From positions 3,566,361-3,630,360 of the forward strand of contig NZ_AP018042.1 of assembly GCF_002356295.1 (NCBI RefSeq): a stretch of DNA of 64,000 nucleotides, read 5' to 3'. Below are positions 1-64,000 of the stretch, one piece after another. Position numbers and translations under genes: made by a program. Below the pieces are notes generated by a model. That model saw only the letters and a list, made by a program, of their open reading frames with translations, ran no database searches and was not told the origin of the DNA. The DNA comes from Labilibaculum antarcticum (GTDB taxonomy: Bacteria; Bacteroidota; Bacteroidia; Bacteroidales; Marinifilaceae). How positions within the stretch are numbered: the first letter of the stretch is position 1; each line of letters starts with the position of its first letter.

Positions 1-1317
1 ATGTGACATATTATTAATGAATTCAGTTTTTAGTTGGTCACTTTCTTCTGCTTTTTCTTTTGCCTTTTTAAGTTCTATTTCATTTTTTATTTGATCTGTA
101 ATGTCGCGGAATTCTACTACCCGAACATTTCTTCCTTGATAGGGGATTTGGCGGGCTTCCAATCGAATGGGATATTCTTCACCATTTTTACGTATTCCAA
201 TACTTTGATATGGCTTTTCGTATTCGTTTAAGATTTTTTGGAGAACAAGATCACGCTGATGCTCTGCGATTAGCAACAGCCCGTTCATTCCAATGAGTTC
301 TTCGGTAGAATATCCCGATATTTTTGCAAGACCTTGATTGCAATCTAAAATTATTCCTTTGTCGTGTATGGCAATTCCTCCAAAGGAAGCATCATGAAGA
401 GCTTTAAATCTTGATTCGCTTTTCTCTATTTTTTCTATTACATCTCGTAGTTCTTCATTTTGAGATTGATATTCTTCATTCAGAACCAGGTATTCTTCAT
501 TTTGTTCCTGAAGAAGAATCTCAGCGTCTTTCTTATCGGTAATATCTTCCACGCTCGACCAGATAAAATCCTGATTGTCTTTTTTGATTAGTTTCCCCTG
601 TAATCGAATAGGAATTAATTTTCCTGATTTGTGAATGTATTCTTTTTCGTAGGGTCCATAAGTTCCAATCTTATTTAGCGAATCCAATTGAAGTTCTTCT
701 TGTTTTGCATATTTTTTCGGAGTAATATCCCAATAGCTTAATTTCAAAGTTTCTTCGATAGTGTAACCTATGATATTTGCATAAGCTTGATTAACAACAA
801 CGAGTTCTCCTGTAAGTTTAGTCAGAGCTAAACCAATAGGAGATTCATTAAAAAGCATTTGGGTGTAATTGTCATTTTGTATTGCATTTTCATTTGCAAG
901 AAGCAGTTCGTTGTACTTTTCAGTTAATTCTTTCGATTGTTCTGCTATTAACTCTTCTTTTTTTTGCTTTGTACTTATTTCTGCAGTGAACCATTTTCTA
1001 ATTAGAAGGGTGAAAATAATAATAGCCGTTATGAGATTCAATATTTTTGGAATAAACACAATGTGAGCTTGTGATAAATAATTAAAAATCTCAATAGGAA
1101 GTAGTTTGGAAAGGGATGTAAACCAGGCGCCAAAGTAAACGCTTTCAAAAAGTGTTCGGAAAGCATCTATGGACAAAACAATAAGAAGTAATTTCAATAA
1201 TTTATCCGATTGATCGATCGTTTTTGTTTTCCTAATGTAAAAAAAAAGGATGTAAGACCATATTAGTATTAAAATCCAATAGGTAACTGGTGTAATTAAT
1301 TTGAAAAAATCGTCCAT
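1..1317 (-). CDS. PAS-domain sensor histidine kinase (3' end beyond window)
   Basis: Reading the minus strand from the ATG at 1317 gives about 439 uninterrupted residues that run off the left edge. The N-terminus has about three hydrophobic segments (residues ~10-28, 42-60, 88-106), followed by a coiled-coil-like stretch. Two PAS domains follow (~145-262 and ~300-410), each ending in a PAC-like motif (VEDITDKK and FRDITDQI), with a Gln/Glu-rich linker between them. The last visible residues, EFINNMSH, are the start of a HisKA H-box, so the protein is a membrane-bound sensor kinase that probably autophosphorylates on that His. The ATPase domain, and any receiver domain, lie outside the window. 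It is divergent from the sulfatase at 2004. Whether it senses anything related to the glycan locus is unknown. Confidence 0.88.
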   Translation of the reverse strand, partial: MDDFFKLITPVTYWILILIWSYILFFYIRKTKTIDQSDKLLKLLLIVLSIDAFRTLFESVYFGAWFTSLSKLLPIEIFNYLSQAHIVFIPKILNLITAIIIFTLLIRKWFTAEISTKQKKEELIAEQSKELTEKYNELLLANENAIQNDNYTQMLFNESPIGLALTKLTGELVVVNQAYANIIGYTIEETLKLSYWDITPKKYAKQEELQLDSLNKIGTYGPYEKEYIHKSGKLIPIRLQGKLIKKDNQDFIWSSVEDITDKKDAEILLQEQNEEYLVLNEEYQSQNEELRDVIEKIEKSESRFKALHDASFGGIAIHDKGIILDCNQGLAKISGYSTEELIGMNGLLLIAEHQRDLVLQKILNEYEKPYQSIGIRKNGEEYPIRLEARQIPYQGRNVRVVEFRDITDQIKNEIELKKAKEKAEESDQLKTEFINNMSH

Positions 1318-2003
1318 ACTATCTGTTTCTTGTTAAGAAAGGAGTTTGTATACTGTAAGATATTCATTTAAAATTGAGAAATGACAATAATTGTCAAAAA
1401 GCTTGTTCAACAGGAGTTAGTCGTAGTTTCTGATTTTAATTGGCCAATTTTTTTTGTGACTTAGTATGTGGTTGTTCGGCTGCAGATAATTGGGAACGTT
1501 TTGTTCATTAGGCATTGTCGAAATAGATGTTAATCTTACTAAATACCCTGTTGTAATTATCCTGTGAATTATTTAATTTTTAGCCTGTTTATTTTATAGT
1601 ACAGTTCTAAAACACGCATCGTTTATCGTAAATTAGATCATGTCTAAAAGCTAGACCGGCCTATTTCTTCAAGTCCAGTGCCATATATAATACTCCTCAT
1701 TCTTATGGAATAAAAGTCTTACATAATATAAGGAATAGAGGCAAGTTAAAATAAAGTTGTGGTGATGTTTTCTATATCGTCTTCCATATTTACCCCTTTT
1801 TAAGCAAGCTAAAAACATATACAAAAACTAGACAATCAGAATTGTTTCTGTGTTGTACATGCAGTAAATGGGTGTGTTCAGAAGAGAGGTGTCATATACA
1901 CCCCTTATCAGGAGTATTTTCAACATTACGAAACGAATAAAATTGGTTAAAATTACAAGTATTCATAAAAGAGAGAAGTCTTGACACTAAATTTTGACCG
2001 ATA
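1318..2003. other. Intergenic region between divergent kinase and sulfatase genes
   Basis: No credible ORF or RNA gene is visible in these 686 bases. Three signals stand out. A 7-1-7 inverted repeat (TGACAAT-A-ATTGTCA, 1382-1396) lies about 65 bases upstream of the kinase ATG. An ACCCCTTTTTAAGCA element sits at 1792-1806. An inverted repeat GGTGT-N5-ACACC (1888-1902) leads directly into a second ACCCCTT element at 1900-1906. The last three are in the upstream region of the first sulfatase gene and resemble elements upstream of 9166 and 61532, so they may be operators. Function is inferred from position only. Confidence 0.4.
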
Positions 2004-3830
2004 ATGAGAATAAATAGGCAAGTTATTCTAGCATTTTTTGTTTTGCTAATGATAGGTAAAGTGGTTTCTGCTCAGCAACCAAACGTTCTTTGGATTTTAA
2101 CTGATGATCATCGCTACGATGCGATAAGATCCTTTAACAAAATGCTTACGGGAAATGAAATGAGTGAGCTCGGTTATGTGGAATCTCCTAATGTAGATCG
2201 TTTAACCAAGATGGGAACCACATTCATCAACACGTATTGTCAGGCTCAGGGATGTGCACCTTCCCGTACATCAATGCATATGGGAAGATATCCATTTCGT
2301 TCCGGCGTATATGAGTTTGAATATTATAATAATAAAGCAGAGCATTGTAAACCAACATTACCAGAACAGATGGCCGGTTTGGGATATCAAACATTGCGTA
2401 TTGGTAAGTTGGGCGTACGGATTAAGACCATTGAGAATGGGAAAGTTAAACCTATAGATATTTACCAAAATAATATTGATTTTAAGACTTTAAGAAAAGA
2501 AGGTTTTACAGGTTGGGGAAAAGATAATTTCAGCGAATTCGATGGGAAAAAATTAGAGAAACCGATTAAAGGTTTAGAATTCTTTGTGACTCCTGAAGGT
2601 GAGTTCAAGTACACCTCCTTAGAGTTAGAAAGGCAAAGACCAGAATATGCAGGCATGACTGAAAAAATAATGAAAAAATACGACATGCTTCGCCATTACA
2701 ATAAGAAAAAAGGGAAACAGATCGATAATGGAATGATTCTTTCAGGAGTAAGCTCGCAACCTGCAGGAAAAACAAGAGATGGTTATTATTCGTCAATTTT
2801 TATTGATTATTTGAATAATGAAAAGCAAGAGTTTACAGTTGGCTCTCAAAAAATACATGGAATTGATCCTTCAAAACCGCAATTCTTTTATATCGGTTAT
2901 GATTTTCCACACACACCAGTATTGCCTCCTGCAGATTATCGGGCACGTTTCCAAAAACACAAATACAAAGTTCCGGCGTTCGATGAAAAAGAACTGAAAA
3001 CAATGCCAGCTCAACTAAGAAAGCAAGTATCGCATGGGTATTCTGATCATTTTACCGATGAGGAAAAACAAAAAATGATTCAGGATTATTATGCTTTTTG
3101 TGCTTATGGAGATAATTTAATTGGTCAATCTGCTGATGCTTTTATTGAATACAGCGAAAAAAATAATAAAAAATGGATGATTGTCTATGTGAATGGAGAT
3201 CATGGTTGGAAGTTGAATGATCACGGTTCAGTATCCAAATTTACACCTTGGGATATAGATGCTCACAATCCTATTGTTGTGGTTTCTTCTGATAAAAAAT
3301 CATACCCAGCAGGAAAAGTAGTTAGAGATTACACTGAATTCGTTGATATTGCCCCAACCATTCTTGCAGCAGGAGGAGCCAAGCTTACCAATAAAGAGTT
3401 CAACTATTTAGATGGTTTCGATATGGCAAAGATTGCTTCAGGAAAAGCGACTAAAAGAGACTATGTGGTTGGCGAAAGCCATGCGGTAACAGGGCCTCGT
3501 GCATTTATTCGCACCAAAGAGTATGTGTTTTCAATGCAGACACGTCCAAATAAAGTTCGAGGTAAGGATATGGATTGGGCTTGCAATGCCAGTTATGAGG
3601 ATTTAGATCCGGCATTGTATTACATGCCTTCGGATCCTCATGAGGTGAACAATCTTGCTTTTGATAAAAAATACGAAAAAATCGCTAAGGCTATGAAGAA
3701 GAAGCTTATAGGTATTGTACTTGGCGATAACCGTGTAGAAGTAAAATGGGGCAAAAAGGCCGATGGTACTGAAGTGTATCGCAGTAATTTTGCACCGGGC
3801 TCAAACGATCATAAGTTAGATTTAAAATAA
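2004..3830 (+). CDS. S1-type sulfatase, long form
   Basis: A 608-residue formylglycine-dependent sulfatase of the alkaline-phosphatase fold, expected to remove sulfate esters from carbohydrate. It has a signal peptide (residues 1-23, ending VSAQ), the N-terminal metal site motif ILTDDHR, and the maturation motif CAPSR with the Cys at about residue 84. A later NGDHGW provides further metal ligands. It is longer than a typical S1 enzyme of about 500 residues, with insertions after residue 120. Its best relative in the window is the sulfatase at 50233, which shares length and the GYVESPN segment before the active site. It is the first gene of a co-oriented run to 20698. Carrageenan sulfate as substrate is inferred from context; the S1 subfamily cannot be assigned by eye. 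Confidence 0.9.
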
Positions 3831-3885
3831 TTAGCCTGACTTCATCGAGATTGGTGTGGAAATCAAAATATATAGAAATAAAATA

Positions 3886-6405
3886 ATGAAGAGTACATTT
3901 TTTTTAACAAGCATTTTGTTGCTGCTTTTTGCTTCTCAAAATTTGAGAGCGCAAGAACGAGAAACCGATTTCAATTTCGACTGGAAATTTACTTTGCTTG
4001 AGGATACAAAAATACCTGAGCAAATTCCAATGACAGATAACACTTGGCGTGATGTTAGATTACCACACGACTGGAGTGTAGAATTTTCATTTGATGAAAA
4101 AATGGAAGGTTGTACTGGTTATTTAGCCGGTGGAGTTGGTGTTTATCAAAAGCATTTTAAAACGCCTTCTGATAAAAATCAGAAAAGTACTTTCATTTTA
4201 TTCGATGGAGTTTATAATAATGCAACTTTCTGGTTAAATGGAGAACGTTTGGGAGAGAATCCTTACGGTTATTCTCCTGTTTACTTTGATTTGACATCAT
4301 TTTTAAAAGAAAATGGAGAAGAGAATGTTCTAACTGTTCATGTGGATCATTCTCGTTATGCGGATAGCCGTTGGTACACAGGAAGTGGTATCTATCGAAA
4401 TGTGAAGTTGATAACTGTAGATAAATTGCATATTCCTATATGGGGAACTTTTGTTACAACACCACAGGTTACTGCGGATGAGGCGACAGTACAAGTGGAA
4501 ACCAAAGTGGTAAACTCTCGAAAAGGAAATAGTAAATTCACTCTTTCAACTGACATTTTCGATGCAGAAGGAAAAGTTGTCGCTTCTGATATAAAGGAAT
4601 TGAAGTTGTCGGCTGGTAAAGAAACCAAAATTTCACAGGCGATTTCTGTAATTCAGCCAAATTTATGGGATACAGAGACACCAAATATGTACAAAGCTGT
4701 GTCAAAGCTAATGGTGAACAACAAAGTAGTTGATAAATACACCACACCATTCGGGATTCGTAGTCTGCGATTTGATAAGGATCAGGGATTCTTTTTAAAT
4801 GGAAAATCAACTTATGTGAAAGGGGTTTGCCTACACCACGATGGTGGTTTAGTAGGAGCAGCTGTACCAAAGGGTGTTTGGAAACGTCGTCTTGAAAAGT
4901 TGAAAGAAGCAGGTTGTAATGCCATCCGTACCTCGCACAATCCGTTCTCTGAGGAATTTCTTGATATATGCGATGAATTGGGATTTTTAGTTCAGAACGA
5001 AATCTTCGACGAGATGGATAATCCTAAGGATAAGCAGCACAATCTGAATGAACAAAGTGTGCAATACATCACACGGGGTTATACCGAACATTTTCAGAAA
5101 TGGGGAGAAAGTGATTTGAAAAGAACCATTTTACGAGATCGAAATCACCCTTCAGTTTTTCAGTGGAGTATTGGAAATGAAATCGAATGGACATACCCAG
5201 GATACAAGCACGTGAGTGGTTTGTGGGATCCAGAAGTGAAAGGTGGATATTGGAATAAAATACCAGATTTAACAGCCGACGAAATGAAGGCTCGTTATAA
5301 TGCATTGCCAGATCGAAAATATAAATTGGCCGAAACAGCTCAACGATTGGCTAAATGGGTAAAAGAAGTAGATACAACTCGTGCCGTTACAGCAAATCTG
5401 ATTATTCCGGTGGCCAGTTGTGCTTCAGGTTATGCGGGTGCTTTAGATGTAGTTGGTTTTAGTTATCAGATTGCTCAGTACGATTGGTGCAAGAAGAACT
5501 ACCCGGATATGATGTTTACAGGGAACGAGAATTCTGGTTTGTTAAGCGAGTGGCTTTCTATTATCGAGAATCCTATGGTGTTTAGCATGTATATGTGGAC
5601 CGGTATCGACTATTTGGGTGAATCACAAGATAAATGGCCGCAGAAAGGTTGGGATGGCGACATGCTCGACTTTGCTGGCTTTGAAAAGCAGGGATGGAAT
5701 TACTTTAAGAGTATTTGGGTGAATAAACCTCAGATCTCATTGGGAACATTACCTGTAGTCGATTCGGAATTCACAGTTGACGAATTGAGTGGAAAACCAG
5801 TTCCGAAATCTAATAAATCACTGCAATGGCGCAACAGCGAATCGAATATGCATTGGAACTATTCCGATGGTGAAATGGTTTTGGTGGAAGTTTGTTCAAA
5901 TCTTCCTGTTGTTGAACTTTTCTTAAATGGAGTGTCTTTGGGTTGCAGAAGCTTGTCCGAATGCCCCGATCGTATTCTTCGTTGGGCTGTTCCCTATCAA
6001 GCAGGAACACTTACTGCAAAGGCAGGATTTGATGGCGCAAGAATCAAGGCAGAATTAAAATCAGCTTCAGCTCCTGTTGGTATTCGTTTAACAACGGATA
6101 AAACAACACTTTCGGCAGATGGCTATGATGTTGCTCATGTAATTGCTCAGCTAGTTGATAAAGATGGAAATGAAGTGAAGATATCTAATGAGAAGTTGAC
6201 TTTTAGCTTGGATGGAGATGCCACAATTCTAGGTGTAGACAATGGATCAAACAAAAGTATTCAGGATTATCAGTCTAATGAATTGCTTACATCTCAAGGA
6301 CGTGGTATGCTTTTAATACAATCATTAAAACAAAAAGGTAGTATTGTTATTAATGCTTCCGCAGATGGTTTAAAAAGCAATCGAATACAGATTGAAATAA
6401 AATAA
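3886..6405 (+). CDS. GH2 beta-galactosidase-like enzyme
   Basis: A family GH2 exo-glycosidase of about 839 residues. I chose the ATG at 3886 because it starts directly at a good signal peptide (MKSTFFL...LRAQ); an in-frame GTG at 3856 would add a non-hydrophobic leader. The order is the usual one: sugar-binding domain (LPHDW near residue 60), immunoglobulin-like domain, TIM barrel with RTSHNP, and acid/base Glu in IGNE at about residue 432. The nucleophile is probably the Glu of GNENSG near residue 548. C-terminal beta-sandwich domains include an Ig-like segment near the end. In galactan loci GH2 enzymes remove terminal beta-galactose from desulfated oligosaccharides. That role is inferred. 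A paralogue is encoded at 59061. Confidence 0.88.
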   Translation: MKSTFFLTSILLLLFASQNLRAQERETDFNFDWKFTLLEDTKIPEQIPMTDNTWRDVRLPHDWSVEFSFDEKMEGCTGYLAGGVGVYQKHFKTPSDKNQKSTFILFDGVYNNATFWLNGERLGENPYGYSPVYFDLTSFLKENGEENVLTVHVDHSRYADSRWYTGSGIYRNVKLITVDKLHIPIWGTFVTTPQVTADEATVQVETKVVNSRKGNSKFTLSTDIFDAEGKVVASDIKELKLSAGKETKISQAISVIQPNLWDTETPNMYKAVSKLMVNNKVVDKYTTPFGIRSLRFDKDQGFFLNGKSTYVKGVCLHHDGGLVGAAVPKGVWKRRLEKLKEAGCNAIRTSHNPFSEEFLDICDELGFLVQNEIFDEMDNPKDKQHNLNEQSVQYITRGYTEHFQKWGESDLKRTILRDRNHPSVFQWSIGNEIEWTYPGYKHVSGLWDPEVKGGYWNKIPDLTADEMKARYNALPDRKYKLAETAQRLAKWVKEVDTTRAVTANLIIPVASCASGYAGALDVVGFSYQIAQYDWCKKNYPDMMFTGNENSGLLSEWLSIIENPMVFSMYMWTGIDYLGESQDKWPQKGWDGDMLDFAGFEKQGWNYFKSIWVNKPQISLGTLPVVDSEFTVDELSGKPVPKSNKSLQWRNSESNMHWNYSDGEMVLVEVCSNLPVVELFLNGVSLGCRSLSECPDRILRWAVPYQAGTLTAKAGFDGARIKAELKSASAPVGIRLTTDKTTLSADGYDVAHVIAQLVDKDGNEVKISNEKLTFSLDGDATILGVDNGSNKSIQDYQSNELLTSQGRGMLLIQSLKQKGSIVINASADGLKSNRIQIEIK

Positions 6406-6453
6406 TTTGGAACTCAGAAATGTAAATTACAAACATTAATTTTTATAGCTATC

Positions 6454-7491
6454 ATGAAAAATTTAATAACGATATGTTTGATATTCTTGACTTACAATTA
6501 TTGTGTAGCCCAGAGAGTTGAAGAACCGAAAGATTCCTGGATTACCAAAAGTCTTGCAGATAAAGGCAAATTTATCTTGCAAACTAAAGATAGCGTTGTT
6601 TGGGGATGTGCTCCAATTTATGATGAGAAGGGAAAAGTTCATGTTTACTATTCAACTTGGGCGAAAAGTGGTCATTGGCTTACAAACAGTAAAATAGCAC
6701 ATGCTGTTGCTGATCATCCTGAAGGGCCATATAAAAAACTAGGCATAATTTTAGAAGGTCGCAAAGGATACTGGGATGCAAATACCATTCATAATCCAAA
6801 TATCCAGAGAGTTGATGGGAAATATGTAATGCTTTACATTGGAAATGATACGCTAAAGCAAGATGACTGGAGAACGAGGGCAAAATCAGCAAATACGCAA
6901 CGGGTAGGAATGGCCATAGCCGATTCTCCAAATGGTCCTTGGAAACGATTTGACAAACCGATTATTGAAGTTTCAAAAGACAGCATGGCTTGGGATGGAT
7001 ATTGTACCGTAAATCCATCTTTTATGAAACATCCTAATGGAGAATATTGGATTTATTATCGTTCTTGGGATAGACGCAATGACGATAGACGAAAAACGGG
7101 TGTCGCTATGGCAAAAAAACTAGAAGGACCTTATGTGAAATATGAGGGGAATCCAATAATAGACTTTCCAGAACGCGGCGGACAGACCGAAGATCCATAC
7201 TTTTTTCACTACAAAAATAAGTTTCATTGTCTGATTAGAGATATGGGCCATTTCGATTGGTACAGCGGATTGTATCTGGAATCGGAAGATGGTTTGCATT
7301 GGGGCGAATATCAGCGTAGTCATCATAAAGGTTCACATTATTTTCCAGTTTCAGAAAAAGCCAGGTACGAAAGGGTACAAGTTCTTTGGAAGGATGGACA
7401 GCCAGAATATTTATTCAATGCAATTTTTAGAGAAGATGGATGTCATTCAGGAGCGGTGCTTCAAATCGATCAATCAAAATTAAAAGAATAG
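6454..7491 (+). CDS. GH43-like five-bladed beta-propeller glycosidase (candidate)
   Basis: A 345-residue secreted protein with a signal peptide ending near residue 19. Propeller-type repeats of the GH43/GH117 superfamily run through the whole mature chain: WGCAPIYD, HNPNIQ, CTVNPSF and TEDPYFF, with phrases such as PEGPYKK and LEGPYVKY that typify blade edges. Acidic residues in the third and fourth motifs are candidates for catalysis. It is 48 bases after the GH2 gene and 16 before the next propeller gene, so probably co-transcribed. I cannot place it firmly in a CAZy family. Since no GH127/GH129-type anhydrogalactosidase is seen in the window, removal of 3,6-anhydro-D-galactose is a reasonable but untested idea. 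Confidence 0.65.
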   Translation: MKNLITICLIFLTYNYCVAQRVEEPKDSWITKSLADKGKFILQTKDSVVWGCAPIYDEKGKVHVYYSTWAKSGHWLTNSKIAHAVADHPEGPYKKLGIILEGRKGYWDANTIHNPNIQRVDGKYVMLYIGNDTLKQDDWRTRAKSANTQRVGMAIADSPNGPWKRFDKPIIEVSKDSMAWDGYCTVNPSFMKHPNGEYWIYYRSWDRRNDDRRKTGVAMAKKLEGPYVKYEGNPIIDFPERGGQTEDPYFFHYKNKFHCLIRDMGHFDWYSGLYLESEDGLHWGEYQRSHHKGSHYFPVSEKARYERVQVLWKDGQPEYLFNAIFREDGCHSGAVLQIDQSKLKE

Positions 7492-7507
7492 GCTAATCAA
7501 ACTCTAT

Positions 7508-8896
7508 ATGAACATACACATTAAAAATATAAGAATACTTGCAGCTTTTTTAATGCTGATAATCAGCAGTTGTACCTCAACAAAGAGAAAGGGAGAAACG
7601 AATGCACCTATTATTAATCCCGATGCAATAAGTGTAGATGTCATCGTTCCAGAACATGGAATGGCCGATCCACATGCTTGGGTTCAAAACGATACGGTTT
7701 TCGTTATTTGTGGTCATGACGAGTCTTGGGAAGGAAAAGGTTCTTTTCGTATGGATCGTTGGGAAGTTTGGTCCTCTACCGATTTAAAGAATTGGGAGCA
7801 CCACAGAGATATTCTTCCATCTCAAACCTATATTGGCGATCATCCCAATTGTTGGGCTGGTGATATCTGCGAAAGAAATGGGAAGTATTATTGGTTCTTT
7901 TCAAACCGAAATATCAATACAGGTGTTGTCGTAGCTGATAAAATTACAGGAGAATACAAAGATTTACTCGGAAAGCCTTTGTTGCCAAAAGGGATTGTTC
8001 CAGTACATCCTTACGATCCTGAGATTTATATTGAAAATGGAGAATATACGATTTGCTTTGGAGTGAATACTTATTACATGGCTACTTTGGCTGAAGATAT
8101 GAAATCCTTAGTGACAGAGCCTAAAGCAATTTTAGTTAAAGATGAGAATGGCGAAGAGGTAAGCACAGACGATAAACCAACTTTGTTCAAGCGCAATGAT
8201 TGGTATTATTTGGTATTTGGCAGTCGTTATGCAATGTCGAAGAATTTATATGGACCATACGATTTTAAAGGTGCTTTTTTATCTGGTGGACATACCAGCT
8301 TTTTCGATTGGCACGGGCAAAAATATGTACTTCAGGAAAATCATGACATTAGTGCATTCTACCGTGGGGCAAGTTTAAAACCAGTATTCTTTAATCAAGA
8401 CGAAAGCATTTACATTCCTAAGTATGATAGGATGTATCCTGCACCAGGAAGGCCATTTGAATTTAAGAATAGCACCATGGGATGGAAAGCTGTGAATGGC
8501 ACAAATCTAGTCTTTAAAGAAGGTATTCTTAGCGGAAATATCAAGCAAAAGAATGCGGTAATTCAAAGTGCACCTTGGTTATATACCGACACTCGAATCT
8601 GTTCTAAAGTAAGTTTTAAGATAAAGAACAATAGTGATGCGAAGGAATTAAAGTTTGCTATTTATACTCGAAACCAAGGTCATGAATTTTGGACTAAAGG
8701 CACCGAACCAATTGGCTGGAATAAGCAGCAATGGCTTACAATTCCAATTAGTTCTAACGATTCGGATTTTGTCACTTACTCAATCGATTTGTCTCAATTT
8801 AAAGAAGTAAATGAACGATTGATGCAAATTGCTTTGCAACCAGCAGCCGATACAAATTCAGGCTCTTGGGAAATTGATGAAATCATGATAAAATAG
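7508..8896 (+). CDS. GH43-family-like lipoprotein
   Basis: A 462-residue lipoprotein: the N-terminus ends in a lipobox (IISSC, Cys near residue 22), so the protein is likely anchored to a membrane and possibly surface-exposed. The N-terminal two thirds form a GH43-like propeller: HGMADPHAW (first Asp, candidate base), WAGDICERNGKYYWFFS, and PYDPEIYI (second Asp). A Glu in LQENHD near residue 280 is a candidate acid. The last ~130 residues, from about GWKAVNG, look like a beta-sandwich carbohydrate-binding or accessory module. It follows the previous propeller gene by 16 bases. Substrate is unknown; a role on anhydrogalactose or galactose side residues is inferred from context. Confidence 0.7.
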   Translation: MNIHIKNIRILAAFLMLIISSCTSTKRKGETNAPIINPDAISVDVIVPEHGMADPHAWVQNDTVFVICGHDESWEGKGSFRMDRWEVWSSTDLKNWEHHRDILPSQTYIGDHPNCWAGDICERNGKYYWFFSNRNINTGVVVADKITGEYKDLLGKPLLPKGIVPVHPYDPEIYIENGEYTICFGVNTYYMATLAEDMKSLVTEPKAILVKDENGEEVSTDDKPTLFKRNDWYYLVFGSRYAMSKNLYGPYDFKGAFLSGGHTSFFDWHGQKYVLQENHDISAFYRGASLKPVFFNQDESIYIPKYDRMYPAPGRPFEFKNSTMGWKAVNGTNLVFKEGILSGNIKQKNAVIQSAPWLYTDTRICSKVSFKIKNNSDAKELKFAIYTRNQGHEFWTKGTEPIGWNKQQWLTIPISSNDSDFVTYSIDLSQFKEVNERLMQIALQPAADTNSGSWEIDEIMIK

Positions 8897-9165
8897 AATT
8901 CAAAAACTGTTGGCCTTTCTTAACTTTTCATGAATGAAAAAGCAGACTTATTTGTTAAGTTATAGAATACCCCCCTTTAAGCAATTCATTTATACCGAAA
9001 GTCTTTATTTCAGGTAAAATGTATAGTCGTGTTGAGGTTTTGTTCAGTTTTTGAATAGTATTAATGGAGATATTTCAAGATCATTAAACTTAACTTTAAC
9101 TGATTCTTATTGCTACATAAGTTGAATGGGAGAATGATATAATTGAAAATTAGAACTACATATTC

Positions 9166-10818
9166 ATGAAAAAGCTATTAAGTGTTTTCATTTTGCTCTG
9201 TTTGTTTGCTCAAATTAGTATTGCTCAAATTAAAACATGGCAATCGCCTAAAGAAAACAAAACAATTCAATGTGCACAATGGGAAGTAAATGATTTGGTG
9301 TATTCTGTTCAAGAAGATGTAGATAAGCCTTTCAATAAAGAAGTGTTTGCTATTGTAACAGGAGAAGAAGGGATGCAGAAAATTCCTTTGTTTTATGGTG
9401 GCGATCACAATTGGGTATTTCGTTATTCAAGTGCTAGCGTGGGTGCGAAGTCTTTTGTTCTTCAATCAGAAATTAAGGCTTTAAGTGGCAAAAAAGGAAA
9501 ATTTCTGATTACTGAAAATACAAAACAAGACCGTCATGGTGGTATTGTTCTAAAAAAGGATAATCCACAACATCTGTTTTACGAAGATGGATCGCACTAT
9601 TTCAATTTAGCTTTCGAATGTGATTGGTTATTTGCTTTGGATTATGGACAAGAAGAAATTAGCAAAACCAAGCATTTATTATCTCTGGTAAATAAATATA
9701 AATTTAATCAGATCGTAATGAATGTGTATTCGTACGATGTTTCGTGGCCAAAGGATAAAAGATTGGAACAATATCCAGAACATGAATATGGCAGTCGTGA
9801 AGATATTTTTCCATTTCTAGGATCCAATTCAGAACCAGACTTTAGCTCTTTAAATGTTGATTTCTTTAAACATTTCGATAAGGTAATCGCAGAAATGCAC
9901 GACAAAGAAATTGTTAGTCATTTAATGATTTACGTCTGGAACAAATTGGAGAACTGGCCTGATATGGAATCGGAAGCCGATAACATGTATTACGATTATG
10001 TAGTTAAAAGGTATCAAGCATTCCCGAATATGGTTTGGGATGTCTCAAAAGAAGCATTGCATTACACAAGAGCCACAAAAGAATATATTTCAGAGCGTAT
10101 TGAGCGAACTAGAAATTTGGATTCGTACAATAGATTGGTATCTGTTCACGATTATGGTTTTTGCAGAAATCACAAAGATCAAGTGGATTTTATCTCCATG
10201 CAAAACTGGCAACATACTTTGTATCAAAACATGCTAAATGCGCGCAAAGATTTCCCGAACAAACCCATTTTTAATATTGAGCATGGTGGATATGAGGAAT
10301 CCCCATATGTTGTATTTCCTGGTGCTTATGATGATGCAGAAGCTTGTTTGAGAAGAAATTACATGTGCATTTTTGCTGGTGGATATTCTACGTATTACTG
10401 GCAAGGAGTATCGTGGAATGCAATCATTCACAATCCATTTGAACAGCCAGAAGATTTCAGTAAACCTCATTTTGAATATTTCAAACACATGAGATCTTTG
10501 TTTGATTCCGTTCATTTTGAAAATTGCGAACCACTTAGCAGATACAATACGGCTGGGTACAACCTAACCAACGAGAAGGATGGTATTGTTTTAGTTTATG
10601 CTCCAAAAGAAAACAATTGGGTAGGTGCAAATAAAATTATCTCAGATAAATTCAATCCTGAAAATGCTACCAAGCAGTGGTTTAATACACTTACCGGTGA
10701 ATTTTCGGAAGAGGTGAAATATGTGAAAAAATCACTTGAGTTTTGGGATTGGAGACCGTGGAAAGGTGAAGCAGATGCAATCTTGATTATTAGAGGTTTA
10801 GAAAAGAAAAAGAAATGA
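9166..10818 (+). CDS. DUF5060/DUF4038-type TIM-barrel glycoside hydrolase
   Basis: A 550-residue secreted protein (signal peptide 1-20). Residues ~25-120 form an N-terminal beta-sandwich of DUF5060 type. A TIM barrel follows, resembling the DUF4038 group that contains GH140-like enzymes. The barrel carries plausible retaining residues: Glu in VSKEALHY (about 296, acid/base position) and Glu in NIEHGGYEES (about 372, nucleophile position). A short C-terminal beta domain follows. The gene is preceded by a 269-base gap with an ACCCCCCTTTAAGCA element (8969-8983), so it may begin its own transcript. Specificity cannot be read from the sequence; activity on a galactan fragment is inferred from neighbours. 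Confidence 0.7.
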   Translation: MKKLLSVFILLCLFAQISIAQIKTWQSPKENKTIQCAQWEVNDLVYSVQEDVDKPFNKEVFAIVTGEEGMQKIPLFYGGDHNWVFRYSSASVGAKSFVLQSEIKALSGKKGKFLITENTKQDRHGGIVLKKDNPQHLFYEDGSHYFNLAFECDWLFALDYGQEEISKTKHLLSLVNKYKFNQIVMNVYSYDVSWPKDKRLEQYPEHEYGSREDIFPFLGSNSEPDFSSLNVDFFKHFDKVIAEMHDKEIVSHLMIYVWNKLENWPDMESEADNMYYDYVVKRYQAFPNMVWDVSKEALHYTRATKEYISERIERTRNLDSYNRLVSVHDYGFCRNHKDQVDFISMQNWQHTLYQNMLNARKDFPNKPIFNIEHGGYEESPYVVFPGAYDDAEACLRRNYMCIFAGGYSTYYWQGVSWNAIIHNPFEQPEDFSKPHFEYFKHMRSLFDSVHFENCEPLSRYNTAGYNLTNEKDGIVLVYAPKENNWVGANKIISDKFNPENATKQWFNTLTGEFSEEVKYVKKSLEFWDWRPWKGEADAILIIRGLEKKKK

Positions 10819-10874
10819 TAGAAGAATTTTAAGCTATTCGTGGTAAGAATTATTCGAATATTAAAAAATAAAAA

Positions 10875-13232
10875 ATGCAAATTAAAATATACTTCTTGGT
10901 TTTGTGTTTGAGTGTAAATTTCACTCTTTTCGCTCAGGTAAATACTAATTCTAGTTATTCAACACCAGAAATTGATGCTAAAGTTGAAGCTTTGATGTCG
11001 GGCATGACCATGGATGAAAAGCTGGCACAAATCATGGGTACTCGTATTCGGGATATCATGGTAGACGGTAAAGTTTCACTCGAAAAATGTCGGGAACACA
11101 TTCCTTATGGAATTGGGCATTTTTGTCAGTTTTCTTCAGGACAAGCACTTTCGCCAGAAGAATTGAGAGACTTGGTGAGAGAAATTCAGCATTATTTAAT
11201 GACTGAGACAAGGCTGAAAATACCTGCTATTTTTCACGAAGAAGCGATAACCGGTTTTGCAACGCAAGGAGCAACAACTTTTCCTCAACAAATAGGAGTA
11301 GGTTGTACTTGGAATCCAGAATTGGTAGAGAAAAACACCAGTTCAACAGCGCAAAATATGCGTGCGGCTGGCGCTACTTTTGCTCTTTCTCCAATGCTCG
11401 ATTTGAGCAGAACAGCTCATTGGAATCGGCATCAGGAAAGTTACGGCGAAGATGCATATTTAACTTCGAGAATGGGAGTTGCTTTTGTGCAAGGATTACA
11501 AGGAAACGATTTTAAGACAGGAGTAGCGGCAACCGTGAAACACTTTGCAGGATATGGTACCAAAAATAACAACTCAAAAATGTTGTATGAAGAGTATTTG
11601 ATGCCGCATGAAGCTTGTTTTAAAATTGCAGGAGCAAAAAGTGTGATGCCATCTTATGGAGTTTACAAAGCATTACCCGTAGCAGCTAGTCCAACTATGT
11701 TGGATCAAATACTACGTAGAGATGCAGGTTTCGATGGCTTGGTTGTAAGTGATTATGGAGCCATTACAATGCTGTATAAAAAATATAAGGTAGCAAAAGA
11801 CAGTACGATGGCTGCTGCTTTGGCTCTAAATGCAGGTATGGATATTGAATTATCATCGCCAAGCATGTTTCCGAAATTAAGAGAAGCTCTCAATCAAGGT
11901 TTGGTAACTGAAGAATTGATTGATGCAGCGGTGAAGCGTTCCTTAATCATGAAAGCCAAATTAGGGTTATTAGATAAGAATCCGATTATTGGAAAAGACG
12001 GAGCTTTGGATTTTGATCCTCCGGCATTTCGGAAATTGGCATACGAAACAGCTTGCCAATCTATTGTATTATTAGAAAATGATGGAATCCTTCCCTTAAA
12101 AAAGGAGGTTAAAAAGATTGCTTTGGTGGGACCTAATGCCGCAAATGTGTTTGGTTTGCTGGGAGACTATACTTATCAAGGAATGCGCTCTTTCTGGAAA
12201 CAAACCACATTTGATGCCAATAATCCAAAACTAGTTACCGTAAAAGAAGGTCTTGAGAGCAGATTGGCTAAGGATGTTCAGATTAAACATGAACGTGGAT
12301 GTGATTGGAGTGCTGCATTGGAAGCAAAAATTGACAAAGAGGGTTTTGGTGATAGCCGAATTGAAAAACTTAAGATGATGACCGTAAGCGGTCTTCCGCA
12401 ACCCAATTTGAAAAATGCGATTAAGATTGCAGAGGAAAGTGATGTGATAATAGCTGTTATGGGTGAAAACCTATACCTAAATGGAGAGGGAAGATGGCGT
12501 AATGGCATCAAATTACCGGGAGAGCAAGAAGCTTTTGTTGAGCAGTTAATCGCAACAGGAAAACCTGTAGTTTTGGTCATGTTAGGTGGTCGTCAGCAAG
12601 TGATTAGTAAGTTTTCGGATCAATGTGCAGCTGTTGTTCAAGCTTGGTTCCCAGGGGAAGAAGGTGGTAATGCAATTGCTGATGTTCTTTTAGGAAATGT
12701 GAATCCATCCGGCAAGCTATGTGTTTCTTATCCGCGCACTGAAGAGAAAGTGGAAATTAACTATCAGGATGGCTACGAAAAGAAAGAATTGGTACAATAT
12801 CCTTTTGGTTATGGACTCTCTTATACTCAATATGAGTACAGTAATATGAATATGAAATCTAAAGTTGACATTACTGATGAGCGTTTTTCTATTTCGTGTA
12901 CAGTGAAAAATACTGGATCTGTTGATGGTACAGAAGTAGTTCAATTGTATGTGTCTCCAAAGAATACCAATTCTACCATGAAACCAATTTTATTGAAAGG
13001 TTTTCAAAGAGTTAATTTGAAAGCAGGAGAAGAAAAAGAAATAAGCTTTAAAGTTTCTCCACAACAATTGGTCGAATACAAAAAAAATCAATGGATCATT
13101 GAAGCGGGTAAGTATGAGTTTAAGCTTGGTGCTTCTTGTACAGATATACGTTTAAAAGATGAAATTGAAATATCAGGGGGAAATTTAATTCTTGAAAAAG
13201 GAAGAGACGTTTTCTTTTCAGATAATGAGTAG
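10875..13232 (+). CDS. GH3 beta-glycosidase
   Basis: A 785-residue GH3 enzyme with a signal peptide ending near residue 21. The (beta/alpha)8 domain carries the substrate-binding KHFAGYG (about 223-229), and the nucleophile Asp in VSDYGA is about residue 293. It is followed by the alpha/beta sandwich domain (from about ALVGPNAA) and a C-terminal fibronectin III-like domain, which is the standard three-domain layout and length. It starts 56 bases after the preceding hydrolase gene. GH3 enzymes release beta-linked terminal sugars, most often glucose or xylose. Here a terminal beta-galactose or a minor sugar of red-algal galactan is possible, but specificity is not readable. Confidence 0.9.
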   Translation: MQIKIYFLVLCLSVNFTLFAQVNTNSSYSTPEIDAKVEALMSGMTMDEKLAQIMGTRIRDIMVDGKVSLEKCREHIPYGIGHFCQFSSGQALSPEELRDLVREIQHYLMTETRLKIPAIFHEEAITGFATQGATTFPQQIGVGCTWNPELVEKNTSSTAQNMRAAGATFALSPMLDLSRTAHWNRHQESYGEDAYLTSRMGVAFVQGLQGNDFKTGVAATVKHFAGYGTKNNNSKMLYEEYLMPHEACFKIAGAKSVMPSYGVYKALPVAASPTMLDQILRRDAGFDGLVVSDYGAITMLYKKYKVAKDSTMAAALALNAGMDIELSSPSMFPKLREALNQGLVTEELIDAAVKRSLIMKAKLGLLDKNPIIGKDGALDFDPPAFRKLAYETACQSIVLLENDGILPLKKEVKKIALVGPNAANVFGLLGDYTYQGMRSFWKQTTFDANNPKLVTVKEGLESRLAKDVQIKHERGCDWSAALEAKIDKEGFGDSRIEKLKMMTVSGLPQPNLKNAIKIAEESDVIIAVMGENLYLNGEGRWRNGIKLPGEQEAFVEQLIATGKPVVLVMLGGRQQVISKFSDQCAAVVQAWFPGEEGGNAIADVLLGNVNPSGKLCVSYPRTEEKVEINYQDGYEKKELVQYPFGYGLSYTQYEYSNMNMKSKVDITDERFSISCTVKNTGSVDGTEVVQLYVSPKNTNSTMKPILLKGFQRVNLKAGEEKEISFKVSPQQLVEYKKNQWIIEAGKYEFKLGASCTDIRLKDEIEISGGNLILEKGRDVFFSDNE

Positions 13233-13346
13233 TTTTTGATGTTTGTATTCATATACCTACTGCCAAAATACTTTTTACAGCCTGAAGGGAATAATTATTT
13301 AATGTTAGTTTGTGTAAAGAACCACAAATTATAAATATTACATAAA

Positions 13347-14756
13347 ATGAAGAATTATAAAAGCATTATCCTATTCGGGATAGTAACCAATTTACTTTTG
13401 TTGTTTTCAACTAGTTTGTCTGCACAAAAGAAAAATATTGTCATGCTTTTCGCTGATGATGCTGGATATCATGATTTTGGTTTCCAAGGAAGTAAAACAT
13501 TTAAAACTCCAAATATTGATCAATTGGCATCAGAAGGAATGGTTTTTAATGAGGCTTATACAACAGCTGCGGTTTGCGGACCTTCAAGGGCTGGTTTATT
13601 GACCGGAATATATCAACAACGATATGGAATAGAGGAAAATAATGTGCCGGGTTATATGAGCGAATCATCTAAGCTTTTAGGGGATGAAATGGGCTTGCCC
13701 TTGCATTTAAAAACTGTTGCAGATTATCTACATCCTTTAGGATATCAATCCATAATTTTGGGTAAATGGCATTTGGGTGATGCAGATAAATATCATCCAT
13801 TAAGCAGAGGTTTCGATGAGTTTTATGGATTCAGAGGTGGTGCTCGAAGCTTTTTCGCCATGAACCAAAAAGAGGCTTTTGAGAGACCAGAAAATAGATT
13901 GGAAAAAGGATTTGGGAATTTTGAAGAGCCTGAAAAATATTTGACCGATGAGATAGCAGATGAAGCATGTGACTTTATTGACCGAAATCAGAAAAAACCT
14001 TTTTTCATGTATGTTTCGTTTAATGCAGTGCATTCTCCTTTGGAATCAAAAAAGTCTGATTTGGATCAATTTGAAGGGTTAATAGGAAAGCGCAAGCAGC
14101 TTGCAGCCATGACTCTAGCAATGGATCGTGCATGCGGTATGATTCTCGATAAACTAAAAGAGCTTGGTTTGGAGGAAAATACATTGATTGTTTTTGCCAA
14201 CGATAATGGCGGTCCTGATGGAACGTCTACTTGCAATTATCCTTTAAGCGGATGCAAGTCTAATTTTCTTGAAGGAGGAATTAGAGTTCCATGTATTATG
14301 AAATTACCAAATGTGATTAAGCCAGGTTCAGAATATACAAAAGCAGTTAGTATGCTGGATATGCTACCAACATTTGTGAATGCTGCTGCAGGAAATGCCT
14401 CTGAAATTAAAGGTTTGGATGGAGTGGATTTATTACCATATGTTACTGGCAAAAATATGGCAGCTCCGCACGAAATGCTGTTTTGGAAAAAAGAAAACAG
14501 AGGAGTCGTGCGACAAGGAGATTGGAAATTACTTCGTTTCCCAGATCGACCAGCAGAACTGTATAACATCGCCAAAGATATTACGGAAAGTAATAATCTG
14601 GCTTACAAGCATCCTGAGAAAGTACGCGAAATGTATAAGCTACTTTGGGAATGGGAAGGTGGATTAGAACGTCCGTTGTGGCAATTGAAGCGTATTTACG
14701 AAGTAAATGCAATGAAACGTATCGACGAGAAAAGAACGCCTGTTTTAGATAAATAG
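13347..14756 (+). CDS. S1-type sulfatase
   Basis: A 469-residue formylglycine sulfatase with a signal peptide (about 1-27). It has metal ligands in FADDAGYHD, the maturation motif CGPSR with Cys near residue 77, the conserved GKWHLG lysine/histidine motif, and NDNGG for the second half of the metal site. It has normal length for family S1 and is clearly different from the long sulfatase at 2004. The GH16 gene starts 21 bases after its stop, so the two are probably translated from one transcript. Pairing with a GH16 endo-galactanase suggests action on a sulfated galactan oligosaccharide, which is inference. No maturase (FGE or anSME) gene is in the window. Confidence 0.92.
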   Translation: MKNYKSIILFGIVTNLLLLFSTSLSAQKKNIVMLFADDAGYHDFGFQGSKTFKTPNIDQLASEGMVFNEAYTTAAVCGPSRAGLLTGIYQQRYGIEENNVPGYMSESSKLLGDEMGLPLHLKTVADYLHPLGYQSIILGKWHLGDADKYHPLSRGFDEFYGFRGGARSFFAMNQKEAFERPENRLEKGFGNFEEPEKYLTDEIADEACDFIDRNQKKPFFMYVSFNAVHSPLESKKSDLDQFEGLIGKRKQLAAMTLAMDRACGMILDKLKELGLEENTLIVFANDNGGPDGTSTCNYPLSGCKSNFLEGGIRVPCIMKLPNVIKPGSEYTKAVSMLDMLPTFVNAAAGNASEIKGLDGVDLLPYVTGKNMAAPHEMLFWKKENRGVVRQGDWKLLRFPDRPAELYNIAKDITESNNLAYKHPEKVREMYKLLWEWEGGLERPLWQLKRIYEVNAMKRIDEKRTPVLDK

Positions 14757-14777
14757 TCACCGTAAAAACAACGAATA

Positions 14778-15635
14778 ATGAAGAGGATATTAGCAATTAT
14801 AGTGTTTGTTATAAGTGTGACTGCAAGTTTTGCTCAACCCAGCTTTAAAAAAGGGAATGATCCTAAACCTGCTGATATAAAATGGGTAGCAGTCGAAGAA
14901 TTATCTGATGAATTTGAGCACAAGAACATGGATGTCGACAAGTGGCAAATCAATCCCATTGGAAATGATTGGGGCTGGGATGGTCGACCGCCAGGATTAT
15001 TCAGAGCTGAAAATGTATCCATTAAAAATGGAAAAATGTGTGTGACAGTTGGAAAACTAGATGCTCCTGTAACTAAAAACGGAAAAACCTTCACGCATCA
15101 AGGAGGAATTGTACGTTCGATAAAGCCTGGAAATGTAGGAATGTATTTCGAGTGTAAAATGAAAGCCAATGCTACGGTGATGTCGTCTACTTTTTGGTTG
15201 ATGACCAAATACGATTGTGATAAAAAACTAGAAACGGACATTCAGGAATGTGTTGGGCGAACTACCGACAAAACGGATAAGTGGGCGCAAGGTTGGGACA
15301 GTATTTTTCATTCCAATGCCATTCACCGCTCAACACCATGTGTGGAAAAACTACAATTACAGAATGCGACAAAGCTGAAAGAGCCTAATTATTCACGTTA
15401 TTTTATTTATGCTGCCTGGTGGAAATCGGCCGAAGAAATTCAGTTTTTCCTGGATGGAGAATACCAATATTCCATTAATCCGAAGGTGGAGTGGGATATG
15501 CCGGCATTTATTCACATGGCCATTGAAACCTACAGTTGGAATCCAATTCCTGATGATGGTGGCTTGGTGGAAAGTGGAACATGGGAACAACGCACTACGC
15601 AATACGAATGGATAAGAACATGGACCTTACAGTAA
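14778..15635 (+). CDS. GH16 endo-galactanase (agarase/carrageenase/furcellaranase-type)
   Basis: A 285-residue secreted GH16 enzyme (signal peptide 1-19). The bulged active-site motif ExDxxE is present as ETDIQE, giving nucleophile Glu ~152, Asp ~154 and acid/base Glu ~157. Supporting features are the early DEFEH strand, a Trp-rich WGWDGRPPG loop, and IETYSWNPIPDDGG near residue 260, a segment also typical of GH16 agarases and related galactanases. It is a single catalytic domain with no binding module or sorting domain. Context with GH82 genes favours a carrageenan or furcellaran substrate, whereas the ETYSWNP segment looks agarase-like, so the subfamily is left open. It acts as the chain-cutting enzyme of arm 1. 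Confidence 0.85.
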   Translation: MKRILAIIVFVISVTASFAQPSFKKGNDPKPADIKWVAVEELSDEFEHKNMDVDKWQINPIGNDWGWDGRPPGLFRAENVSIKNGKMCVTVGKLDAPVTKNGKTFTHQGGIVRSIKPGNVGMYFECKMKANATVMSSTFWLMTKYDCDKKLETDIQECVGRTTDKTDKWAQGWDSIFHSNAIHRSTPCVEKLQLQNATKLKEPNYSRYFIYAAWWKSAEEIQFFLDGEYQYSINPKVEWDMPAFIHMAIETYSWNPIPDDGGLVESGTWEQRTTQYEWIRTWTLQ

Positions 15636-15671
15636 TATCTTTATAGTTTTTGAACTAAAATGTAAGATGAA

Positions 15672-18104
15672 ATGAATGTAAGAACGATCATTACTGGTAT
15701 CATCTTTCTGCTTTTTGGGATGAATACTTCAGCTCAAATAGTGTTGCTTGGTGATAACGCACCACATGCCAATGTAAATGATGGAGATTTTGAAGCTGTT
15801 AGAGGATATTGGCGTCAATCCAAGCAATCGCCATTTTGGACTACCAAAAATGTTGCTGGACTTGGAGAATATGGAATGGGTTTGCATTATGGGACCCTTT
15901 TCAGTAACAATGATTTAGGAGTTGCAGAATCGAAGCTATTGAATACCAATCCCAATTATCAAAATCCCAAAGCAGGAGATGTAATCAATTGGAGTTTTGG
16001 AGCCGATTTGGAATATATCTGTAATGGAAGCATTTCGTTGAGCCTCTTTTTTGGAAATCACGAAAGTGTACTCGCCAATAAAGTTAAGCTAATTGGTTCG
16101 GACAAAACTGTAGAGCATTTTAGTGGAACATATACAATAACCAGTGATGATGCTGATTCAGGTTTGCCTTTTGTTCGGGCTACATTTTATTCGGAACACG
16201 AAATAAAAGTTTATCTTGATTACGTAAATATTAGCATTGTTGATGCTTCCATTGCTGGCCCGGAACTTACAGTGAAGCTTGAAGATGAAGGTGTTTTCCT
16301 AAGCTGGAAGGATAACTTGGCGAGTGAAAGCAGCAAGTTTACTGTTTATCGACAATTTAGCCCTAAACAGGGATATAAAAAGTTGGGAGAAACTGCAGGA
16401 ACTTGTTTTTTAGATAAATCAGTAATTAATGGTGTTGAATATACCTATGTACTTACCCGCTTTGATGAAAAAGAATCAGCTGCTTCAAATAAAGTGAAAA
16501 TTGTAAAAACGGATAAAGATGCTCCTGTACCTCCTGCAAATATAGTTACTGAAATTTTCGATACCGAAATAAAGCTAAGCTGGACAAAAAGTACTGATGT
16601 TGATGTGGCTAGCTATTCGATTTGTAGAGGAGATGCAGAAGGAAACAACATGCAGGAAATTGCTCACGATTTAGTGAAAAATGAATATCTGGATTTTACA
16701 CCCACAAAAGACATCCAAAATACTTATGTGGTTTATGCACATGATTATAGTGGTAATGTGAGTATTGCATCGCAAGCTGTAAAGGCAAAGGTGAAGATGG
16801 TGGCAGGAGCTTCATTTAGTGATTTAATTCTGCCTATGCCCATTTACAAAGAACTTCGTTCTGATGTTTGGGGTGCAGAAGGCGTAATTCCCCGCGATCC
16901 GGATAATGGAATTGAGCATCCGGATTGGACCTATTGGGGAGGTCGCCCTGTTGAAGATAAAGATGGTAAATATCACATGCTGGTAACACGTTGGCCGGGA
17001 AATGCTTTAAAAGGACATTGGGAATGGCCAAATTCCACGGTAGCACATGTTGTCGCGGATAAACCGACCGGACCCTATAAGGTGAAAGATGATTTTGCTT
17101 ATGATTTTCATGACGGACTCGGTCATAATCCTGATATTATTTTATTGAAGGATGGTACTTATTTGCTTTATTCGCTAATCGATTGGAAAGCAATTTTGTT
17201 TAGCTCTGAAACAATGCATGGACCTTGGAAACGTTTAGGTGAAATGACTGTTGATTGGCAGTCTTCTAACGAAAATGAGAAATTATCTTATCGGTATTGT
17301 CGTAATTTATCTGGAGTACAGATGGACGACGGGCGTTTTCTTTTTGTTACAAAAGGTGGCGAAATGATGAGGAGTGAAGATGAAAATCCATTAGGGCCAT
17401 ATAAAGTAATTTCGGATGAAATTAGAGGTAACGAAATTATACCTGAAAAATACAGAAACTCCAACTACGAAGATCCTGTTTTATGGAAAGATGAAGTGCA
17501 GTATTACATGATGATCAATGCTTTCTTGGATTATCGTGCTATTTATCTGCGCTCTGCAGATGGTATCCATTGGAAATTTAATTCTGGAACTGCTTATACA
17601 CTAAACAATACCAGTTACGAAGATGGAACTAAAACCAATTGGTATAAATTGGAACGTCCGCATGTATTAACCGACAAATATGGCCGTGCTACCCATTTGT
17701 CGTTGGCAGTTATTGATGTGCCTAAAGAGGATGATTTAGCAGGGGATAAGCATAACTCCAAGAACATAATTATGCCATTAATTGTGCATAAGCGTATTCA
17801 AATACTCAACAAAGAAAAAGTAAATGCATCTACTAAACGCATTAGAATCCAGATACTTTCAGAGGAAGGATTTGATGCGCAAAAAGACATTGATATTGAA
17901 TCTCTTCGATTGGGAGCGGCAGAAGAAGTAGACTTTGGAAGAGGGTGTTTGGTTATTAAAACTGAAAAGAGTGGTAACGACTTACTTGTTGAATTTAATG
18001 GGAGAGAAAATGGTATCACCAATAATAATTTTGCTTGCAAGCTCTTGGGTAAAACCAAAAAAGGAAAGTTGATCATTGGGTTTTCTAAATTATCAGCAGA
18101 CTAG
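15672..18104 (+). CDS. FnIII-linked beta-propeller glycosidase-like protein
   Basis: An 810-residue secreted protein (signal peptide ~1-21) with several parts. An N-terminal jelly-roll-like module (~22-190) looks like a carbohydrate-binding domain. Two fibronectin III domains (~195-282 and ~285-378) follow. Then comes a GH43-like propeller (~385-700) with WTYWGGRP, GHNPDI and YEDPVLW motifs, and a beta-rich C-terminal module that includes KLLGKTKKGKL. The propeller and C-terminal module are shared with the protein at 55692, which lacks the N-terminal additions. It starts 36 bases after GH16. I cannot place the propeller in a named family; the acidic residues in GHNPDI and YEDP are candidate catalytic positions. 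The FnIII and binding modules suggest contact with polymer or large oligosaccharides. Confidence 0.65.
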   Translation: MNVRTIITGIIFLLFGMNTSAQIVLLGDNAPHANVNDGDFEAVRGYWRQSKQSPFWTTKNVAGLGEYGMGLHYGTLFSNNDLGVAESKLLNTNPNYQNPKAGDVINWSFGADLEYICNGSISLSLFFGNHESVLANKVKLIGSDKTVEHFSGTYTITSDDADSGLPFVRATFYSEHEIKVYLDYVNISIVDASIAGPELTVKLEDEGVFLSWKDNLASESSKFTVYRQFSPKQGYKKLGETAGTCFLDKSVINGVEYTYVLTRFDEKESAASNKVKIVKTDKDAPVPPANIVTEIFDTEIKLSWTKSTDVDVASYSICRGDAEGNNMQEIAHDLVKNEYLDFTPTKDIQNTYVVYAHDYSGNVSIASQAVKAKVKMVAGASFSDLILPMPIYKELRSDVWGAEGVIPRDPDNGIEHPDWTYWGGRPVEDKDGKYHMLVTRWPGNALKGHWEWPNSTVAHVVADKPTGPYKVKDDFAYDFHDGLGHNPDIILLKDGTYLLYSLIDWKAILFSSETMHGPWKRLGEMTVDWQSSNENEKLSYRYCRNLSGVQMDDGRFLFVTKGGEMMRSEDENPLGPYKVISDEIRGNEIIPEKYRNSNYEDPVLWKDEVQYYMMINAFLDYRAIYLRSADGIHWKFNSGTAYTLNNTSYEDGTKTNWYKLERPHVLTDKYGRATHLSLAVIDVPKEDDLAGDKHNSKNIIMPLIVHKRIQILNKEKVNASTKRIRIQILSEEGFDAQKDIDIESLRLGAAEEVDFGRGCLVIKTEKSGNDLLVEFNGRENGITNNNFACKLLGKTKKGKLIIGFSKLSAD

Positions 18105-18139
18105 CTAAAGTCTAAAAGAAATATCAAAAAAAAGATCAA

Positions 18140-20698
18140 ATGAAAAAAATAGCATTTTGGGCATTATCTCTTCTATTGGGATTGAATGCAAATGCCCAAG
18201 TTGACAAGGCTTATTTCAAAAAATTACATTCAAAACGTGTTGAATCGACCGATTTGGTTGAATGGAAGCAATTTGGGCCTGGAATGGCTGGTTATTGCGA
18301 AGAATTTTGGTGTCATCCAACGGACAAAAATGTGATTATGATGTCGCCTGATATGTTCAATACATATGGTTCGTGGGATGCGGGTAAGACTTGGCAAACC
18401 ATAAAGGATTGTGATGGGGATGGCAAAGATTTACCACGAATTCGAAAGTTTACTTTCTCGCAGCAAAATTCAGCCTTTGGCTTGGCAATTAGTGGTGGCG
18501 GAAAGCTTTATCGAACTGAAGATACAGGACGAAGCTGGAAATTAGTACAGATTTTTAAAGGGCGTTTTGCCGAGCTGTCTGTCGATCCGAATAATGATGA
18601 GATTTGGTATATGGGACCTGGTGATTTTTGGAATGTAAAAGCAAACCATCGCCACCAAAAAGGTCAATCACGAAGCCTTCCAAATGGTATAATTTATAAA
18701 AGTACAAATAAAGGACAAAGCTGGAATAAAATTCAGATAGGTCAATATTCTGATTTAGATGTAGGTCGGATTATTGTGGATCCTAGCAACTCCAATGTGG
18801 TAATTGCAGCCACAAATAAAGGGGTTTACAGGAGTACTGATCAAGGTGAAACATGGGAAGAAAGTGGAAATGGCCTTTCGGTAAATCGTCCGCGGGATAT
18901 GGACTGTTTTTTCAACAAAAAGGCGAAGAAGTTTGTTTTGTACCTAATTGATCAGACCGCCTTTGAAGGAAGAGGCAAAACAGTAGATGTAAAAGGTGGC
19001 GTTTTTAAAAGTACCGATCATGGAAAAAGCTGGCAGAATATTACTGGTAATTTGGGTGTTGATTTAAATAAAATTACCAGTTCTGCTATTCGAAATAAAT
19101 ATTGGAATTCACTTGCCTTTTGGTTTCAAACCGATGTTAAGACTGTAAAGACGAAATATCCGGAATTACCGAAATCGGTATATTCAATTTTTCACAGAAT
19201 TCAGGTTAACCCGAATGATAAGAATGAAATTTACCTTTCGCAGAATAACAAGCACGACAAAGCATTTTTGCCCGGTGGTGCATGGAAAAGTGCCGATGGT
19301 GGTAAAACTTGGATAGCCACTGCACGAACAGGAAAATACTGGCTAGATGGGGTTGACAATGACTATTGGAAGTCACGAAACAACCCGATTGGCACAAATA
19401 CTAAATTTGCTCATCTTCAGCCTGAAATGGATAGCCGGGAAGAATCTTGGGGAAATCGCTTTTTGGAAATTAGTCAGAACGGAACTGCCTATATCTGTCT
19501 TGATCAACAAGTTCTTGAGACAAGGAATAATGGGGAAAGCTGGGAACAGATAGACGACAATGAAACAGAACCGGGAAGTAAGCATTGGGTAGGTAGTGGC
19601 GACAGTAATTTGCCTGGCAGGGTGATGTTGTTGGAAACTGGCATTAAAGACCGGTATTTGCTATGTAGTGGTGAGCACGGATTGTGGCAAACTGCTCCAT
19701 TAGGGAATTATCCTGATAAAATGGCTGTAGCAGTTGAGCAGATAGAAGGTCAGAAAAATCATGGCGGAGCACATTCAATATCTTCCGTTGCCGTTCATCC
19801 TAACAATCCGGATATCATCTACTTCCTGGCTTGGCGTCAGGAGCATCGTGGAAAACTTCGTAAATCAACCGATGGTGGAAAAACATGGGAAGATATTGCT
19901 ACGATATTAGAAGCAGACAATGGCAGTTGGATGGGACTTGCATTTCAAAATTCATTGATGATTGATCCCGTTAATCCTGATAATATGTATTTCTGCACAA
20001 CGAAGAAACCTATTTCCGAAGTGCACGGGCCCAATGCAGATAAATTAACCAGAGGTGGATATGGATTTTATCGTTCATTCGATGAAGGTAAAAACTGGGA
20101 GTTGAGCAACAACGGTTTTCATAAGGGAGCAAGCATACGAAGAGTTATCATGGATCCTGATAAGTCAGAAACTCTTTATGCTGCTGCTAATGACGAAAAT
20201 GGTGCTTTGTATAAAACATCTGATAAAGGGAACAATTGGAAGAAAGTAGAGATACCTTCAGAAATAGGATCGGTAAACAATGTATTCATTGACCGCAACA
20301 CAAAGTATATCTTTATTTCTTGCGGAAATGAAAAGGCTACAGATAAAGGCTGTGGTGTTTGGCGAAGTGAAAATCAAGGCCTAACATGGACTAAAATATT
20401 CGACATGCCTTTCGTATGGCAATGTGAAACATCTCCCATAAATCCTGATATTATTGTGGCTAATGCAGCTTTGCCTCCACGTGCAAAGGGGAATTCAACA
20501 TTAAATCCGGGAGCCTATTTGTCTCTGGATGCTGGTGAAACCTGGAATAAAATCAATAATAACTTAGGTCAGATTGATCGAATTACCGAACTTAAACCTG
20601 ATCCATATCGCGAAGATATATTCTGGTGTGCTCAAAAGGGGAGTGGATGGGCTATTGGTTACCTAAAAGGAACAACGAAAGGCTGGTCGGAAAAATAG
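18140..20698 (+). CDS. Large Asp-box (BNR/sortilin-like) beta-propeller protein
   Basis: An 852-residue secreted protein (signal peptide 1-19) made almost entirely of Asp-box repeats of the form S/T-x-D-x-G-x-T-W. At least ten are visible, for example TEDTGRSW, STDQGETW, STDHGKSW, SADGGKTW, STDGGKTW and SLDAGETW. This indicates one or two seven- to ten-bladed propellers, as in GH74, VPS10/sortilin-like and sialidase-like proteins. Catalytic residues cannot be identified by eye. It is the last gene of the co-oriented arm 1 run, 36 bases after the previous gene. Functions consistent with its place are an uncharacterised glycoside hydrolase, a lyase, or a glycan-binding scaffold; I do not choose among them. 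Confidence 0.7.
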   Translation: MKKIAFWALSLLLGLNANAQVDKAYFKKLHSKRVESTDLVEWKQFGPGMAGYCEEFWCHPTDKNVIMMSPDMFNTYGSWDAGKTWQTIKDCDGDGKDLPRIRKFTFSQQNSAFGLAISGGGKLYRTEDTGRSWKLVQIFKGRFAELSVDPNNDEIWYMGPGDFWNVKANHRHQKGQSRSLPNGIIYKSTNKGQSWNKIQIGQYSDLDVGRIIVDPSNSNVVIAATNKGVYRSTDQGETWEESGNGLSVNRPRDMDCFFNKKAKKFVLYLIDQTAFEGRGKTVDVKGGVFKSTDHGKSWQNITGNLGVDLNKITSSAIRNKYWNSLAFWFQTDVKTVKTKYPELPKSVYSIFHRIQVNPNDKNEIYLSQNNKHDKAFLPGGAWKSADGGKTWIATARTGKYWLDGVDNDYWKSRNNPIGTNTKFAHLQPEMDSREESWGNRFLEISQNGTAYICLDQQVLETRNNGESWEQIDDNETEPGSKHWVGSGDSNLPGRVMLLETGIKDRYLLCSGEHGLWQTAPLGNYPDKMAVAVEQIEGQKNHGGAHSISSVAVHPNNPDIIYFLAWRQEHRGKLRKSTDGGKTWEDIATILEADNGSWMGLAFQNSLMIDPVNPDNMYFCTTKKPISEVHGPNADKLTRGGYGFYRSFDEGKNWELSNNGFHKGASIRRVIMDPDKSETLYAAANDENGALYKTSDKGNNWKKVEIPSEIGSVNNVFIDRNTKYIFISCGNEKATDKGCGVWRSENQGLTWTKIFDMPFVWQCETSPINPDIIVANAALPPRAKGNSTLNPGAYLSLDAGETWNKINNNLGQIDRITELKPDPYREDIFWCAQKGSGWAIGYLKGTTKGWSEK

Positions 20699-20825
20699 AG
20701 CTATTTCTAAATTTTTAAAGAAGAATAGATACATATGAAACGTCCATGTATAAAGCTTCCTACACACAGGGAGATGATTATATGGTAAGTTCCATATGGT
20801 AAAAACATAAAATTATAAACATATG

Positions 20826-20864
20826 AAAAAGGCCTGACCAATTTTCACCAGTCAGGTCTTCTAT
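20826..20864 (-). terminator. Rho-independent terminator of the nitroreductase transcript
   Basis: On the minus strand an AAGACCTGAC / GTCAGGCCTT stem with a loop of about 12 bases is followed by five T. It lies just downstream of the nitroreductase stop and separates that transcript from arm 1, which ends convergently at 20698. Confidence 0.75.
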
Positions 20865-20877
20865 TTTTTTATTTCAG

Positions 20878-21549
20878 TTAGTTAACCCAATCAACGACTT
20901 CTTCCATTGGGAAGCGAGACTGTGGGAATGGAGAATCTTCTTTTCGGTAGCCAAATGCAACCATTGCCGCTACTCCAAGACGTTTCGTATCAACAACACC
21001 TTCTGCAGCTAAAAGTTCTTCCACTTTAGCTCTGTCGAAACCTTCAATTGGGCAAGAATCAATTCCAATTTGTGCCGCCGCTGTCATCATGTTAGCAAAA
21101 GGAAGGTAAACTTGCTTACAAGCCCAGTCGAATATTTTACGATCATCAGTCAAGTCAAATTCATTTTCCATGAAGTTTTTGAAGAAACCGACCTTCATTT
21201 CTTCAACCTCTGCGGGTAGTTTGTCAATCTGTTGCGATTTGTACTTTAAGTACTCCGAACCAGCACGCATTTCATCTCCTTTTCGTGCCAAAAGAACAAC
21301 AAAATGACTTGCTGAAGCCAATTGTTTTTGTGCTCCCCAGCTTGGCCCTGACAATTTCTCGCGAAGATCTTTATTTTGAACTACAACAAATTTCCAAGGC
21401 TCCCAACCAAATGAACTTGGTGAGTGTCTTCCAACTTCCAAAATAAATTCAAAATCTTCATTGGTGATTTTTTGCTCTGGTTCAAACTCTTTTATGGCAC
21501 GACGGTAAGCATGTGCTTTTAGTATTTCGTCTTTTTTTGCTTGCATCAT
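20878..21549 (-). CDS. Nitroreductase family NAD(P)H:flavin oxidoreductase
   Basis: A 223-residue cytoplasmic FMN enzyme of the nitroreductase fold, expected to reduce nitro compounds or quinones with NAD(P)H. Visible family features are an N-terminal YRRAIKEF, where Arg contacts FMN phosphate, RHSPSSFGWEPWKF, the central IGIDSCPIEGF and the C-terminal VAFGYRKED. Length is normal. Two ATG codons are adjacent at the start; either may be used. It follows the AhpD-like gene by about 50 bases on the same strand and is divergent from an HxlR regulator, an arrangement in which the regulator often controls the reductase. It has no visible link to glycan breakdown. Confidence 0.92.
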   Translation of the reverse strand: MMQAKKDEILKAHAYRRAIKEFEPEQKITNEDFEFILEVGRHSPSSFGWEPWKFVVVQNKDLREKLSGPSWGAQKQLASASHFVVLLARKGDEMRAGSEYLKYKSQQIDKLPAEVEEMKVGFFKNFMENEFDLTDDRKIFDWACKQVYLPFANMMTAAAQIGIDSCPIEGFDRAKVEELLAAEGVVDTKRLGVAAMVAFGYRKEDSPFPQSRFPMEEVVDWVN

Positions 21550-21601
21550 ATTCTGTTTTAATCTTAGTGATAAACACTAGAGTAAATTTTATAATTTTAA
21601 A

Positions 21602-22170
21602 TTAGCTGCGTCCCATGCTATAAAACGGCTCATCAGGGTGAACAGCTAAAAAGCTCATCAGTCTATTAGACATATTATAAAAGGCAGTGATGCCATTAAT
21701 ATCCCAAATATCCTCGTCTCTAAAACCATAACCTTTTAATATTTCAAAATCTTTTTCGTTTACCGAGGCTGAATCAAAAGAAACCTTCATTGCGAAATCA
21801 ATCATTGCACGCTCACGCTCAGTAATATCAGCTTCTTTATAGTTAATAGCAACCTGATCGGCAATGTAAGGATTTCCAGATTGAACTCGAAGCGATGCTC
21901 CATGCGACTGCACGCAATAAGAACAGCCATTTTTAGCAGAAAAAGCTACGATAATCATCTCCTTGTCGGCTGCAGTTAATCCACTTTCTTTGTTCATCAA
22001 TGCATCGTTATATGCCAAGAAAGCACGCAACTCTGCAGGGCGGTGCGAAAGTGCTTTTATTACATTTGGTATAAAGCCAAAATTCTCTTTTGCGCCATTT
22101 AGGATCGCTTGAATGTCTTCTGGTAACTCGTTAAGTTCTGGTACTGGGTATCTACTAATTTTTTTGTCAT
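21602..22170 (-). CDS. AhpD/carboxymuconolactone-decarboxylase-like protein, apparent frameshift near start
   Basis: The conserved core includes the redox pair in GCSYCVQSHG, the CxxC-x3-H site of AhpD-like peroxidase-related proteins. The only in-frame start in the uninterrupted frame is a TTG at 22030, which would drop about 43 conserved N-terminal residues (SRYPVPELNELPEDIQAI and onward). An ATG at 22170 begins MTKK, but a run of seven A puts it one base out of frame. Reading eight A, or slipping back one base at A AAA AAA, joins it to the core and gives about 189 residues, the usual length. So this is a sequencing indel, a real disrupting mutation, or productive slippage. It is probably co-transcribed with the nitroreductase. 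Confidence 0.75.
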
Positions 22171-22198
22171 GATGTATTATCTTAAAATTTTGAATATT

Positions 22199-22299
22199 TT
22201 ATTTTTCGTTCCATTGAATGATTGCATTCACGCGACAAACCTCTTCGCAAATTCCACAGTGTAAGTTCTTCCTGCTACATGTAATGCAATTGCTTCCAT
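22199..22299 (-). other. Cryptic cysteine-rich micro-ORF, possible Fe-S peptide, no in-frame start
   Basis: On the minus strand, 22297-22199 encodes 32 residues with a C-x2-C-x6-C-x2-C-x3-C pattern (CITC, CGIC, EEVC) ending QWNEK and stop. This is a density of cysteines rare by chance and reminiscent of iron-sulfur or zinc peptides. The nearest ATG (22299-22297) is out of frame by one base, and no ATG, GTG or TTG lies in frame between it and the upstream stop. It sits directly behind a good promoter and ahead of the AhpD-like gene. It may be a decayed gene, a coding sequence with an indel, or chance. I do not recognise a named family. Confidence 0.35.
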
Positions 22300-22336
22300 A
22301 TATATATATTCTTTGTTACTATCAATTTTATAGTGA

Positions 22337-22367
22337 CAAAAGTATGTATAGTTTAAACTCCTCACAA
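22337..22367 (-). promoter_or_regulatory. Predicted Bacteroidota-type promoter for the AhpD/nitroreductase transcript
   Basis: On the minus strand a TTG at 22367-22365 is followed after 20 bases by TACTTTTG (22344-22337), matching the TAnnTTTG -7 box. Transcription would begin near 22330, about 30 bases before the ATG at 22299. Confidence 0.6.
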
Positions 22368-22469
22368 TAACGGTCATAAAGTATAGTGCTAATTTGCAAA
22401 GGGTGAAATAAGTTAAAGCGCTGTATTTAAGTGTGTTTGTGATTGGAGGACAAACTATAAAAAATATAG

Positions 22470-22501
22470 TTGCACAACATTATTAATGTGTGTTATCTTT
22501 G
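22470..22501 (+). promoter_or_regulatory. Predicted promoter of the HxlR regulator
   Basis: TTG at 22470-22472, a 21-base spacer, and TATCTTTG at 22494-22501 match the Bacteroidota -33/-7 pattern, about 40 bases before the regulator ATG. It is back-to-back with the promoter of the AhpD/nitroreductase transcript, so one operator between them could control both. Confidence 0.6.
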
Positions 22502-22539
22502 CCTTCGTAAATATGAATAGTGTTAACGTATAGATACTA

Positions 22540-22926
22540 ATGAATAGAGAAGAATTGTTTGAAAAGAAGCCATTAATAAAACTTCACGATAAATTATTTC
22601 CTTGTCCGGCAAGTGCTGCTATGGAACTAATTGGCGGGAAATGGAAAAGCGTTATTTTAACACATTTAATTGATGGTGAAAAACGTTATAACGAATTACG
22701 AAAAGAAATGCCTACTATAACTGAACGTACTTTAAGTTTACAATTAAAGCAGTTGGAAGTAGATGGCTTAGTTTCTAGAAAAGTGTTCACAAAAAAGCCT
22801 CCTTTAAAAGTTGTGTATTCGTTAACGAAATTTGGCAATACTGTTATTCCTGTTTTGCAAACTATTATTGAATGGGGGATTACTGCGGCTATCGCAAAAG
22901 GCGAGTTTATTGAACAGGAAAAATAA
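22540..22926 (+). CDS. HxlR-family transcriptional regulator
   Basis: A 128-residue winged-helix DNA-binding protein of the HxlR family. The CPASAAMELIGGKWKSVIL segment near residue 24 has the typical Cys-containing first helix and GGKW motif. ITERTLSLQLKQLE is the recognition helix region and VVYSLTKFG the wing. Many family members respond to reactive electrophiles through such a Cys, which fits its divergent position from a nitroreductase and an AhpD-like gene. This regulatory link is inferred. Confidence 0.9.
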   Translation: MNREELFEKKPLIKLHDKLFPCPASAAMELIGGKWKSVILTHLIDGEKRYNELRKEMPTITERTLSLQLKQLEVDGLVSRKVFTKKPPLKVVYSLTKFGNTVIPVLQTIIEWGITAAIAKGEFIEQEK

Positions 22927-22975
22927 AATGGAACGTCTCGTTTTACAAGGGGTATAGTGAGTGATAAAATCTGCT

Positions 22976-23839
22976 ATGAAAAAGGAAATCAAGAAATATT
23001 CATTTAAAGACGGATTAAAATTAGAATTTGAGATTCTGGACTTACAAGAGATCTTGAAGTCAAAGGGGGAGATGATGACAGTAGCTCACAGGGCACAATT
23101 TTATCATATTCTTTGGATTGAAAAAGGAGAAGGGACGCATTTTATAGATTTTAAGCCAATAAATATCGAGGATAATAGCATTATTTTTATTCCGCATAAT
23201 TGTGTAAACCGTTTTGATAGTAAGGGGACTTATCAAGGAAAAGTCATTCTGTTTACCGACAGCTTTTTTTGTAAGAATAAGCAAGATATGCAGTTTCTGC
23301 ATTCAAGCATGTTGTTCAGTGATTTGTATGACATTGCCAAAATAAAAGTGAATCCTCAGGTGTCCGATGTAAGAGTATGCCGCAATATGATGGAAACAGA
23401 ATATTTGAGAAGTCCTGATTCAGAACAATATCACATATTGCATAATCTTTTGCATGTACTGTTATTGCATGCAGAACGCGATATGCATAAGCAAGGTTTT
23501 GAAGAACTTAAATCCAGTGCCAATTTAGATTACCTGATATTATTTAAAGATATCTTGGAGGAAAACTTTCGTAAAGAAAAATCGGTGAAGAAATACGCGT
23601 CGGAACTTAGCATATCAGAAAAACAGCTTCACAAAGCAACCACCACATTAGTAGACAAAACTCCTAAACAAATAATTGACGAGCGTATATTGCTGGAAGC
23701 AAAACGTTTGTTAGTGCATGCCAATCAAAGTATAAAGGAAGTAGCCTACGAATTGGGTTACGAAGAACCGACTAATTTTATCAAATATTTCCGCAAACAC
23801 ACCAATTTTACTCCTTCCGAATTCAGAGAACAGTTTTAA
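22976..23839 (+). CDS. AraC-family transcriptional regulator
   Basis: A one-component regulator of about 287 residues. I take the ATG at 22976 rather than the in-frame GTG at 22961. The N-terminal half is a cupin-like ligand-binding domain (HILWIEKGEGTHFIDF is the usual beta-barrel phrase). The C-terminal ~100 residues hold two helix-turn-helix motifs, with the family signature IKEVAYELGYEEPTNFIKYFRKHTNFTPSEFR. It follows the HxlR gene by 49 bases and precedes the SnoaL-like lipoprotein gene. Its ligand and targets are unknown; control of the adjacent lipoprotein is the simplest guess. Confidence 0.9.
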   Translation: MKKEIKKYSFKDGLKLEFEILDLQEILKSKGEMMTVAHRAQFYHILWIEKGEGTHFIDFKPINIEDNSIIFIPHNCVNRFDSKGTYQGKVILFTDSFFCKNKQDMQFLHSSMLFSDLYDIAKIKVNPQVSDVRVCRNMMETEYLRSPDSEQYHILHNLLHVLLLHAERDMHKQGFEELKSSANLDYLILFKDILEENFRKEKSVKKYASELSISEKQLHKATTTLVDKTPKQIIDERILLEAKRLLVHANQSIKEVAYELGYEEPTNFIKYFRKHTNFTPSEFREQF

Positions 23840-23897
23840 ATAATCTCCTGAATTTTCAATTTGGAGTAAATGTATCATAGAAGGGATTAGAACAACC

Positions 23898-23928
23898 TTT
23901 TTGTGCCTTCCTTATTGCCTCATCTTTG
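23898..23928 (+). promoter_or_regulatory. Possible promoter of the SnoaL-like lipoprotein gene
   Basis: TTTTTG near 23898-23903 and CATCTTTG at 23921-23928 (one mismatch to TAnnTTTG) are spaced 17 bases apart, slightly short of the usual spacing. The ATG is 25 bases downstream of the -7 box. Confidence 0.4.
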
Positions 23929-23952
23929 CAGTGTAAATATAAAACAAAAGCT

Positions 23953-24801
23953 ATGCGAAGATTATTGATTATTACAGTATTAACAGTGTCATCATTCGTT
24001 TCATGTGATGCAGATAATAACAATGCAAAAATGGAAGTATCAAACAAACAAAAAGTAACAGAACTTTTAAAAGCTATCGAAACAGGAGCTGGTGAGCCAA
24101 TAGCATATATTAACCCAACTAATTACATTCAGCACAACCAAGCTGTAGGCGATGGATTAGCTGGCTTTGGAAAAGTGTTATTTCAATTGCCCGAAGGCAG
24201 TGCAAAAGTAAACACGGTTCGTGTTTTTGGTGATGGGAACTATGTTATTGCTCATACTGACTATAACTTTTTTGGTCCAAAAATCGGAATTGACATTTTC
24301 CGTTTCGAAGATGGATTAATTGTAGAGCATTGGGATAACTTTCATGAAAAAGTGACTGACACTGCATCAGGTCGCAGCCAAATTGATGGTCCTACAGAAA
24401 TTACAGATCTAGATAAAACAGAAGAAAACAAGACTTTGGTTACTAACTTGATTAATGATATTTTCTTAGGTGCTAATCCTGATAAAATAACTGACTATAT
24501 TTCTACAGAGCAGTACGACCAGCACAATCCTGGTGTAAATGATGGTTTGGCAGGTTTAGGGGAAGCATTAGCTTCATTGGCCGAAGCAGGAATGCCAATG
24601 GTTTACGAAAAGAATTACATCATTTTAGGAGAAGGAAATTTCGTTTTATCTGTATCCGAAGGGATCTTCATGAAAGAGAAGGTTTCATTCTATGATATCT
24701 TTAGAATTGCAAATGGCAAAGTGGTTGAGCATTGGGATACTGTTGAAAAATTGACTCCAGAATCAGAAGCAAAAAACACCAACGGGGAATTTAACTTCTA
24801 A
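23953..24801 (+). CDS. Lipoprotein with two SnoaL-like (NTF2-fold) domains
   Basis: A 282-residue lipoprotein; I choose the ATG at 23953, which starts the signal sequence MRRLLIITVL with a lipobox ending FVSC. The mature part has two repeated SnoaL-like domains (~30-140 and ~155-265). Each has an N-Y-x-Q-H-N or Y-D-Q-H-N strand followed by GDGLAGFGKVL or NDGLAGLGEAL, and each ends with a VEHWD phrase. Such proteins bind small hydrophobic molecules or act as ketosteroid isomerase-like enzymes; the true substrate is unknown. The 3' end of this gene is duplicated in decayed form at 25379-25480. Confidence 0.8.
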   Translation: MRRLLIITVLTVSSFVSCDADNNNAKMEVSNKQKVTELLKAIETGAGEPIAYINPTNYIQHNQAVGDGLAGFGKVLFQLPEGSAKVNTVRVFGDGNYVIAHTDYNFFGPKIGIDIFRFEDGLIVEHWDNFHEKVTDTASGRSQIDGPTEITDLDKTEENKTLVTNLINDIFLGANPDKITDYISTEQYDQHNPGVNDGLAGLGEALASLAEAGMPMVYEKNYIILGEGNFVLSVSEGIFMKEKVSFYDIFRIANGKVVEHWDTVEKLTPESEAKNTNGEFNF

Positions 24802-24861
24802 TGAATACAAAAAGTTAAAACTCATATGCAGTCCTAATTTTTGGCCATAATATATAGACAA

Positions 24862-24888
24862 CCTCAGCATTTATGCTGGGGTTTTTTT
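24862..24888 (+). terminator. Rho-independent terminator after SnoaL-like gene
   Basis: CCTCAGCA-TTTA-TGCTGGGG forms an eight-pair stem (one G-U) followed by seven T. A near-identical copy lies at 25527-25552. Confidence 0.85.
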
Positions 24889-25032
24889 GTAGGAACAATT
24901 ATTCAGTGGCTTTTCCGATAAGATAAAGATAAAGGAATGCGAATATATTCAGTAAATTTTTAATCTTTGTCCTATTCAAAATTATAAATTGAAAATTGAC
25001 AGAATAAACGAGTCAATACAAACCCATATAGA

Positions 25033-25362
25033 ATGAAATTAACCACAGTTCTCGGTCAGTTGCGTATCCTTGCTATTATTGAAGGAATCTCTTACCTTTT
25101 ATTGATCCCAACCATTATTCTTAAGTATGGGTTTGAAATGGGGCTGCCAAATAAGATAGTAGGAAGCATTCACGGGTTATTATTTATCTTATATTGCGTT
25201 TGGGTGGTGTATTATGCCCTAAAAAAGAAGTGGCGTCTTATGAAAACACTCATTTGTTTGACTGCATCCTTATTGCCCATTGCTACGTTCATAGTAGACC
25301 AAAGAATTCTTAAAATGGAAGCTGATGCTGATTTACAGACGGCTACGAACAATCTGTCCTAA
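25033..25362 (+). CDS. DUF3817 family small membrane protein
   Basis: A 109-residue integral membrane protein with three hydrophobic segments (about 10-30, 42-63, 72-90). It begins LGQLRILAIIEGISYLLL and carries GSIHGLLFILYCVWV, the characteristic layout of DUF3817 (YdzA-like) proteins. Function is unknown in the family. It sits between the SnoaL-like gene and a decayed copy of that gene's end, so it was either inserted during, or caught up in, a local duplication. Confidence 0.8.
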   Translation: MKLTTVLGQLRILAIIEGISYLLLIPTIILKYGFEMGLPNKIVGSIHGLLFILYCVWVVYYALKKKWRLMKTLICLTASLLPIATFIVDQRILKMEADADLQTATNNLS

Positions 25363-25378
25363 TTTAAGCGAATAGCAC

Positions 25379-25480
25379 ATGATATCTTTAGAATTGAAAA
25401 TGGTTGAGCATTGGGATACTGTTGAGAAATTAACTCCTGAAGCGGAAGCGAAAAACACCAACGGTAAATTTAACTTCTAA
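25379..25480 (+). pseudogene. Decayed duplicate of the 3' end of the SnoaL-like gene
   Basis: These bases align closely with 24692-24801, the last ~36 codons of the SnoaL-like lipoprotein gene, down to the same terminal NFNF-like codons and stop. The copy lacks eight bases near 25400, which breaks the frame, and it has no start. The matching terminator follows at 25527, so coding end and terminator were duplicated together. Confidence 0.8.
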
Positions 25481-25526
25481 TTAGCACAAGTAGACTTGTT
25501 AAAAAATGTTGCCATTTAGTTACTAA

Positions 25527-25552
25527 CCTCAGCATTTATGTTGGGGTTTTTT
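25527..25552 (+). terminator. Duplicate rho-independent terminator
   Basis: CCTCAGCA-TTTA-TGTTGGGG followed by six T differs from the terminator at 24862 by one stem base. It would stop transcripts reading out of the DUF3817 gene. Confidence 0.8.
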
Positions 25553-25915
25553 CGTGTAATTATTCTTCGTTATTAGATATTCAGTTTATCTACTATTACA
25601 TTTCTAAATAGTTTATTCCTTAATTGATTCTAAAAATAGAATGAGTTTTAGGAGGAATAATAAGCATTTTAAATGGCTGATATATTGTGGGGTAGCACAA
25701 TAATTCTAGAGAATGATATAGAGTGAAATGTGTATTTTATGTTTTTTTTTGAACCAAAATATTTTATAAGTTCTGAATGTCTGGAAAGCCTTAAGTTCAG
25801 TAGGCTTTCGGCTATATTTACCATTAGGGACATTAAATATATTGCAGAGTACATTGTTTATGTGATTTAAAATGTTCTTTGCTCGGAAGATTTTATCGAA
25901 AATAAGATATTTAAA
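25553..25915. other. Intergenic leader of the carrageenase cassette
   Basis: No gene is visible in these 363 bases. A promoter for the cassette is expected here, but I see no strong TAnnTTTG match with proper spacing. The only local feature is an imperfect ATTGTG-GGGTAG-CACAAT inverted repeat at about 25684-25701. Confidence 0.3.
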
Positions 25916-28750
25916 ATGAAACTGAGAACCTACACTCTAACGATTGCATTGCTTCTGTTGATTGGAACTTCGCTTTTTGCTGAAAGAGCAAAAGAGCAAT
26001 TGAGTGCAAATGGAATCACTAGCATCGAAACTGCTTATACCATTTCGAAGGTGCGGACAGCAAAAAAAGACGGCAGTACTTATTTGCTTGCCAGTAGCTA
26101 CGAAGGAACGGTTCTGGCCGTTTCCTACAGTGGTAAAGTATTATGGGAGAATCAACTGTCCGGTTTTATGAATCATGATGTTTGGTGCGAAGATTTGACC
26201 AATGATGGTTCAGATGAAATTCTGCTGGCAAATGCCGACGGAACAATTTACTGCCTTGATGATAAGGGAAAATTAATTTGGTCGTTTAAAAAGAACAATG
26301 CGCCCATGTATGGGCTCTGTGTTATTCGTAAAAACAATACGCCTTACGTTGTGTGTGGCGGCTTCGATAAAAATATCTACTACCTATCTGCAAAAGGAGA
26401 ATTGGTAAAAGAAATTCCATCTTCTCTTTATTCTATAGAAAAGCCATGGGGCAAAAAGGGGTATAAACGTATTCCGGAATCAAATAATCATACGGCTAAT
26501 TTTCTTCGAAAAATTAAAAATGCTGATGGAAGTGAGCAGTTATGTGTGCACGGAATTGTAAATTCTATGAGTGCCAGTGGATCACTTTACTTATTTGATG
26601 CTTTGGAGGATAGACCTTCTAAAATTATCAAACTTAAAAAAGGTGGTCCTTTTGGTGATTTGCGTGTGGTGCAATCTGGAGCAGATAAACGTGCGGAAAT
26701 TTTATTGGGATCTAGTGGTGCTATAAAAAATGCTGTAATTAAGCGTGTAGATTTGGAAAGTAGCGAACAAGTGGATCTACCCATGTCTAAGTTGGCTAAT
26801 AAGAAAGTTGGACATTTCGGATATCGAGTTGTACAAACAGAACGGATATCCAATGGAGAAAAGGAGTTTTACTTTTGTCTGTTTGGAAATAGTATTATTT
26901 TGCTTACCGATGAATTTAATAAGGAAAAAGCAGAAGTGCTAAAGTCAAAATTTTCCTTTAATGATATGTGGAAAGATGAGAGCCGTAATTTGATTGTTTT
27001 GGCAAGTAGTCAGAGTGGTGGTAGTTGCATTCATGTAATCGATCCTACCAATTTGAAATGGAAAAAGGCGTATAGAAAACTAACACCTCCAGGCAAAATT
27101 TCGAGCATTATTTCCAATACCAATGTAGTGAAAGAACAGGTTGCTGATTTTAAACGACCAGATTGGGAAAGAGAGCCACTTCCGGTTTACCTGATGACGG
27201 AAAAAATTACGCCTTCACTTGAGAATATGGTTCGTGATATTAACATGAATAAGCAAAGTCCGGTGTTTTTAAATGGGCTTCATATGTCTAAAATAGAAAA
27301 ATGGGATCGCTCTGTTCTAGGGAATCAAGTGTACGAAGCAAAGAGAGATCGCAGAAAAAAATATGTGCTAAGCAGCAACGAAGTGCTTGATTTTATAAGG
27401 CCTGAGCTAAAAGATGCTCCTGGAATAGCTTATTGGGGCGGACATGGGAACGATCCTTTTTTAGTTAGTCTGGCAACACAAAAACGAATTGTTGACGAGG
27501 CCAATGGAAAGTTTGTTGTTAGTATTTATCCAGAATTGGAACAATACGATGTGAACTTTAAATATGTATTGGACAATCATTTTTACCCACTTGCAGAATA
27601 CTACAAGGGGAAGAACGCAAAATTGTACATTCGAACAAAGCATACTTTTTGGCAAACAACTATTTATAAGCCTTTGTGGTCGAGATTGATGTCAGGAGAA
27701 TTTGCCGATGTTTTTGTGCCTTCTATGGAGGAAACGACAGACAAATCGATGGAATTGTCTTTAGCTTCAAGAATGGGTGTTTGGGCAAGTGGAGCAGTTG
27801 ATAGCTGGGGAGCACGTTGCGCAAGAGACAATGCTAGTTTTGATCGTTCAAGACAACACTCACATCAAATGCTACCCAATCATTTTCTTCGTACCCTAAT
27901 TTATAATATTTCAAACGGAGCGCAATACATCAATAATTTTGCTGTAGATCAGGAATACATGAGTTTGCTTTGGGATTTAATTGCCAAAGGTGCTTTATAC
28001 GTCCCTAAACGCGATGAGATTCTAAGTTTTTCACCTGTTCATCTAAGCATGAAAGATCCTGATATGACTTTTCTTGATGAAGGAAGTAATGTGAAATGGA
28101 CGACTTTCTACAATCAAGAATTCGAAGAAAATAATGCATTTGTATTTAGTCGATTGAATGGAACTTGGCCAGGAGCACCGCTAACAGAATGGGATTTTTC
28201 CAGATATGCAGCAGGAGCAAAGGAACGTAGGTTAAATTTTATGCCGACCTACGAGAATGGATTGGTTTTAATCACGCCAGTACAGAAAGGAAAATTTTTT
28301 ACCGAGAGCAAAAGAGGTCAATTAGCAGATCATCTTCATCCGATTTACAAGAACATTTTAAAGGAATACATTACCGATGGCAGATACTACTATTCGGCTG
28401 ACGGAGAAAAGAAATACAATGCCGATGAATATTACAAGGTGATTGAAGAGGATATCAAGAAGTCGGCAAGCTTATTGCCTCTTACAGTTTCAGGCGATGT
28501 AGCCTGGGTCGTGGCTCAAACAGATTCAAAATATTTGCGCTTAACCCTTATCGATAAAGGTTATGTGAATCCTAAAGATCGTAAGGCCATTGTAAAATTC
28601 AGTTCTATAAAAATAAAGCAAGTAAAAGACATTCTATCAGGAGAAATGATTTCCATTTCCGATGATTCAACAGCTAGTATTGAAATTCCTTGTGGAGCAT
28701 TTCGCTTCATAGATATCGAACTAGAGGATTCTTTATCAGCAGACAAATAA
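25916..28750 (+). CDS. GH150-like lambda-carrageenase candidate A
   Basis: A 944-residue secreted protein (signal peptide ~1-22). Residues ~30-400 form a PQQ-like/FG-GAP beta-propeller (GTVLAVSYSGKVLWE, DLTNDGSDEILLANADGTIYCLD, GGFDKNIYYLSAKGEL). The remaining ~500 residues form an alpha/beta region with WGGHGNDPF, VSIYPELEQY and VFVPSMEET, which looks like a TIM barrel followed by a beta domain. The layout and length match what is known of the Pseudoalteromonas lambda-carrageenase that founded GH150 (about 940 residues, N-terminal propeller). Adjacent GH82 genes support a carrageenase. Acidic residues in YPELE and SMEET are candidate catalytic positions. Assignment rests on architecture and context, not on an alignment. 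A paralogue lies at 31553. Confidence 0.6.
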   Translation: MKLRTYTLTIALLLLIGTSLFAERAKEQLSANGITSIETAYTISKVRTAKKDGSTYLLASSYEGTVLAVSYSGKVLWENQLSGFMNHDVWCEDLTNDGSDEILLANADGTIYCLDDKGKLIWSFKKNNAPMYGLCVIRKNNTPYVVCGGFDKNIYYLSAKGELVKEIPSSLYSIEKPWGKKGYKRIPESNNHTANFLRKIKNADGSEQLCVHGIVNSMSASGSLYLFDALEDRPSKIIKLKKGGPFGDLRVVQSGADKRAEILLGSSGAIKNAVIKRVDLESSEQVDLPMSKLANKKVGHFGYRVVQTERISNGEKEFYFCLFGNSIILLTDEFNKEKAEVLKSKFSFNDMWKDESRNLIVLASSQSGGSCIHVIDPTNLKWKKAYRKLTPPGKISSIISNTNVVKEQVADFKRPDWEREPLPVYLMTEKITPSLENMVRDINMNKQSPVFLNGLHMSKIEKWDRSVLGNQVYEAKRDRRKKYVLSSNEVLDFIRPELKDAPGIAYWGGHGNDPFLVSLATQKRIVDEANGKFVVSIYPELEQYDVNFKYVLDNHFYPLAEYYKGKNAKLYIRTKHTFWQTTIYKPLWSRLMSGEFADVFVPSMEETTDKSMELSLASRMGVWASGAVDSWGARCARDNASFDRSRQHSHQMLPNHFLRTLIYNISNGAQYINNFAVDQEYMSLLWDLIAKGALYVPKRDEILSFSPVHLSMKDPDMTFLDEGSNVKWTTFYNQEFEENNAFVFSRLNGTWPGAPLTEWDFSRYAAGAKERRLNFMPTYENGLVLITPVQKGKFFTESKRGQLADHLHPIYKNILKEYITDGRYYYSADGEKKYNADEYYKVIEEDIKKSASLLPLTVSGDVAWVVAQTDSKYLRLTLIDKGYVNPKDRKAIVKFSSIKIKQVKDILSGEMISISDDSTASIEIPCGAFRFIDIELEDSLSADK

Positions 28751-28782
28751 AACAAATTAAGTAAATTAAAATTCATTTTAAG

Positions 28783-30000
28783 ATGAGAAAATTAGTTGTC
28801 CAAATTATATTAATAGCGGTTATCTTTAATGTAAATCAAGTGTTTGCACAAAAGGAGAGTCGATTTTATACAGAAACCAATCAGTTGGGGATTGTAAAGA
28901 ATTTGGTAGATGATTATGTAGCAAAAGGGAATGATAAAAAGGATGATTCAAAAAAATTGCAACGAGCGATTAATGAACTGTCGGCTATGAAAAATGGAGG
29001 GAGAATTATTGTTCCTGCAGGTACTTATTATTTTTCCATGATCAATTTAAAATCGAATGTACATATTGAAATTGAGAATGATGTGATTATTCATCCAGCA
29101 CCGAGAACCGATAACAAAAACTACGCTGTTTTTCTAATGGGCGATAATAAAACCATTGTAAAAAATGTGAGTGTAAGAGGTCTTGGTGGGAACTTTACAG
29201 TTGATTTAAGAAATCTGAAAAACAAAAATGTAACAGTGTTTAGGCTGAACAATTCAGATAATTTCCTATTGGCAAATTTTGATGTTAAAGATGAGATGAC
29301 CAAATTCTCGTCTATTGCCTTTGGTTATACAGATTACAAGGGAGGGTACACCAAATCGAGAAATGGAGTGGTGAAAAATGCCAGTACAGATAATTCTCAT
29401 TATGGATATGGTTTGGTTCAGGCACAAGCAGGACACAATATCTTGTTTAAGAACTTATCTGGTGAAGGTGGAGTAACGCTTCGTTTAGAAACTGGAAATA
29501 ATAAGATGAACAAGCTTCAAGTGGGAGGGATCTCCGATATTTTTGCAAAAAACATTGCTTGTGAGAATGGAAATTCAGCTGTAATGATATCACCACACGG
29601 AATTCAAAATGGTCATGTAGAAGTAGATGGAGTCAAGTCTGTGAATTGCGGTTTTGCTGTTCGCATTGGCAATGGTTATGTGAAGAAAGATCAGATAAAA
29701 TTGGGCGTTAAGCCAGGTTCTTATGCCAGCACTTCGAAAGTACAAAATGTAACTGCCACATTTGGAGAGACTGCACAGGTTAAGTCGAAGCATTTTAAGT
29801 ACATGCCTGTTGATTTGCGCAAGAAAATTCAAAAGACAGATGATCCAAAAGTGCATATTGCTCCATCTATTGCAGCTGTTGTAAATGATGCTGCAGGTGA
29901 AGGGAAAGGAAAATACAAGATTGAAGTTAAAAATGTAAAGGCCATTGGTTTTACAAGTCAGCCAAAAGTAGTGATTACAGGTGAGGACGCAATTAAATAA
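28783..30000 (+). CDS. GH82 iota-carrageenase-like right-handed beta-helix protein
   Basis: A 405-residue secreted protein (signal peptide 1-23) with a pectate-lyase-like N-terminal cap (DDSKKLQRAINEL, GGRIIVPAGTYYF) and parallel beta-helix repeats. In the catalytic groove Gln ~213, Glu ~236 (TLRLETG) and His ~272 (ISPHG) have the same mutual spacing as the Gln222, Glu245 and His281 I recall for the Alteromonas fortis GH82 iota-carrageenase. The position of its Asp247 is Gly here. Product would be neo-iota-carrabiose-series oligosaccharides. It starts 32 bases after the GH150-like gene, and the next GH82 gene begins one base after its stop. It has no C-terminal sorting domain, unlike its neighbour. 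Confidence 0.75.
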   Translation: MRKLVVQIILIAVIFNVNQVFAQKESRFYTETNQLGIVKNLVDDYVAKGNDKKDDSKKLQRAINELSAMKNGGRIIVPAGTYYFSMINLKSNVHIEIENDVIIHPAPRTDNKNYAVFLMGDNKTIVKNVSVRGLGGNFTVDLRNLKNKNVTVFRLNNSDNFLLANFDVKDEMTKFSSIAFGYTDYKGGYTKSRNGVVKNASTDNSHYGYGLVQAQAGHNILFKNLSGEGGVTLRLETGNNKMNKLQVGGISDIFAKNIACENGNSAVMISPHGIQNGHVEVDGVKSVNCGFAVRIGNGYVKKDQIKLGVKPGSYASTSKVQNVTATFGETAQVKSKHFKYMPVDLRKKIQKTDDPKVHIAPSIAAVVNDAAGEGKGKYKIEVKNVKAIGFTSQPKVVITGEDAIK

Positions 30001-30001
30001 G

Positions 30002-31519
30002 ATGAAAACAGGATTGTTTATACCGATTGTATTTCTGTTGATTTATTTCAATGTAAATCAGGGATTTGCGCAGGAAGAGAATGAATTTTATACTGAAACC
30101 AATCATTTGGGAGTGGTAAAAAACTTGGTGGATGATTATGCTGCAAATGGGAATGATAATCTTGATGATTCAGAAGTATTGCAACAAGCAATTGATGAGG
30201 TCACAGCTTTGGAAAATGGTGGGAGAATTATTATTCCGGAAGGAGCCTTCTACTTTTCAGAGGTAAAGTTAAAATCGAATGTGCATCTGGAGATTGATAA
30301 AAGTGCAGTAATTCATCCAACTCCTCGTATCGATAGTAAAAACTATACAATCTTTGTATTGGGAGATAAGAATAATGCGATTACTAATGTTAGTATTCGA
30401 GGAATTGGGGGGAAGTATAAGCTTGATCTTACCAATCTTGAAAATACCAATGTTCGGGTATTTCAATTACAGAATGTTCAGAACTTTTTACTAGCTGATC
30501 TGGATGTGGAGGATGAGGAAACGAAATTCTCGGCAATCACATTTGGTTATGTCGAAAACAATGGAACGTATTCCAGTCCGCAAAATGGTGTAATTAAAAA
30601 TTCGAATATCAGTAATGCACATTACGGATATGGCTTAATTCAGGCACAGGCAGCCAAAAATGTTCTGTTTAAAGATCTAAGTGGCGCAGGAGGTGTTACC
30701 CTTCGTTTCGAAACGGGATACGATAAAATGAATGAGCTGCAAGTAGGTGGTGTTTTTGATATGTATGGAGAAAATATCTCTTGCGTAGATGGAAATGCGG
30801 CTTTAATGATTTCTCCGCATGCCATTCAAAATGGACATGTTGAGGTGAAAAATGTGATTTCGGTAAATTGTGGTTTTGCAGTTCGTATTGGAAAAGGCTA
30901 TGTGAAAAAGGAACAAGAAGAGCTTGGAATCAGTCCGGGACATTTTGCCAATAGCTCAAAAATTACAGGTGTTAAGGCTACTTTTGGTTCTTCGGCTCAG
31001 TTAAAGTTGAAACATGAAAAGTATATTCCTTGTGATTTAAGAGATCAACTTTATAAAAAAGAGGATCCTTTAGAGGAAATTTATATTGGTCCATCGGTTG
31101 TAGCAATATTAAATGGAGCTGAGGGAGAGGGCGATGGAAAATATAAGGTAGATATTCAGGATGTTAATGCATCAGGATTTTTGAGTCAAAAGAATGCAAT
31201 AATAGGGGAAGAAGATACATTCGATTGTGAGGATACAGAAATTATTACGGGTATCGGGGATAATTTATTAGAGGTAGAATTTAAAATTTATCCCAATCCA
31301 TTCAAACATGTATTTAGGCTTAATTTGCCGGAAGGTAAGGGGTTTGAATTTCTTCAGATTATTGATGTAAATGGTAAAGTAATTGATCAGCAAAATATAA
31401 AAGGAAAAGGTTCCTCATTCGAAATTTCGGGAGAGAAATTGAATTTGAGAAAAGGAATGTACTTTGTTAAAATAGTAGGGGCTAATATTTGCCTGATAAA
31501 GAAGGTTCTAAAAAATTAA
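30002..31519 (+). CDS. GH82 iota-carrageenase-like protein with T9SS sorting domain
   Basis: A 505-residue paralogue of the preceding gene. I take the ATG at 30002, which starts a proper signal peptide (MKTGLFIPIV...GFAQ), rather than a GTG at 29981 inside the previous gene. Gln ~214, Glu ~237 (TLRFETG) and His ~273 (ISPHA) are conserved with GH82 spacing, and the Asp position is again Gly. After the beta-helix, residues ~425-505 form a type IX secretion type A C-terminal domain (IYPNPFKHVFRLNL, IIDVNGKVI, KGMYFVKI), so this enzyme is exported across the outer membrane and probably surface-attached. It is translationally coupled to the upstream copy. It likely makes the first extracellular cuts. 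Confidence 0.78.
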   Translation: MKTGLFIPIVFLLIYFNVNQGFAQEENEFYTETNHLGVVKNLVDDYAANGNDNLDDSEVLQQAIDEVTALENGGRIIIPEGAFYFSEVKLKSNVHLEIDKSAVIHPTPRIDSKNYTIFVLGDKNNAITNVSIRGIGGKYKLDLTNLENTNVRVFQLQNVQNFLLADLDVEDEETKFSAITFGYVENNGTYSSPQNGVIKNSNISNAHYGYGLIQAQAAKNVLFKDLSGAGGVTLRFETGYDKMNELQVGGVFDMYGENISCVDGNAALMISPHAIQNGHVEVKNVISVNCGFAVRIGKGYVKKEQEELGISPGHFANSSKITGVKATFGSSAQLKLKHEKYIPCDLRDQLYKKEDPLEEIYIGPSVVAILNGAEGEGDGKYKVDIQDVNASGFLSQKNAIIGEEDTFDCEDTEIITGIGDNLLEVEFKIYPNPFKHVFRLNLPEGKGFEFLQIIDVNGKVIDQQNIKGKGSSFEISGEKLNLRKGMYFVKIVGANICLIKKVLKN

Positions 31520-31552
31520 GTACCCATTGAAAACGTTAAATCAGATCGTATC

Positions 31553-34201
31553 ATGATAAAATATGTAAGCACATTGTTGTTATTGTTTTTGGTTAGTTTT
31601 TCGCATGCCGAAAATTTCACAATTGAGGGCAACAGTATTCAAAATATAGTGAATGCAAAAGTGAAGGGAGAAAATGTTTATTATATTTCAGAATTGGATG
31701 GAAGTGTATCTTGTTATGATACCAGTGGAGAAAAAATATGGCGAAATCCAACTCAGTCGCCAGCAGTTTTATTTGAAATAGAAGCTGCAGATATAAATAA
31801 TGATGGCAATGATGACCTGCTTGTTGCAAGTGGCGATGGACATATTTATTGCTGGGGAAGTAATGGTAAACTTTTATGGAAGTTTAAACCAGAACATCGA
31901 GTTCGCTTCTCTGAGATTGCAGTTTTGAAAGACTCCAATAAACCAAGAATATATGCCGGAGGTAATGACTATCAGTTGTATGAATTGAGTGCGAAAGGGA
32001 AATTGTTATCCAAAACGAAAATAGAAGGAGTGGTTCGTAAAATTGAGATTGGTGATTTTTTGGAAGAAGATCGTAATACAATTTTCGTAATGACTTATGC
32101 GCACGATAAGTATCGTTGGGATTTTATGGGTTTTATTGATCCTGATTCCAAACAGGTATTGAGTTCTTTAGACTACAAGAAGAATAAAGTGAAGATATGG
32201 AGCAAGTTCATGGTAAATGATTTATCTGTTGCTGATATTGATGGTGATAATCGAGATGATCTATTGTTTTTTGGTCATGCCAATAGTGCCGTTTTTAAAG
32301 CTTGGAATGGAGAATTTAAAGAGATTGTAAGTTTTGTAGGCAAAGCAAAGGACAAACAAAGATATGCTCATGCGATTGGAACAAGTTTGTTGCCAAACAA
32401 AAATCAAATTGTTATGCAGTATGGTGGTATTTCTTACCTACTCAATTCAAAAGGGGAAATGCTTCAGACTTGGGGGGAAAGACATGTTGGAATTATTTTT
32501 AATGATCTTCTTTACCAGGCTGATACTGATGAATTAATTTGTGCCGGTCAAGTTGGTGGTGGAAATGGAATTTATACCTATTCGTTGCAAAAAAAGAATT
32601 GGTGGAAAAGCAAACAGCAGCTTCAAGGGCGCATGACCGAGGTGAATGGTAATTTGAATAAACTCTACCAACAGACTTTGAATTTTACACCGCCAGTTTA
32701 TCAGAAACCATCAAGTAAGGAGTGGTTGATGATTACTCGAGCTCAAATGAATGCTGAAGTAGAAAATTTGAATGGTGCTGAAATAAAAATAATTGAGCAG
32801 TATTCATGGAAAGAGAATACCGATAGATCGGATCTTGTTGCTAAGATTGGTAAAGACGCAATTAAAAAGGATAGAAGAGGAAAGTACAATTTAACAAGAG
32901 AGGAAATTGTAAATATGGCAAAAGAAAAAGAAGCCAATAATATCCCTTTTGCTGTTTGGGCTGGTCATGGAAACGATCCTTTTTATTTAAGAATTGAAAC
33001 ATTGGAGGCCATATTGGAAGTAGCACCAAATACTTGTTATGGTTTTGTTTACGCGGAAATGGACAATACGAAAGATCCTCGTGTTCATCATTTTATCAAT
33101 GAGTATGTCCCAAGATTAGCCAAGGCTTGTCGTAAAAATGGAAAAGCGAAGCTGTATTTCAGATATAAAAATATGTTCTGGGCAGCCAGTTCTCATCAAG
33201 AACCATGGAAAGGTCTGTTCTTTTCAGGTAAATACAATGATATTTTAGTGCCTGCTTCAGAAGATACTAGCTCTCGTACTCAGGATATCAATTTTGTAGG
33301 TAGAGTGGGAATGTTCGCCGGAAATTACGTTGATGATTTTTGCATGCGTTTGGTAGATGATAATCCAACCAGTTGGCGTCCGCTAACTCCGGGAGGTCAG
33401 CGTTCAGTATCTCCGTATTTGAGGACAGGGGTTATGCTTGCAGCTTATGGAGCCAGAACAGGACTTTTATTCAATAATCAATATCTGGAAAAGCCAGGTT
33501 TAAATATTCTATATGCTTTAATGAAATCGGGAGCCTTGCCAATTGTCGAGCGAGAGGATATTCTTTCCATTGGTTCGTGGCATTTAATTAAGGATGTTGA
33601 TGAAAAATTGGTTCATTCTGTTGATGATCATCATAACTTGTTGCAATATTCAGAGGAAGATGAGAATGCGGTTGTTTCTTTAGCACAGATGCATTGGGCA
33701 GGAACAAGTCTTCCTGATCATGATTTTTCAAAATTGGCTTTGGGTGTAGAGTATCGATGGATGAATTACATGCCCAAAATGCCTCATGGAATGGTGCCAA
33801 TGGCTCCAATTGAAATGCAGGCGAAGTTCAAAAAAGAGAAAATACCATATTTTGTGAGTGATTGCAAAGTGGGTTACGATGGATCAACAAAAATAGAAGC
33901 AAAACAATTCGGTCCCGTAATTAAAGAAGTGGTTGAGGTTGGAGAGGAAAAAATGTTGATTGCTGTAAAAGGAGCTTCTTGGAGTGTTGTGCGTCTAGAT
34001 AAAAATCATGTTCGTGTTATTTTAGTTGATCCCGGATATATTGATCCTCAAGATAGAGAGGTTGAAATCAATTTTCAGCACCGAAAACCCGTAAAGGTGA
34101 ATGATATTTTAAGTAAGGAAGATTTAGAGGTGAAGAATGAGAAATGTAAGGTAATTGTACCTGCAGGATCCATTCGATTGATTGATGTGACCTACAAGTA
34201 G
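31553..34201 (+). CDS. GH150-like lambda-carrageenase candidate B
   Basis: An 882-residue paralogue of the 25916 protein, with a signal peptide (1-19, ending SHAEN), the same N-terminal FG-GAP/PQQ-like propeller (LDGSVSCYDTSGEKIW, DINNDGNDDLLVASGDGHIYCW) and the same C-terminal catalytic-looking region (WAGHGNDPF, FVYAEMD, ILVPASEDTSSR). The two are clearly diverged rather than a recent duplication. It follows the second GH82 by 33 bases and closes the cassette before a terminator-like hairpin. It is inferred to be a lambda-carrageenase or a related enzyme on another sulfated galactan, with the same caveats as for candidate A. Confidence 0.58.
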   Translation: MIKYVSTLLLLFLVSFSHAENFTIEGNSIQNIVNAKVKGENVYYISELDGSVSCYDTSGEKIWRNPTQSPAVLFEIEAADINNDGNDDLLVASGDGHIYCWGSNGKLLWKFKPEHRVRFSEIAVLKDSNKPRIYAGGNDYQLYELSAKGKLLSKTKIEGVVRKIEIGDFLEEDRNTIFVMTYAHDKYRWDFMGFIDPDSKQVLSSLDYKKNKVKIWSKFMVNDLSVADIDGDNRDDLLFFGHANSAVFKAWNGEFKEIVSFVGKAKDKQRYAHAIGTSLLPNKNQIVMQYGGISYLLNSKGEMLQTWGERHVGIIFNDLLYQADTDELICAGQVGGGNGIYTYSLQKKNWWKSKQQLQGRMTEVNGNLNKLYQQTLNFTPPVYQKPSSKEWLMITRAQMNAEVENLNGAEIKIIEQYSWKENTDRSDLVAKIGKDAIKKDRRGKYNLTREEIVNMAKEKEANNIPFAVWAGHGNDPFYLRIETLEAILEVAPNTCYGFVYAEMDNTKDPRVHHFINEYVPRLAKACRKNGKAKLYFRYKNMFWAASSHQEPWKGLFFSGKYNDILVPASEDTSSRTQDINFVGRVGMFAGNYVDDFCMRLVDDNPTSWRPLTPGGQRSVSPYLRTGVMLAAYGARTGLLFNNQYLEKPGLNILYALMKSGALPIVEREDILSIGSWHLIKDVDEKLVHSVDDHHNLLQYSEEDENAVVSLAQMHWAGTSLPDHDFSKLALGVEYRWMNYMPKMPHGMVPMAPIEMQAKFKKEKIPYFVSDCKVGYDGSTKIEAKQFGPVIKEVVEVGEEKMLIAVKGASWSVVRLDKNHVRVILVDPGYIDPQDREVEINFQHRKPVKVNDILSKEDLEVKNEKCKVIVPAGSIRLIDVTYK

Positions 34202-34222
34202 GATTGCCGATTTTGTTTAAAG

Positions 34223-34272
34223 AAATACTCGTGGAAGAAGTTGAATTACTTTTTTTTACGGGTATTTTTTTT
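34223..34272 (+). terminator. Probable terminator after the carrageenase cassette
   Basis: AAATACTCGT (34223-34232) pairs with ACGGGTATTT (34258-34267) as a ten-pair stem with one G-U, a loop of about 25 bases, then a T-rich run. The long loop makes it weaker than the other terminators in the window. Confidence 0.5.
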
Positions 34273-34784
34273 GTTTTTTTCTGATTTTAAAATAATGTTA
34301 AGTAATATATTGATTGTTGTTTCTTATTGTGAGTTTAATTATAAGTAGATATCTCATTATCAGAACACTATAATGAGGGTGTTAAGTTTAGGTCCTAAGG
34401 CCATAACAAATTATAAACTGTGGACTACATTAAATTTACCCTTAATTACTCCTATTTTATCATATGTAGGATATTTGTATGCATGTAGTTGGACTTTAAT
34501 CTGGTCATGCTACAAAAAGAATTCACTAATCTAAAATACTATTTGTAATGAAAGAAACTAAGAATCTATCTTCATCGATTTTTGATCCAGATTAAATACC
34601 TGTTTGTTTTAGGTCGATAAAAAAATGAATGGAATTACCTTTTCTTGGAGGTCTCTAAGAAATATTTTTTTACTAAATCTTGAATTTAAGAGTCTGTATG
34701 TCTGTAGATTCTATGTGCGTGCAAAGAATGTATTCAGAACATTTTAGGTTTCAGGATAAATAAAAAGTAACACCTAATAATCGT
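34273..34784. other. Intergenic region upstream of SusC
   Basis: About 510 bases with no convincing ORF, RNA gene or strong promoter match. Its length suggests that the SusCD operon has its own regulated promoter, separate from the carrageenase cassette, but I cannot point to the site. Confidence 0.3.
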
Positions 34785-37700
34785 ATGAAAAAAAATAATT
34801 TAATCATATCACAAAGAGTAAAATGGCGATACTTGCTTTTTACTTTGTTTGTACTATTTACATTTAGTTTTGGGGCTCAAGCTCAGGAGCTTACTGTTAA
34901 GGGAACTGTAAGTGGAGCCGAGGATGGTTTTCCTATTCCTGGTGTTAGTATCGTTATAAAGGGTACTACAATTGGATCTATTACTAACGTAGACGGGGTT
35001 TACAAGATTTCCGCAAACGTTGGTGATATTTTGATTTTTAGTTTTATTGGAATGACTTCACAGGAAAAAACCGTTTCAGCATCCTTCTTGGATGTTGATT
35101 TGGCAACTGATGTTATAGGTCTTCAGGAGGTTGTTGCCATTGGGTATGGTACTGTTAAGAAAAAGGAATTAACCGGTGCTGTGGCTCGAGTAAAAGCAGA
35201 GGATTTAACACGTATTGTTACTTCGGATGTTGGAAAAGCACTTCAAGGCCAGGTTGCTGGGGTAAATGTAATTGCGAGTTCGGGAGCTCCGGGTGCTTCT
35301 TCAGAAATATTAATTCGAGGTTTATCCTCAATTGGAGGATCAAATAATCCACTTTATGTAGTTGATGGAGTTCCATTTGATGGAGATCCAGGATTGAATC
35401 CAAATGAAATAGAGACAATTGATATCTTAAAGGATGCAGCTTCCTGTGCTATTTATGGTACACGAGGTGCGGCGGGAGTAATTCTGGTTACCACTAAAAA
35501 AGGTAAAGCCGGATCGCTTAGAGTTTCTGCAAATGCAAGTTTTGGTATTCAGGATATTAGATCTTCTACACCTGTAATGAATGCCGCAGAGCAAACTTAT
35601 TTTAATGTTGTAAAAGATAGAAATGTATCATATACTGCTGATGATGAAATTGTGTTGAATCTGGCAAAATCGCCAAAAGGATTTTTAAATGATACGGATT
35701 TAGGAAAACTTGTTTTTATAGATAATGCTTCAGTTCAGGATTATAATTTGAATATATCGGGAGGTACCGAACAAATTACTTATAATGTAAGTACAGGATA
35801 TCACAAAACAGAAGGTGTAATTGTTAATTCTAATTTTGAACGCTTTAATACGCGTATCAATACAACTTATAAGAAAAATAAATGGACAATTGATGCTAGT
35901 GCAGGTATGACACAAGAAGATACCGATAGTGCACCAGGCAACATTATTTTACAATCAATTAAGTATTATCCAACGCAACCAACAGTTAATCTTGAAGATG
36001 ATGCGAGTCCTATTTATACGCAAGGTGGTGATGAGCAAACTCGATTAGGTTCTGTATTGGAGAGTTTTCAAAATACCGATGAAGGAGATAGAACAAAAGT
36101 ATTTACAAGTTTTAGAATTAATTATAATTTACTTAAAGGCCTAGATTTTTCTACCCGATTAAGTTATAATGGAACAAAAGACTACAGAAAGAAATTTAAT
36201 CCTTATCAGGAAGTATACGATAACAATGGAGATCTGAAAAGTGACCCTTCTTCAAGTTCTGTGCACATGATTTCCAGCAAAAACCGCAAGTTAGATTTTG
36301 AGGCAGGAATAAAGTACCAGAAGAAATTCAAGGATCATAAATTCACCGTACAAGCTGTTTATACCATGGAAGATCAGCTTTATGATGCATTTTTCGCAAA
36401 GAAAGATGGTGTTTTGGACAATACAATTGATGTGCTTGATGGAACTTCTTTAAATGCAGAGGTTGGATCAGGAACCAACTATACCAATAAGCAAATTGGA
36501 ACATTAGGACGTATTTTGTACGATTACAAAAGCAAATATATGTTGAGTGTTAGTGCGCGGTACGATGGTTCTTCAAAATTTGCTAAAGATCACCGTTGGG
36601 GATTGTTTCCTTCAGTATCCGGAGCTTGGAATATTTCTGACGAGAACTTCTGGAATCCTATAAAAAATACGGTTAACGATATGAAGTTAAGAATTGGTCG
36701 TGGTACTGTAGGTAATAATAGATTTAATAGTTACGCATATTCTGCAGGTGTCACAAATGGTAAAGATTATGCTTTTGGAACCGATGCTTCTGATATACTT
36801 TCATTAGGTTCAACACAAAGCCAGTTTGCGAATGCTGATATAAAATGGGAAACTTCGGTTCAGTGGAATGCTGGTGTTGATATTGCAATGTTCGATAACA
36901 AATTAACCCTTACTGCAGAGGTTTATGATACTCGTAAAAAAGATATGTTATTTCCGGTAACAGTACCTGGTTCAGCAAGTGGTTCTGCAGGAGGAAGACC
37001 AACAACTGTAACTTTAAATGTTGGTGACATGACGAATAGGGGTTTTGAATTAGCAATGGGCTACAGAACGCAAACAGGACAAGTGAAATGGGGAATTAAC
37101 GGTACATTTAGTACAAACGAGAATGAAATTACCCGTATGATTACTGGTAGTGATTTTATCCTTACTGATGACTCTGGTTTGATCGGCGGAGCTCGATCTT
37201 CTTCTCAGATTACAGCTCTTGCAGAAGGGTATGAAGCGGGAGCATTCTTTATTTACACCACTGATGGTATTGTCGATACAAATGAGAAATTAGCTAAATA
37301 TCAACAGATTCAACCATCAGCAAGAATGGGCGATTTAGTTTATGAAGATAATAATGGTGATGGGAGAATCTCAGAACAAGATAGAGTTTATCAGGGTAGT
37401 GGTCTTCCGAAATATGAGTGTGGATTAAACTTTATTGTAGACTACAAAGGATTTGATTTTTCGATGCAATGGTATGCTGCTTTGGGACACGAAATTATGA
37501 ATGGAGCTAAAGCCACTGCTTATGGTTGGGGACGTCACAAAGATCTATTATATGCATGGTCCGAAGCCAATCCTGAAACTTCTATTCCTACTTACCGAGC
37601 AGATATGAAATCGCATGAAAATTATAAAGGATATACAGATTTATGGTTGGAAGATGGATCCTATGTAAGACTTAAATCGATCACCGTGGGATATAGTTTG

Positions 37701-37892
37701 CCAAACAGCATGCTTGCAAAATTAGGTCTTTCAAAAGCCAGAGTTTATGTAAGTGCACAAAATCCGTTAACGTTTACAAAATATTCGGGATTCGATCCTG
37801 AAGTTGGTGGAGGAATTGAAGCTAGAGGTCTTGATAAAGGAAATTATCCTGTCACCTCAATGTATTTAGTGGGTATAAATCTTAATTTTTAA
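34785..37892 (+). CDS. SusC/RagA-family TonB-dependent outer-membrane transporter
   Basis: A 1035-residue outer-membrane importer of oligosaccharides. It has an N-terminal signal (~1-33, ending GAQAQ). A carboxypeptidase-regulatory-like domain follows (VKGTVSGAEDGFPIPGVSIVIKG and onward). A TonB box region includes LQEVVAIGYGTVKKKELTGAV, then a plug domain with IRGLSSIGGSNNPLYVVDG and GTRGAAGVILVTTKKG, and a 22-strand barrel to the end (Phe-terminated LVGINLNF). All are hallmarks of the SusC/RagA class. The SusD gene follows by 47 bases. No FecR/sigma-type N-terminal extension is visible. The neighbouring GH82 and GH150-like genes suggest carrageenan oligosaccharides as cargo, which is inference. 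Confidence 0.95.
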   Translation: MKKNNLIISQRVKWRYLLFTLFVLFTFSFGAQAQELTVKGTVSGAEDGFPIPGVSIVIKGTTIGSITNVDGVYKISANVGDILIFSFIGMTSQEKTVSASFLDVDLATDVIGLQEVVAIGYGTVKKKELTGAVARVKAEDLTRIVTSDVGKALQGQVAGVNVIASSGAPGASSEILIRGLSSIGGSNNPLYVVDGVPFDGDPGLNPNEIETIDILKDAASCAIYGTRGAAGVILVTTKKGKAGSLRVSANASFGIQDIRSSTPVMNAAEQTYFNVVKDRNVSYTADDEIVLNLAKSPKGFLNDTDLGKLVFIDNASVQDYNLNISGGTEQITYNVSTGYHKTEGVIVNSNFERFNTRINTTYKKNKWTIDASAGMTQEDTDSAPGNIILQSIKYYPTQPTVNLEDDASPIYTQGGDEQTRLGSVLESFQNTDEGDRTKVFTSFRINYNLLKGLDFSTRLSYNGTKDYRKKFNPYQEVYDNNGDLKSDPSSSSVHMISSKNRKLDFEAGIKYQKKFKDHKFTVQAVYTMEDQLYDAFFAKKDGVLDNTIDVLDGTSLNAEVGSGTNYTNKQIGTLGRILYDYKSKYMLSVSARYDGSSKFAKDHRWGLFPSVSGAWNISDENFWNPIKNTVNDMKLRIGRGTVGNNRFNSYAYSAGVTNGKDYAFGTDASDILSLGSTQSQFANADIKWETSVQWNAGVDIAMFDNKLTLTAEVYDTRKKDMLFPVTVPGSASGSAGGRPTTVTLNVGDMTNRGFELAMGYRTQTGQVKWGINGTFSTNENEITRMITGSDFILTDDSGLIGGARSSSQITALAEGYEAGAFFIYTTDGIVDTNEKLAKYQQIQPSARMGDLVYEDNNGDGRISEQDRVYQGSGLPKYECGLNFIVDYKGFDFSMQWYAALGHEIMNGAKATAYGWGRHKDLLYAWSEANPETSIPTYRADMKSHENYKGYTDLWLEDGSYVRLKSITVGYSLPNSMLAKLGLSKARVYVSAQNPLTFTKYSGFDPEVGGGIEARGLDKGNYPVTSMYLVGINLNF

Positions 37893-37939
37893 TTGTTACG
37901 GAAATTAAAAGTGCTGTTAAAAATTTAAATTTTAAAGAT

Positions 37940-39715
37940 ATGAAACGACATATATTCAAGTATTTATTAATCTTAGTCTCAATGGTAACGATAGGATTAT
38001 CATCCTGTTCAGATTATTTGGAAGAGACGGATCCCAATTTGTTGTCATCAGAAACTTACTGGAGAAACCTAAATGATACAAAATCTGGATTAACAGCCAC
38101 TTATGCATCATTATTAAATCATTACGTTCTGAATATTCCGGAAGAAAGCTGTAGAGCTGATATGGGATGGCCAGGATATGGACGACCTTCTCCAAATGGA
38201 GGAGGACCTGTAAATTGGTATTATCATACTTATTCGAGTACGACGACCGAAGTTGAACGTAAATGGCAAGCTTTATACCTTGGTGTTTTTAGAGCAAATC
38301 AAGTAATTGAAGGTCTTGAAATAATTAAAGCTGATATGACTGAGGATAATATGGATGAGTGGACGAACCAAATGGGAGAAGCTCGATTTTTTAGAGGCCT
38401 GTTTCACTTTTACCTTTATCAAACATATAACAATGGAAGTATTGTGATTCGTGAAGATGTTCCTTTGGATCTAACCGACTTTAATAAAAGCTTATCGACA
38501 GCTGAAGAGGCAATTGAATTTGTTCGTGAAGATTTACTTTATGCTTATACTAATTTGGTACCTAGATATACTGAAGCGAAAGATCAAGGCCGAATTACAG
38601 CTGGTGCGGCAGCAACAATTCTTGGAAATACTTATTTGTTTGAAGGGGAGTATGACGCGGCCAAACCATATTTCGAAGATGTAATTAACAACGACGAATA
38701 TGGATATGAATTGGTTCAGGATTTGGATTTGATGTTTACACAAGCTGGAGAATTGAATGCTGAATCGATTTTGGAAATTTGTTATAATGTTGAGTATAGA
38801 ACAGAATTAAGCAGTTGGGATGAGGAGAGTTTATGGTCGAGATGGGCTAGTAGAACTGCTGGTAATACTGGCTGTTTAACTCCAGTTTGGTTGGCTTATG
38901 CATACAAGTCGGAAGATATGGATCCATTGGATTCTCGTAATTATTATGAGGATGAATCCAATCCAGGAGTTAGCGTTTTAAGAAATGTTCCCTTAAGAGC
39001 CTCAGCAATGGTAACATTAGTTGAAGATGAGCAAACTGCTTATTACGGAGGAACCGTTACTGAAAATACTAATTATACATGGAATGGCTGGGGTTTTAGC
39101 CGACCTAAAAAATACACTAATCACGATCATCTTACCGAAGAAGCTGAATCGGGAGGAAGCAGCAATAATTCGGAAAAGAACGTGACTATAGACAGGTTAG
39201 CTGAAGTGTATTTGAATTTAGCAGAATGTATTTTGAAAACAGATGGTGATGTTCAGGATGCGATTGATTTGATTAATGATATTCGTAGCAGATGGGGACT
39301 TGTATTACTTGGAAATGCAAATGGCGATGCTTCTCATACCTATAATGGATTAGCCTATACAGCTGATGAATTAATGGATCAAATCATGTTTGTTGAAAAG
39401 CCGTTGGAACTTTCAAACGAAGGACATGAAATAAGATGGGTTGATATGAGACGTTGGGGAATAACTGCAGAGGTGTTTGAAAAATTGTCAAATGAAGTTT
39501 ACTACGCGATTGATTATAGCTTCGTATCCACTAATGGAACAAATAAGACATTGTCAAGAGCTTCATTGGTTAAAAGTGTGCCTCCTGGATATTCTGGAAA
39601 AACCGCTATTGTAGATTACGAATATGACCAGTCAGTCTTAAATTATAATCCTGCTGTTCATGATTATTTTGGGATTCCATCAAACGAGACCATTTCCAAT
39701 TCAAACGTTAATTAG
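37940..39715 (+). CDS. SusD/RagB-family glycan-binding lipoprotein
   Basis: A 591-residue outer-membrane lipoprotein (lipobox LSSC, then SDYLEETDPN), the partner lid of the SusC transporter. The N-terminal SusD-like domain has YWRNLNDTKSGLTATYASL. TPR-like helices include EARFFRGLFHFYLYQTY, a classic SusD phrase. The C-terminal RagB/SusD domain includes RLAEVYLNLAECIL and EGHEIRWVDMRRWG. Length is slightly above average for SusD. It would bind the imported oligosaccharide; the many aromatic residues in the middle may form the binding platform. It is in an operon with SusC and the two following lipoproteins. Confidence 0.95.
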   Translation: MKRHIFKYLLILVSMVTIGLSSCSDYLEETDPNLLSSETYWRNLNDTKSGLTATYASLLNHYVLNIPEESCRADMGWPGYGRPSPNGGGPVNWYYHTYSSTTTEVERKWQALYLGVFRANQVIEGLEIIKADMTEDNMDEWTNQMGEARFFRGLFHFYLYQTYNNGSIVIREDVPLDLTDFNKSLSTAEEAIEFVREDLLYAYTNLVPRYTEAKDQGRITAGAAATILGNTYLFEGEYDAAKPYFEDVINNDEYGYELVQDLDLMFTQAGELNAESILEICYNVEYRTELSSWDEESLWSRWASRTAGNTGCLTPVWLAYAYKSEDMDPLDSRNYYEDESNPGVSVLRNVPLRASAMVTLVEDEQTAYYGGTVTENTNYTWNGWGFSRPKKYTNHDHLTEEAESGGSSNNSEKNVTIDRLAEVYLNLAECILKTDGDVQDAIDLINDIRSRWGLVLLGNANGDASHTYNGLAYTADELMDQIMFVEKPLELSNEGHEIRWVDMRRWGITAEVFEKLSNEVYYAIDYSFVSTNGTNKTLSRASLVKSVPPGYSGKTAIVDYEYDQSVLNYNPAVHDYFGIPSNETISNSNVN

Positions 39716-39736
39716 TAACCTATAAAAACAATTAAA

Positions 39737-41404
39737 ATGAAAAATATATCAATAATCATATTACTTTTTGCAATGCTGTTTGTTGTGGCATGTGACGAGG
39801 ACGATTATACAGCTCCGGATACATTATCGGATGTTTCTTGGTACACAGGAATTCATCCTGGAGAATTGTATGCAGTTAATATTGGTGAGTATGTTTCGTT
39901 CATGGATATATCTCAAGGGATGCTGTCGCACAAATGGTCGATAGATGAAGGAAACAATTATCTGAGTCCTGAATTTTCAGTAGGCGATGATTTAACGAAT
40001 TTTATTATTGCAGACGCTCCTTTAACAACTGATGAAACAACAATACATGTGTTGTTTAATAATACTGGTTTAAATAAAGTACGACTTTACAATACTTTTA
40101 GCGATTCTGTAACTTATCCGGGAACAATTCCTTACGGTTCTGTTCGTAAAGGAGATGTTTGGGTAATTGATACATCCTTAGTGGTTGATGTTTATCAAAC
40201 CATTAATCCTGAGGTGAAAATCTTTCAAGATGAGGTATTGGTGGGAAGTGTTACGTTTGATCAGGATCCTTTGGAAGAGGAGCAAGCAACATGGGATACC
40301 ATTTATGTTGAAGCAGGTTCAAGCTTAAAATATATTGATGTCTCAACTGTTGGGCGTTCAACAAAAAGAACCTGGAATTTAAAAGGCGCTAATTTTCTTG
40401 AAAGTAAGAATACCGATTCAATTGCGGTGGTTCATTATTTCGGAATGGGATCTTATATTGGTTCCATCACAGCAGAGAGAAGTGTTGGTTTCCCAGATGG
40501 TAAAGTTGTTAAAAACCTACCCTACATCGTAAAGGTAATTCAATCGTCGCAACCTTTTATTGTTGCTGATGGAAGCTTTACCGAGGATGTTAATGAAGTT
40601 ATTTCCTTTAATGTTTCAGGAGAAGTGAAAGATTTTAGCGGCGAAGAAGCAAACTTTACAGTGCATGTGGAAAATGCAACTTCCGGATTTAGTCAGGATA
40701 TTGCTGTAACATCTGCAAAAGTAAATGAAGATAACAGAACTAAAATTGAATTGGAGTTGGCAGAAGTGATTTACAATACTGATGTTGTGACTATTACCTA
40801 TGCAGGAGGAAATATTAAATCGGTTGATGATCGTAAATTAGAAGCCTTTACAACTCCTCAAAAAGTGAAGATGAATTTTCCAAATTCTCAATTAGATCCT
40901 AATTGGGCTGGTTTTGAGATTTCTAACGATAATTGGAAAAAAGCATTTTGCGAAGGTTATTTTGCAGGTAACAAAAATGGTACAGCAAGCGCTCCAATTT
41001 TCTCTCGTGTAGAAGGAAGTCTATCTCCATCAGAAAAACCATGCATGAACTATACAAGTGCGGGTGGTGTAACCGATTTGGTATTGATGGGATCAAATTT
41101 TAAAGCGATGCTACCTGATGAAGGTTCTTATACTTATCAAATTTCGTTCGAGATTTATATTGAAACAGGATCGAATTTAACACAACTAACTACAATTGTT
41201 CTGGATCCATTTACACCAATTACTTGGGATGTTACTGGCGTTGAAGAAGGAAAATGGGTGACGTTAAATCAAGTTGTAAGTTTTCCTAGTTTGCCAACAA
41301 AAAGATACGATTTAAAGATGATTTCAGCTGATAATCCAGGTGCTGGCGATGTGAAGCTTTATTTGGATAATCATTCATTCGTATTGTTGGAAGAACGTCC
41401 GTAA
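39737..41404 (+). CDS. Surface glycan-binding lipoprotein, SusE/SGBP-like
   Basis: A 555-residue lipoprotein with a lipobox (LFVVAC, Cys near residue 19) followed by an acidic DEDDYT stretch, which matches the Bacteroidota lipoprotein export signal for surface display. The rest is beta-rich. An N-terminal PKD/Ig-like domain (WSIDEGNNYL region), one or two Ig-like domains, and a C-terminal jelly-roll-like part (from ~380) with several Trp residues suggest carbohydrate binding. It starts 22 bases after susD, the usual place for a surface glycan-binding protein. Binding of carrageenan is inferred from position. Confidence 0.75.
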   Translation: MKNISIIILLFAMLFVVACDEDDYTAPDTLSDVSWYTGIHPGELYAVNIGEYVSFMDISQGMLSHKWSIDEGNNYLSPEFSVGDDLTNFIIADAPLTTDETTIHVLFNNTGLNKVRLYNTFSDSVTYPGTIPYGSVRKGDVWVIDTSLVVDVYQTINPEVKIFQDEVLVGSVTFDQDPLEEEQATWDTIYVEAGSSLKYIDVSTVGRSTKRTWNLKGANFLESKNTDSIAVVHYFGMGSYIGSITAERSVGFPDGKVVKNLPYIVKVIQSSQPFIVADGSFTEDVNEVISFNVSGEVKDFSGEEANFTVHVENATSGFSQDIAVTSAKVNEDNRTKIELELAEVIYNTDVVTITYAGGNIKSVDDRKLEAFTTPQKVKMNFPNSQLDPNWAGFEISNDNWKKAFCEGYFAGNKNGTASAPIFSRVEGSLSPSEKPCMNYTSAGGVTDLVLMGSNFKAMLPDEGSYTYQISFEIYIETGSNLTQLTTIVLDPFTPITWDVTGVEEGKWVTLNQVVSFPSLPTKRYDLKMISADNPGAGDVKLYLDNHSFVLLEERP

Positions 41405-41476
41405 TTGTATTATTGTAATCAATAACCTCCTGCTTGTTGGTTTCAATCAGGAGGTAAAATATAAAGAATCTAAAAC

Positions 41477-41929
41477 ATGAGAAATATAATATATTTAGGA
41501 AGTCTGCTAGTAGTATTGGTTTTCGCCATAAGTTGCGATGAAGAAGAATGGGAAGCTGCAGATATTGAGAAAGTTCCTGTTTATGCCATTACTGACATTC
41601 AGGGCAAAAGTGCGCCACACGCTATTGATGTCTATCGAAATAACGATTTTATGATTGAATTTAAAAATGCTAACGTGGCAGTATTTTATGATATTGCATC
41701 CTACTTGGATCATTCAACAGATACAACCTATCAATTTACTTATTCGATGCAACGACCAGCCCTTACGACACTAGGAGCTGATACCTTAATTACAAATTTA
41801 TATGAGATTAAGGGAACTAAGAAAGCACTGAATATAGGAACTTTAAAAATTGGTGAAGTGGTTTCGCTAACGGACACCATTTTTACTGAACACGCAATAA
41901 AGATTAACACTTCCGAACGATACAAATAA
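41477..41929 (+). CDS. Small surface lipoprotein of the SusCD operon
   Basis: A 150-residue lipoprotein with signal and lipobox (FAISC) followed by DEEEWE, again the acidic surface-export pattern. It has no recognisable domain; the sequence is predicted beta-rich with alternating hydrophobic residues. It is the last gene of the SusCD operon, ending just before a strong terminator. It is likely an accessory glycan-binding or SusE/F-like fragment, but no function can be assigned. Confidence 0.65.
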   Translation: MRNIIYLGSLLVVLVFAISCDEEEWEAADIEKVPVYAITDIQGKSAPHAIDVYRNNDFMIEFKNANVAVFYDIASYLDHSTDTTYQFTYSMQRPALTTLGADTLITNLYEIKGTKKALNIGTLKIGEVVSLTDTIFTEHAIKINTSERYK

Positions 41930-41950
41930 TCGTTGAGTTTTATGAAATAG

Positions 41951-41980
41951 AAAAGGGTGCCTGTATTTGGGCACCCTTTT
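41951..41980 (+). terminator. Strong rho-independent terminator of the SusCD operon
   Basis: AAAAGGGTGCC and GGCACCCTTTT form an eleven-pair stem around an eight-base loop. It is symmetrical in A and T, so it could act in both directions. Confidence 0.9.
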
Positions 41981-42088
41981 ACGTTCCACATCTACAGAGA
42001 TACGCATATAGATAGGAGCCTCACCCTGTTTATTAGAGCGATTCTTTCTAATTAAGAAACTGATATTAAGTGCTGAAAAGGTGTTCAT
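41978..42088 (-). pseudogene. Truncated 5' fragment of a tyrosine-type integrase
   Basis: Reading the minus strand from the ATG at 42088 gives MNTFSALNISFLIRKNR, then GEAPIYMRISVD, about 37 residues. This is the typical start of Bacteroidota tyrosine recombinases (the Arm-DNA-binding domain, normally followed by ~350 more residues). The homology stops at the SusCD terminator, and no core or catalytic domain follows. It lies next to a tRNA array, the usual target of such integrases, so it is probably the remnant of an integrated element lost by deletion. Confidence 0.65.
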
Positions 42089-42339
42089 GCTTTAATAAAA
42101 TCAATTCATACTAAATGTGAATTTTTCAGAATTTTGATTAATTATTGAATGATGTTTAATAAATTTACTAAAAATCAAGTACAATTAAAATTTTATTTTT
42201 GAAGTTTGTGCGGTTTAACCTGTTTTGATACAGTTTGTTATATTGGTTTTGGTGAACAAAGTGGATTTTGAAATCTGTTCACCGGAGAGTTCTTACTCCT
42301 ATTGATATTATTTGTAGTAGAATGAATAGGGGAAAAACA
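42089..42339. other. Intergenic, no feature seen
   Basis: Very AT-rich stretch between the integrase remnant and the tRNA terminator. I see no gene or clear signal. Confidence 0.3.
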
Positions 42340-42376
42340 AAAAAGACTGTAAATCAGTAGATTTACAGTCTTTTGG
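42340..42376 (-). terminator. Terminator of the tRNA array
   Basis: AAAAGACTGTAAAT and ATTTACAGTCTTTT form a fourteen-pair perfect stem with a six-base loop, followed by T on the minus strand. It is 22 bases beyond tRNA-Ser. Confidence 0.88.
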
Positions 42377-42397
42377 TTTAGGATGATTCCTAAGTTG

Positions 42398-42482
42398 CGG
42401 AGAGAGAGGGATTCGAACCCCCGGTACGTTGCCGCACAATAGTTTTCAAGACTACCGCATTCGACCACTCTGCCATCTCTCC
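42398..42482 (-). tRNA. tRNA-Ser (anticodon UGA)
   Basis: Minus-strand 85-base tRNA with acceptor stem GGAGAGA/TCTCTCC, anticodon loop CTTGAAA (TGA), a long class II variable arm, T-arm GGTTCGAATCC and discriminator G, as expected for serine. CCA is not encoded. Confidence 0.95.
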
Positions 42483-42516
42483 AATATTTTTCTTGGTTGA
42501 TTTTCAAGAATCCGCT

Positions 42517-42532
42517 CCCGATAGCTATCGGG
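42517..42532. repeat. Perfect 16-base palindrome
   Basis: CCCGATAGCTATCGGG is a perfect palindrome between tRNA-Ser and tRNA-Gly. It touches a partial copy of the tRNA-Ser 5' end. Palindromes of this form may be dispersed repeats in related genomes, but only one copy is seen in this window. Confidence 0.6.
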
Positions 42533-42536
42533 ACGA

Positions 42537-42553
42537 CACTCTGCCATCTCTCC
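42537..42553 (-). repeat. 17-base duplicate of the tRNA-Ser 5' end
   Basis: Minus-strand GGAGAGATGGCAGAGTG repeats exactly the first 17 bases of the tRNA-Ser gene, then diverges into the palindrome. It looks like a broken second tRNA-Ser copy or a recombination scar. Confidence 0.8.
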
Positions 42554-42564
42554 AAAATATTTTG

Positions 42565-42637
42565 AGCGGGAAACGAGACTCAAACTCGCGACCCTCAGCT
42601 TGGAAGGCTGATGCTCTATCAACTGAGCTATTCCCGC
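42565..42637 (-). tRNA. tRNA-Gly (anticodon UCC), copy 1
   Basis: Minus-strand 73-base tRNA with acceptor GCGGGAA/TTCCCGC, anticodon loop CTTCCAA (TCC), T-arm GAGTTTGAGTCTC and discriminator T. It is identical to the copy at 42780. Confidence 0.95.
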
Positions 42638-42674
42638 ATGACAAGAAACACGCTTGTTTCTTAGGTAATTTAAG

Positions 42675-42756
42675 TGGGGAGAGCAGGATTCGAACCTACG
42701 AAGACGAAGTCAGCAGAGTTACAGTCTGCCCCAGTTGGCCACTTTGGTATCTCCCC
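42675..42756 (-). tRNA. tRNA-Tyr (anticodon GUA), copy 1
   Basis: Minus-strand 82-base class II tRNA with acceptor GGGGAGA/TCTCCCC, anticodon loop CTGTAAC (GTA), long variable arm and discriminator A. It is identical to the copy at 42893. Confidence 0.95.
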
Positions 42757-42779
42757 AAATAATAATTTCAAAAAAAATG

Positions 42780-42852
42780 AGCGGGAAACGAGACTCAAAC
42801 TCGCGACCCTCAGCTTGGAAGGCTGATGCTCTATCAACTGAGCTATTCCCGC
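42780..42852 (-). tRNA. tRNA-Gly (anticodon UCC), copy 2
   Basis: Same 73-base sequence as the tRNA-Gly at 42565, part of a tandem Tyr-Gly repeat with a period of about 215-218 bases. Confidence 0.95.
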
Positions 42853-42892
42853 AGGTAAGAAACACTTTTGTTTCTTAGCTAATGTGTTAAAG

Positions 42893-42974
42893 TGGGGAGA
42901 GCAGGATTCGAACCTACGAAGACGAAGTCAGCAGAGTTACAGTCTGCCCCAGTTGGCCACTTTGGTATCTCCCC
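42893..42974 (-). tRNA. tRNA-Tyr (anticodon GUA), copy 2
   Basis: First gene of the transcribed array (Tyr-Gly-Tyr-Gly-Ser). It is identical to the tRNA-Tyr at 42675. The Tyr-Gly spacers contain a short AAGAAAC/GTTTCTT inverted repeat in both units. Confidence 0.95.
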
Positions 42975-43017
42975 AAATGCAATGTATTTAAAGAACTTTA
43001 TCTCTTGATTGCGGATG

Positions 43018-43047
43018 CAAATATAGGAGCTTTACTACAAAATACAA
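43018..43047 (-). promoter_or_regulatory. Predicted promoter of the tRNA array
   Basis: On the minus strand, TTG at 43047-43045, a 19-base spacer, then TATATTTG (43025-43018), a full match to the Bacteroidota promoter pattern. It is about 40 bases ahead of the first tRNA. Confidence 0.7.
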
Positions 43048-43395
43048 GGGGTGCCTGAGTTTTTTTTTCAAAAAAACTCAAATATTTATGTAAGTGATTG
43101 ATTTACTAGGAAATATTTTTGTCTTATAATCCTGAAAGAGAATAAAGGGGGCGTGTTTTTATGAAATTACCTGTTTCTAGATCGAATTTCAAAACGGAAA
43201 TTGCACGATATCTGTAAAAATTGTTTGAAGGAATAAGGGGAGGAGTGGGAGTTTTAAAATCAGGTATTATTAGTCCATTACACGAACAAGCAACAATTGT
43301 TGGGCAGAAGATTTCATTCTTTATTGAATCTTGCTTTATATGGCTTCTAATCGTCAGATATGTGCAGAGAGGAATGTCTCTGGGGAAATGGGCAA
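43048..43395. other. Region without a supported gene
   Basis: Short open frames exist on both strands (43221-43415 + and 43124-43411 -). Both run into the hairpin at 43396, have no recognisable domain and overlap each other, so I do not call either. I checked for tmRNA, RNase P and SRP RNA signatures by eye and did not see them. Confidence 0.3.
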
Positions 43396-43430
43396 AAAAA
43401 ACGGAGACCAATTAAATGATCTCCGTTTTT
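43396..43430 (-). terminator. Terminator after the TPR membrane protein gene
   Basis: AAACGGAGA and TCTCCGTTT form a nine-pair stem around a twelve-base loop. On the minus strand it is followed by eight T, just downstream of the TPR gene stop. Confidence 0.88.
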
Positions 43431-43446
43431 ATATTTAAAGTGTATT

Positions 43447-44139
43447 TTACTTTATCATTGATTTTGCTCTTGTAATGTATTTTTCAACGTCACGAGCTTC
43501 TGCTGATTTAGCAAAATCTTGTTCGATCGATTCGTAAGCAGCAAGTGCTTTATTGTATTCACCTAACATTTCGTAGGCAATTCCTGCTTTTTGCAAATAA
43601 ATAGGAGTTGTAAAATCATTCGTGTTGAATGAACTTGCATCCATATAATTTGAAGCAGCCTTCTCAGTTTTTCCTAATTCCATATAAGCATCACCAATAG
43701 CAGCTTTTGCCAGAGCGCTAAGTAAGAAATCATCAGAACTGAATCTTTCCAGATAATCAATAGCATTTTGGAATTCACCTATTCTTAGATACGAAACGCC
43801 AGCATAATATTCTGAAATATTTCCTGCAGTAGTTGAGCTAAATTCATCAACGATATCTATAAATCCAGGATAATTCTCATCACCATTTAATGCAAGATTA
43901 AAAGAATCGATCTCAAAATATCTTTGAGCTTGGAATAATTGATTTTGAGCGCGCTCATTAAGAGGGGCTTTGTAATATTTTTGATAAGCAAAAAATCCTA
44001 AAGTAATAAGGACTATAACTATTGCGATAGAGGTCAGTTTTTTCTGATTCTTTTCAATATATTGTTCGGTTTTGCTTAACGCTTGTTCTAAATTTTCAAA
44101 ATTATCTTCAGATACCTGATCGTTTTTATTCTTTGACAT
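43447..44139 (-). CDS. Membrane-anchored tetratricopeptide repeat protein
   Basis: A protein of about 230 residues; the ATG at 44139 (MSKNKNDQ) is preferred over a TTG two codons upstream. A charged cytoplasmic N-terminus is followed by one transmembrane segment (~39-56, TSIAIVIVLITLGFF). A YfgM-like/TPR region fills the rest (YYAGVSYLRIGEFQNAIDYLERF, AIGDAYMELGKTEKAASNYMDA and AGIAYEMLGEYNKALAAYESI are consecutive repeats). It is likely a periplasmic scaffold helping envelope protein folding or assembly; the exact partner is unknown. It is divergent from recF, with a TACATTTG box at 44180-44173. Confidence 0.85.
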   Translation of the reverse strand: MSKNKNDQVSEDNFENLEQALSKTEQYIEKNQKKLTSIAIVIVLITLGFFAYQKYYKAPLNERAQNQLFQAQRYFEIDSFNLALNGDENYPGFIDIVDEFSSTTAGNISEYYAGVSYLRIGEFQNAIDYLERFSSDDFLLSALAKAAIGDAYMELGKTEKAASNYMDASSFNTNDFTTPIYLQKAGIAYEMLGEYNKALAAYESIEQDFAKSAEARDVEKYITRAKSMIK

Positions 44140-44282
44140 GCTCAAATATTATTAGTTTTATTTTTTCTTACGCAAATGTAATTTTTTTTACGAAATATTA
44201 ACCATTTTTTCAGTAAAAAGTGTAGCGATAAATTTAGATTGTCACAGATTTAAATAATTAAAATCAAATTGATTTAATTTCT

Positions 44283-44290
44283 TAATTTTG
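44283..44290 (+). promoter_or_regulatory. Possible recF -7 box
   Basis: TAATTTTG matches TAnnTTTG 25 bases ahead of the recF ATG. No TTG lies at the ideal upstream distance, so support is partial. Confidence 0.4.
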
Positions 44291-44315
44291 TAGCATTCAT
44301 CTAATCCATTCATAC

Positions 44316-45416
44316 ATGTATCTTGAAAAATTATCCCTTTTAAACTATAAAAACATACTTGATTTAGAATTGAATTTTTCACCAAAGATCAATTGTTTTA
44401 TTGGGAATAATGGAATGGGAAAGACCAATTTACTGGATGCGGTTTACTACCTAAGTTTTTGTAAATCTTATTTTACGGTAAGCGATCAGCAAAATATCAA
44501 TCACAATGAACAGTTTATGGTGTTGGAGGGGAAATATCAACGCAAGGAATTGAATGAGTTGGTGTATTGTGGTGTAAAGCGCGGGCAGAAGAAAAATTTC
44601 AAGCGAAATAAAAAAGAGTATAAAAAGCTGTCGGAGCACATTGGTTTGCTGCCAATAGTGATGGTTTCGCCTGCTGATGTTAGTCTAATTACTGATGGCA
44701 GTGATGAGCGCCGAAAGTATATGGACAGTGTAATCTCGCAGTACGACCGTAAATATCTGGAAGACTTAATTCGTTACAATCGTGTTTTGATGCAACGAAA
44801 CAAGTTGTTGAAAGATTTTGCGTCAGGCAGCAAATTTGATGAAGACACCTTAAGCATTTGGGATGAACAGATGATTGTTCTGGGAACTTCTATTTATGAA
44901 AAGAGAAAAGATTTTTTGAATAAATTAATGCCGGTTTTTCAGGAGTATTACCAGATGATTTCTCAGGGGAATGAAACTGTAAATTTGGAATATAAATCGC
45001 TTTTGCATGAAAACTCACTGCGCGATTTATTAATTAATGCCCGTTGGAAAGATCAGGTAACACAATATACTACTGTTGGTATTCATAAGGACGATTTGGA
45101 ATTGACTCTAGGAGGATATCCGATTAAAAAAATGGGTTCTCAAGGACAACAAAAGACTTATTTGATTGCTCTAAAGCTGGCACAATTCGATTTTATTAAG
45201 CAAATTGCCGGATTTAACCCAATTCTTTTACTCGATGATATTTTCGATAAACTGGATTCACAACGAGTAGAGCAGATTGTAAAATTGGTTTCGGAAGATC
45301 GTTTTGGTCAGATTTTTATATCCGATACCAATCGCGATCATTTGAATGAGATACTTTCAAGTATGAAACAGGAATATCAATTGTTTGTTATCGATAAGGG
45401 TGCCATTGTAAGCTAA
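44316..45416 (+). CDS. recF: DNA replication and repair protein RecF
   Basis: A 366-residue SMC-like ATPase that loads RecA at single-strand gaps with RecO and RecR. The N-terminus MYLEKLSLLNYKNI is typical, and Walker A is GNNGMGKTN (~30-38). The ABC signature region is KKMGSQGQQKTYLIALKLAQ (split here by the usual GSQGQQK motif), and Walker B is LLLDDIFDKLD. Length matches the family. The DciA-like gene follows by five bases, a pairing common in Bacteroidota chromosomes. Confidence 0.97.
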   Translation: MYLEKLSLLNYKNILDLELNFSPKINCFIGNNGMGKTNLLDAVYYLSFCKSYFTVSDQQNINHNEQFMVLEGKYQRKELNELVYCGVKRGQKKNFKRNKKEYKKLSEHIGLLPIVMVSPADVSLITDGSDERRKYMDSVISQYDRKYLEDLIRYNRVLMQRNKLLKDFASGSKFDEDTLSIWDEQMIVLGTSIYEKRKDFLNKLMPVFQEYYQMISQGNETVNLEYKSLLHENSLRDLLINARWKDQVTQYTTVGIHKDDLELTLGGYPIKKMGSQGQQKTYLIALKLAQFDFIKQIAGFNPILLLDDIFDKLDSQRVEQIVKLVSEDRFGQIFISDTNRDHLNEILSSMKQEYQLFVIDKGAIVS

Positions 45417-45421
45417 ATAAA

Positions 45422-45712
45422 ATGAGAAGAAGTAATACTAAAAAAATTGATGAATTAATTCGACAGGTACTAAAGGAAAACAATCTGGATGGGCGTTTGA
45501 AAGAGTACGAGTTGGTGAATTCTTGGGAGAAAGTAATTGGTAAATCGGTTGCCAATGCCACTACTGAAATATACATTCGCAACAGAAAGTTATTCGTTAA
45601 GGTGCGTTCGTCGGTAATTAGAAATGAACTGATAATGATTCGCGAAGGCTTAATTCGGGCATTAAACCGAGAAGCGCAAGCAAATATTATCGACGATATT
45701 GTTGTGCGATAA
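45422..45712 (+). CDS. DUF721/DciA-like protein
   Basis: A 96-residue small basic protein with the DUF721 core (NSWEKVIGKSVANATTEIYIRNRKLFVKV, then NELIMIREGLI). DciA proteins load the replicative helicase; this short form has only the KH-like core. It is five bases downstream of recF and probably co-transcribed. Helicase-loader activity is inferred from family membership. Confidence 0.88.
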   Translation: MRRSNTKKIDELIRQVLKENNLDGRLKEYELVNSWEKVIGKSVANATTEIYIRNRKLFVKVRSSVIRNELIMIREGLIRALNREAQANIIDDIVVR

Positions 45713-45742
45713 AAAAAAGCACATTAAGATGATCTTAATGCG
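45711..45742 (-). terminator. Terminator of ndk, overlapping the DciA-like stop
   Basis: On the minus strand GCGCATTAAGAT / ATCTTAATGTGC forms a strong stem followed by eight T. It lies between the convergent ndk and DciA-like genes. Confidence 0.8.
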
Positions 45743-45766
45743 CTCTGTATTTTTATAGTTTTTTGA

Positions 45767-46186
45767 TTAAAATATTTCTGTTCCTGAGAAATGATAGGCT
45801 CCTTCAATACAAGCATTTTCATCACTATCCGATCCATGAACTGCATTACGCGACATTGATTCTGCAAATTCTTTGCGAATTGTTCCTTCTTCAGCTTCAG
45901 CTGGATTTGTTGCTCCAATTAATTTTCTGAAATCTGCAACAGCATTGTCTTTTTCCAAAATTGCAGCTACAATTGTTCCCGAACTCATAAAATCGGTTAA
46001 ATCACCATAAAATGGTCTTTCCTGATGAACCTCATAAAATTTCATTGCTTGATCTTTTGTGAGTTTTGTGTATTTCATGGCAACAATACGAAATCCTGCC
46101 TTGTTAATTTTTGCTAGAATAGCGCCAATATAACCGTTTGCAACAGCATCTGGTTTTATCATGGTAAAGGTTCTATCGCTTCTCAT
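45767..46186 (-). CDS. ndk: Nucleoside diphosphate kinase
   Basis: A 139-residue enzyme that balances NTP pools by phosphate transfer through a histidine. The N-terminal [10 protein letters not shown] and the active-site NAVHGSDS (catalytic His near residue 116) are diagnostic, as is [14 protein letters not shown]. Length is normal. It is expressed from its own well-formed promoter. Confidence 0.97.
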
Positions 46187-46214
46187 ATATTTGTATAGTT
46201 AAATGTTCCAAATA

Positions 46215-46244
46215 CAAAAATAATGATTCTGAGCACCTGTGCAA
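46215..46244 (-). promoter_or_regulatory. Predicted ndk promoter
   Basis: TTG at 46244-46242, exactly 19 bases, then TATTTTTG at 46222-46215 on the minus strand. This fits the Bacteroidota -33/-7 pattern and lies about 30 bases ahead of the ndk ATG. Confidence 0.7.
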
Positions 46245-46318
46245 TAGCTAATTTATCAAAACAAGATGGAGGATTTTATTTTTTCAGCTTTACTTCCTTG
46301 CAATAGATCATTTGAAAA

Positions 46319-46350
46319 TTGATCCTATTTCAATATCTATTGTATCTTTG
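46319..46350 (+). promoter_or_regulatory. Predicted nrnA-like promoter
   Basis: TTG at 46319-46321, a 21-base spacer and TATCTTTG at 46343-46350, 34 bases ahead of the ATG at 46385. Confidence 0.6.
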
Positions 46351-46384
46351 ACCTCTTAATTTAATCATCCCAAGAGAGAAAAGA

Positions 46385-47413
46385 ATGAACAATTTGCAAA
46401 ATAGGATCGACCAAGAGCTGATTAAGGAAACAGCAGCATTGCTTGAAGAATCCACAAAAATCTCAATTATTCCGCATTCAGGACCCGATGGTGATGCCAT
46501 TGGATCTTCATTGGCATTGTATCAGTATCTGATTAAAAAAGGGAAAAAAGCACAAATTATTAGTCCAAGTGCTTATCCTGTTTTCTTAAAATGGTTACCT
46601 GGAAATTCTGATGTTTGGATCTATACCAATGGAAAGAAAAAGGCAGAAGAATTTATTAATTCATCTGATCTTATTTTCATTGTAGACCATAATTCATTTA
46701 AGCGTTCAGGCGATTTAGAGGTGGTGCTCGAAAAAGCGACTGCAAAAAAAATCATGATCGATCATCATCCCGAACCTGAACAAATTGTTGATTTTATGTT
46801 CTCGGATACTCAAATGTGTTCTACCTGCGAAATGATGTATGAATTCATTGAAGCTTTGGGAGATGAGGAATTGATTGATGAGCAAATTTCTGAATGCATT
46901 TATACTGGAATTATTACCGATACAGGAGGTTTAAGTTACAATTCTTCTCAACCAAGAACCTACCAGATTGTAGGTAGTTTAATTGAAAAAGGAATTGATA
47001 AAAGTAAAATTCATTCGAATATTTACGATAACTTTTCTCCTGAAAGGATGAAATTGTTAGGCCATTGTCTGGATCAGGGATTGGAAGTTTTGTCGGAATA
47101 CAAAACAGCAATTATTACTTTAACGAAGGAAGATTTAGTCCATTTTAGCTATAAGGATGGTGATACCGAGGGTTTTGTGAATTATCCTTTGTCTATTCAG
47201 AATATGCTGATTTCTGTAATTTTTATTGAAAAGGATGGTGCAGTTAAGATATCTTTCCGATCGAAAGGTGATGTTCCTATTAATAAGGTTGCCAGAGAGT
47301 ATTTTAATGGTGGGGGACATATGAATGCCGCAGGTGGAAGAACAGAGACATCCTTAAAAGATGCAATTGATCAATTCAAGGCGGTTTTGCCTGAATTTTA
47401 CAAGAGCTTGTAA
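46385..47413 (+). CDS. nrnA: DHH/DHHA1 phosphoesterase, NrnA-like
   Basis: A 342-residue bifunctional-type enzyme expected to degrade nano-RNA and dephosphorylate pAp. It has the DHH domain motifs PDGDAIGSS, VDHNSF and DHHPEPEQ, the TGIITDTGG metal motif, and a C-terminal DHHA1 domain ending GGGHMNAAGG. Length and order match NrnA. The symbol is by family; experimental substrates may differ. Confidence 0.9.
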   Translation: MNNLQNRIDQELIKETAALLEESTKISIIPHSGPDGDAIGSSLALYQYLIKKGKKAQIISPSAYPVFLKWLPGNSDVWIYTNGKKKAEEFINSSDLIFIVDHNSFKRSGDLEVVLEKATAKKIMIDHHPEPEQIVDFMFSDTQMCSTCEMMYEFIEALGDEELIDEQISECIYTGIITDTGGLSYNSSQPRTYQIVGSLIEKGIDKSKIHSNIYDNFSPERMKLLGHCLDQGLEVLSEYKTAIITLTKEDLVHFSYKDGDTEGFVNYPLSIQNMLISVIFIEKDGAVKISFRSKGDVPINKVAREYFNGGGHMNAAGGRTETSLKDAIDQFKAVLPEFYKSL

Positions 47414-47504
47414 GGTTAGAGAATAAATGAAACCAAGAATGATTTAGATAGTTCCCAATTTAAGAGCTTGGGATTGCCATCTAAAGTTTAATCTATGATA
47501 TATT

Positions 47505-47535
47505 CAGCGCAGATTCTTCATCTGCGCTGTTTTTG
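47505..47535 (+). terminator. Terminator after nrnA-like gene
   Basis: CAGCGCAGA and TCTGCGCTG form a nine-pair stem with a six-base loop followed by five T. The convergent RsmI-like gene ends just beyond. Confidence 0.85.
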
Positions 47536-47545
47536 GTTTTAGATC

Positions 47546-48253
47546 TTATTTTTCTCTGTGGATTAGAAAAATGGCAGGTCTTTTGTGTAAATCCGGCACT
47601 TTATTTTTCCATGCTTGTATCGACATGGTTTTAATGTATTCCGATTCAAGTGTGATGTCGGCGGCAATACATAGTTTTGTGGCAGGACTGCAATTTTGAA
47701 GTAAATCTTCTATCATTTTCATGTTTCGAAAAGGAGTTTCGATAAACATCTGAGTCTGACCTTCGTTCAATGAACGGTTGTCTAATTGCTTTATTTTTTT
47801 GCTTCTATCTCCAGCTTGAATTGGCAAGTATCCGTTAAAGGCAAAATTTTGTCCGTTAAAGCCCGATCCCATTAAAGAAAGCAATATGGAGGAAGGTCCA
47901 ACCAGTGGCACAACCTGTATGTCTTTTGTGTGAGCAATTTTAACTACGTCAGCTCCAGGATCAGCGACTCCAGGGCATCCAGCTTCCGAAATAATTCCTA
48001 TGTCATGATTGGTAATGGCATTTAAATAGCTTGATATGTCTTTTGGAGAGGTGTGTTTGTTTAGCTCATAAAAAGTAAGCTCATCTATATTTATATCTTG
48101 ATTTACTTTTTTAAGATAACGTCGTGTTGTTCTGATATTTTCAACAATAAAGTGTTTAATATCTGGAATCAGTTGTTGAATGTGATTTGGTATTACCTGG
48201 TCGATTTCCGTATCACCCAAGGTCATTGGGATTAAAAAAAGTTTGCCCTTCAT
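47546..48253 (-). CDS. RsmI-like SAM-dependent methyltransferase
   Basis: A protein of about 235 residues from the ATG at 48253 (MKGKLFLIPMTLGD); an upstream in-frame start adds 14 unlikely residues. It has the tetrapyrrole-methylase fold of 16S rRNA 2'-O-methyltransferase RsmI, with SEAGCPGVADPGADVV and VPLVGPSSILLSLMGSG being the SAM-binding motifs. Bacteroidota often carry a second, shorter RsmI-like protein of this type, so I do not assign the symbol. It would act on ribosomal RNA if RsmI-like. Confidence 0.85.
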   Translation of the reverse strand: MKGKLFLIPMTLGDTEIDQVIPNHIQQLIPDIKHFIVENIRTTRRYLKKVNQDINIDELTFYELNKHTSPKDISSYLNAITNHDIGIISEAGCPGVADPGADVVKIAHTKDIQVVPLVGPSSILLSLMGSGFNGQNFAFNGYLPIQAGDRSKKIKQLDNRSLNEGQTQMFIETPFRNMKMIEDLLQNCSPATKLCIAADITLESEYIKTMSIQAWKNKVPDLHKRPAIFLIHREK

Positions 48254-48350
48254 AAATGATTTATTTTCGGCAAATGTACAAAATAAGTCTGTCACTAATT
48301 AATGGATCGTAATCAAATGTGATTTCCTTATCTGTATTCATTCTTAATAA

Positions 48351-48382
48351 TTTTGAAGTTAACTTGAATTGTTACATCTTTG
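48351..48382 (+). promoter_or_regulatory. Predicted promoter of the BASS transporter gene
   Basis: TTTTG at 48351-48355, 19 bases, then CATCTTTG (48375-48382), one mismatch to the -7 consensus. The ATG is at 48410. Confidence 0.5.
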
Positions 48383-48409
48383 CAGTTCATCGACAATATT
48401 TGTTACAAT

Positions 48410-49333
48410 ATGACACAGATTGCCCGTAAAATAATATTAAATCGAAACTTCATTCTTGTTCTTGCTGTTGTTCTCGGATTGCTGATTGGCGATTGGGCAA
48501 ACCTGTTAAAAGAGTATACTTTTTACATATTGGCAATTGTAATGACCTTTTCAACAACAGGTATTTCAACAAGGGCATTGTTTCCTTTAAAGCAGATGAT
48601 ACTGCCAATGCTGATGGGATCATTTTTGAATTACGTAGTATTTGGAGCTGTAATTATTTCTTTGTCGTACTGGTTAATGCCAACGCCCGAACTTTTTCTT
48701 GGATTTGTAGTAATTGCTTCTACACCGCCTGGCGTTGCTGTAATTCCATTCTCACATATTTTAGATGGTGATTTAAAATATGCCATAGTCGGGACTTTGG
48801 GCGCTTTTATTTCTTCCTTATTTTTTGCCCCGCTCATTGTAGGCTTGTTTTCAAATATCGATGGAGGCATCAACCCGCTTGATTTATTTATCACCATGGT
48901 ACAGCTTGTGTTGGTTCCTTTGCTGATATCACGATTACTTCTTTGGCAACCAATTAAACCTACAGTAGAGAAGTTTAGGGGTAAAATTGTGGATTGGGGA
49001 TTTGCTCTGATCATTTTTACTGCTGTTGGCTTAAATAGACAAGTATTTTTTTCTAATTTTGATATACTCTTGCTGGTGTCTCTGGTTTTGTTTCTTGGGA
49101 TTTTTGGTTTGGGATGGATTTATGAATTGCTTAGCCGTAAATTAGGTGTTAAAGCTCCGGTTGCGATGACTCAGAATCTTTTAGTTACGATTAAAAGTTC
49201 TGGTTTTGCAGTGGTGACAGCCTTAACTTTATTTGGAGAGGAAGCGGCAATACCCTCTGCTGTGATGGCAATTTTTGTATTGGCTTATTTGTTATATCTG
49301 TCCGTTCGAAAAGAAATCAGGGATTCAAAATAG
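48410..49333 (+). CDS. BASS-family (bile acid:sodium symporter-like) transporter
   Basis: A membrane protein of about 307 residues from the ATG at 48410 (MTQIARK). It has nine to ten hydrophobic segments. The BASS features are the tandem inverted-repeat arrangement, STTGISTRALFPLKQ after TM2, and VIASTPPGVAVIPFSHILDGD, the broken-helix crossover. It likely moves a small organic anion with sodium; the substrate is unknown. Confidence 0.8.
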   Translation: MTQIARKIILNRNFILVLAVVLGLLIGDWANLLKEYTFYILAIVMTFSTTGISTRALFPLKQMILPMLMGSFLNYVVFGAVIISLSYWLMPTPELFLGFVVIASTPPGVAVIPFSHILDGDLKYAIVGTLGAFISSLFFAPLIVGLFSNIDGGINPLDLFITMVQLVLVPLLISRLLLWQPIKPTVEKFRGKIVDWGFALIIFTAVGLNRQVFFSNFDILLLVSLVLFLGIFGLGWIYELLSRKLGVKAPVAMTQNLLVTIKSSGFAVVTALTLFGEEAAIPSAVMAIFVLAYLLYLSVRKEIRDSK

Positions 49334-49378
49334 ATCTTTCAGATTGCTTTGCAAGAGAATTTGGATTAGAAAAATTGT

Positions 49379-50146
49379 ATGGTGAAATTAACTTTCTTAG
49401 GAACAGGCACTTCACAAGGAGTTCCTATTATAGCATGTAAATGTCCGGTTTGTCAATCGAATAATCACAAAGATAAGCGCTTGCGTTCTTCCGTTTTAAT
49501 AACTGTTGATGGTCAGAATTTGGTGATTGATAGCGGACCCGATTTTAGATATCAGATGTTACGGGCAAAAGTTGAGAATATTTCTGCAATTATATTCACG
49601 CATGAACACAAAGATCACACGGCAGGTTTGGATGATATTCGTGCATTTAATTGGGTGAATAAAAAAGCGGTTTCCATTTATGCTGAAAAGCGTGTACAGG
49701 AATCTTTAAAGAAAGAATTCTCCTATGTTTTCGCCGAGTTTAAATATCCGGGAATTCCTCAAATGAACCTAATTGACTTAACTAATGAAGTTTTTCATAT
49801 AAATGGGACAAGTATTCTTCCAATTCGGGTGAAGCACTTGAAACTGCCTGTCTATGGCTTTCGAATTGGGGATTTGGCATACATTACTGATGCGAATTAT
49901 ATTTCTCCGGAAGAAAAAGAGAAGCTAAAAGGATTAAAGGTTTTGGTGCTGAATGCGCTTCGAAGGGAACCACATATTTCGCATTTCACACTCTCCGAAG
50001 CTCTTGAAGTTGTTAGGGAATTAAAACCTGAGAAGGCCTATTTTACTCACATTAGTCATCAATTGGGTTTTCACGATGAAGTGGAAGCCGAATTGCCTGA
50101 TAATGTATTTTTGGCCTACGATCAGTTGGAGCTCGAAATAGATTAA
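49379..50146 (+). CDS. MBL-fold metallohydrolase (PhnP-like)
   Basis: A 255-residue metallo-beta-lactamase-fold protein with the THEHKDHTAG metal motif (HxHxDH), the N-terminal LGTGTSQGVP, and a CKCPVC zinc-like motif as in PhnP-type phosphodiesterases. SHFTLSEALEVV and THISHQLG carry later metal ligands. There is no phosphonate operon nearby, so the physiological substrate is unknown. It is the last gene of the housekeeping block. Confidence 0.9.
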   Translation: MVKLTFLGTGTSQGVPIIACKCPVCQSNNHKDKRLRSSVLITVDGQNLVIDSGPDFRYQMLRAKVENISAIIFTHEHKDHTAGLDDIRAFNWVNKKAVSIYAEKRVQESLKKEFSYVFAEFKYPGIPQMNLIDLTNEVFHINGTSILPIRVKHLKLPVYGFRIGDLAYITDANYISPEEKEKLKGLKVLVLNALRREPHISHFTLSEALEVVRELKPEKAYFTHISHQLGFHDEVEAELPDNVFLAYDQLELEID

Positions 50147-50232
50147 TAGGTCTGTTGAGTCTAGTTTTTAGAAAAAGTAAGAGCCATCATCATAATGATA
50201 ATGGCACTTACGGTCAAGATTTGATTTCTAAT

Positions 50233-52065
50233 CTAATCTATATTTGGAATGATTTTATTCGGAATATCAATCTTTTTGTTATCAGCACCTACTGCAAAAT
50301 CACTTCGGGTCCATTTGTCTTCAAAAGACCAATCGCATTCAATTCTGCCATCGCCTAGTACAATGTTTCCTAGTTTATTTCTAAACCATTCTGCTAATTT
50401 TTCATAGTTCTTGGCATAGGCAACATTTGATTGCTCACCGGTATCCACACGCAAATCGTAAAGAGCCATTTCTGCATTTTCTGACGAGCTTGTTAAAGCC
50501 CATTTTATGTCAACATTAAGAGTTTTGGCTTTGGGTTTTGCGTCTTTTTCACGAACCCGCATCGAGAAGGCAAAATCTTTCGTTCTGATGTAGGCTCTGT
50601 CACCAATTACATGGTTCATTTCGCCCAGCACATAATCGCGCGGTATTTTGTTGCCGTTTACAACTTCAGCTAAGTCATATCCATCTAAATAATCATATTC
50701 TTTAGCATTTACATCAAGTCCGGCAGAGGCATAAAATGTAGGCGCGAAGTCAACAAATTCAACATATTCGTCAACAATTTTTCCGGCGGGAAATTTCTTT
50801 TTGTCGGATGATACTGCAATTACGGTGCTATGGTTCGATTTATCGTAAGGGCCAAATTTGGCGCTAATTCCTTGCTCACCCAAATGCCAGCCATGATCAC
50901 CACAAACAAGAAGAATTAAATATTCTTGTTTATTGGTAGTGCAGTAGTTTTTAAATGTTTTGATGGAAGCTCCAACCAATGAATCACCAAAAGCACAAAA
51001 AGCGTAATAATCACGTATTAGCTGTTGTTTTTCATCGTAGCTCATGGCATCTACTTTCATTTTATCATACAGTTTCTTTAACTGTGCTGGTAATTTTTCC
51101 AATTCAGATCTATTAAAGTCCGGGATGTTATAAACTTTATCTTTAAATCGGTCTCTGAACGATTTTGGCGGCAACACAGGCGAGTGCGGAAAGTGATAAC
51201 CCAAATTTATAAATTGAGGTTCTGATGTTTTAGGTCCTTTCAATGTTCTGCCATCTAAACCTTTGTAAGTTTTATTAGCATTGTTAAAATAGTTTTGAAA
51301 TTCCTCCGTGATTCTGCCATCAATGGTTTTTGGTCCTGGCATGGTGCTTTCACCCCCTAAAATCATTCTTGTTTGAAATCTGGTATAGGCTCTTAAAATG
51401 TCTTGCTCTCCATCTGTTTTTTGGTTTAAAGCAAGATCTTCCTTTGAAACTTCTCCATCTGTTACTTTATAGTAGTATGATTTTTTGCTGCCATCTGGGT
51501 AATACCAAGTTTCTTTTTCTCCTTTGCTACGCGTTTTTTCCTTGTAGTAATCGGTAAAACCCTTTCTCTGTAGGTTGTTTTTTATATCTACAACATGATT
51601 GTAAAATTCTGGATCTGTCCAGGTTAATCCAGGTCCCCATTTAAAAATGTAAGTGCCCAATTTACCTATTCTTGCTGTGTTGTATCCGTTTTCCCGTAAA
51701 ACTTCAGGAAGCACTAAATTGTAATATTTTGCATTCGGATGATTTTGTTCGAAACCATATATTCCGGAGTGATGCGGATATTTTCCAGTATGCATTGATG
51801 CACGTGATGGTGCACAGGCAGGAGAATTGCAATAGGCATTGGAAAACAGAACTCCCTCTTTGGCAAACTGATCAATATTTGGCGATTCAACGTATCCCAA
51901 AGGACTTGCTTTTTCACCTCTTGTTGCCTCATTAAAGCAAGCCAGGGCATCAGCTCTTTGGTCATCGGTAATGATCCAAAGAATATTGGGTTTTTGTTGC
52001 TGTGCAATTGTGACGATAGACAGTAACATGAAAAATATAGCAACTATTAATTTTTGTATTTTCAT
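50233..52065 (-). CDS. S1-type sulfatase, long form (paralogue of 2004)
   Basis: A sulfatase of about 610 residues. The ATG at 52065 starts a good signal peptide (MKIQKLIVAIFF...TIAQ); the upstream start adds 12 hydrophilic residues. The metal motif IITDDQR and maturation motif CAPSR (Cys ~84) are followed by SMHTGKYPHHSGIYGFE. The CGDHGWHLGEQG segment completes the metal site. It shares length, the GYVESPN segment and internal insertions with the sulfatase at 2004, so the two are diverged copies of one type. It is divergent from the TPR-HTH regulator, with 202 bases between the starts. Substrate is inferred to be sulfated galactan. Confidence 0.9.
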   Translation of the reverse strand: MKIQKLIVAIFFMLLSIVTIAQQQKPNILWIITDDQRADALACFNEATRGEKASPLGYVESPNIDQFAKEGVLFSNAYCNSPACAPSRASMHTGKYPHHSGIYGFEQNHPNAKYYNLVLPEVLRENGYNTARIGKLGTYIFKWGPGLTWTDPEFYNHVVDIKNNLQRKGFTDYYKEKTRSKGEKETWYYPDGSKKSYYYKVTDGEVSKEDLALNQKTDGEQDILRAYTRFQTRMILGGESTMPGPKTIDGRITEEFQNYFNNANKTYKGLDGRTLKGPKTSEPQFINLGYHFPHSPVLPPKSFRDRFKDKVYNIPDFNRSELEKLPAQLKKLYDKMKVDAMSYDEKQQLIRDYYAFCAFGDSLVGASIKTFKNYCTTNKQEYLILLVCGDHGWHLGEQGISAKFGPYDKSNHSTVIAVSSDKKKFPAGKIVDEYVEFVDFAPTFYASAGLDVNAKEYDYLDGYDLAEVVNGNKIPRDYVLGEMNHVIGDRAYIRTKDFAFSMRVREKDAKPKAKTLNVDIKWALTSSSENAEMALYDLRVDTGEQSNVAYAKNYEKLAEWFRNKLGNIVLGDGRIECDWSFEDKWTRSDFAVGADNKKIDIPNKIIPNID

Positions 52066-52267
52066 TCTTGTTTGATTAGTTCTTACGATTTCCGAAATCA
52101 ATATTGAGATATTTAATTGAATCGACTAAGCAATAATAAGCAAAATTAGATTGTAAATATTGCTTTTTCTGCTCACAAAAACTCTACATGACTCATTTTA
52201 GATATTTACATAGACTTTACATACATTTGTGTTTGTTTTAAATGATATTTTATAATCTGTTTTAAAT

Positions 52268-53896
52268 ATGACACTTAAGATGCAGTTTAGTTCTATGTGT
52301 GTAGTCGTGTGGATCTTTCTGTTTGTGAATTTTACTGGAATTGAACCTTTACAATCACAGGTTTTGGTAAATCAAGTGAAGGATGATGACTCGTCAGAGG
52401 AAATTGCTGTGGACTCTTCTGTTTTCATTTTAAATAAAGCATACGAAATTGGGATTAATAAGAAAGATACAGTAAGCGTTATTCAATCCTTGTTATCGCT
52501 AAGTGAAATTAAGAGGGAGCTATTGGATTTTAGTGATGCATTTGATCATTCAGGGGAGGCTTTATTTTTATCAGAAGAATTTGGAGATACAATTCTGTTG
52601 GCAAAAGCCTATGATGATTTTGGAATGTTGAATTATACTTTCAATCAAGAGGAAGAGACCAAAAAATACATCGAAAAATCGCTTGCTTTAAACCGGATTT
52701 CGTATCGTGAAAAGAAGATATCATCTTCTGAAATGATTATTTCTTTTTACCACAAAATGCTCTTGGATTTAAAATATAAAGAGCTAAAAAGTGCCAGAAG
52801 TTATTTGGATAGTTGTTATATGATTTCTGATATTATAAATCAAACTGCACTTGAGAGAGCCTATCTTGATTCGAAGAAGGCCGTGTTTTTATATCAAAAT
52901 AATCAATTTGAGGAAGCTACAGACTTAATGCTTTTAATTATAGATGTTCTGGAAAACACAAAAGAGAATACAATCGGAAATGCAAAATTCTTAAGTAGTA
53001 TCTATTCAAAAGTTAGCGAGCAATACAGAAAGGTAAATAAGGATGAATTGGCTTTACTTTACCTGAATAAAGCGACCGAAATATTAAAATTGGATAATAA
53101 AAATACCATTCAAAAAGCTTATTTGCTGGAAAGGCTTGCATGGTTACAGGCAAGGAAAGGTGACTACGAAAAAGCATATAAGAACATCAGAAAATCTAAG
53201 AATATTAATGAGACTTACTTTAGTACGAAACGGAAAAGGAATAGTGGTTTCCTAAAAGTAAAGAATCGCTACGATGAGGAATTAATGCGTAAGGATAAGG
53301 AACTTAATCGTGTTAATCTGGAATTGGCCGAAAAAGAGCAGGCTATTTTAAGCTTTAGAATCTTTATTGTTTTCTTCTTTGGTATTTTAGTTTTTGTTGG
53401 ACTAATCATTCGTAACAGAAAACAGCGAAAAAAATATCAATTGGAAAAGGAGGCCAGTAATAAAAAACAACAGAAATCGAAAGGATTATTGGAAGTAAAG
53501 AACAAAGAACTAACGGCTACTACCTTAAAATTGATTGAAAAGGAAGAAATTATTAAAACGTTAGTGGATCAGTTAAATGTAACGCAGGAAGGCAAAATGA
53601 CTGATGCAATGATGAATTCCATAAATAAGAGTTCCACTAGTTTGTGGGAGGATTTTAATAATCGATTCATGTCGGTAAATGAAGATTTTTATGACCGTTT
53701 ACGAACAGAAGTCCCTGATCTTAGTCCTACAGATTTGAAGATTTGTGCTTTAATCAAGTTAAATTTCTCAGGGAAAGAGATGGCTCATTTGCTGGGGATA
53801 TCTGTTAATAGTGTGCATATGGCAAGACATCGCTTACGAAAAAAAATGGATTTGGAACGAAACATAAACTTGAGTAATTTCATTTCCTCAATTTAA
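52268..53896 (+). CDS. TPR-HTH (LuxR-type) transmembrane transcriptional regulator
   Basis: A 542-residue regulator common in Bacteroidota: a signal-like N-terminus, six to seven TPR-like helical repeats (~60-330) predicted periplasmic, one transmembrane segment (~368-387, FRIFIVFFFGILVFVGLI), a coiled coil, and a C-terminal LuxR-type helix-turn-helix (LSPTDLKICALIKLNFSGKEMAHLLGI...). It would sense an envelope or glycan signal and contact DNA from the membrane. It sits inside the sulfatase/GH29 arm, divergent from a sulfatase gene. A TACATTTG box at 52222-52229 may be its promoter. Control of the locus is inferred. An ATG at 52280 is an alternative start. Confidence 0.85.
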   Translation: MTLKMQFSSMCVVVWIFLFVNFTGIEPLQSQVLVNQVKDDDSSEEIAVDSSVFILNKAYEIGINKKDTVSVIQSLLSLSEIKRELLDFSDAFDHSGEALFLSEEFGDTILLAKAYDDFGMLNYTFNQEEETKKYIEKSLALNRISYREKKISSSEMIISFYHKMLLDLKYKELKSARSYLDSCYMISDIINQTALERAYLDSKKAVFLYQNNQFEEATDLMLLIIDVLENTKENTIGNAKFLSSIYSKVSEQYRKVNKDELALLYLNKATEILKLDNKNTIQKAYLLERLAWLQARKGDYEKAYKNIRKSKNINETYFSTKRKRNSGFLKVKNRYDEELMRKDKELNRVNLELAEKEQAILSFRIFIVFFFGILVFVGLIIRNRKQRKKYQLEKEASNKKQQKSKGLLEVKNKELTATTLKLIEKEEIIKTLVDQLNVTQEGKMTDAMMNSINKSSTSLWEDFNNRFMSVNEDFYDRLRTEVPDLSPTDLKICALIKLNFSGKEMAHLLGISVNSVHMARHRLRKKMDLERNINLSNFISSI

Positions 53897-53905
53897 GTGA
53901 GACAG

Positions 53906-53942
53906 TAAAAGGGCGACACTTCAAAATTGTGTCGCCCTTTTA
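53906..53942. terminator. Bidirectional terminator between regulator and GH29
   Basis: AAAAGGGCGACAC and GTGTCGCCCTTTT form a thirteen-pair stem with an eight- to nine-base loop, with A and T runs on both sides. It lies between convergent genes and probably serves both. Confidence 0.88.
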
Positions 53943-53963
53943 TAATGCCTGATATTCTATTAT

Positions 53964-55523
53964 TTATTCTACATGTGCTTCGGTATCACCACCAATAGAA
54001 TTTTCGGTATAACCTTCTAAAGTTATCTTATAAGAAGATGCATAGTCCGATGGGAAAACTTTAGGAGCCTTAATAACAAGACCTCTTTCGTTTCTTTCCC
54101 ATTCAATTTTCTCGTCGCTTCCTAATAATTCAATTTTCTCTATTTTCGAGTTTAAAACACCAATTTGAGTGCTTAAGGTCTTTATAACTGTTTCTCCTAC
54201 AGGTTTGTCCATTACAATCGCGTAAAATTCTTTATCCGATTTTTTAGTGAAACGAATATCCGTATTTGTGTAAACAATTTCAATCTTTTCAACTTTATGT
54301 CCTCCTTCAGGTAAACGGGTAGGTCCTTCACCAAAAACAGTCCAAACTCGTGTTCCGTAAATAGCATCACCATTTATTTTTAACCATTTACCCATGTCGG
54401 TTAGCAAATCAACCATAACCTGAGGAATCGTACCATCTGGATTTGGAGGAACATTTAGCAACATACAACCATTTTTCGATACAATATCAACTAAGATGTC
54501 AATCAGTTCATTAGGTGTTTTAAATATTGCACCCGGACGGTAAAACCAAGCTCCTGGAGAAGTGTCGGTTAACCACATCTGATCTACAGGTTGATTTGGT
54601 CTGCCTCGTTCATAATCTTTAATGGCAGTGCTGGCTGGGAATGTACTTTCTTTGTAACAAACAGCAACATCTTTGTTCCATTCCAATCCTTTGTTGTGAT
54701 AGTAGGCTAAGAATTCCTGACGACAATCCTCAGTCATGTTCTCCAACCACCAATCAAACCAAATTAAATCAGGCTGATATACATCAATGTATTCTTTTAG
54801 TTTAGCCCACCATTCTTTGTAGAAACGATCGTCAGGTGTATCAGAATCTAATTCGTGAGGATTTGTGTATAAATCGTAATCATCAGGACTTATACCACCA
54901 TATTTATGAGCAGGGGCGAAATATTTCCAGGTAAAGGCATGGTGAAATGAAGCCATAAACTTCATGCCATGTGCTTCAATTTCTTTTTTCAATTCTGCTG
55001 AAGGATCAATTCCACCGTAATTCATTGAGTTCCAACGGGTCGATTTAGCATCCCACATTGCAAAGTTATCGTGGTGCATGGCTACCGGTCCGGCGAATTT
55101 AGCTCCTGAAAGAGCAAACAAATCAGCCCACTTTTTGGCGTCAAAACCTGATGGGTTGAACTTCTCAATTAGTTGTTTGTATCCAAACTCTGCCGGATCT
55201 CCGAAATGCTCGGAATGATGAATGAAATTGCTAGATGGTTTACCCGATGCGGTAGGTACCTTAACACCATCTTCATACATTTTCATTCCGTGCCAGCCTG
55301 CATAGAATTTTTTAGGATCGGTTCCTTCAAAAGCATTCGATACAGGTCCCCAATGGGCATAAATACCGAATTTAGCATCCTGAAACCATTCTGGTACTTG
55401 ATCTATCTTTTCCAATGACTCCCAATTTTTTTCAAATTTTTTGGGCTTCTGCGCTTTCGCGGATCCTACTGTGTTCATTGCAATTAGAATGAACGCAATT
55501 ATTCGGAAGTGATTAATTTTCAT
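53964..55523 (-). CDS. GH29-family alpha-fucosidase-like enzyme
   Basis: A 519-residue secreted GH29 protein (signal peptide 1-25). GH29 features are WFQDAKFGIYAHWG near residue 46, AMHHDNFAMWDAKSTRWNSM (fucose-binding His pair ~150-151), and the nucleophile Asp in IWFDWW near residue 257. Most GH29 enzymes read WFDG there, so the Trp after Asp is unusual. A C-terminal beta-sandwich follows (from ~395). Fucose is not a main component of carrageenan, so the substrate may be a minor sugar, a fucoidan contaminant or a related alpha-linked galactose derivative; unresolved. Confidence 0.85.
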   Translation of the reverse strand: MKINHFRIIAFILIAMNTVGSAKAQKPKKFEKNWESLEKIDQVPEWFQDAKFGIYAHWGPVSNAFEGTDPKKFYAGWHGMKMYEDGVKVPTASGKPSSNFIHHSEHFGDPAEFGYKQLIEKFNPSGFDAKKWADLFALSGAKFAGPVAMHHDNFAMWDAKSTRWNSMNYGGIDPSAELKKEIEAHGMKFMASFHHAFTWKYFAPAHKYGGISPDDYDLYTNPHELDSDTPDDRFYKEWWAKLKEYIDVYQPDLIWFDWWLENMTEDCRQEFLAYYHNKGLEWNKDVAVCYKESTFPASTAIKDYERGRPNQPVDQMWLTDTSPGAWFYRPGAIFKTPNELIDILVDIVSKNGCMLLNVPPNPDGTIPQVMVDLLTDMGKWLKINGDAIYGTRVWTVFGEGPTRLPEGGHKVEKIEIVYTNTDIRFTKKSDKEFYAIVMDKPVGETVIKTLSTQIGVLNSKIEKIELLGSDEKIEWERNERGLVIKAPKVFPSDYASSYKITLEGYTENSIGGDTEAHVE

Positions 55524-55691
55524 GATTTTAAATTTGCTTCAAGACAACTTAAAGTGCATATATCAAATGATTTACAATCATGTTTTTTGTGTGATATTTG
55601 TTCTTTCTGTCATGATGGTTTTATATAATTATTTATTTTTCTTCCTTGTAAACCAGTTTCCTTAGTTTTTGGTAAAATCCTTCGTCAGACA

Positions 55692-57347
55692 TTATCTGAT
55701 AATTACGGCTCCTTCCAGAACAACTGATTTTTGTTCTTTTTGATTGATTGTAATTCTTAATTGAGCGGTTTTCCCACTTTCTGTGAATTTATTGGCATAT
55801 AATGTCAGTATTTGTTTTTCAAAAGGTTTTAAATTTGGAGCATTCGCTTGAGCTAGTTCTATCCATTTCCCATTCTTTTGGGTTTCAATTTTCACATCTG
55901 ATAAAGAGGATGAAACTTGACCGAAATTTTGAATTTCTAGTTCAATTTTCAATTCGCGACCATTTAAAGAAAGGATAGGAAATCTGCACGAAAGTGCTTG
56001 TTCATTGTAATTGATCCAAGGCAGACGGGCATAAGCAAATAGTAACTTTCCTTTTCTTGTTTTCCCTAATAGTTTTGCCGCAAAATTGTTCTCGTTCAAA
56101 GCATTTTCTGTCGCATCGAATGTGATTATTAAATCATCACCCGATTTCTCTTTTTTCATTACTTTGCAACCACCACCGTAGTTTACTTTTTCGGAGGCTC
56201 CAAAACGCAGCGATTTAATATTGATATCCTTATGAGGATTAAAACCTTCTTCGGCTTCTATTTTGATTCGTATGGTTTTAGTCGAAGAGTCTATTTTTTC
56301 TTGATCAAGAATGGTAATTAAACGACCAACAGTTAAAGGAATACCAATATTTTTTGAGCTGTGATGATCACTTCCCATATCTTGTTTTTTAATGGTATCA
56401 GCAACAGCAAAATTAGCTTGAATGGCTCGCCCGTATTTATCTTGTAATACCTTTATGCGCTCGAATTTGTACCAATCAACCTTGGTCCCATCCTCATATT
56501 CTGTAATTCCAGGCATATAAGCTTCTCCGGGTTCAACTTTCCAGCTGATTCCATCTTTTGAACGTAAATAGTAGGCTATTCGTCCCAACCAATCGTTCAC
56601 GATCATGTGATATTGAATGTTGGTGCGCCAAACTATAGGATCTTCATATCTGCCATCGTATGGAGGATAAACACTTTTTTCGCTTACCTCATAGAAAGGA
56701 GGGAGACCACTTTCGCTGAACCAAATACCACCACCTCTGCAAACCATTAAGTAGGAGCCATCTTCGCGTTGTGCAAAAGTAAAGTTGGCCATGTGATCGA
56801 AAACGGGTCTGTTTCGTTGATCGAATTCGAATTTGTTGTATTCCCAGGGGCCATTTAGCGTATTCGATAAATAGTAGCCATTATTCACGTAAAGCACATA
56901 TCGACCATCTTTTATCTGATAAATTTCAGGATTGTGTCCCTTGCCTATGGTTTCTTTGTATTTGAATGGACCTAATGAATTATCAGCAATAGCATGAACA
57001 ACTTCAGAACGAGGCCATTCCATGTGTCCTTTGGGTGAATCTTCCCGCCAACGGCAAACATACAGATGATAGTTTCCTTCTTCATCTTGTTTAATATTTC
57101 CGCCCCAGTAGGACCATTCATCATCTTCAATTCCATTATCCGTATAACGAGGCTTTACGCCTTTAGCGCCCCAAGTATCTGAACTTAGTTTCCCAATTGT
57201 TGGAATGGGTAAAAACCGATCGATAAATAGGCTACCCTCAACCAGTCCGTTCCATTCTTTAGGGCGTTCTCGCTCAATATCTTGTGCATTGGAGATATTT
57301 GCCGTAAATATCGCTAGTATCGTTAGTAGTAATAAATGATTTTTCAT
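55692..57347 (-). CDS. Beta-propeller glycosidase-like protein (paralogue of 15672 C-terminal part)
   Basis: A 551-residue secreted protein (signal peptide ~1-21). The GH43-like propeller (~35-340) has WSYWGGNI, GHNPEI and YEDPIVW in the same order as the 15672 protein, and the following module (~340-440) shares KLLGKTRKGKL with it. The last ~110 residues form an extra beta-sandwich (CARDB-like) not present in the relative. N-terminal FnIII and binding modules are absent. The sulfatase gene upstream on the same strand ends 14 bases before its start, so they are co-transcribed. Catalysis is inferred from the propeller motifs only. Confidence 0.65.
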   Translation of the reverse strand: MKNHLLLLTILAIFTANISNAQDIERERPKEWNGLVEGSLFIDRFLPIPTIGKLSSDTWGAKGVKPRYTDNGIEDDEWSYWGGNIKQDEEGNYHLYVCRWREDSPKGHMEWPRSEVVHAIADNSLGPFKYKETIGKGHNPEIYQIKDGRYVLYVNNGYYLSNTLNGPWEYNKFEFDQRNRPVFDHMANFTFAQREDGSYLMVCRGGGIWFSESGLPPFYEVSEKSVYPPYDGRYEDPIVWRTNIQYHMIVNDWLGRIAYYLRSKDGISWKVEPGEAYMPGITEYEDGTKVDWYKFERIKVLQDKYGRAIQANFAVADTIKKQDMGSDHHSSKNIGIPLTVGRLITILDQEKIDSSTKTIRIKIEAEEGFNPHKDINIKSLRFGASEKVNYGGGCKVMKKEKSGDDLIITFDATENALNENNFAAKLLGKTRKGKLLFAYARLPWINYNEQALSCRFPILSLNGRELKIELEIQNFGQVSSSLSDVKIETQKNGKWIELAQANAPNLKPFEKQILTLYANKFTESGKTAQLRITINQKEQKSVVLEGAVIIR

Positions 57348-57361
57348 GAGGCTGTTTCTAG

Positions 57362-58954
57362 TTAATTATCCCAATTTTCTTCAATTATTTTTTCGATTTT
57401 AGGATAGTTTTTATCTGTTTCGTTCAAGGCTTTACGCTTATCAAGTAATTGTTTCTTAAGCTGCTTAATAATCTCCTTGTAATTTGGATCTTTATACCTG
57501 TTGTGAAGTTCATTTGGATCATTTTTAAGATCGTAAAGTTCCCATGAATGAGGTGTTTCCCGATCTATACCTTCGTATTGTGTAGCCCAGTAATGTCCTT
57601 TAAATTCTTCTTTGGGCATATAGTGAGCTCCGTAAAAAAACATCAGTTTATATTGCTTGGTTCTGATTCCGAAATGAGCTGGAACATAGTGATGAATGAT
57701 GTGCATCCAGTAACGGTAGTAGGTTGCTTCTCGCCAATCTTGTTCTGGTTTTCCTTCCAATGTATTGATGAAACTGTGTCCTTGCATGTAATCAGGAGTA
57801 GTTCCCCCTGCAAGTTCAATCATCGTTGGAGCGTAATCGGTATTGTTGATTAATAAATCAGATACCTGTTCTTTTTCAATTAGTTCCGGATAATGTACTA
57901 TAAAAGGCATGCGCATTGCTTCTTCGTACATCCAGCGCTTATCAATTAAATCATGTGCGCCAAGCATCATTCCTTGGTCACCCGTATAAATGATAATGGT
58001 GTTTTCCCACAAACCTTCCTTTTTCAGATAGTCGAATAAACGACCCAGGTTATCGTCAACACCTTTCACGCATCGTAAATAATCTTTCAGATATTTCTGA
58101 TAGGCAAGATGTGTTCCTAATTTAGCATCAATGCTATCTCCGAAAAAACGATTGGTATAATTTGTTGATTTTTTATGATGTACATTATGTCTTGGTGATA
58201 CGGATGTTCCAATGTAATGGATGAGGCTATCATTTTTGCCTCGTGTTCCTTCCGAACCCCAAAATGGTTGATTGTACAAACTTGCAGGTTCTGGTATCTC
58301 AACATCTTTCAAATAATCATCGTAACGGGGAGCATTCTCAAACATATCGTGAGGAGCCTTGTAATGATGCATTAAAAAGAAAGGTTTTGACTGATCTCTG
58401 TTTTTCAGGTAATTAATTGTTAGATCGGTAATTACATCAGAAGAATGGCCTTTGGATTTCACCAAATTATTTGGCCATACCCCTTTGCCTTTTTCTAGAA
58501 AAGAAGGATTGAAATATTTTCCTTGTCCGGGAAGAACTTTGTAATAATCGAAATTTACAGGTTCGTTATGCAAATGCCACTTACCAATCATGGCTGTTGT
58601 GTACCCTAATTTCTTTAATTCTATTGGCAGGTATTGTTTATCGGTATCCAGAGGGTTATCCAAGTCTAGTACACCATTGGTTTGAGAATATTGTCCAGAG
58701 ATTATGCATGCCCGGCTAGGAGTACAAATTGAGTTGGTACAAAACGCATTGTCAAATCGAATACCATCCGATGCCAGTTTATCGATGTTTGGTGTTGGGT
58801 TTAAGCTGCTCAATAAACCACCATAAGCGCCAATTGCTTGCGCCGCATGATCATCAGACATGATGAACAGAATGTTAGGTTGTTTCTTTTTACCAAATGC
58901 AATGCTGCACAGGATTAAAAGACAGATACTAATAAGATGTTTTTTCTTTATCAT
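57362..58954 (-). CDS. S1-type sulfatase
   Basis: A sulfatase of about 530 residues. The ATG at 58954 (MIKKKHLI) is preferred over a TTG two codons upstream. It has a signal peptide to about residue 21, metal motif IMSDDHAAQA, maturation motif CTPSR (Cys ~77), GKWHLHNEP and a TGDQGMMLGAH metal segment. The many aromatic His/Tyr motifs (YYRYWMHIIHHYVPAHFG) near the C-terminus are typical of the glycosaminoglycan- and galactan-active sulfatases often seen in Bacteroidota loci. It is upstream of the propeller gene in one transcript. Subfamily is not assignable by eye. Confidence 0.92.
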   Translation of the reverse strand: MIKKKHLISICLLILCSIAFGKKKQPNILFIMSDDHAAQAIGAYGGLLSSLNPTPNIDKLASDGIRFDNAFCTNSICTPSRACIISGQYSQTNGVLDLDNPLDTDKQYLPIELKKLGYTTAMIGKWHLHNEPVNFDYYKVLPGQGKYFNPSFLEKGKGVWPNNLVKSKGHSSDVITDLTINYLKNRDQSKPFFLMHHYKAPHDMFENAPRYDDYLKDVEIPEPASLYNQPFWGSEGTRGKNDSLIHYIGTSVSPRHNVHHKKSTNYTNRFFGDSIDAKLGTHLAYQKYLKDYLRCVKGVDDNLGRLFDYLKKEGLWENTIIIYTGDQGMMLGAHDLIDKRWMYEEAMRMPFIVHYPELIEKEQVSDLLINNTDYAPTMIELAGGTTPDYMQGHSFINTLEGKPEQDWREATYYRYWMHIIHHYVPAHFGIRTKQYKLMFFYGAHYMPKEEFKGHYWATQYEGIDRETPHSWELYDLKNDPNELHNRYKDPNYKEIIKQLKKQLLDKRKALNETDKNYPKIEKIIEENWDN

Positions 58955-59060
58955 GATCAATGATTTTGCTTATTCTGTAATCTTTGTGACTAATTGTAAT
59001 GCTATATTTAAATCAGTAAATGCAAGGTCGGTTCTGCAACCAATATGGCATTTATTGAGT

Positions 59061-61532
59061 TTATTTTGTTGTGATACTGATTTGTGAACTTTTCAGTTTT
59101 TTAGATTTAGCTGTTAATGTGATTTCACCAGTATTTTTTGAGGATCTCAAAATCGCTAAACACATTCCGCTAAAAGCTTTTCGATGATTTGCCTGAAAAG
59201 ACTCCAAACTTATTTGGTTTCCATTATCAACAGCGATCAGTTCACCTGCACCTTTAACCGAGAAGTTCACCAAGTTATCTGCCATGGGGCAAATGTTTCC
59301 ATCCTTATCTTCGATACGCACAGTAACGTAAGCTAAATCGGTTCCATCAGCATCAATCTCACTACGATCAATCGATAGGTTTATTTTTGCAGGCTCTCCA
59401 GCGGTCGATATTTGCTCTGTCAAGATCTCTTTTCCATCTTTATAACCGACCACTTTAATGGTTCCAGCCTCGTAAGGAACATTCCAAGATAAGCGATATT
59501 TCGATTGAAAAGTTTCTCCTTCGTAACGAATGAATTTAACGATTAGTTCAGTTAAATCTTTTCCTTTAACTTTTCGCCCCATTGACTTGCCATTCACAAA
59601 AAGTTCAGCTTCGTCGCAGTTGGTATAACAATACACAGGAATTGTATCTCCTTCCATTCCTTCCCAATTCCAATGAGGAAGTAGGTGAATCATAGGTTTT
59701 GTTGTCCAGTGACTCTGATAAAGGAAAAAACGATCTTTAGGAAATCCACACAAATCAACAGCTCCAAAATAAGAACTATGCGATGGCCAGTCTCCATTCC
59801 AATAACCATTGGTTGAGTTGTCTTTCCCTCCGTAAGGAGTTGGTTCTCCCAGATAATCGAAACCAGTCCAGATGAATTCGCCCATGATGTAAGGATTTTG
59901 TTCCTGAAAATGAAACTCAACATCAGGAGGATATGCCCATGGTGGACCGATTAAATCGTAACTGCTAACATGAATTGATTCATGAGTTTTGTATTTCTCG
60001 ATTGGTAAATGATATACACCACGACTACTTGTACAGCTTGAGGTCTCTGAAGCATAAATTGGTAATTCAGGATAAGTTTCACGAATCTCAGCATATTTTG
60101 TTGGTTTGTAATTGATTCCAGCAATGTCTGTTTGTTGTGCAAAATTAGATTCGTAAGGAGCTGTATAATTATTCATTCCTACTGTAGTTGGACGTGTTGG
60201 ATCAATTTCTTTGCAGTAGTCATTCAACATTTTGGCTACTTTCCAACCATTCTTTTTATCTCCTTGTTCCAGTATTTCATTACCCGTACTCCACATGATT
60301 ACGGAAGGGTGATTGCGGTCTCTTCTCACCATATCTTTGATGTCGCGCTCTGCCCATTCTTCGAAAAAAACATTGTAGCCATTTGGAACTTTTGCTTTTT
60401 TCCAAACATCAAAAGCTTCGTCCAATACGACTAATCCTAGTTCATCACACAATTCAAGAAAAACTCGAGATGGAGGATTGTGACTGGTACGAATGGCATT
60501 CACACCCATGTCCTTCATAATTTGCAACTTTCGTTGATCGGCTCTACGGTAAACAGCAGAACCTAAAGCTCCATTGTCGTGATGCAAACAAACTCCGTTG
60601 AAACGAATTTTTTTGTTGTTTAAGAAAAATCCATCTTTCGTAAAAGCAATCGAACGCAAACCAATACGTGTTTTGTAAGTATCTACCACTTTACCATTTT
60701 GAGTAATAGTAGTTAGCGCAGAATATAAATTTGGAGTTTCTGTATCCCAACGAAGCGGGTTGTTAATTTTGCAATATAACCCAGATACTTTAGACGAATT
60801 GGCTTCTATTTCAATTGGTTCTTCAACGGAAGCAACCATTTCCCCATTAGGAGCAAAATATTCATGTTTTACGGTAACACTTGCTTTCTGATCACTTTTA
60901 TTTACAACAGTTGTTTCGTTTTGAACAACTGCAATTTTTTCTGTTACAGTAGGAGTCGTAATGTAAGTTCCCCATTGTGCAACATGCACAGCTTCGTCAA
61001 TCTTTAGCCAAACAGAACGGTAAAGTCCAGCACCTGGATACCATCGTGATGATAGATCCTGAGGTTGCAGGCGAACGGCAATTACATTTTCCGAACCATC
61101 ATATTTTAATTCTTTACTGATATCAAATTCAAATCCGATATAGCCATAAGGACGATTCCCAACAAATTTGCCATTTACCCAAACATGAGCATCATACATA
61201 GCACCTTCGAATTCAAGTCGAACCACTTTTCCTTTTGCTGATTCAGGAGTTTTGAAATGTTTACGGTACCAACCAGTTCCATGAAATGGAAGTCCGCCGC
61301 AGCGAGCATTGTATTTCTCATCAAATGGACCTTCAATTGCCCAATCGTGAGGTAAATCCAATTTTCGCCAATTGGAATCATCAAAATTTGCCATCTCAGC
61401 ACCTTTGGCTTCTTCGTTAAAGAAGCTCCATGAGTCATTAAAATTTATGTCTTGAGCCTGAGCTGATTGATATCCACTCAAAATTAGAACCAAGAAAAAC
61501 AGACTCCCCAATAATTTTTTAGCTATGTTCAT
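59061..61532 (-). CDS. GH2 beta-galactosidase-like enzyme (second copy)
   Basis: An 823-residue secreted GH2 enzyme (signal peptide ~1-27) with jelly-roll (LPHDWAIEGPFDEKYNARCGG), Ig-like and TIM-barrel domains. It has acid/base Glu in STGNE (about 419) and nucleophile Glu in YASETSS (about 496). C-terminal DUF4982-like and Ig-like domains complete the standard layout. It is only distantly similar to the GH2 at 3886, so it likely has a different specificity. An ACCCCTTTTTAGAAG element lies about 70 bases upstream. It is inferred to remove terminal beta-galactose or a sulfated derivative from imported oligosaccharides. Confidence 0.9.
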   Translation of the reverse strand: MNIAKKLLGSLFFLVLILSGYQSAQAQDINFNDSWSFFNEEAKGAEMANFDDSNWRKLDLPHDWAIEGPFDEKYNARCGGLPFHGTGWYRKHFKTPESAKGKVVRLEFEGAMYDAHVWVNGKFVGNRPYGYIGFEFDISKELKYDGSENVIAVRLQPQDLSSRWYPGAGLYRSVWLKIDEAVHVAQWGTYITTPTVTEKIAVVQNETTVVNKSDQKASVTVKHEYFAPNGEMVASVEEPIEIEANSSKVSGLYCKINNPLRWDTETPNLYSALTTITQNGKVVDTYKTRIGLRSIAFTKDGFFLNNKKIRFNGVCLHHDNGALGSAVYRRADQRKLQIMKDMGVNAIRTSHNPPSRVFLELCDELGLVVLDEAFDVWKKAKVPNGYNVFFEEWAERDIKDMVRRDRNHPSVIMWSTGNEILEQGDKKNGWKVAKMLNDYCKEIDPTRPTTVGMNNYTAPYESNFAQQTDIAGINYKPTKYAEIRETYPELPIYASETSSCTSSRGVYHLPIEKYKTHESIHVSSYDLIGPPWAYPPDVEFHFQEQNPYIMGEFIWTGFDYLGEPTPYGGKDNSTNGYWNGDWPSHSSYFGAVDLCGFPKDRFFLYQSHWTTKPMIHLLPHWNWEGMEGDTIPVYCYTNCDEAELFVNGKSMGRKVKGKDLTELIVKFIRYEGETFQSKYRLSWNVPYEAGTIKVVGYKDGKEILTEQISTAGEPAKINLSIDRSEIDADGTDLAYVTVRIEDKDGNICPMADNLVNFSVKGAGELIAVDNGNQISLESFQANHRKAFSGMCLAILRSSKNTGEITLTAKSKKLKSSQISITTK

Positions 61533-61880
61533 GTGTTATATAATTTTCCTTTTTACAAATTTCAGGAAATTTGGGTGTATTTCGGGTGAGATATTTCTTC
61601 TAAAAAGGGGTGTGTTTCGTTCTTCAGAATATTGAAGTCAAGACTTTAAAGAACTCAAAATTTGAATGTTTTTAGAATTGTGTTGTTATACATGGTTAGA
61701 TAGTCATTTTTTGAGGGGGGATTTGATGTTTTGCTGGTTTAGTCTTGTTTTTTTAGTTTTTTGTTTCTGAAAATCTGGGGGAGATTTTAATTGTTTTCAG
61801 CTCTATTTTTATAGGGTATTTTAAATATCTGTTTTTTCTGATTTTTTTAAGGAGAATGAAAACTAATGTCCTTATTTTTT
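61533..61880. other. Promoter region of the second GH2 gene
   Basis: No ORF. On the minus strand an ACACCCCTTTTTAGAAG element (61613-61597) resembles the elements at 1792, 1900 and 8969. A second GGGTGT lies nearer the gene at 61573-61578. The rest is T-rich with no clear signal. Confidence 0.35.
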
Positions 61881-61885
61881 TCAAA

Positions 61886-61924
61886 GAAAAAAAAGACAAT
61901 TAACCCAATGGGTTAATTGTCTTC
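61886..61924 (-). terminator. Terminator of the 61971 sulfatase
   Basis: GACAATTAACCC-AAT-GGGTTAATTGTC is a perfect twelve-pair stem followed on the minus strand by eight T. Confidence 0.9.
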
Positions 61925-61970
61925 TCCGAAATATACTTTTTTTCTTGTGAAATTGATACGTAATAAAACG

Positions 61971-63503
61971 CTACAAGTGTTTTCCTGTAAAAGGTTTATT
62001 GTCTCTTGTGTCGTTGTATTTCTTGAATAGATATTCTATTTTATCCTGATATTTTTTGTCATTTATCAGATTGTATCTTTCATCTTCTTTCTCATTGTTG
62101 TTTAAATCAAACAGAGCAATTGGAGTTCTTATTTTATCGGTTTTGTCTTTTTTGTCCATTTGAATGATCAATTTCCAACCTTCGTCGATTATAATAACCT
62201 CTTTATGAGAACCTCCTTGAACCATTAAGAAAGGGTGTGTTTTGGCTCCTTTTGTATTTTGTAACACAGGAAGTAGATTGTATGAATCCATTGCTACATC
62301 TGCGCTAATATTTTGATCTGTAATTGCAGCTAATGTAGCCATAATGTCAAGACCTAGAATTGGTTGCTCTGTACTTTGCTTGGCCTTAATTTCTTTTGGC
62401 CAAGTCACAATAAAAGGCACGCGATGTCCTCCTTCATAAGGATCGTTTTTGCAACCTCTGTAAATGTCGCTTGGTTCATGATGAGAATTCCAAGTGTCTC
62501 CATCTACATGTAATCCACCATTATCAGAAGTGAAAATTAATACGGTATTTTCATAGATGCCTTGTTCTTTTAATTCATCCACAATCATTCCCACTTGCAC
62601 ATCCAACTCCTTAATCATATCCATATGTCTTGATGGAGTGGTACCTGCTATTTTCACGCCATTTAATTCCTTTGCTGCAGAATGTGGTGTATGAACGGCC
62701 TGTGAACAGTAATACATAAAGAATGGTTCTTTTTTATTGGCATGACCTTTAATGTAATCGACAGCTTTGTTTACCAATAAAGGACCAATTTTTCTTGGTT
62801 CCCAATTGGAATCGCCCAGGCCTTCTTTTTTATCCAATTCAAGATCTAAAGAAGCCATGTATTCTTGATCAATTATAGCAATTTTAGACTCCTTTGTTAA
62901 TGGAAACCATTTGTCATTTTCGTAGGCTGCATAAGGAACATTCTGAATTCCAGAAGGCAAATTAAAGCTATAGTCAAACCCATTTTGGTTCGGACCGCTA
63001 GCTACTATTCTAGTAATGTCTACTTCGTCTTCAATTTTCTTTTTTTTGTTCGGAACATACTCAACATTTGGATTGTCTTTTCTGTTGAATGTAGTTCCCA
63101 AATGCCATTTGCCCAAAAAAGCTGTTTGATAATCAGCTTGTTTCATTAATCGGCCCAAAGTTAATTGGTCTGGTTTAATTACTGACTTGGAGTAACCACC
63201 CCAAACACCCCAGGGAAGGGTACTTCGGTAGCAACTGTTTCCTGTCATAATAGCATAACGAGATGTTGCGCACAAGGCTGCTGGTGCATGAGCATTGGTG
63301 AATTTCATTCCTGAATTCGCCAATTTGTCAATATTTGGCGTTTCCAAAATGATTTGATTCGTATGCATGCGACGATAGTTAGAAACGTCGCCTACGCCCA
63401 GATCATCTGCTAATATCACAATGACATTGGGACGCTTGTCTGCAAAACTATTACTCCAAGCAAAGATTGAAAGTAGGAAGGCAATAAATATTTTTTTAAG
63501 CAT
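61971..63503 (-). CDS. S1-type sulfatase with CATSR maturation motif
   Basis: A 510-residue sulfatase (signal peptide ~1-21). It has metal motif ILADDLGVGD, GKWHLGTTF and SDNGGLH, all standard. The maturation site reads CATSR (Cys near residue 78): Thr replaces the canonical Pro at the third position. Some S1 subfamilies accept non-Pro residues there, so it is probably still active, but its maturation may depend on a maturase tolerant of this site. It is co-oriented with the partial sulfatase upstream, 24 bases apart. Substrate is inferred to be sulfated galactan. Confidence 0.9.
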   Translation of the reverse strand: MLKKIFIAFLLSIFAWSNSFADKRPNVIVILADDLGVGDVSNYRRMHTNQIILETPNIDKLANSGMKFTNAHAPAALCATSRYAIMTGNSCYRSTLPWGVWGGYSKSVIKPDQLTLGRLMKQADYQTAFLGKWHLGTTFNRKDNPNVEYVPNKKKKIEDEVDITRIVASGPNQNGFDYSFNLPSGIQNVPYAAYENDKWFPLTKESKIAIIDQEYMASLDLELDKKEGLGDSNWEPRKIGPLLVNKAVDYIKGHANKKEPFFMYYCSQAVHTPHSAAKELNGVKIAGTTPSRHMDMIKELDVQVGMIVDELKEQGIYENTVLIFTSDNGGLHVDGDTWNSHHEPSDIYRGCKNDPYEGGHRVPFIVTWPKEIKAKQSTEQPILGLDIMATLAAITDQNISADVAMDSYNLLPVLQNTKGAKTHPFLMVQGGSHKEVIIIDEGWKLIIQMDKKDKTDKIRTPIALFDLNNNEKEDERYNLINDKKYQDKIEYLFKKYNDTRDNKPFTGKHL

Positions 63504-63527
63504 GATTTATCGATTTACGATCTGTAA

Positions 63528-64000
63528 TTATTTTATTCTTTTGATATAGACGTAGAATGCTGAAAAGTCAATTCCTTCGCTATTGGTGAACAAAGCTTCT
63601 AAATGCTGACGTCCTTTTGAAAGGTATGCTTTGAAACTGACTTTTTTTTGAGTCATGTCAACTTCTTTTACTTGGTGGATTCCTTCAATATCAAGTGTCG
63701 CTTTTTTCAAATGGATAAAAATGCCGGCAGGTTTAATTTCAGTCCAATTGGTTTTAACGCCTTGTTGTGGAACGATATCTTTAAACGCTAAGCCTGATTC
63801 ACGAGGCCATCTGGTTAATGAAATTTCATATTCACCTTCTTCTTGAACATCAATCATCCAATAACCTTTGGCTAAAGCTGGTTTCTTTCCTGAAAAAGGA
63901 TCGCGGATATAAGATTGATTCCAAGCATTTGCCGTGAAGGTATGCAAATCGTGAACTGTAATTGTAGATTCTTCATTTTCAGAAGTTCCAATTTTATAAG
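63528..64000 (-). CDS. C-terminal part of a sulfatase, start beyond window
   Basis: About 157 residues continue off the right edge with no stop. The visible part (NQSYIRDPFSGKKPALAKGYW, EISLTRWPRESG, LEALFTNSEG) matches the C-terminal beta-sandwich extension found in many secreted arylsulfatases. The catalytic domain is outside the window. It overlaps nothing and ends 24 bases before the next sulfatase start, so the two form one transcript. It is called a sulfatase from this domain alone. Confidence 0.75.
   Translation of the reverse strand, partial: YKIGTSENEESTITVHDLHTFTANAWNQSYIRDPFSGKKPALAKGYWMIDVQEEGEYEISLTRWPRESGLAFKDIVPQQGVKTNWTEIKPAGIFIHLKKATLDIEGIHQVKEVDMTQKKVSFKAYLSKGRQHLEALFTNSEGIDFSAFYVYIKRIK

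Follow-up and report, generated by a model that had tools for sequence, protein, structure and literature searches.

Four open reading frames of Labilibaculum antarcticum, P1 to P4, lie in one run on the forward strand of the 64,000-nt stretch analysed here (the window; C1:3566361-3630360 of a 5.72 Mb, one-contig genome), and probably constitute a carrageenase cassette heading a SusCD polysaccharide-utilisation locus, providing four endo-acting enzymes for lambda- and iota-carrageenan (Table 1). Judging from their sequences, all four genes belong to known enzyme families, and what is unusual is their packing into one run, together with some details of the two GH82 proteins. Such a cassette would be a compact four-enzyme set for two highly sulfated carrageenans, in a GTDB family with no GH150 in any of 55 further genomes searched. 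A run of four enzymes with gaps of 1 to 33 bases had been proposed in a sequence-only reading of this DNA, and the ORFs were found as described, the gaps between P1 and P2, P2 and P3, and P3 and P4 being 32, 1 and 33 bases, respectively, when P3 is counted from the ATG at 30002. The ORF listed for P3 begins at a GTG (29981) and runs into the end of P2. Since the ATG is placed 1 base past the P2 stop codon, and a signal-peptide-like stretch is recognisable by eye, this codon is the likely start. From the short gaps alone, we infer that P1-P4 may form one transcript.

Table 1. Features of the carrageenase gene run and its surroundings (positions in the window).
Feature	Coordinates	Strand	Details
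AraC-family regulator, upstream	22961..23839	+	PF12833; candidate regulator of the locus
P1	25916..28750	+	GH150 type A (CglA type), 944 aa; signal peptide by eye
P1 middle domain (CGLA_M)	27299..28405	+	residues 462-830; profile 1-370 of 370
P2	28783..30000	+	GH82, 405 aa; without T9SS tail match; without lid-length insertion
P3	30002..31519	+	GH82, 505 aa from ATG 30002; C-terminal T9SS sorting tail
P3 T9SS type A sorting domain	31286..31507	+	residues 436-509 of the GTG-start ORF; PF18962, E 1.1e-9
P4	31553..34201	+	GH150 type B, 882 aa
P4 middle domain (CGLA_M)	32852..33829	+	residues 434-759; 206.4 bits
SusC-like TonB-dependent transporter	34785..37892	+	Plug, CarbopepD_reg_2; 583 bases past P4
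SusD-like lipoprotein	37940..39715	+	PF07980, PF14322
SwmB-type protein	39737..41404	+	

The GH150-like character attributed earlier to the outer pair was borne out by the three lambda-carrageenase domains of Pfam. Indeed, Beta-prop_CGLA, CGLA_M and CGLA_C scored over their cut-offs both in P1 (457.9, 650.8 and 116.9 bits, respectively) and in P4 (94.1, 206.4 and 70.6 bits); the cut-off for CGLA_M is 27 bits, and the search with this profile returned zero matches in 14 control genomes. All three domains were also present in each of the 29 aligned members of a wider GH150 set. P1 is 50.4% identical to CglA of Pseudoalteromonas carrageenovora, P4 is 55.0% identical to the second GH150 of that bacterium (RS20335, GH150B, encoded on the same plasmid), and identity between P1 and P4 is 25.9%. 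The GH150 alignment comprises 55 rows, with P. carrageenovora CglA included twice, and the tree built from 54 sequences divided into type A (28 proteins, P1 among them) and type B (26 proteins, including P4), with an SH-aLRT support of 100 for the split, obtained by a quick method giving SH-aLRT values only; a long branch sets off clade B. A recent local duplication as the origin of P1 and P4 was rejected in view of their 25.9% identity and of the A/B split. By sequence, the outer genes are two different, deeply split GH150 types, and they were the only ones recovered in a genome-wide GH150 search of L. antarcticum. The earlier idea of duplicated enzymes for each substrate thus failed for P1 and P4, and it held for P2 and P3, which are sister paralogues in the GH82 tree (100/98 support).

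Biochemical information is available for relatives of both GH150 types. A GH150 from Maribacter vaceletii has been characterised (PMC11202985), and P1 has a type A counterpart with 58% identity in a locus of this species (L024). The GH150A and GH150B enzymes of P. distincta are reported to show 99% and 26% identity to CglA, respectively, and to cut lambda-carrageenan but not the kappa and iota forms, the products of GH150B being incompletely sulfated (PMC12549532). GH150B of P. carrageenovora was equated with that of P. distincta given that both rank as second GH150 and that synteny of the corresponding loci is reported (PMC12549532). P1 and P4 are predicted to be endo-lambda-carrageenases that cleave beta-1,4 bonds and release different product sets, and P4 may tolerate less sulfated stretches.

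Six carboxylates of the middle domain are identical in all 55 rows of the GH150 alignment, which cover both types, include P1 and P4, and contain one duplicate. These are, in P1/P4, D478/D440, D513/D475, E540/E502, E605/E570, D638/D603 and D760/D724; the pair of 26% identity formed by types A and B, together with their relatives, narrows the catalytic candidates of GH150 to these six residues. The AF2 model of P4 (pLDDT 88.8) begins with an all-strand N-terminal part and closes with a C-terminal strand part; in between, at residues of about 411-690, strands and helices alternate. In this model, D475, E502 and E570 are located at or just past strands 466-471, 495-501 and 565-569, respectively, and D603 a few residues past strand 597-599, in a low-confidence stretch. 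E502 and E570 of P4 are put forward as a candidate catalytic pair. Crystallisation of GH150 is reported to have failed, and a conserved patch in the cleft has been presumed to contain the catalytic machinery (PMC12549532). PDB sequence matches of P1 and P4 were confined to the propeller, except for one weak, chance-like match of P4; PDB sequence searches revealed no solved structure with the GH150 middle domain, which accounts for the propeller matches. Foldseek of the P4 model recovered propellers, plus the Bacteroides ovatus GH98 endoxylanase 9h6h over most of its length, with an E-value of 4e-13 but a TM of 0.33 and an rmsd of 23. A GH98 sequence search of 296 genomes gave one hit, below the cut-off, a PDB search with the GH150 profile matched no GH98, and a literature search retrieved no paper treating both families. 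A possible model-based link between the GH150 and GH98 folds is offered as a lead.

Assignment of the middle pair to GH82 was likewise upheld. P2 matched the A. fortis iota-carrageenase entries 1h80 and 3lmw in a PDB sequence search (E 5e-83; 4.9e-83 for 1h80), and its AF2 model (pLDDT 91.2) is a right-handed beta-helix with a TMq of 0.86-0.89 to 1h80, 1ktw and 3lmw, the top five PDB matches in Foldseek all being A. fortis iota-carrageenase chains. P3 is 58% identical to P2, and its GH82 assignment rests on this likeness. The nearest proteins to both in the tree are GH82s from genomes of Labilibacter (G057) and Saccharicrinis (G058), and a third, distant GH82 is encoded in the same genome as the cassette (C1:2464890-2466209). 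In the NCBIfam search, the T9SS tail on P3 was the sole match over cut-off among the four proteins, and neither a GH82 nor a GH150 model appeared among the matches of the aligned members. As a separate observation, one genome of the same GTDB order (G731) gave match coordinates identical to those in G057, from which the Labilibacter marinus locus L007 comes.

Positions Tyr218, Gln222, Arg243, Glu245, His281 and Arg303 of the A. fortis enzyme are kept in P2 and P3; Asp247 and Glu310, proposed as catalytic candidates in A. fortis (PMC4919138), are replaced in both by Gly and Lys, respectively. In CgiA_Ce, high conservation and a crucial catalytic role were described for three residues, Q233, E257 and H292, and Y229, R254 and R314 were reported near the two iota sulfates (PMC3669377). 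Mapped by spacing, the first three correspond to Gln222, Glu245 and His281, and the sulfate-site Tyr and two Arg, mapped in turn by their spacing from these three, are kept in P2 and P3. The conservation table comprises 42 GH82 rows, including A. fortis, P2, P3 and the P. carrageenovora protein and excluding copies of genes from the window as well as fragments below 370 aa; in L062/L076 and in L080/L083 one gene is entered more than once, and L026 is nearly identical to L027. Position 247 is Gly in 36 of these rows, Asp in four and His in two, Gln222 and Asp179 are found in 42/42, and His281 in 41/42. Since Gly at 247 prevails, Asp247 was not treated as family-defining. The same residue occupies this position in the P. 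carrageenovora GH82 RS20130, which we take to be PCAR9_p0028, in a distant long-branch row whose alignment is less sure. The plasmid-encoded PCAR9_p0028 is reported to be 95% identical to the iota-carrageenase of Pseudoalteromonas An33 (PMC6262041), so that a GH82 with Gly at 247 is probably still functional.

The spacing of His281 and the PSxAA motif (or a looser match to this motif) is 148 residues in A. fortis, 89 in P2 and 91 in P3. It was readable in 19 of 41 rows, 22 being without the motif, and fell at 86-110 in 17 of them and at 142-160 in two. Asp-type rows gave 142, 160 and 86, the last belonging to L067, which also lacks the His; the others gave 87-110, and all 16 measurable non-Asp rows had the short distance. 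Because 17 of the 19 readable rows are short, the lid-length insertion was not treated as family-defining either. The stretch missing from P2 and P3 is, in our reading of the sequences, the lid, domain A. In the A. fortis iota-carrageenase, the lid confers processivity. Domain A has been named for CgiA_Af and CgiA_Ce (PMC3669377). P2 and P3 would be a tandem-duplicated, lidless GH82 pair cutting the beta-1,4 bonds of iota-carrageenan, with catalysis by the retained acid at the Glu245 position and the equivalents of Gln222 and His281.

Different destinations are predicted for the two GH82 proteins. The tail of P3 matched Por_Secre_tail TIGR04183 (40.9 bits, E 1.5e-10), a model found in 7 of 16 aligned GH82s, and P2 gave no T9SS tail match in the NCBIfam search; SprA, the product of a T9SS gene, is encoded in the genome. 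P3 would be exported via the type IX system, and the tail-less P2 is probably periplasmic. The resulting oligosaccharides would be imported by the SusCD pair encoded at 34785-39715. Promoter and terminator scans remained at or below the level of shuffled sequence, the Bacteroidota-type promoter pattern TTTG/TANNTTTG was not found upstream of P1 and had a single match, within susC, which is below chance expectation, and Rfam at gathering thresholds returned tRNAs only.

Candidate genes for the final steps of degradation were found mostly elsewhere in the genome. A GH110 at C1:968741 shares 58% identity with one from P. carrageenovora, and a further GH110 as well as GH2 and sulfatase genes are located at 0.92-0.97 Mb, the GH110 genes lying at least 2.6 Mb from P1-P4. 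Inside the window, a GH2 (59061-61532) shows 51% identity to the GH2 of the P. carrageenovora lambda locus. The GH110 enzymes and sulfatases from the region about 2.6 Mb away may finish the lambda products, possibly aided by the GH2 at 59061. The clearest sulfatase match in the window is to an exo-4S-kappa sulfatase, and a porphyranase-like GH16 is encoded 10 kb upstream, which argues that the wider region is not purely devoted to lambda- and iota-carrageenan. Chondrus tetrasporophytes are reported to contain mainly lambda-carrageenan, and gametophytes mainly kappa/iota-carrageenan (PMC7359372); a two-substrate cassette would fit algae of this kind and could serve on either generation.

Among the 56 genomes of the GTDB family sample, GH150 was detected only in that of L. 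antarcticum, and the order sample of 393 yielded five genomes with it, this one included, a patchy spread that would fit horizontal transfer. In eight genomes picked for P4-type genes, type A, judged by score, was present in all eight; whole-genome GH150 counts cover the genomes of 8 of the 23 other GH150B loci examined. Within the flanks of these 23 loci (up to 10 kb, shorter at contig ends, as in L023), GH82 was found in 10 and absent from 13, GH150A was found in seven and GH110 in four. GH82 immediately follows GH150B in four loci, those of Lutibacter (L005, L006), Polaribacter (L017) and Wenyingzhuangia (L022), and L164, from a genome of the same order (G453), brings to five the loci examined in which it directly adjoins a GH150. 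GH150B and GH150A are neighbours in two Maribacter loci (L010, L024), and close GH82-GH82 tandems occur in L003, L018 and L107. Every pairwise adjacency of the cassette has precedent, and GH150A-GH82-GH82-GH150B in a row was found in 0 of 52 other loci, several of which end short or overlap and are in the latter case not independent (e.g., L092 overlaps with L005, L094 with L003, and L107 with L022). Both GH150 types are present in Zobellia uliginosa. The genome of Zobellia galactanivorans is described as lacking GH150 (PMC6262041), and a P4-type protein was considered as a candidate for the missing lambda-carrageenase of this species.

Comparison with known or related systems revealed partial likeness in each case. 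The lambda-carrageenan systems of P. carrageenovora and P. distincta combine both GH150 types in each genome, as found here. However, the GH150 genes of P. carrageenovora are separated by about 19 kb and lie on different strands of its plasmid, instead of bracketing two GH82 genes, and its GH150B lies beside GH110, GH2 and sulfatases, whereas GH110 is distant in L. antarcticum. The plasmid is reported to carry GH82 as well as GH150 (PMC6262041). In G453, the GH82 of L164 adjoins GH150A, with a SusC-like gene divided between two frames further downstream, past one unlabelled ORF, and that of L166 is one ORF away from a GH150; neither these loci nor those of Lutibacter, Polaribacter and Wenyingzhuangia show the four-gene run. 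Plasmid p1 of Flammeovirga kamogawensis (L032) has GH150A, SusC, SusD and SwmB in the order seen here, but contains no GH82 or GH150B between GH150A and SusC. The CarPUL of Bacteroides xylanisolvens BxMAGBOV is reported to unite GH82 and GH150 in one locus, like the cassette, and to have GH16_17 and GH167 in addition (PMC13168452).

Several rival explanations were weighed against the proposed cassette. That P1 and P4 could be unrelated propeller proteins of the PQQ/BamB type was rejected and has next to no chance of being right. Their PDB matches do fall on the propeller, apart from the weak one of P4, but all three CGLA domains match in both proteins, as they do in the 29 aligned members, and the profile search suggested earlier for the proteins starting at 25916 and 31553 matched both to GH150, with no unrelated PQQ family appearing. 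It is also highly improbable that the four genes are mere neighbours, sharing neither expression nor task. Promoter and terminator signals that do not exceed those of shuffles, the 583-base gap before susC, and the 13 GH150B loci whose flanks lack GH82 would agree with such an arrangement; nevertheless, the genes follow one another on one strand with gaps of 1 to 33 bases, and GH82 is found no more than 10 kb from GH150B in the other 10 loci and adjoins a GH150 in five.

With the genes read as a functional set, the substrates of individual enzymes could still differ from those proposed. It is very unlikely that P4, being of type B, is not a lambda-carrageenase and has a related galactan with less sulfate as its substrate. 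The low identity to P1, the long branch of clade B and the undersulfated products of P. distincta GH150B would be in line with this, but that enzyme is reported to cut lambda-carrageenan and not the kappa or iota forms (PMC12549532), and P. carrageenovora GH150B belongs to a locus with GH110, GH2 and sulfatases (PMC6262041). P2 shares the beta-helix fold with Alteromonas fortis CgiA (1h80) but neither Asp247/Glu310 nor the lid-length insertion. On account of the missing lid and proposed base, P2 and P3 might combine a GH82 fold with another substrate, such as a hybrid or precursor carrageenan, or with little activity, an explanation regarded as unlikely. Besides Gly and Lys at the two positions and the short distance in both proteins, the placement of GH82 directly next to GH150B in 4 of 23 loci speaks for it; against it stand the prevalence of Gly at 247 (36/42 rows, including the distant long-branch RS20130) and the retention of the sulfate-site Tyr and two Arg in both proteins. 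Iota-carrageenan remains the preferred substrate for the pair. A broader and more doubtful, albeit conceivable, extension of this assignment is that a large part of GH82, with P2 and P3 in it, is a lidless type without Asp247, in which water would be activated otherwise (e.g., by Gln222, His281 or Asp179) and an open cleft would allow non-processive cleavage, P2 in the periplasm and P3 outside operating with both GH150s on mixed iota/lambda chains. Lacking Asp247 and the lid, and in the case of P2 also the sorting tail, the two proteins offer a natural test of which residues serve catalysis and processivity.

Among the best 50 Foldseek matches listed for the AF2 model of P4, the type B GH150 of the carrageenase cassette, the one covering most of the protein was the B. 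ovatus GH98 endoxylanase 9h6h (E 4e-13, but with a TM of 0.33 and an rmsd of 23), so that on this predicted structure GH150 is possibly related to GH98. The open frames of type A GH150s in two of the compared neighbourhoods (L050 and L167) were much longer, at 1235 and 1772 aa, which suggests additional domains in some members of this type.

A second locus in the host genome encodes two GH110 enzymes together with GH2 enzymes and sulfatases, resembling enzymes of the P. carrageenovora lambda-PUL, and GH150 was absent from this locus. Upstream of the cassette, agar/porphyran genes seem to be intermixed with carrageenan genes, since a homologue of exo-4S-kappa-carrageenan sulfatase (6prm, E 3e-175) adjoins a porphyranase B-like GH16 (3juu, E 4e-69).

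A 93-base stretch also occurs there in two copies with 87% identity, each accompanied by a near-identical terminator-like stem, and a small ORF lies between them; repeat and stem seem to have arisen by duplication of the SnoaL-like gene's 3' end. Elsewhere, a tRNA-Gly/tRNA-Tyr pair occurs twice in tandem.

Features and their coordinates (window positions unless a contig is given)
Feature	Position
Sulfatase homologue next to porphyranase B-like GH16	13347-15635
SnoaL-like gene	23926-24801
93-base copy with stem	24718-24890
Small ORF (by eye)	~25034-25362
93-base copy with stem	25397-25555
tRNA-Gly/tRNA-Tyr repeat	42564-42974
Second locus (L148-L150)	G000:C1:915000-974999 (host contig)
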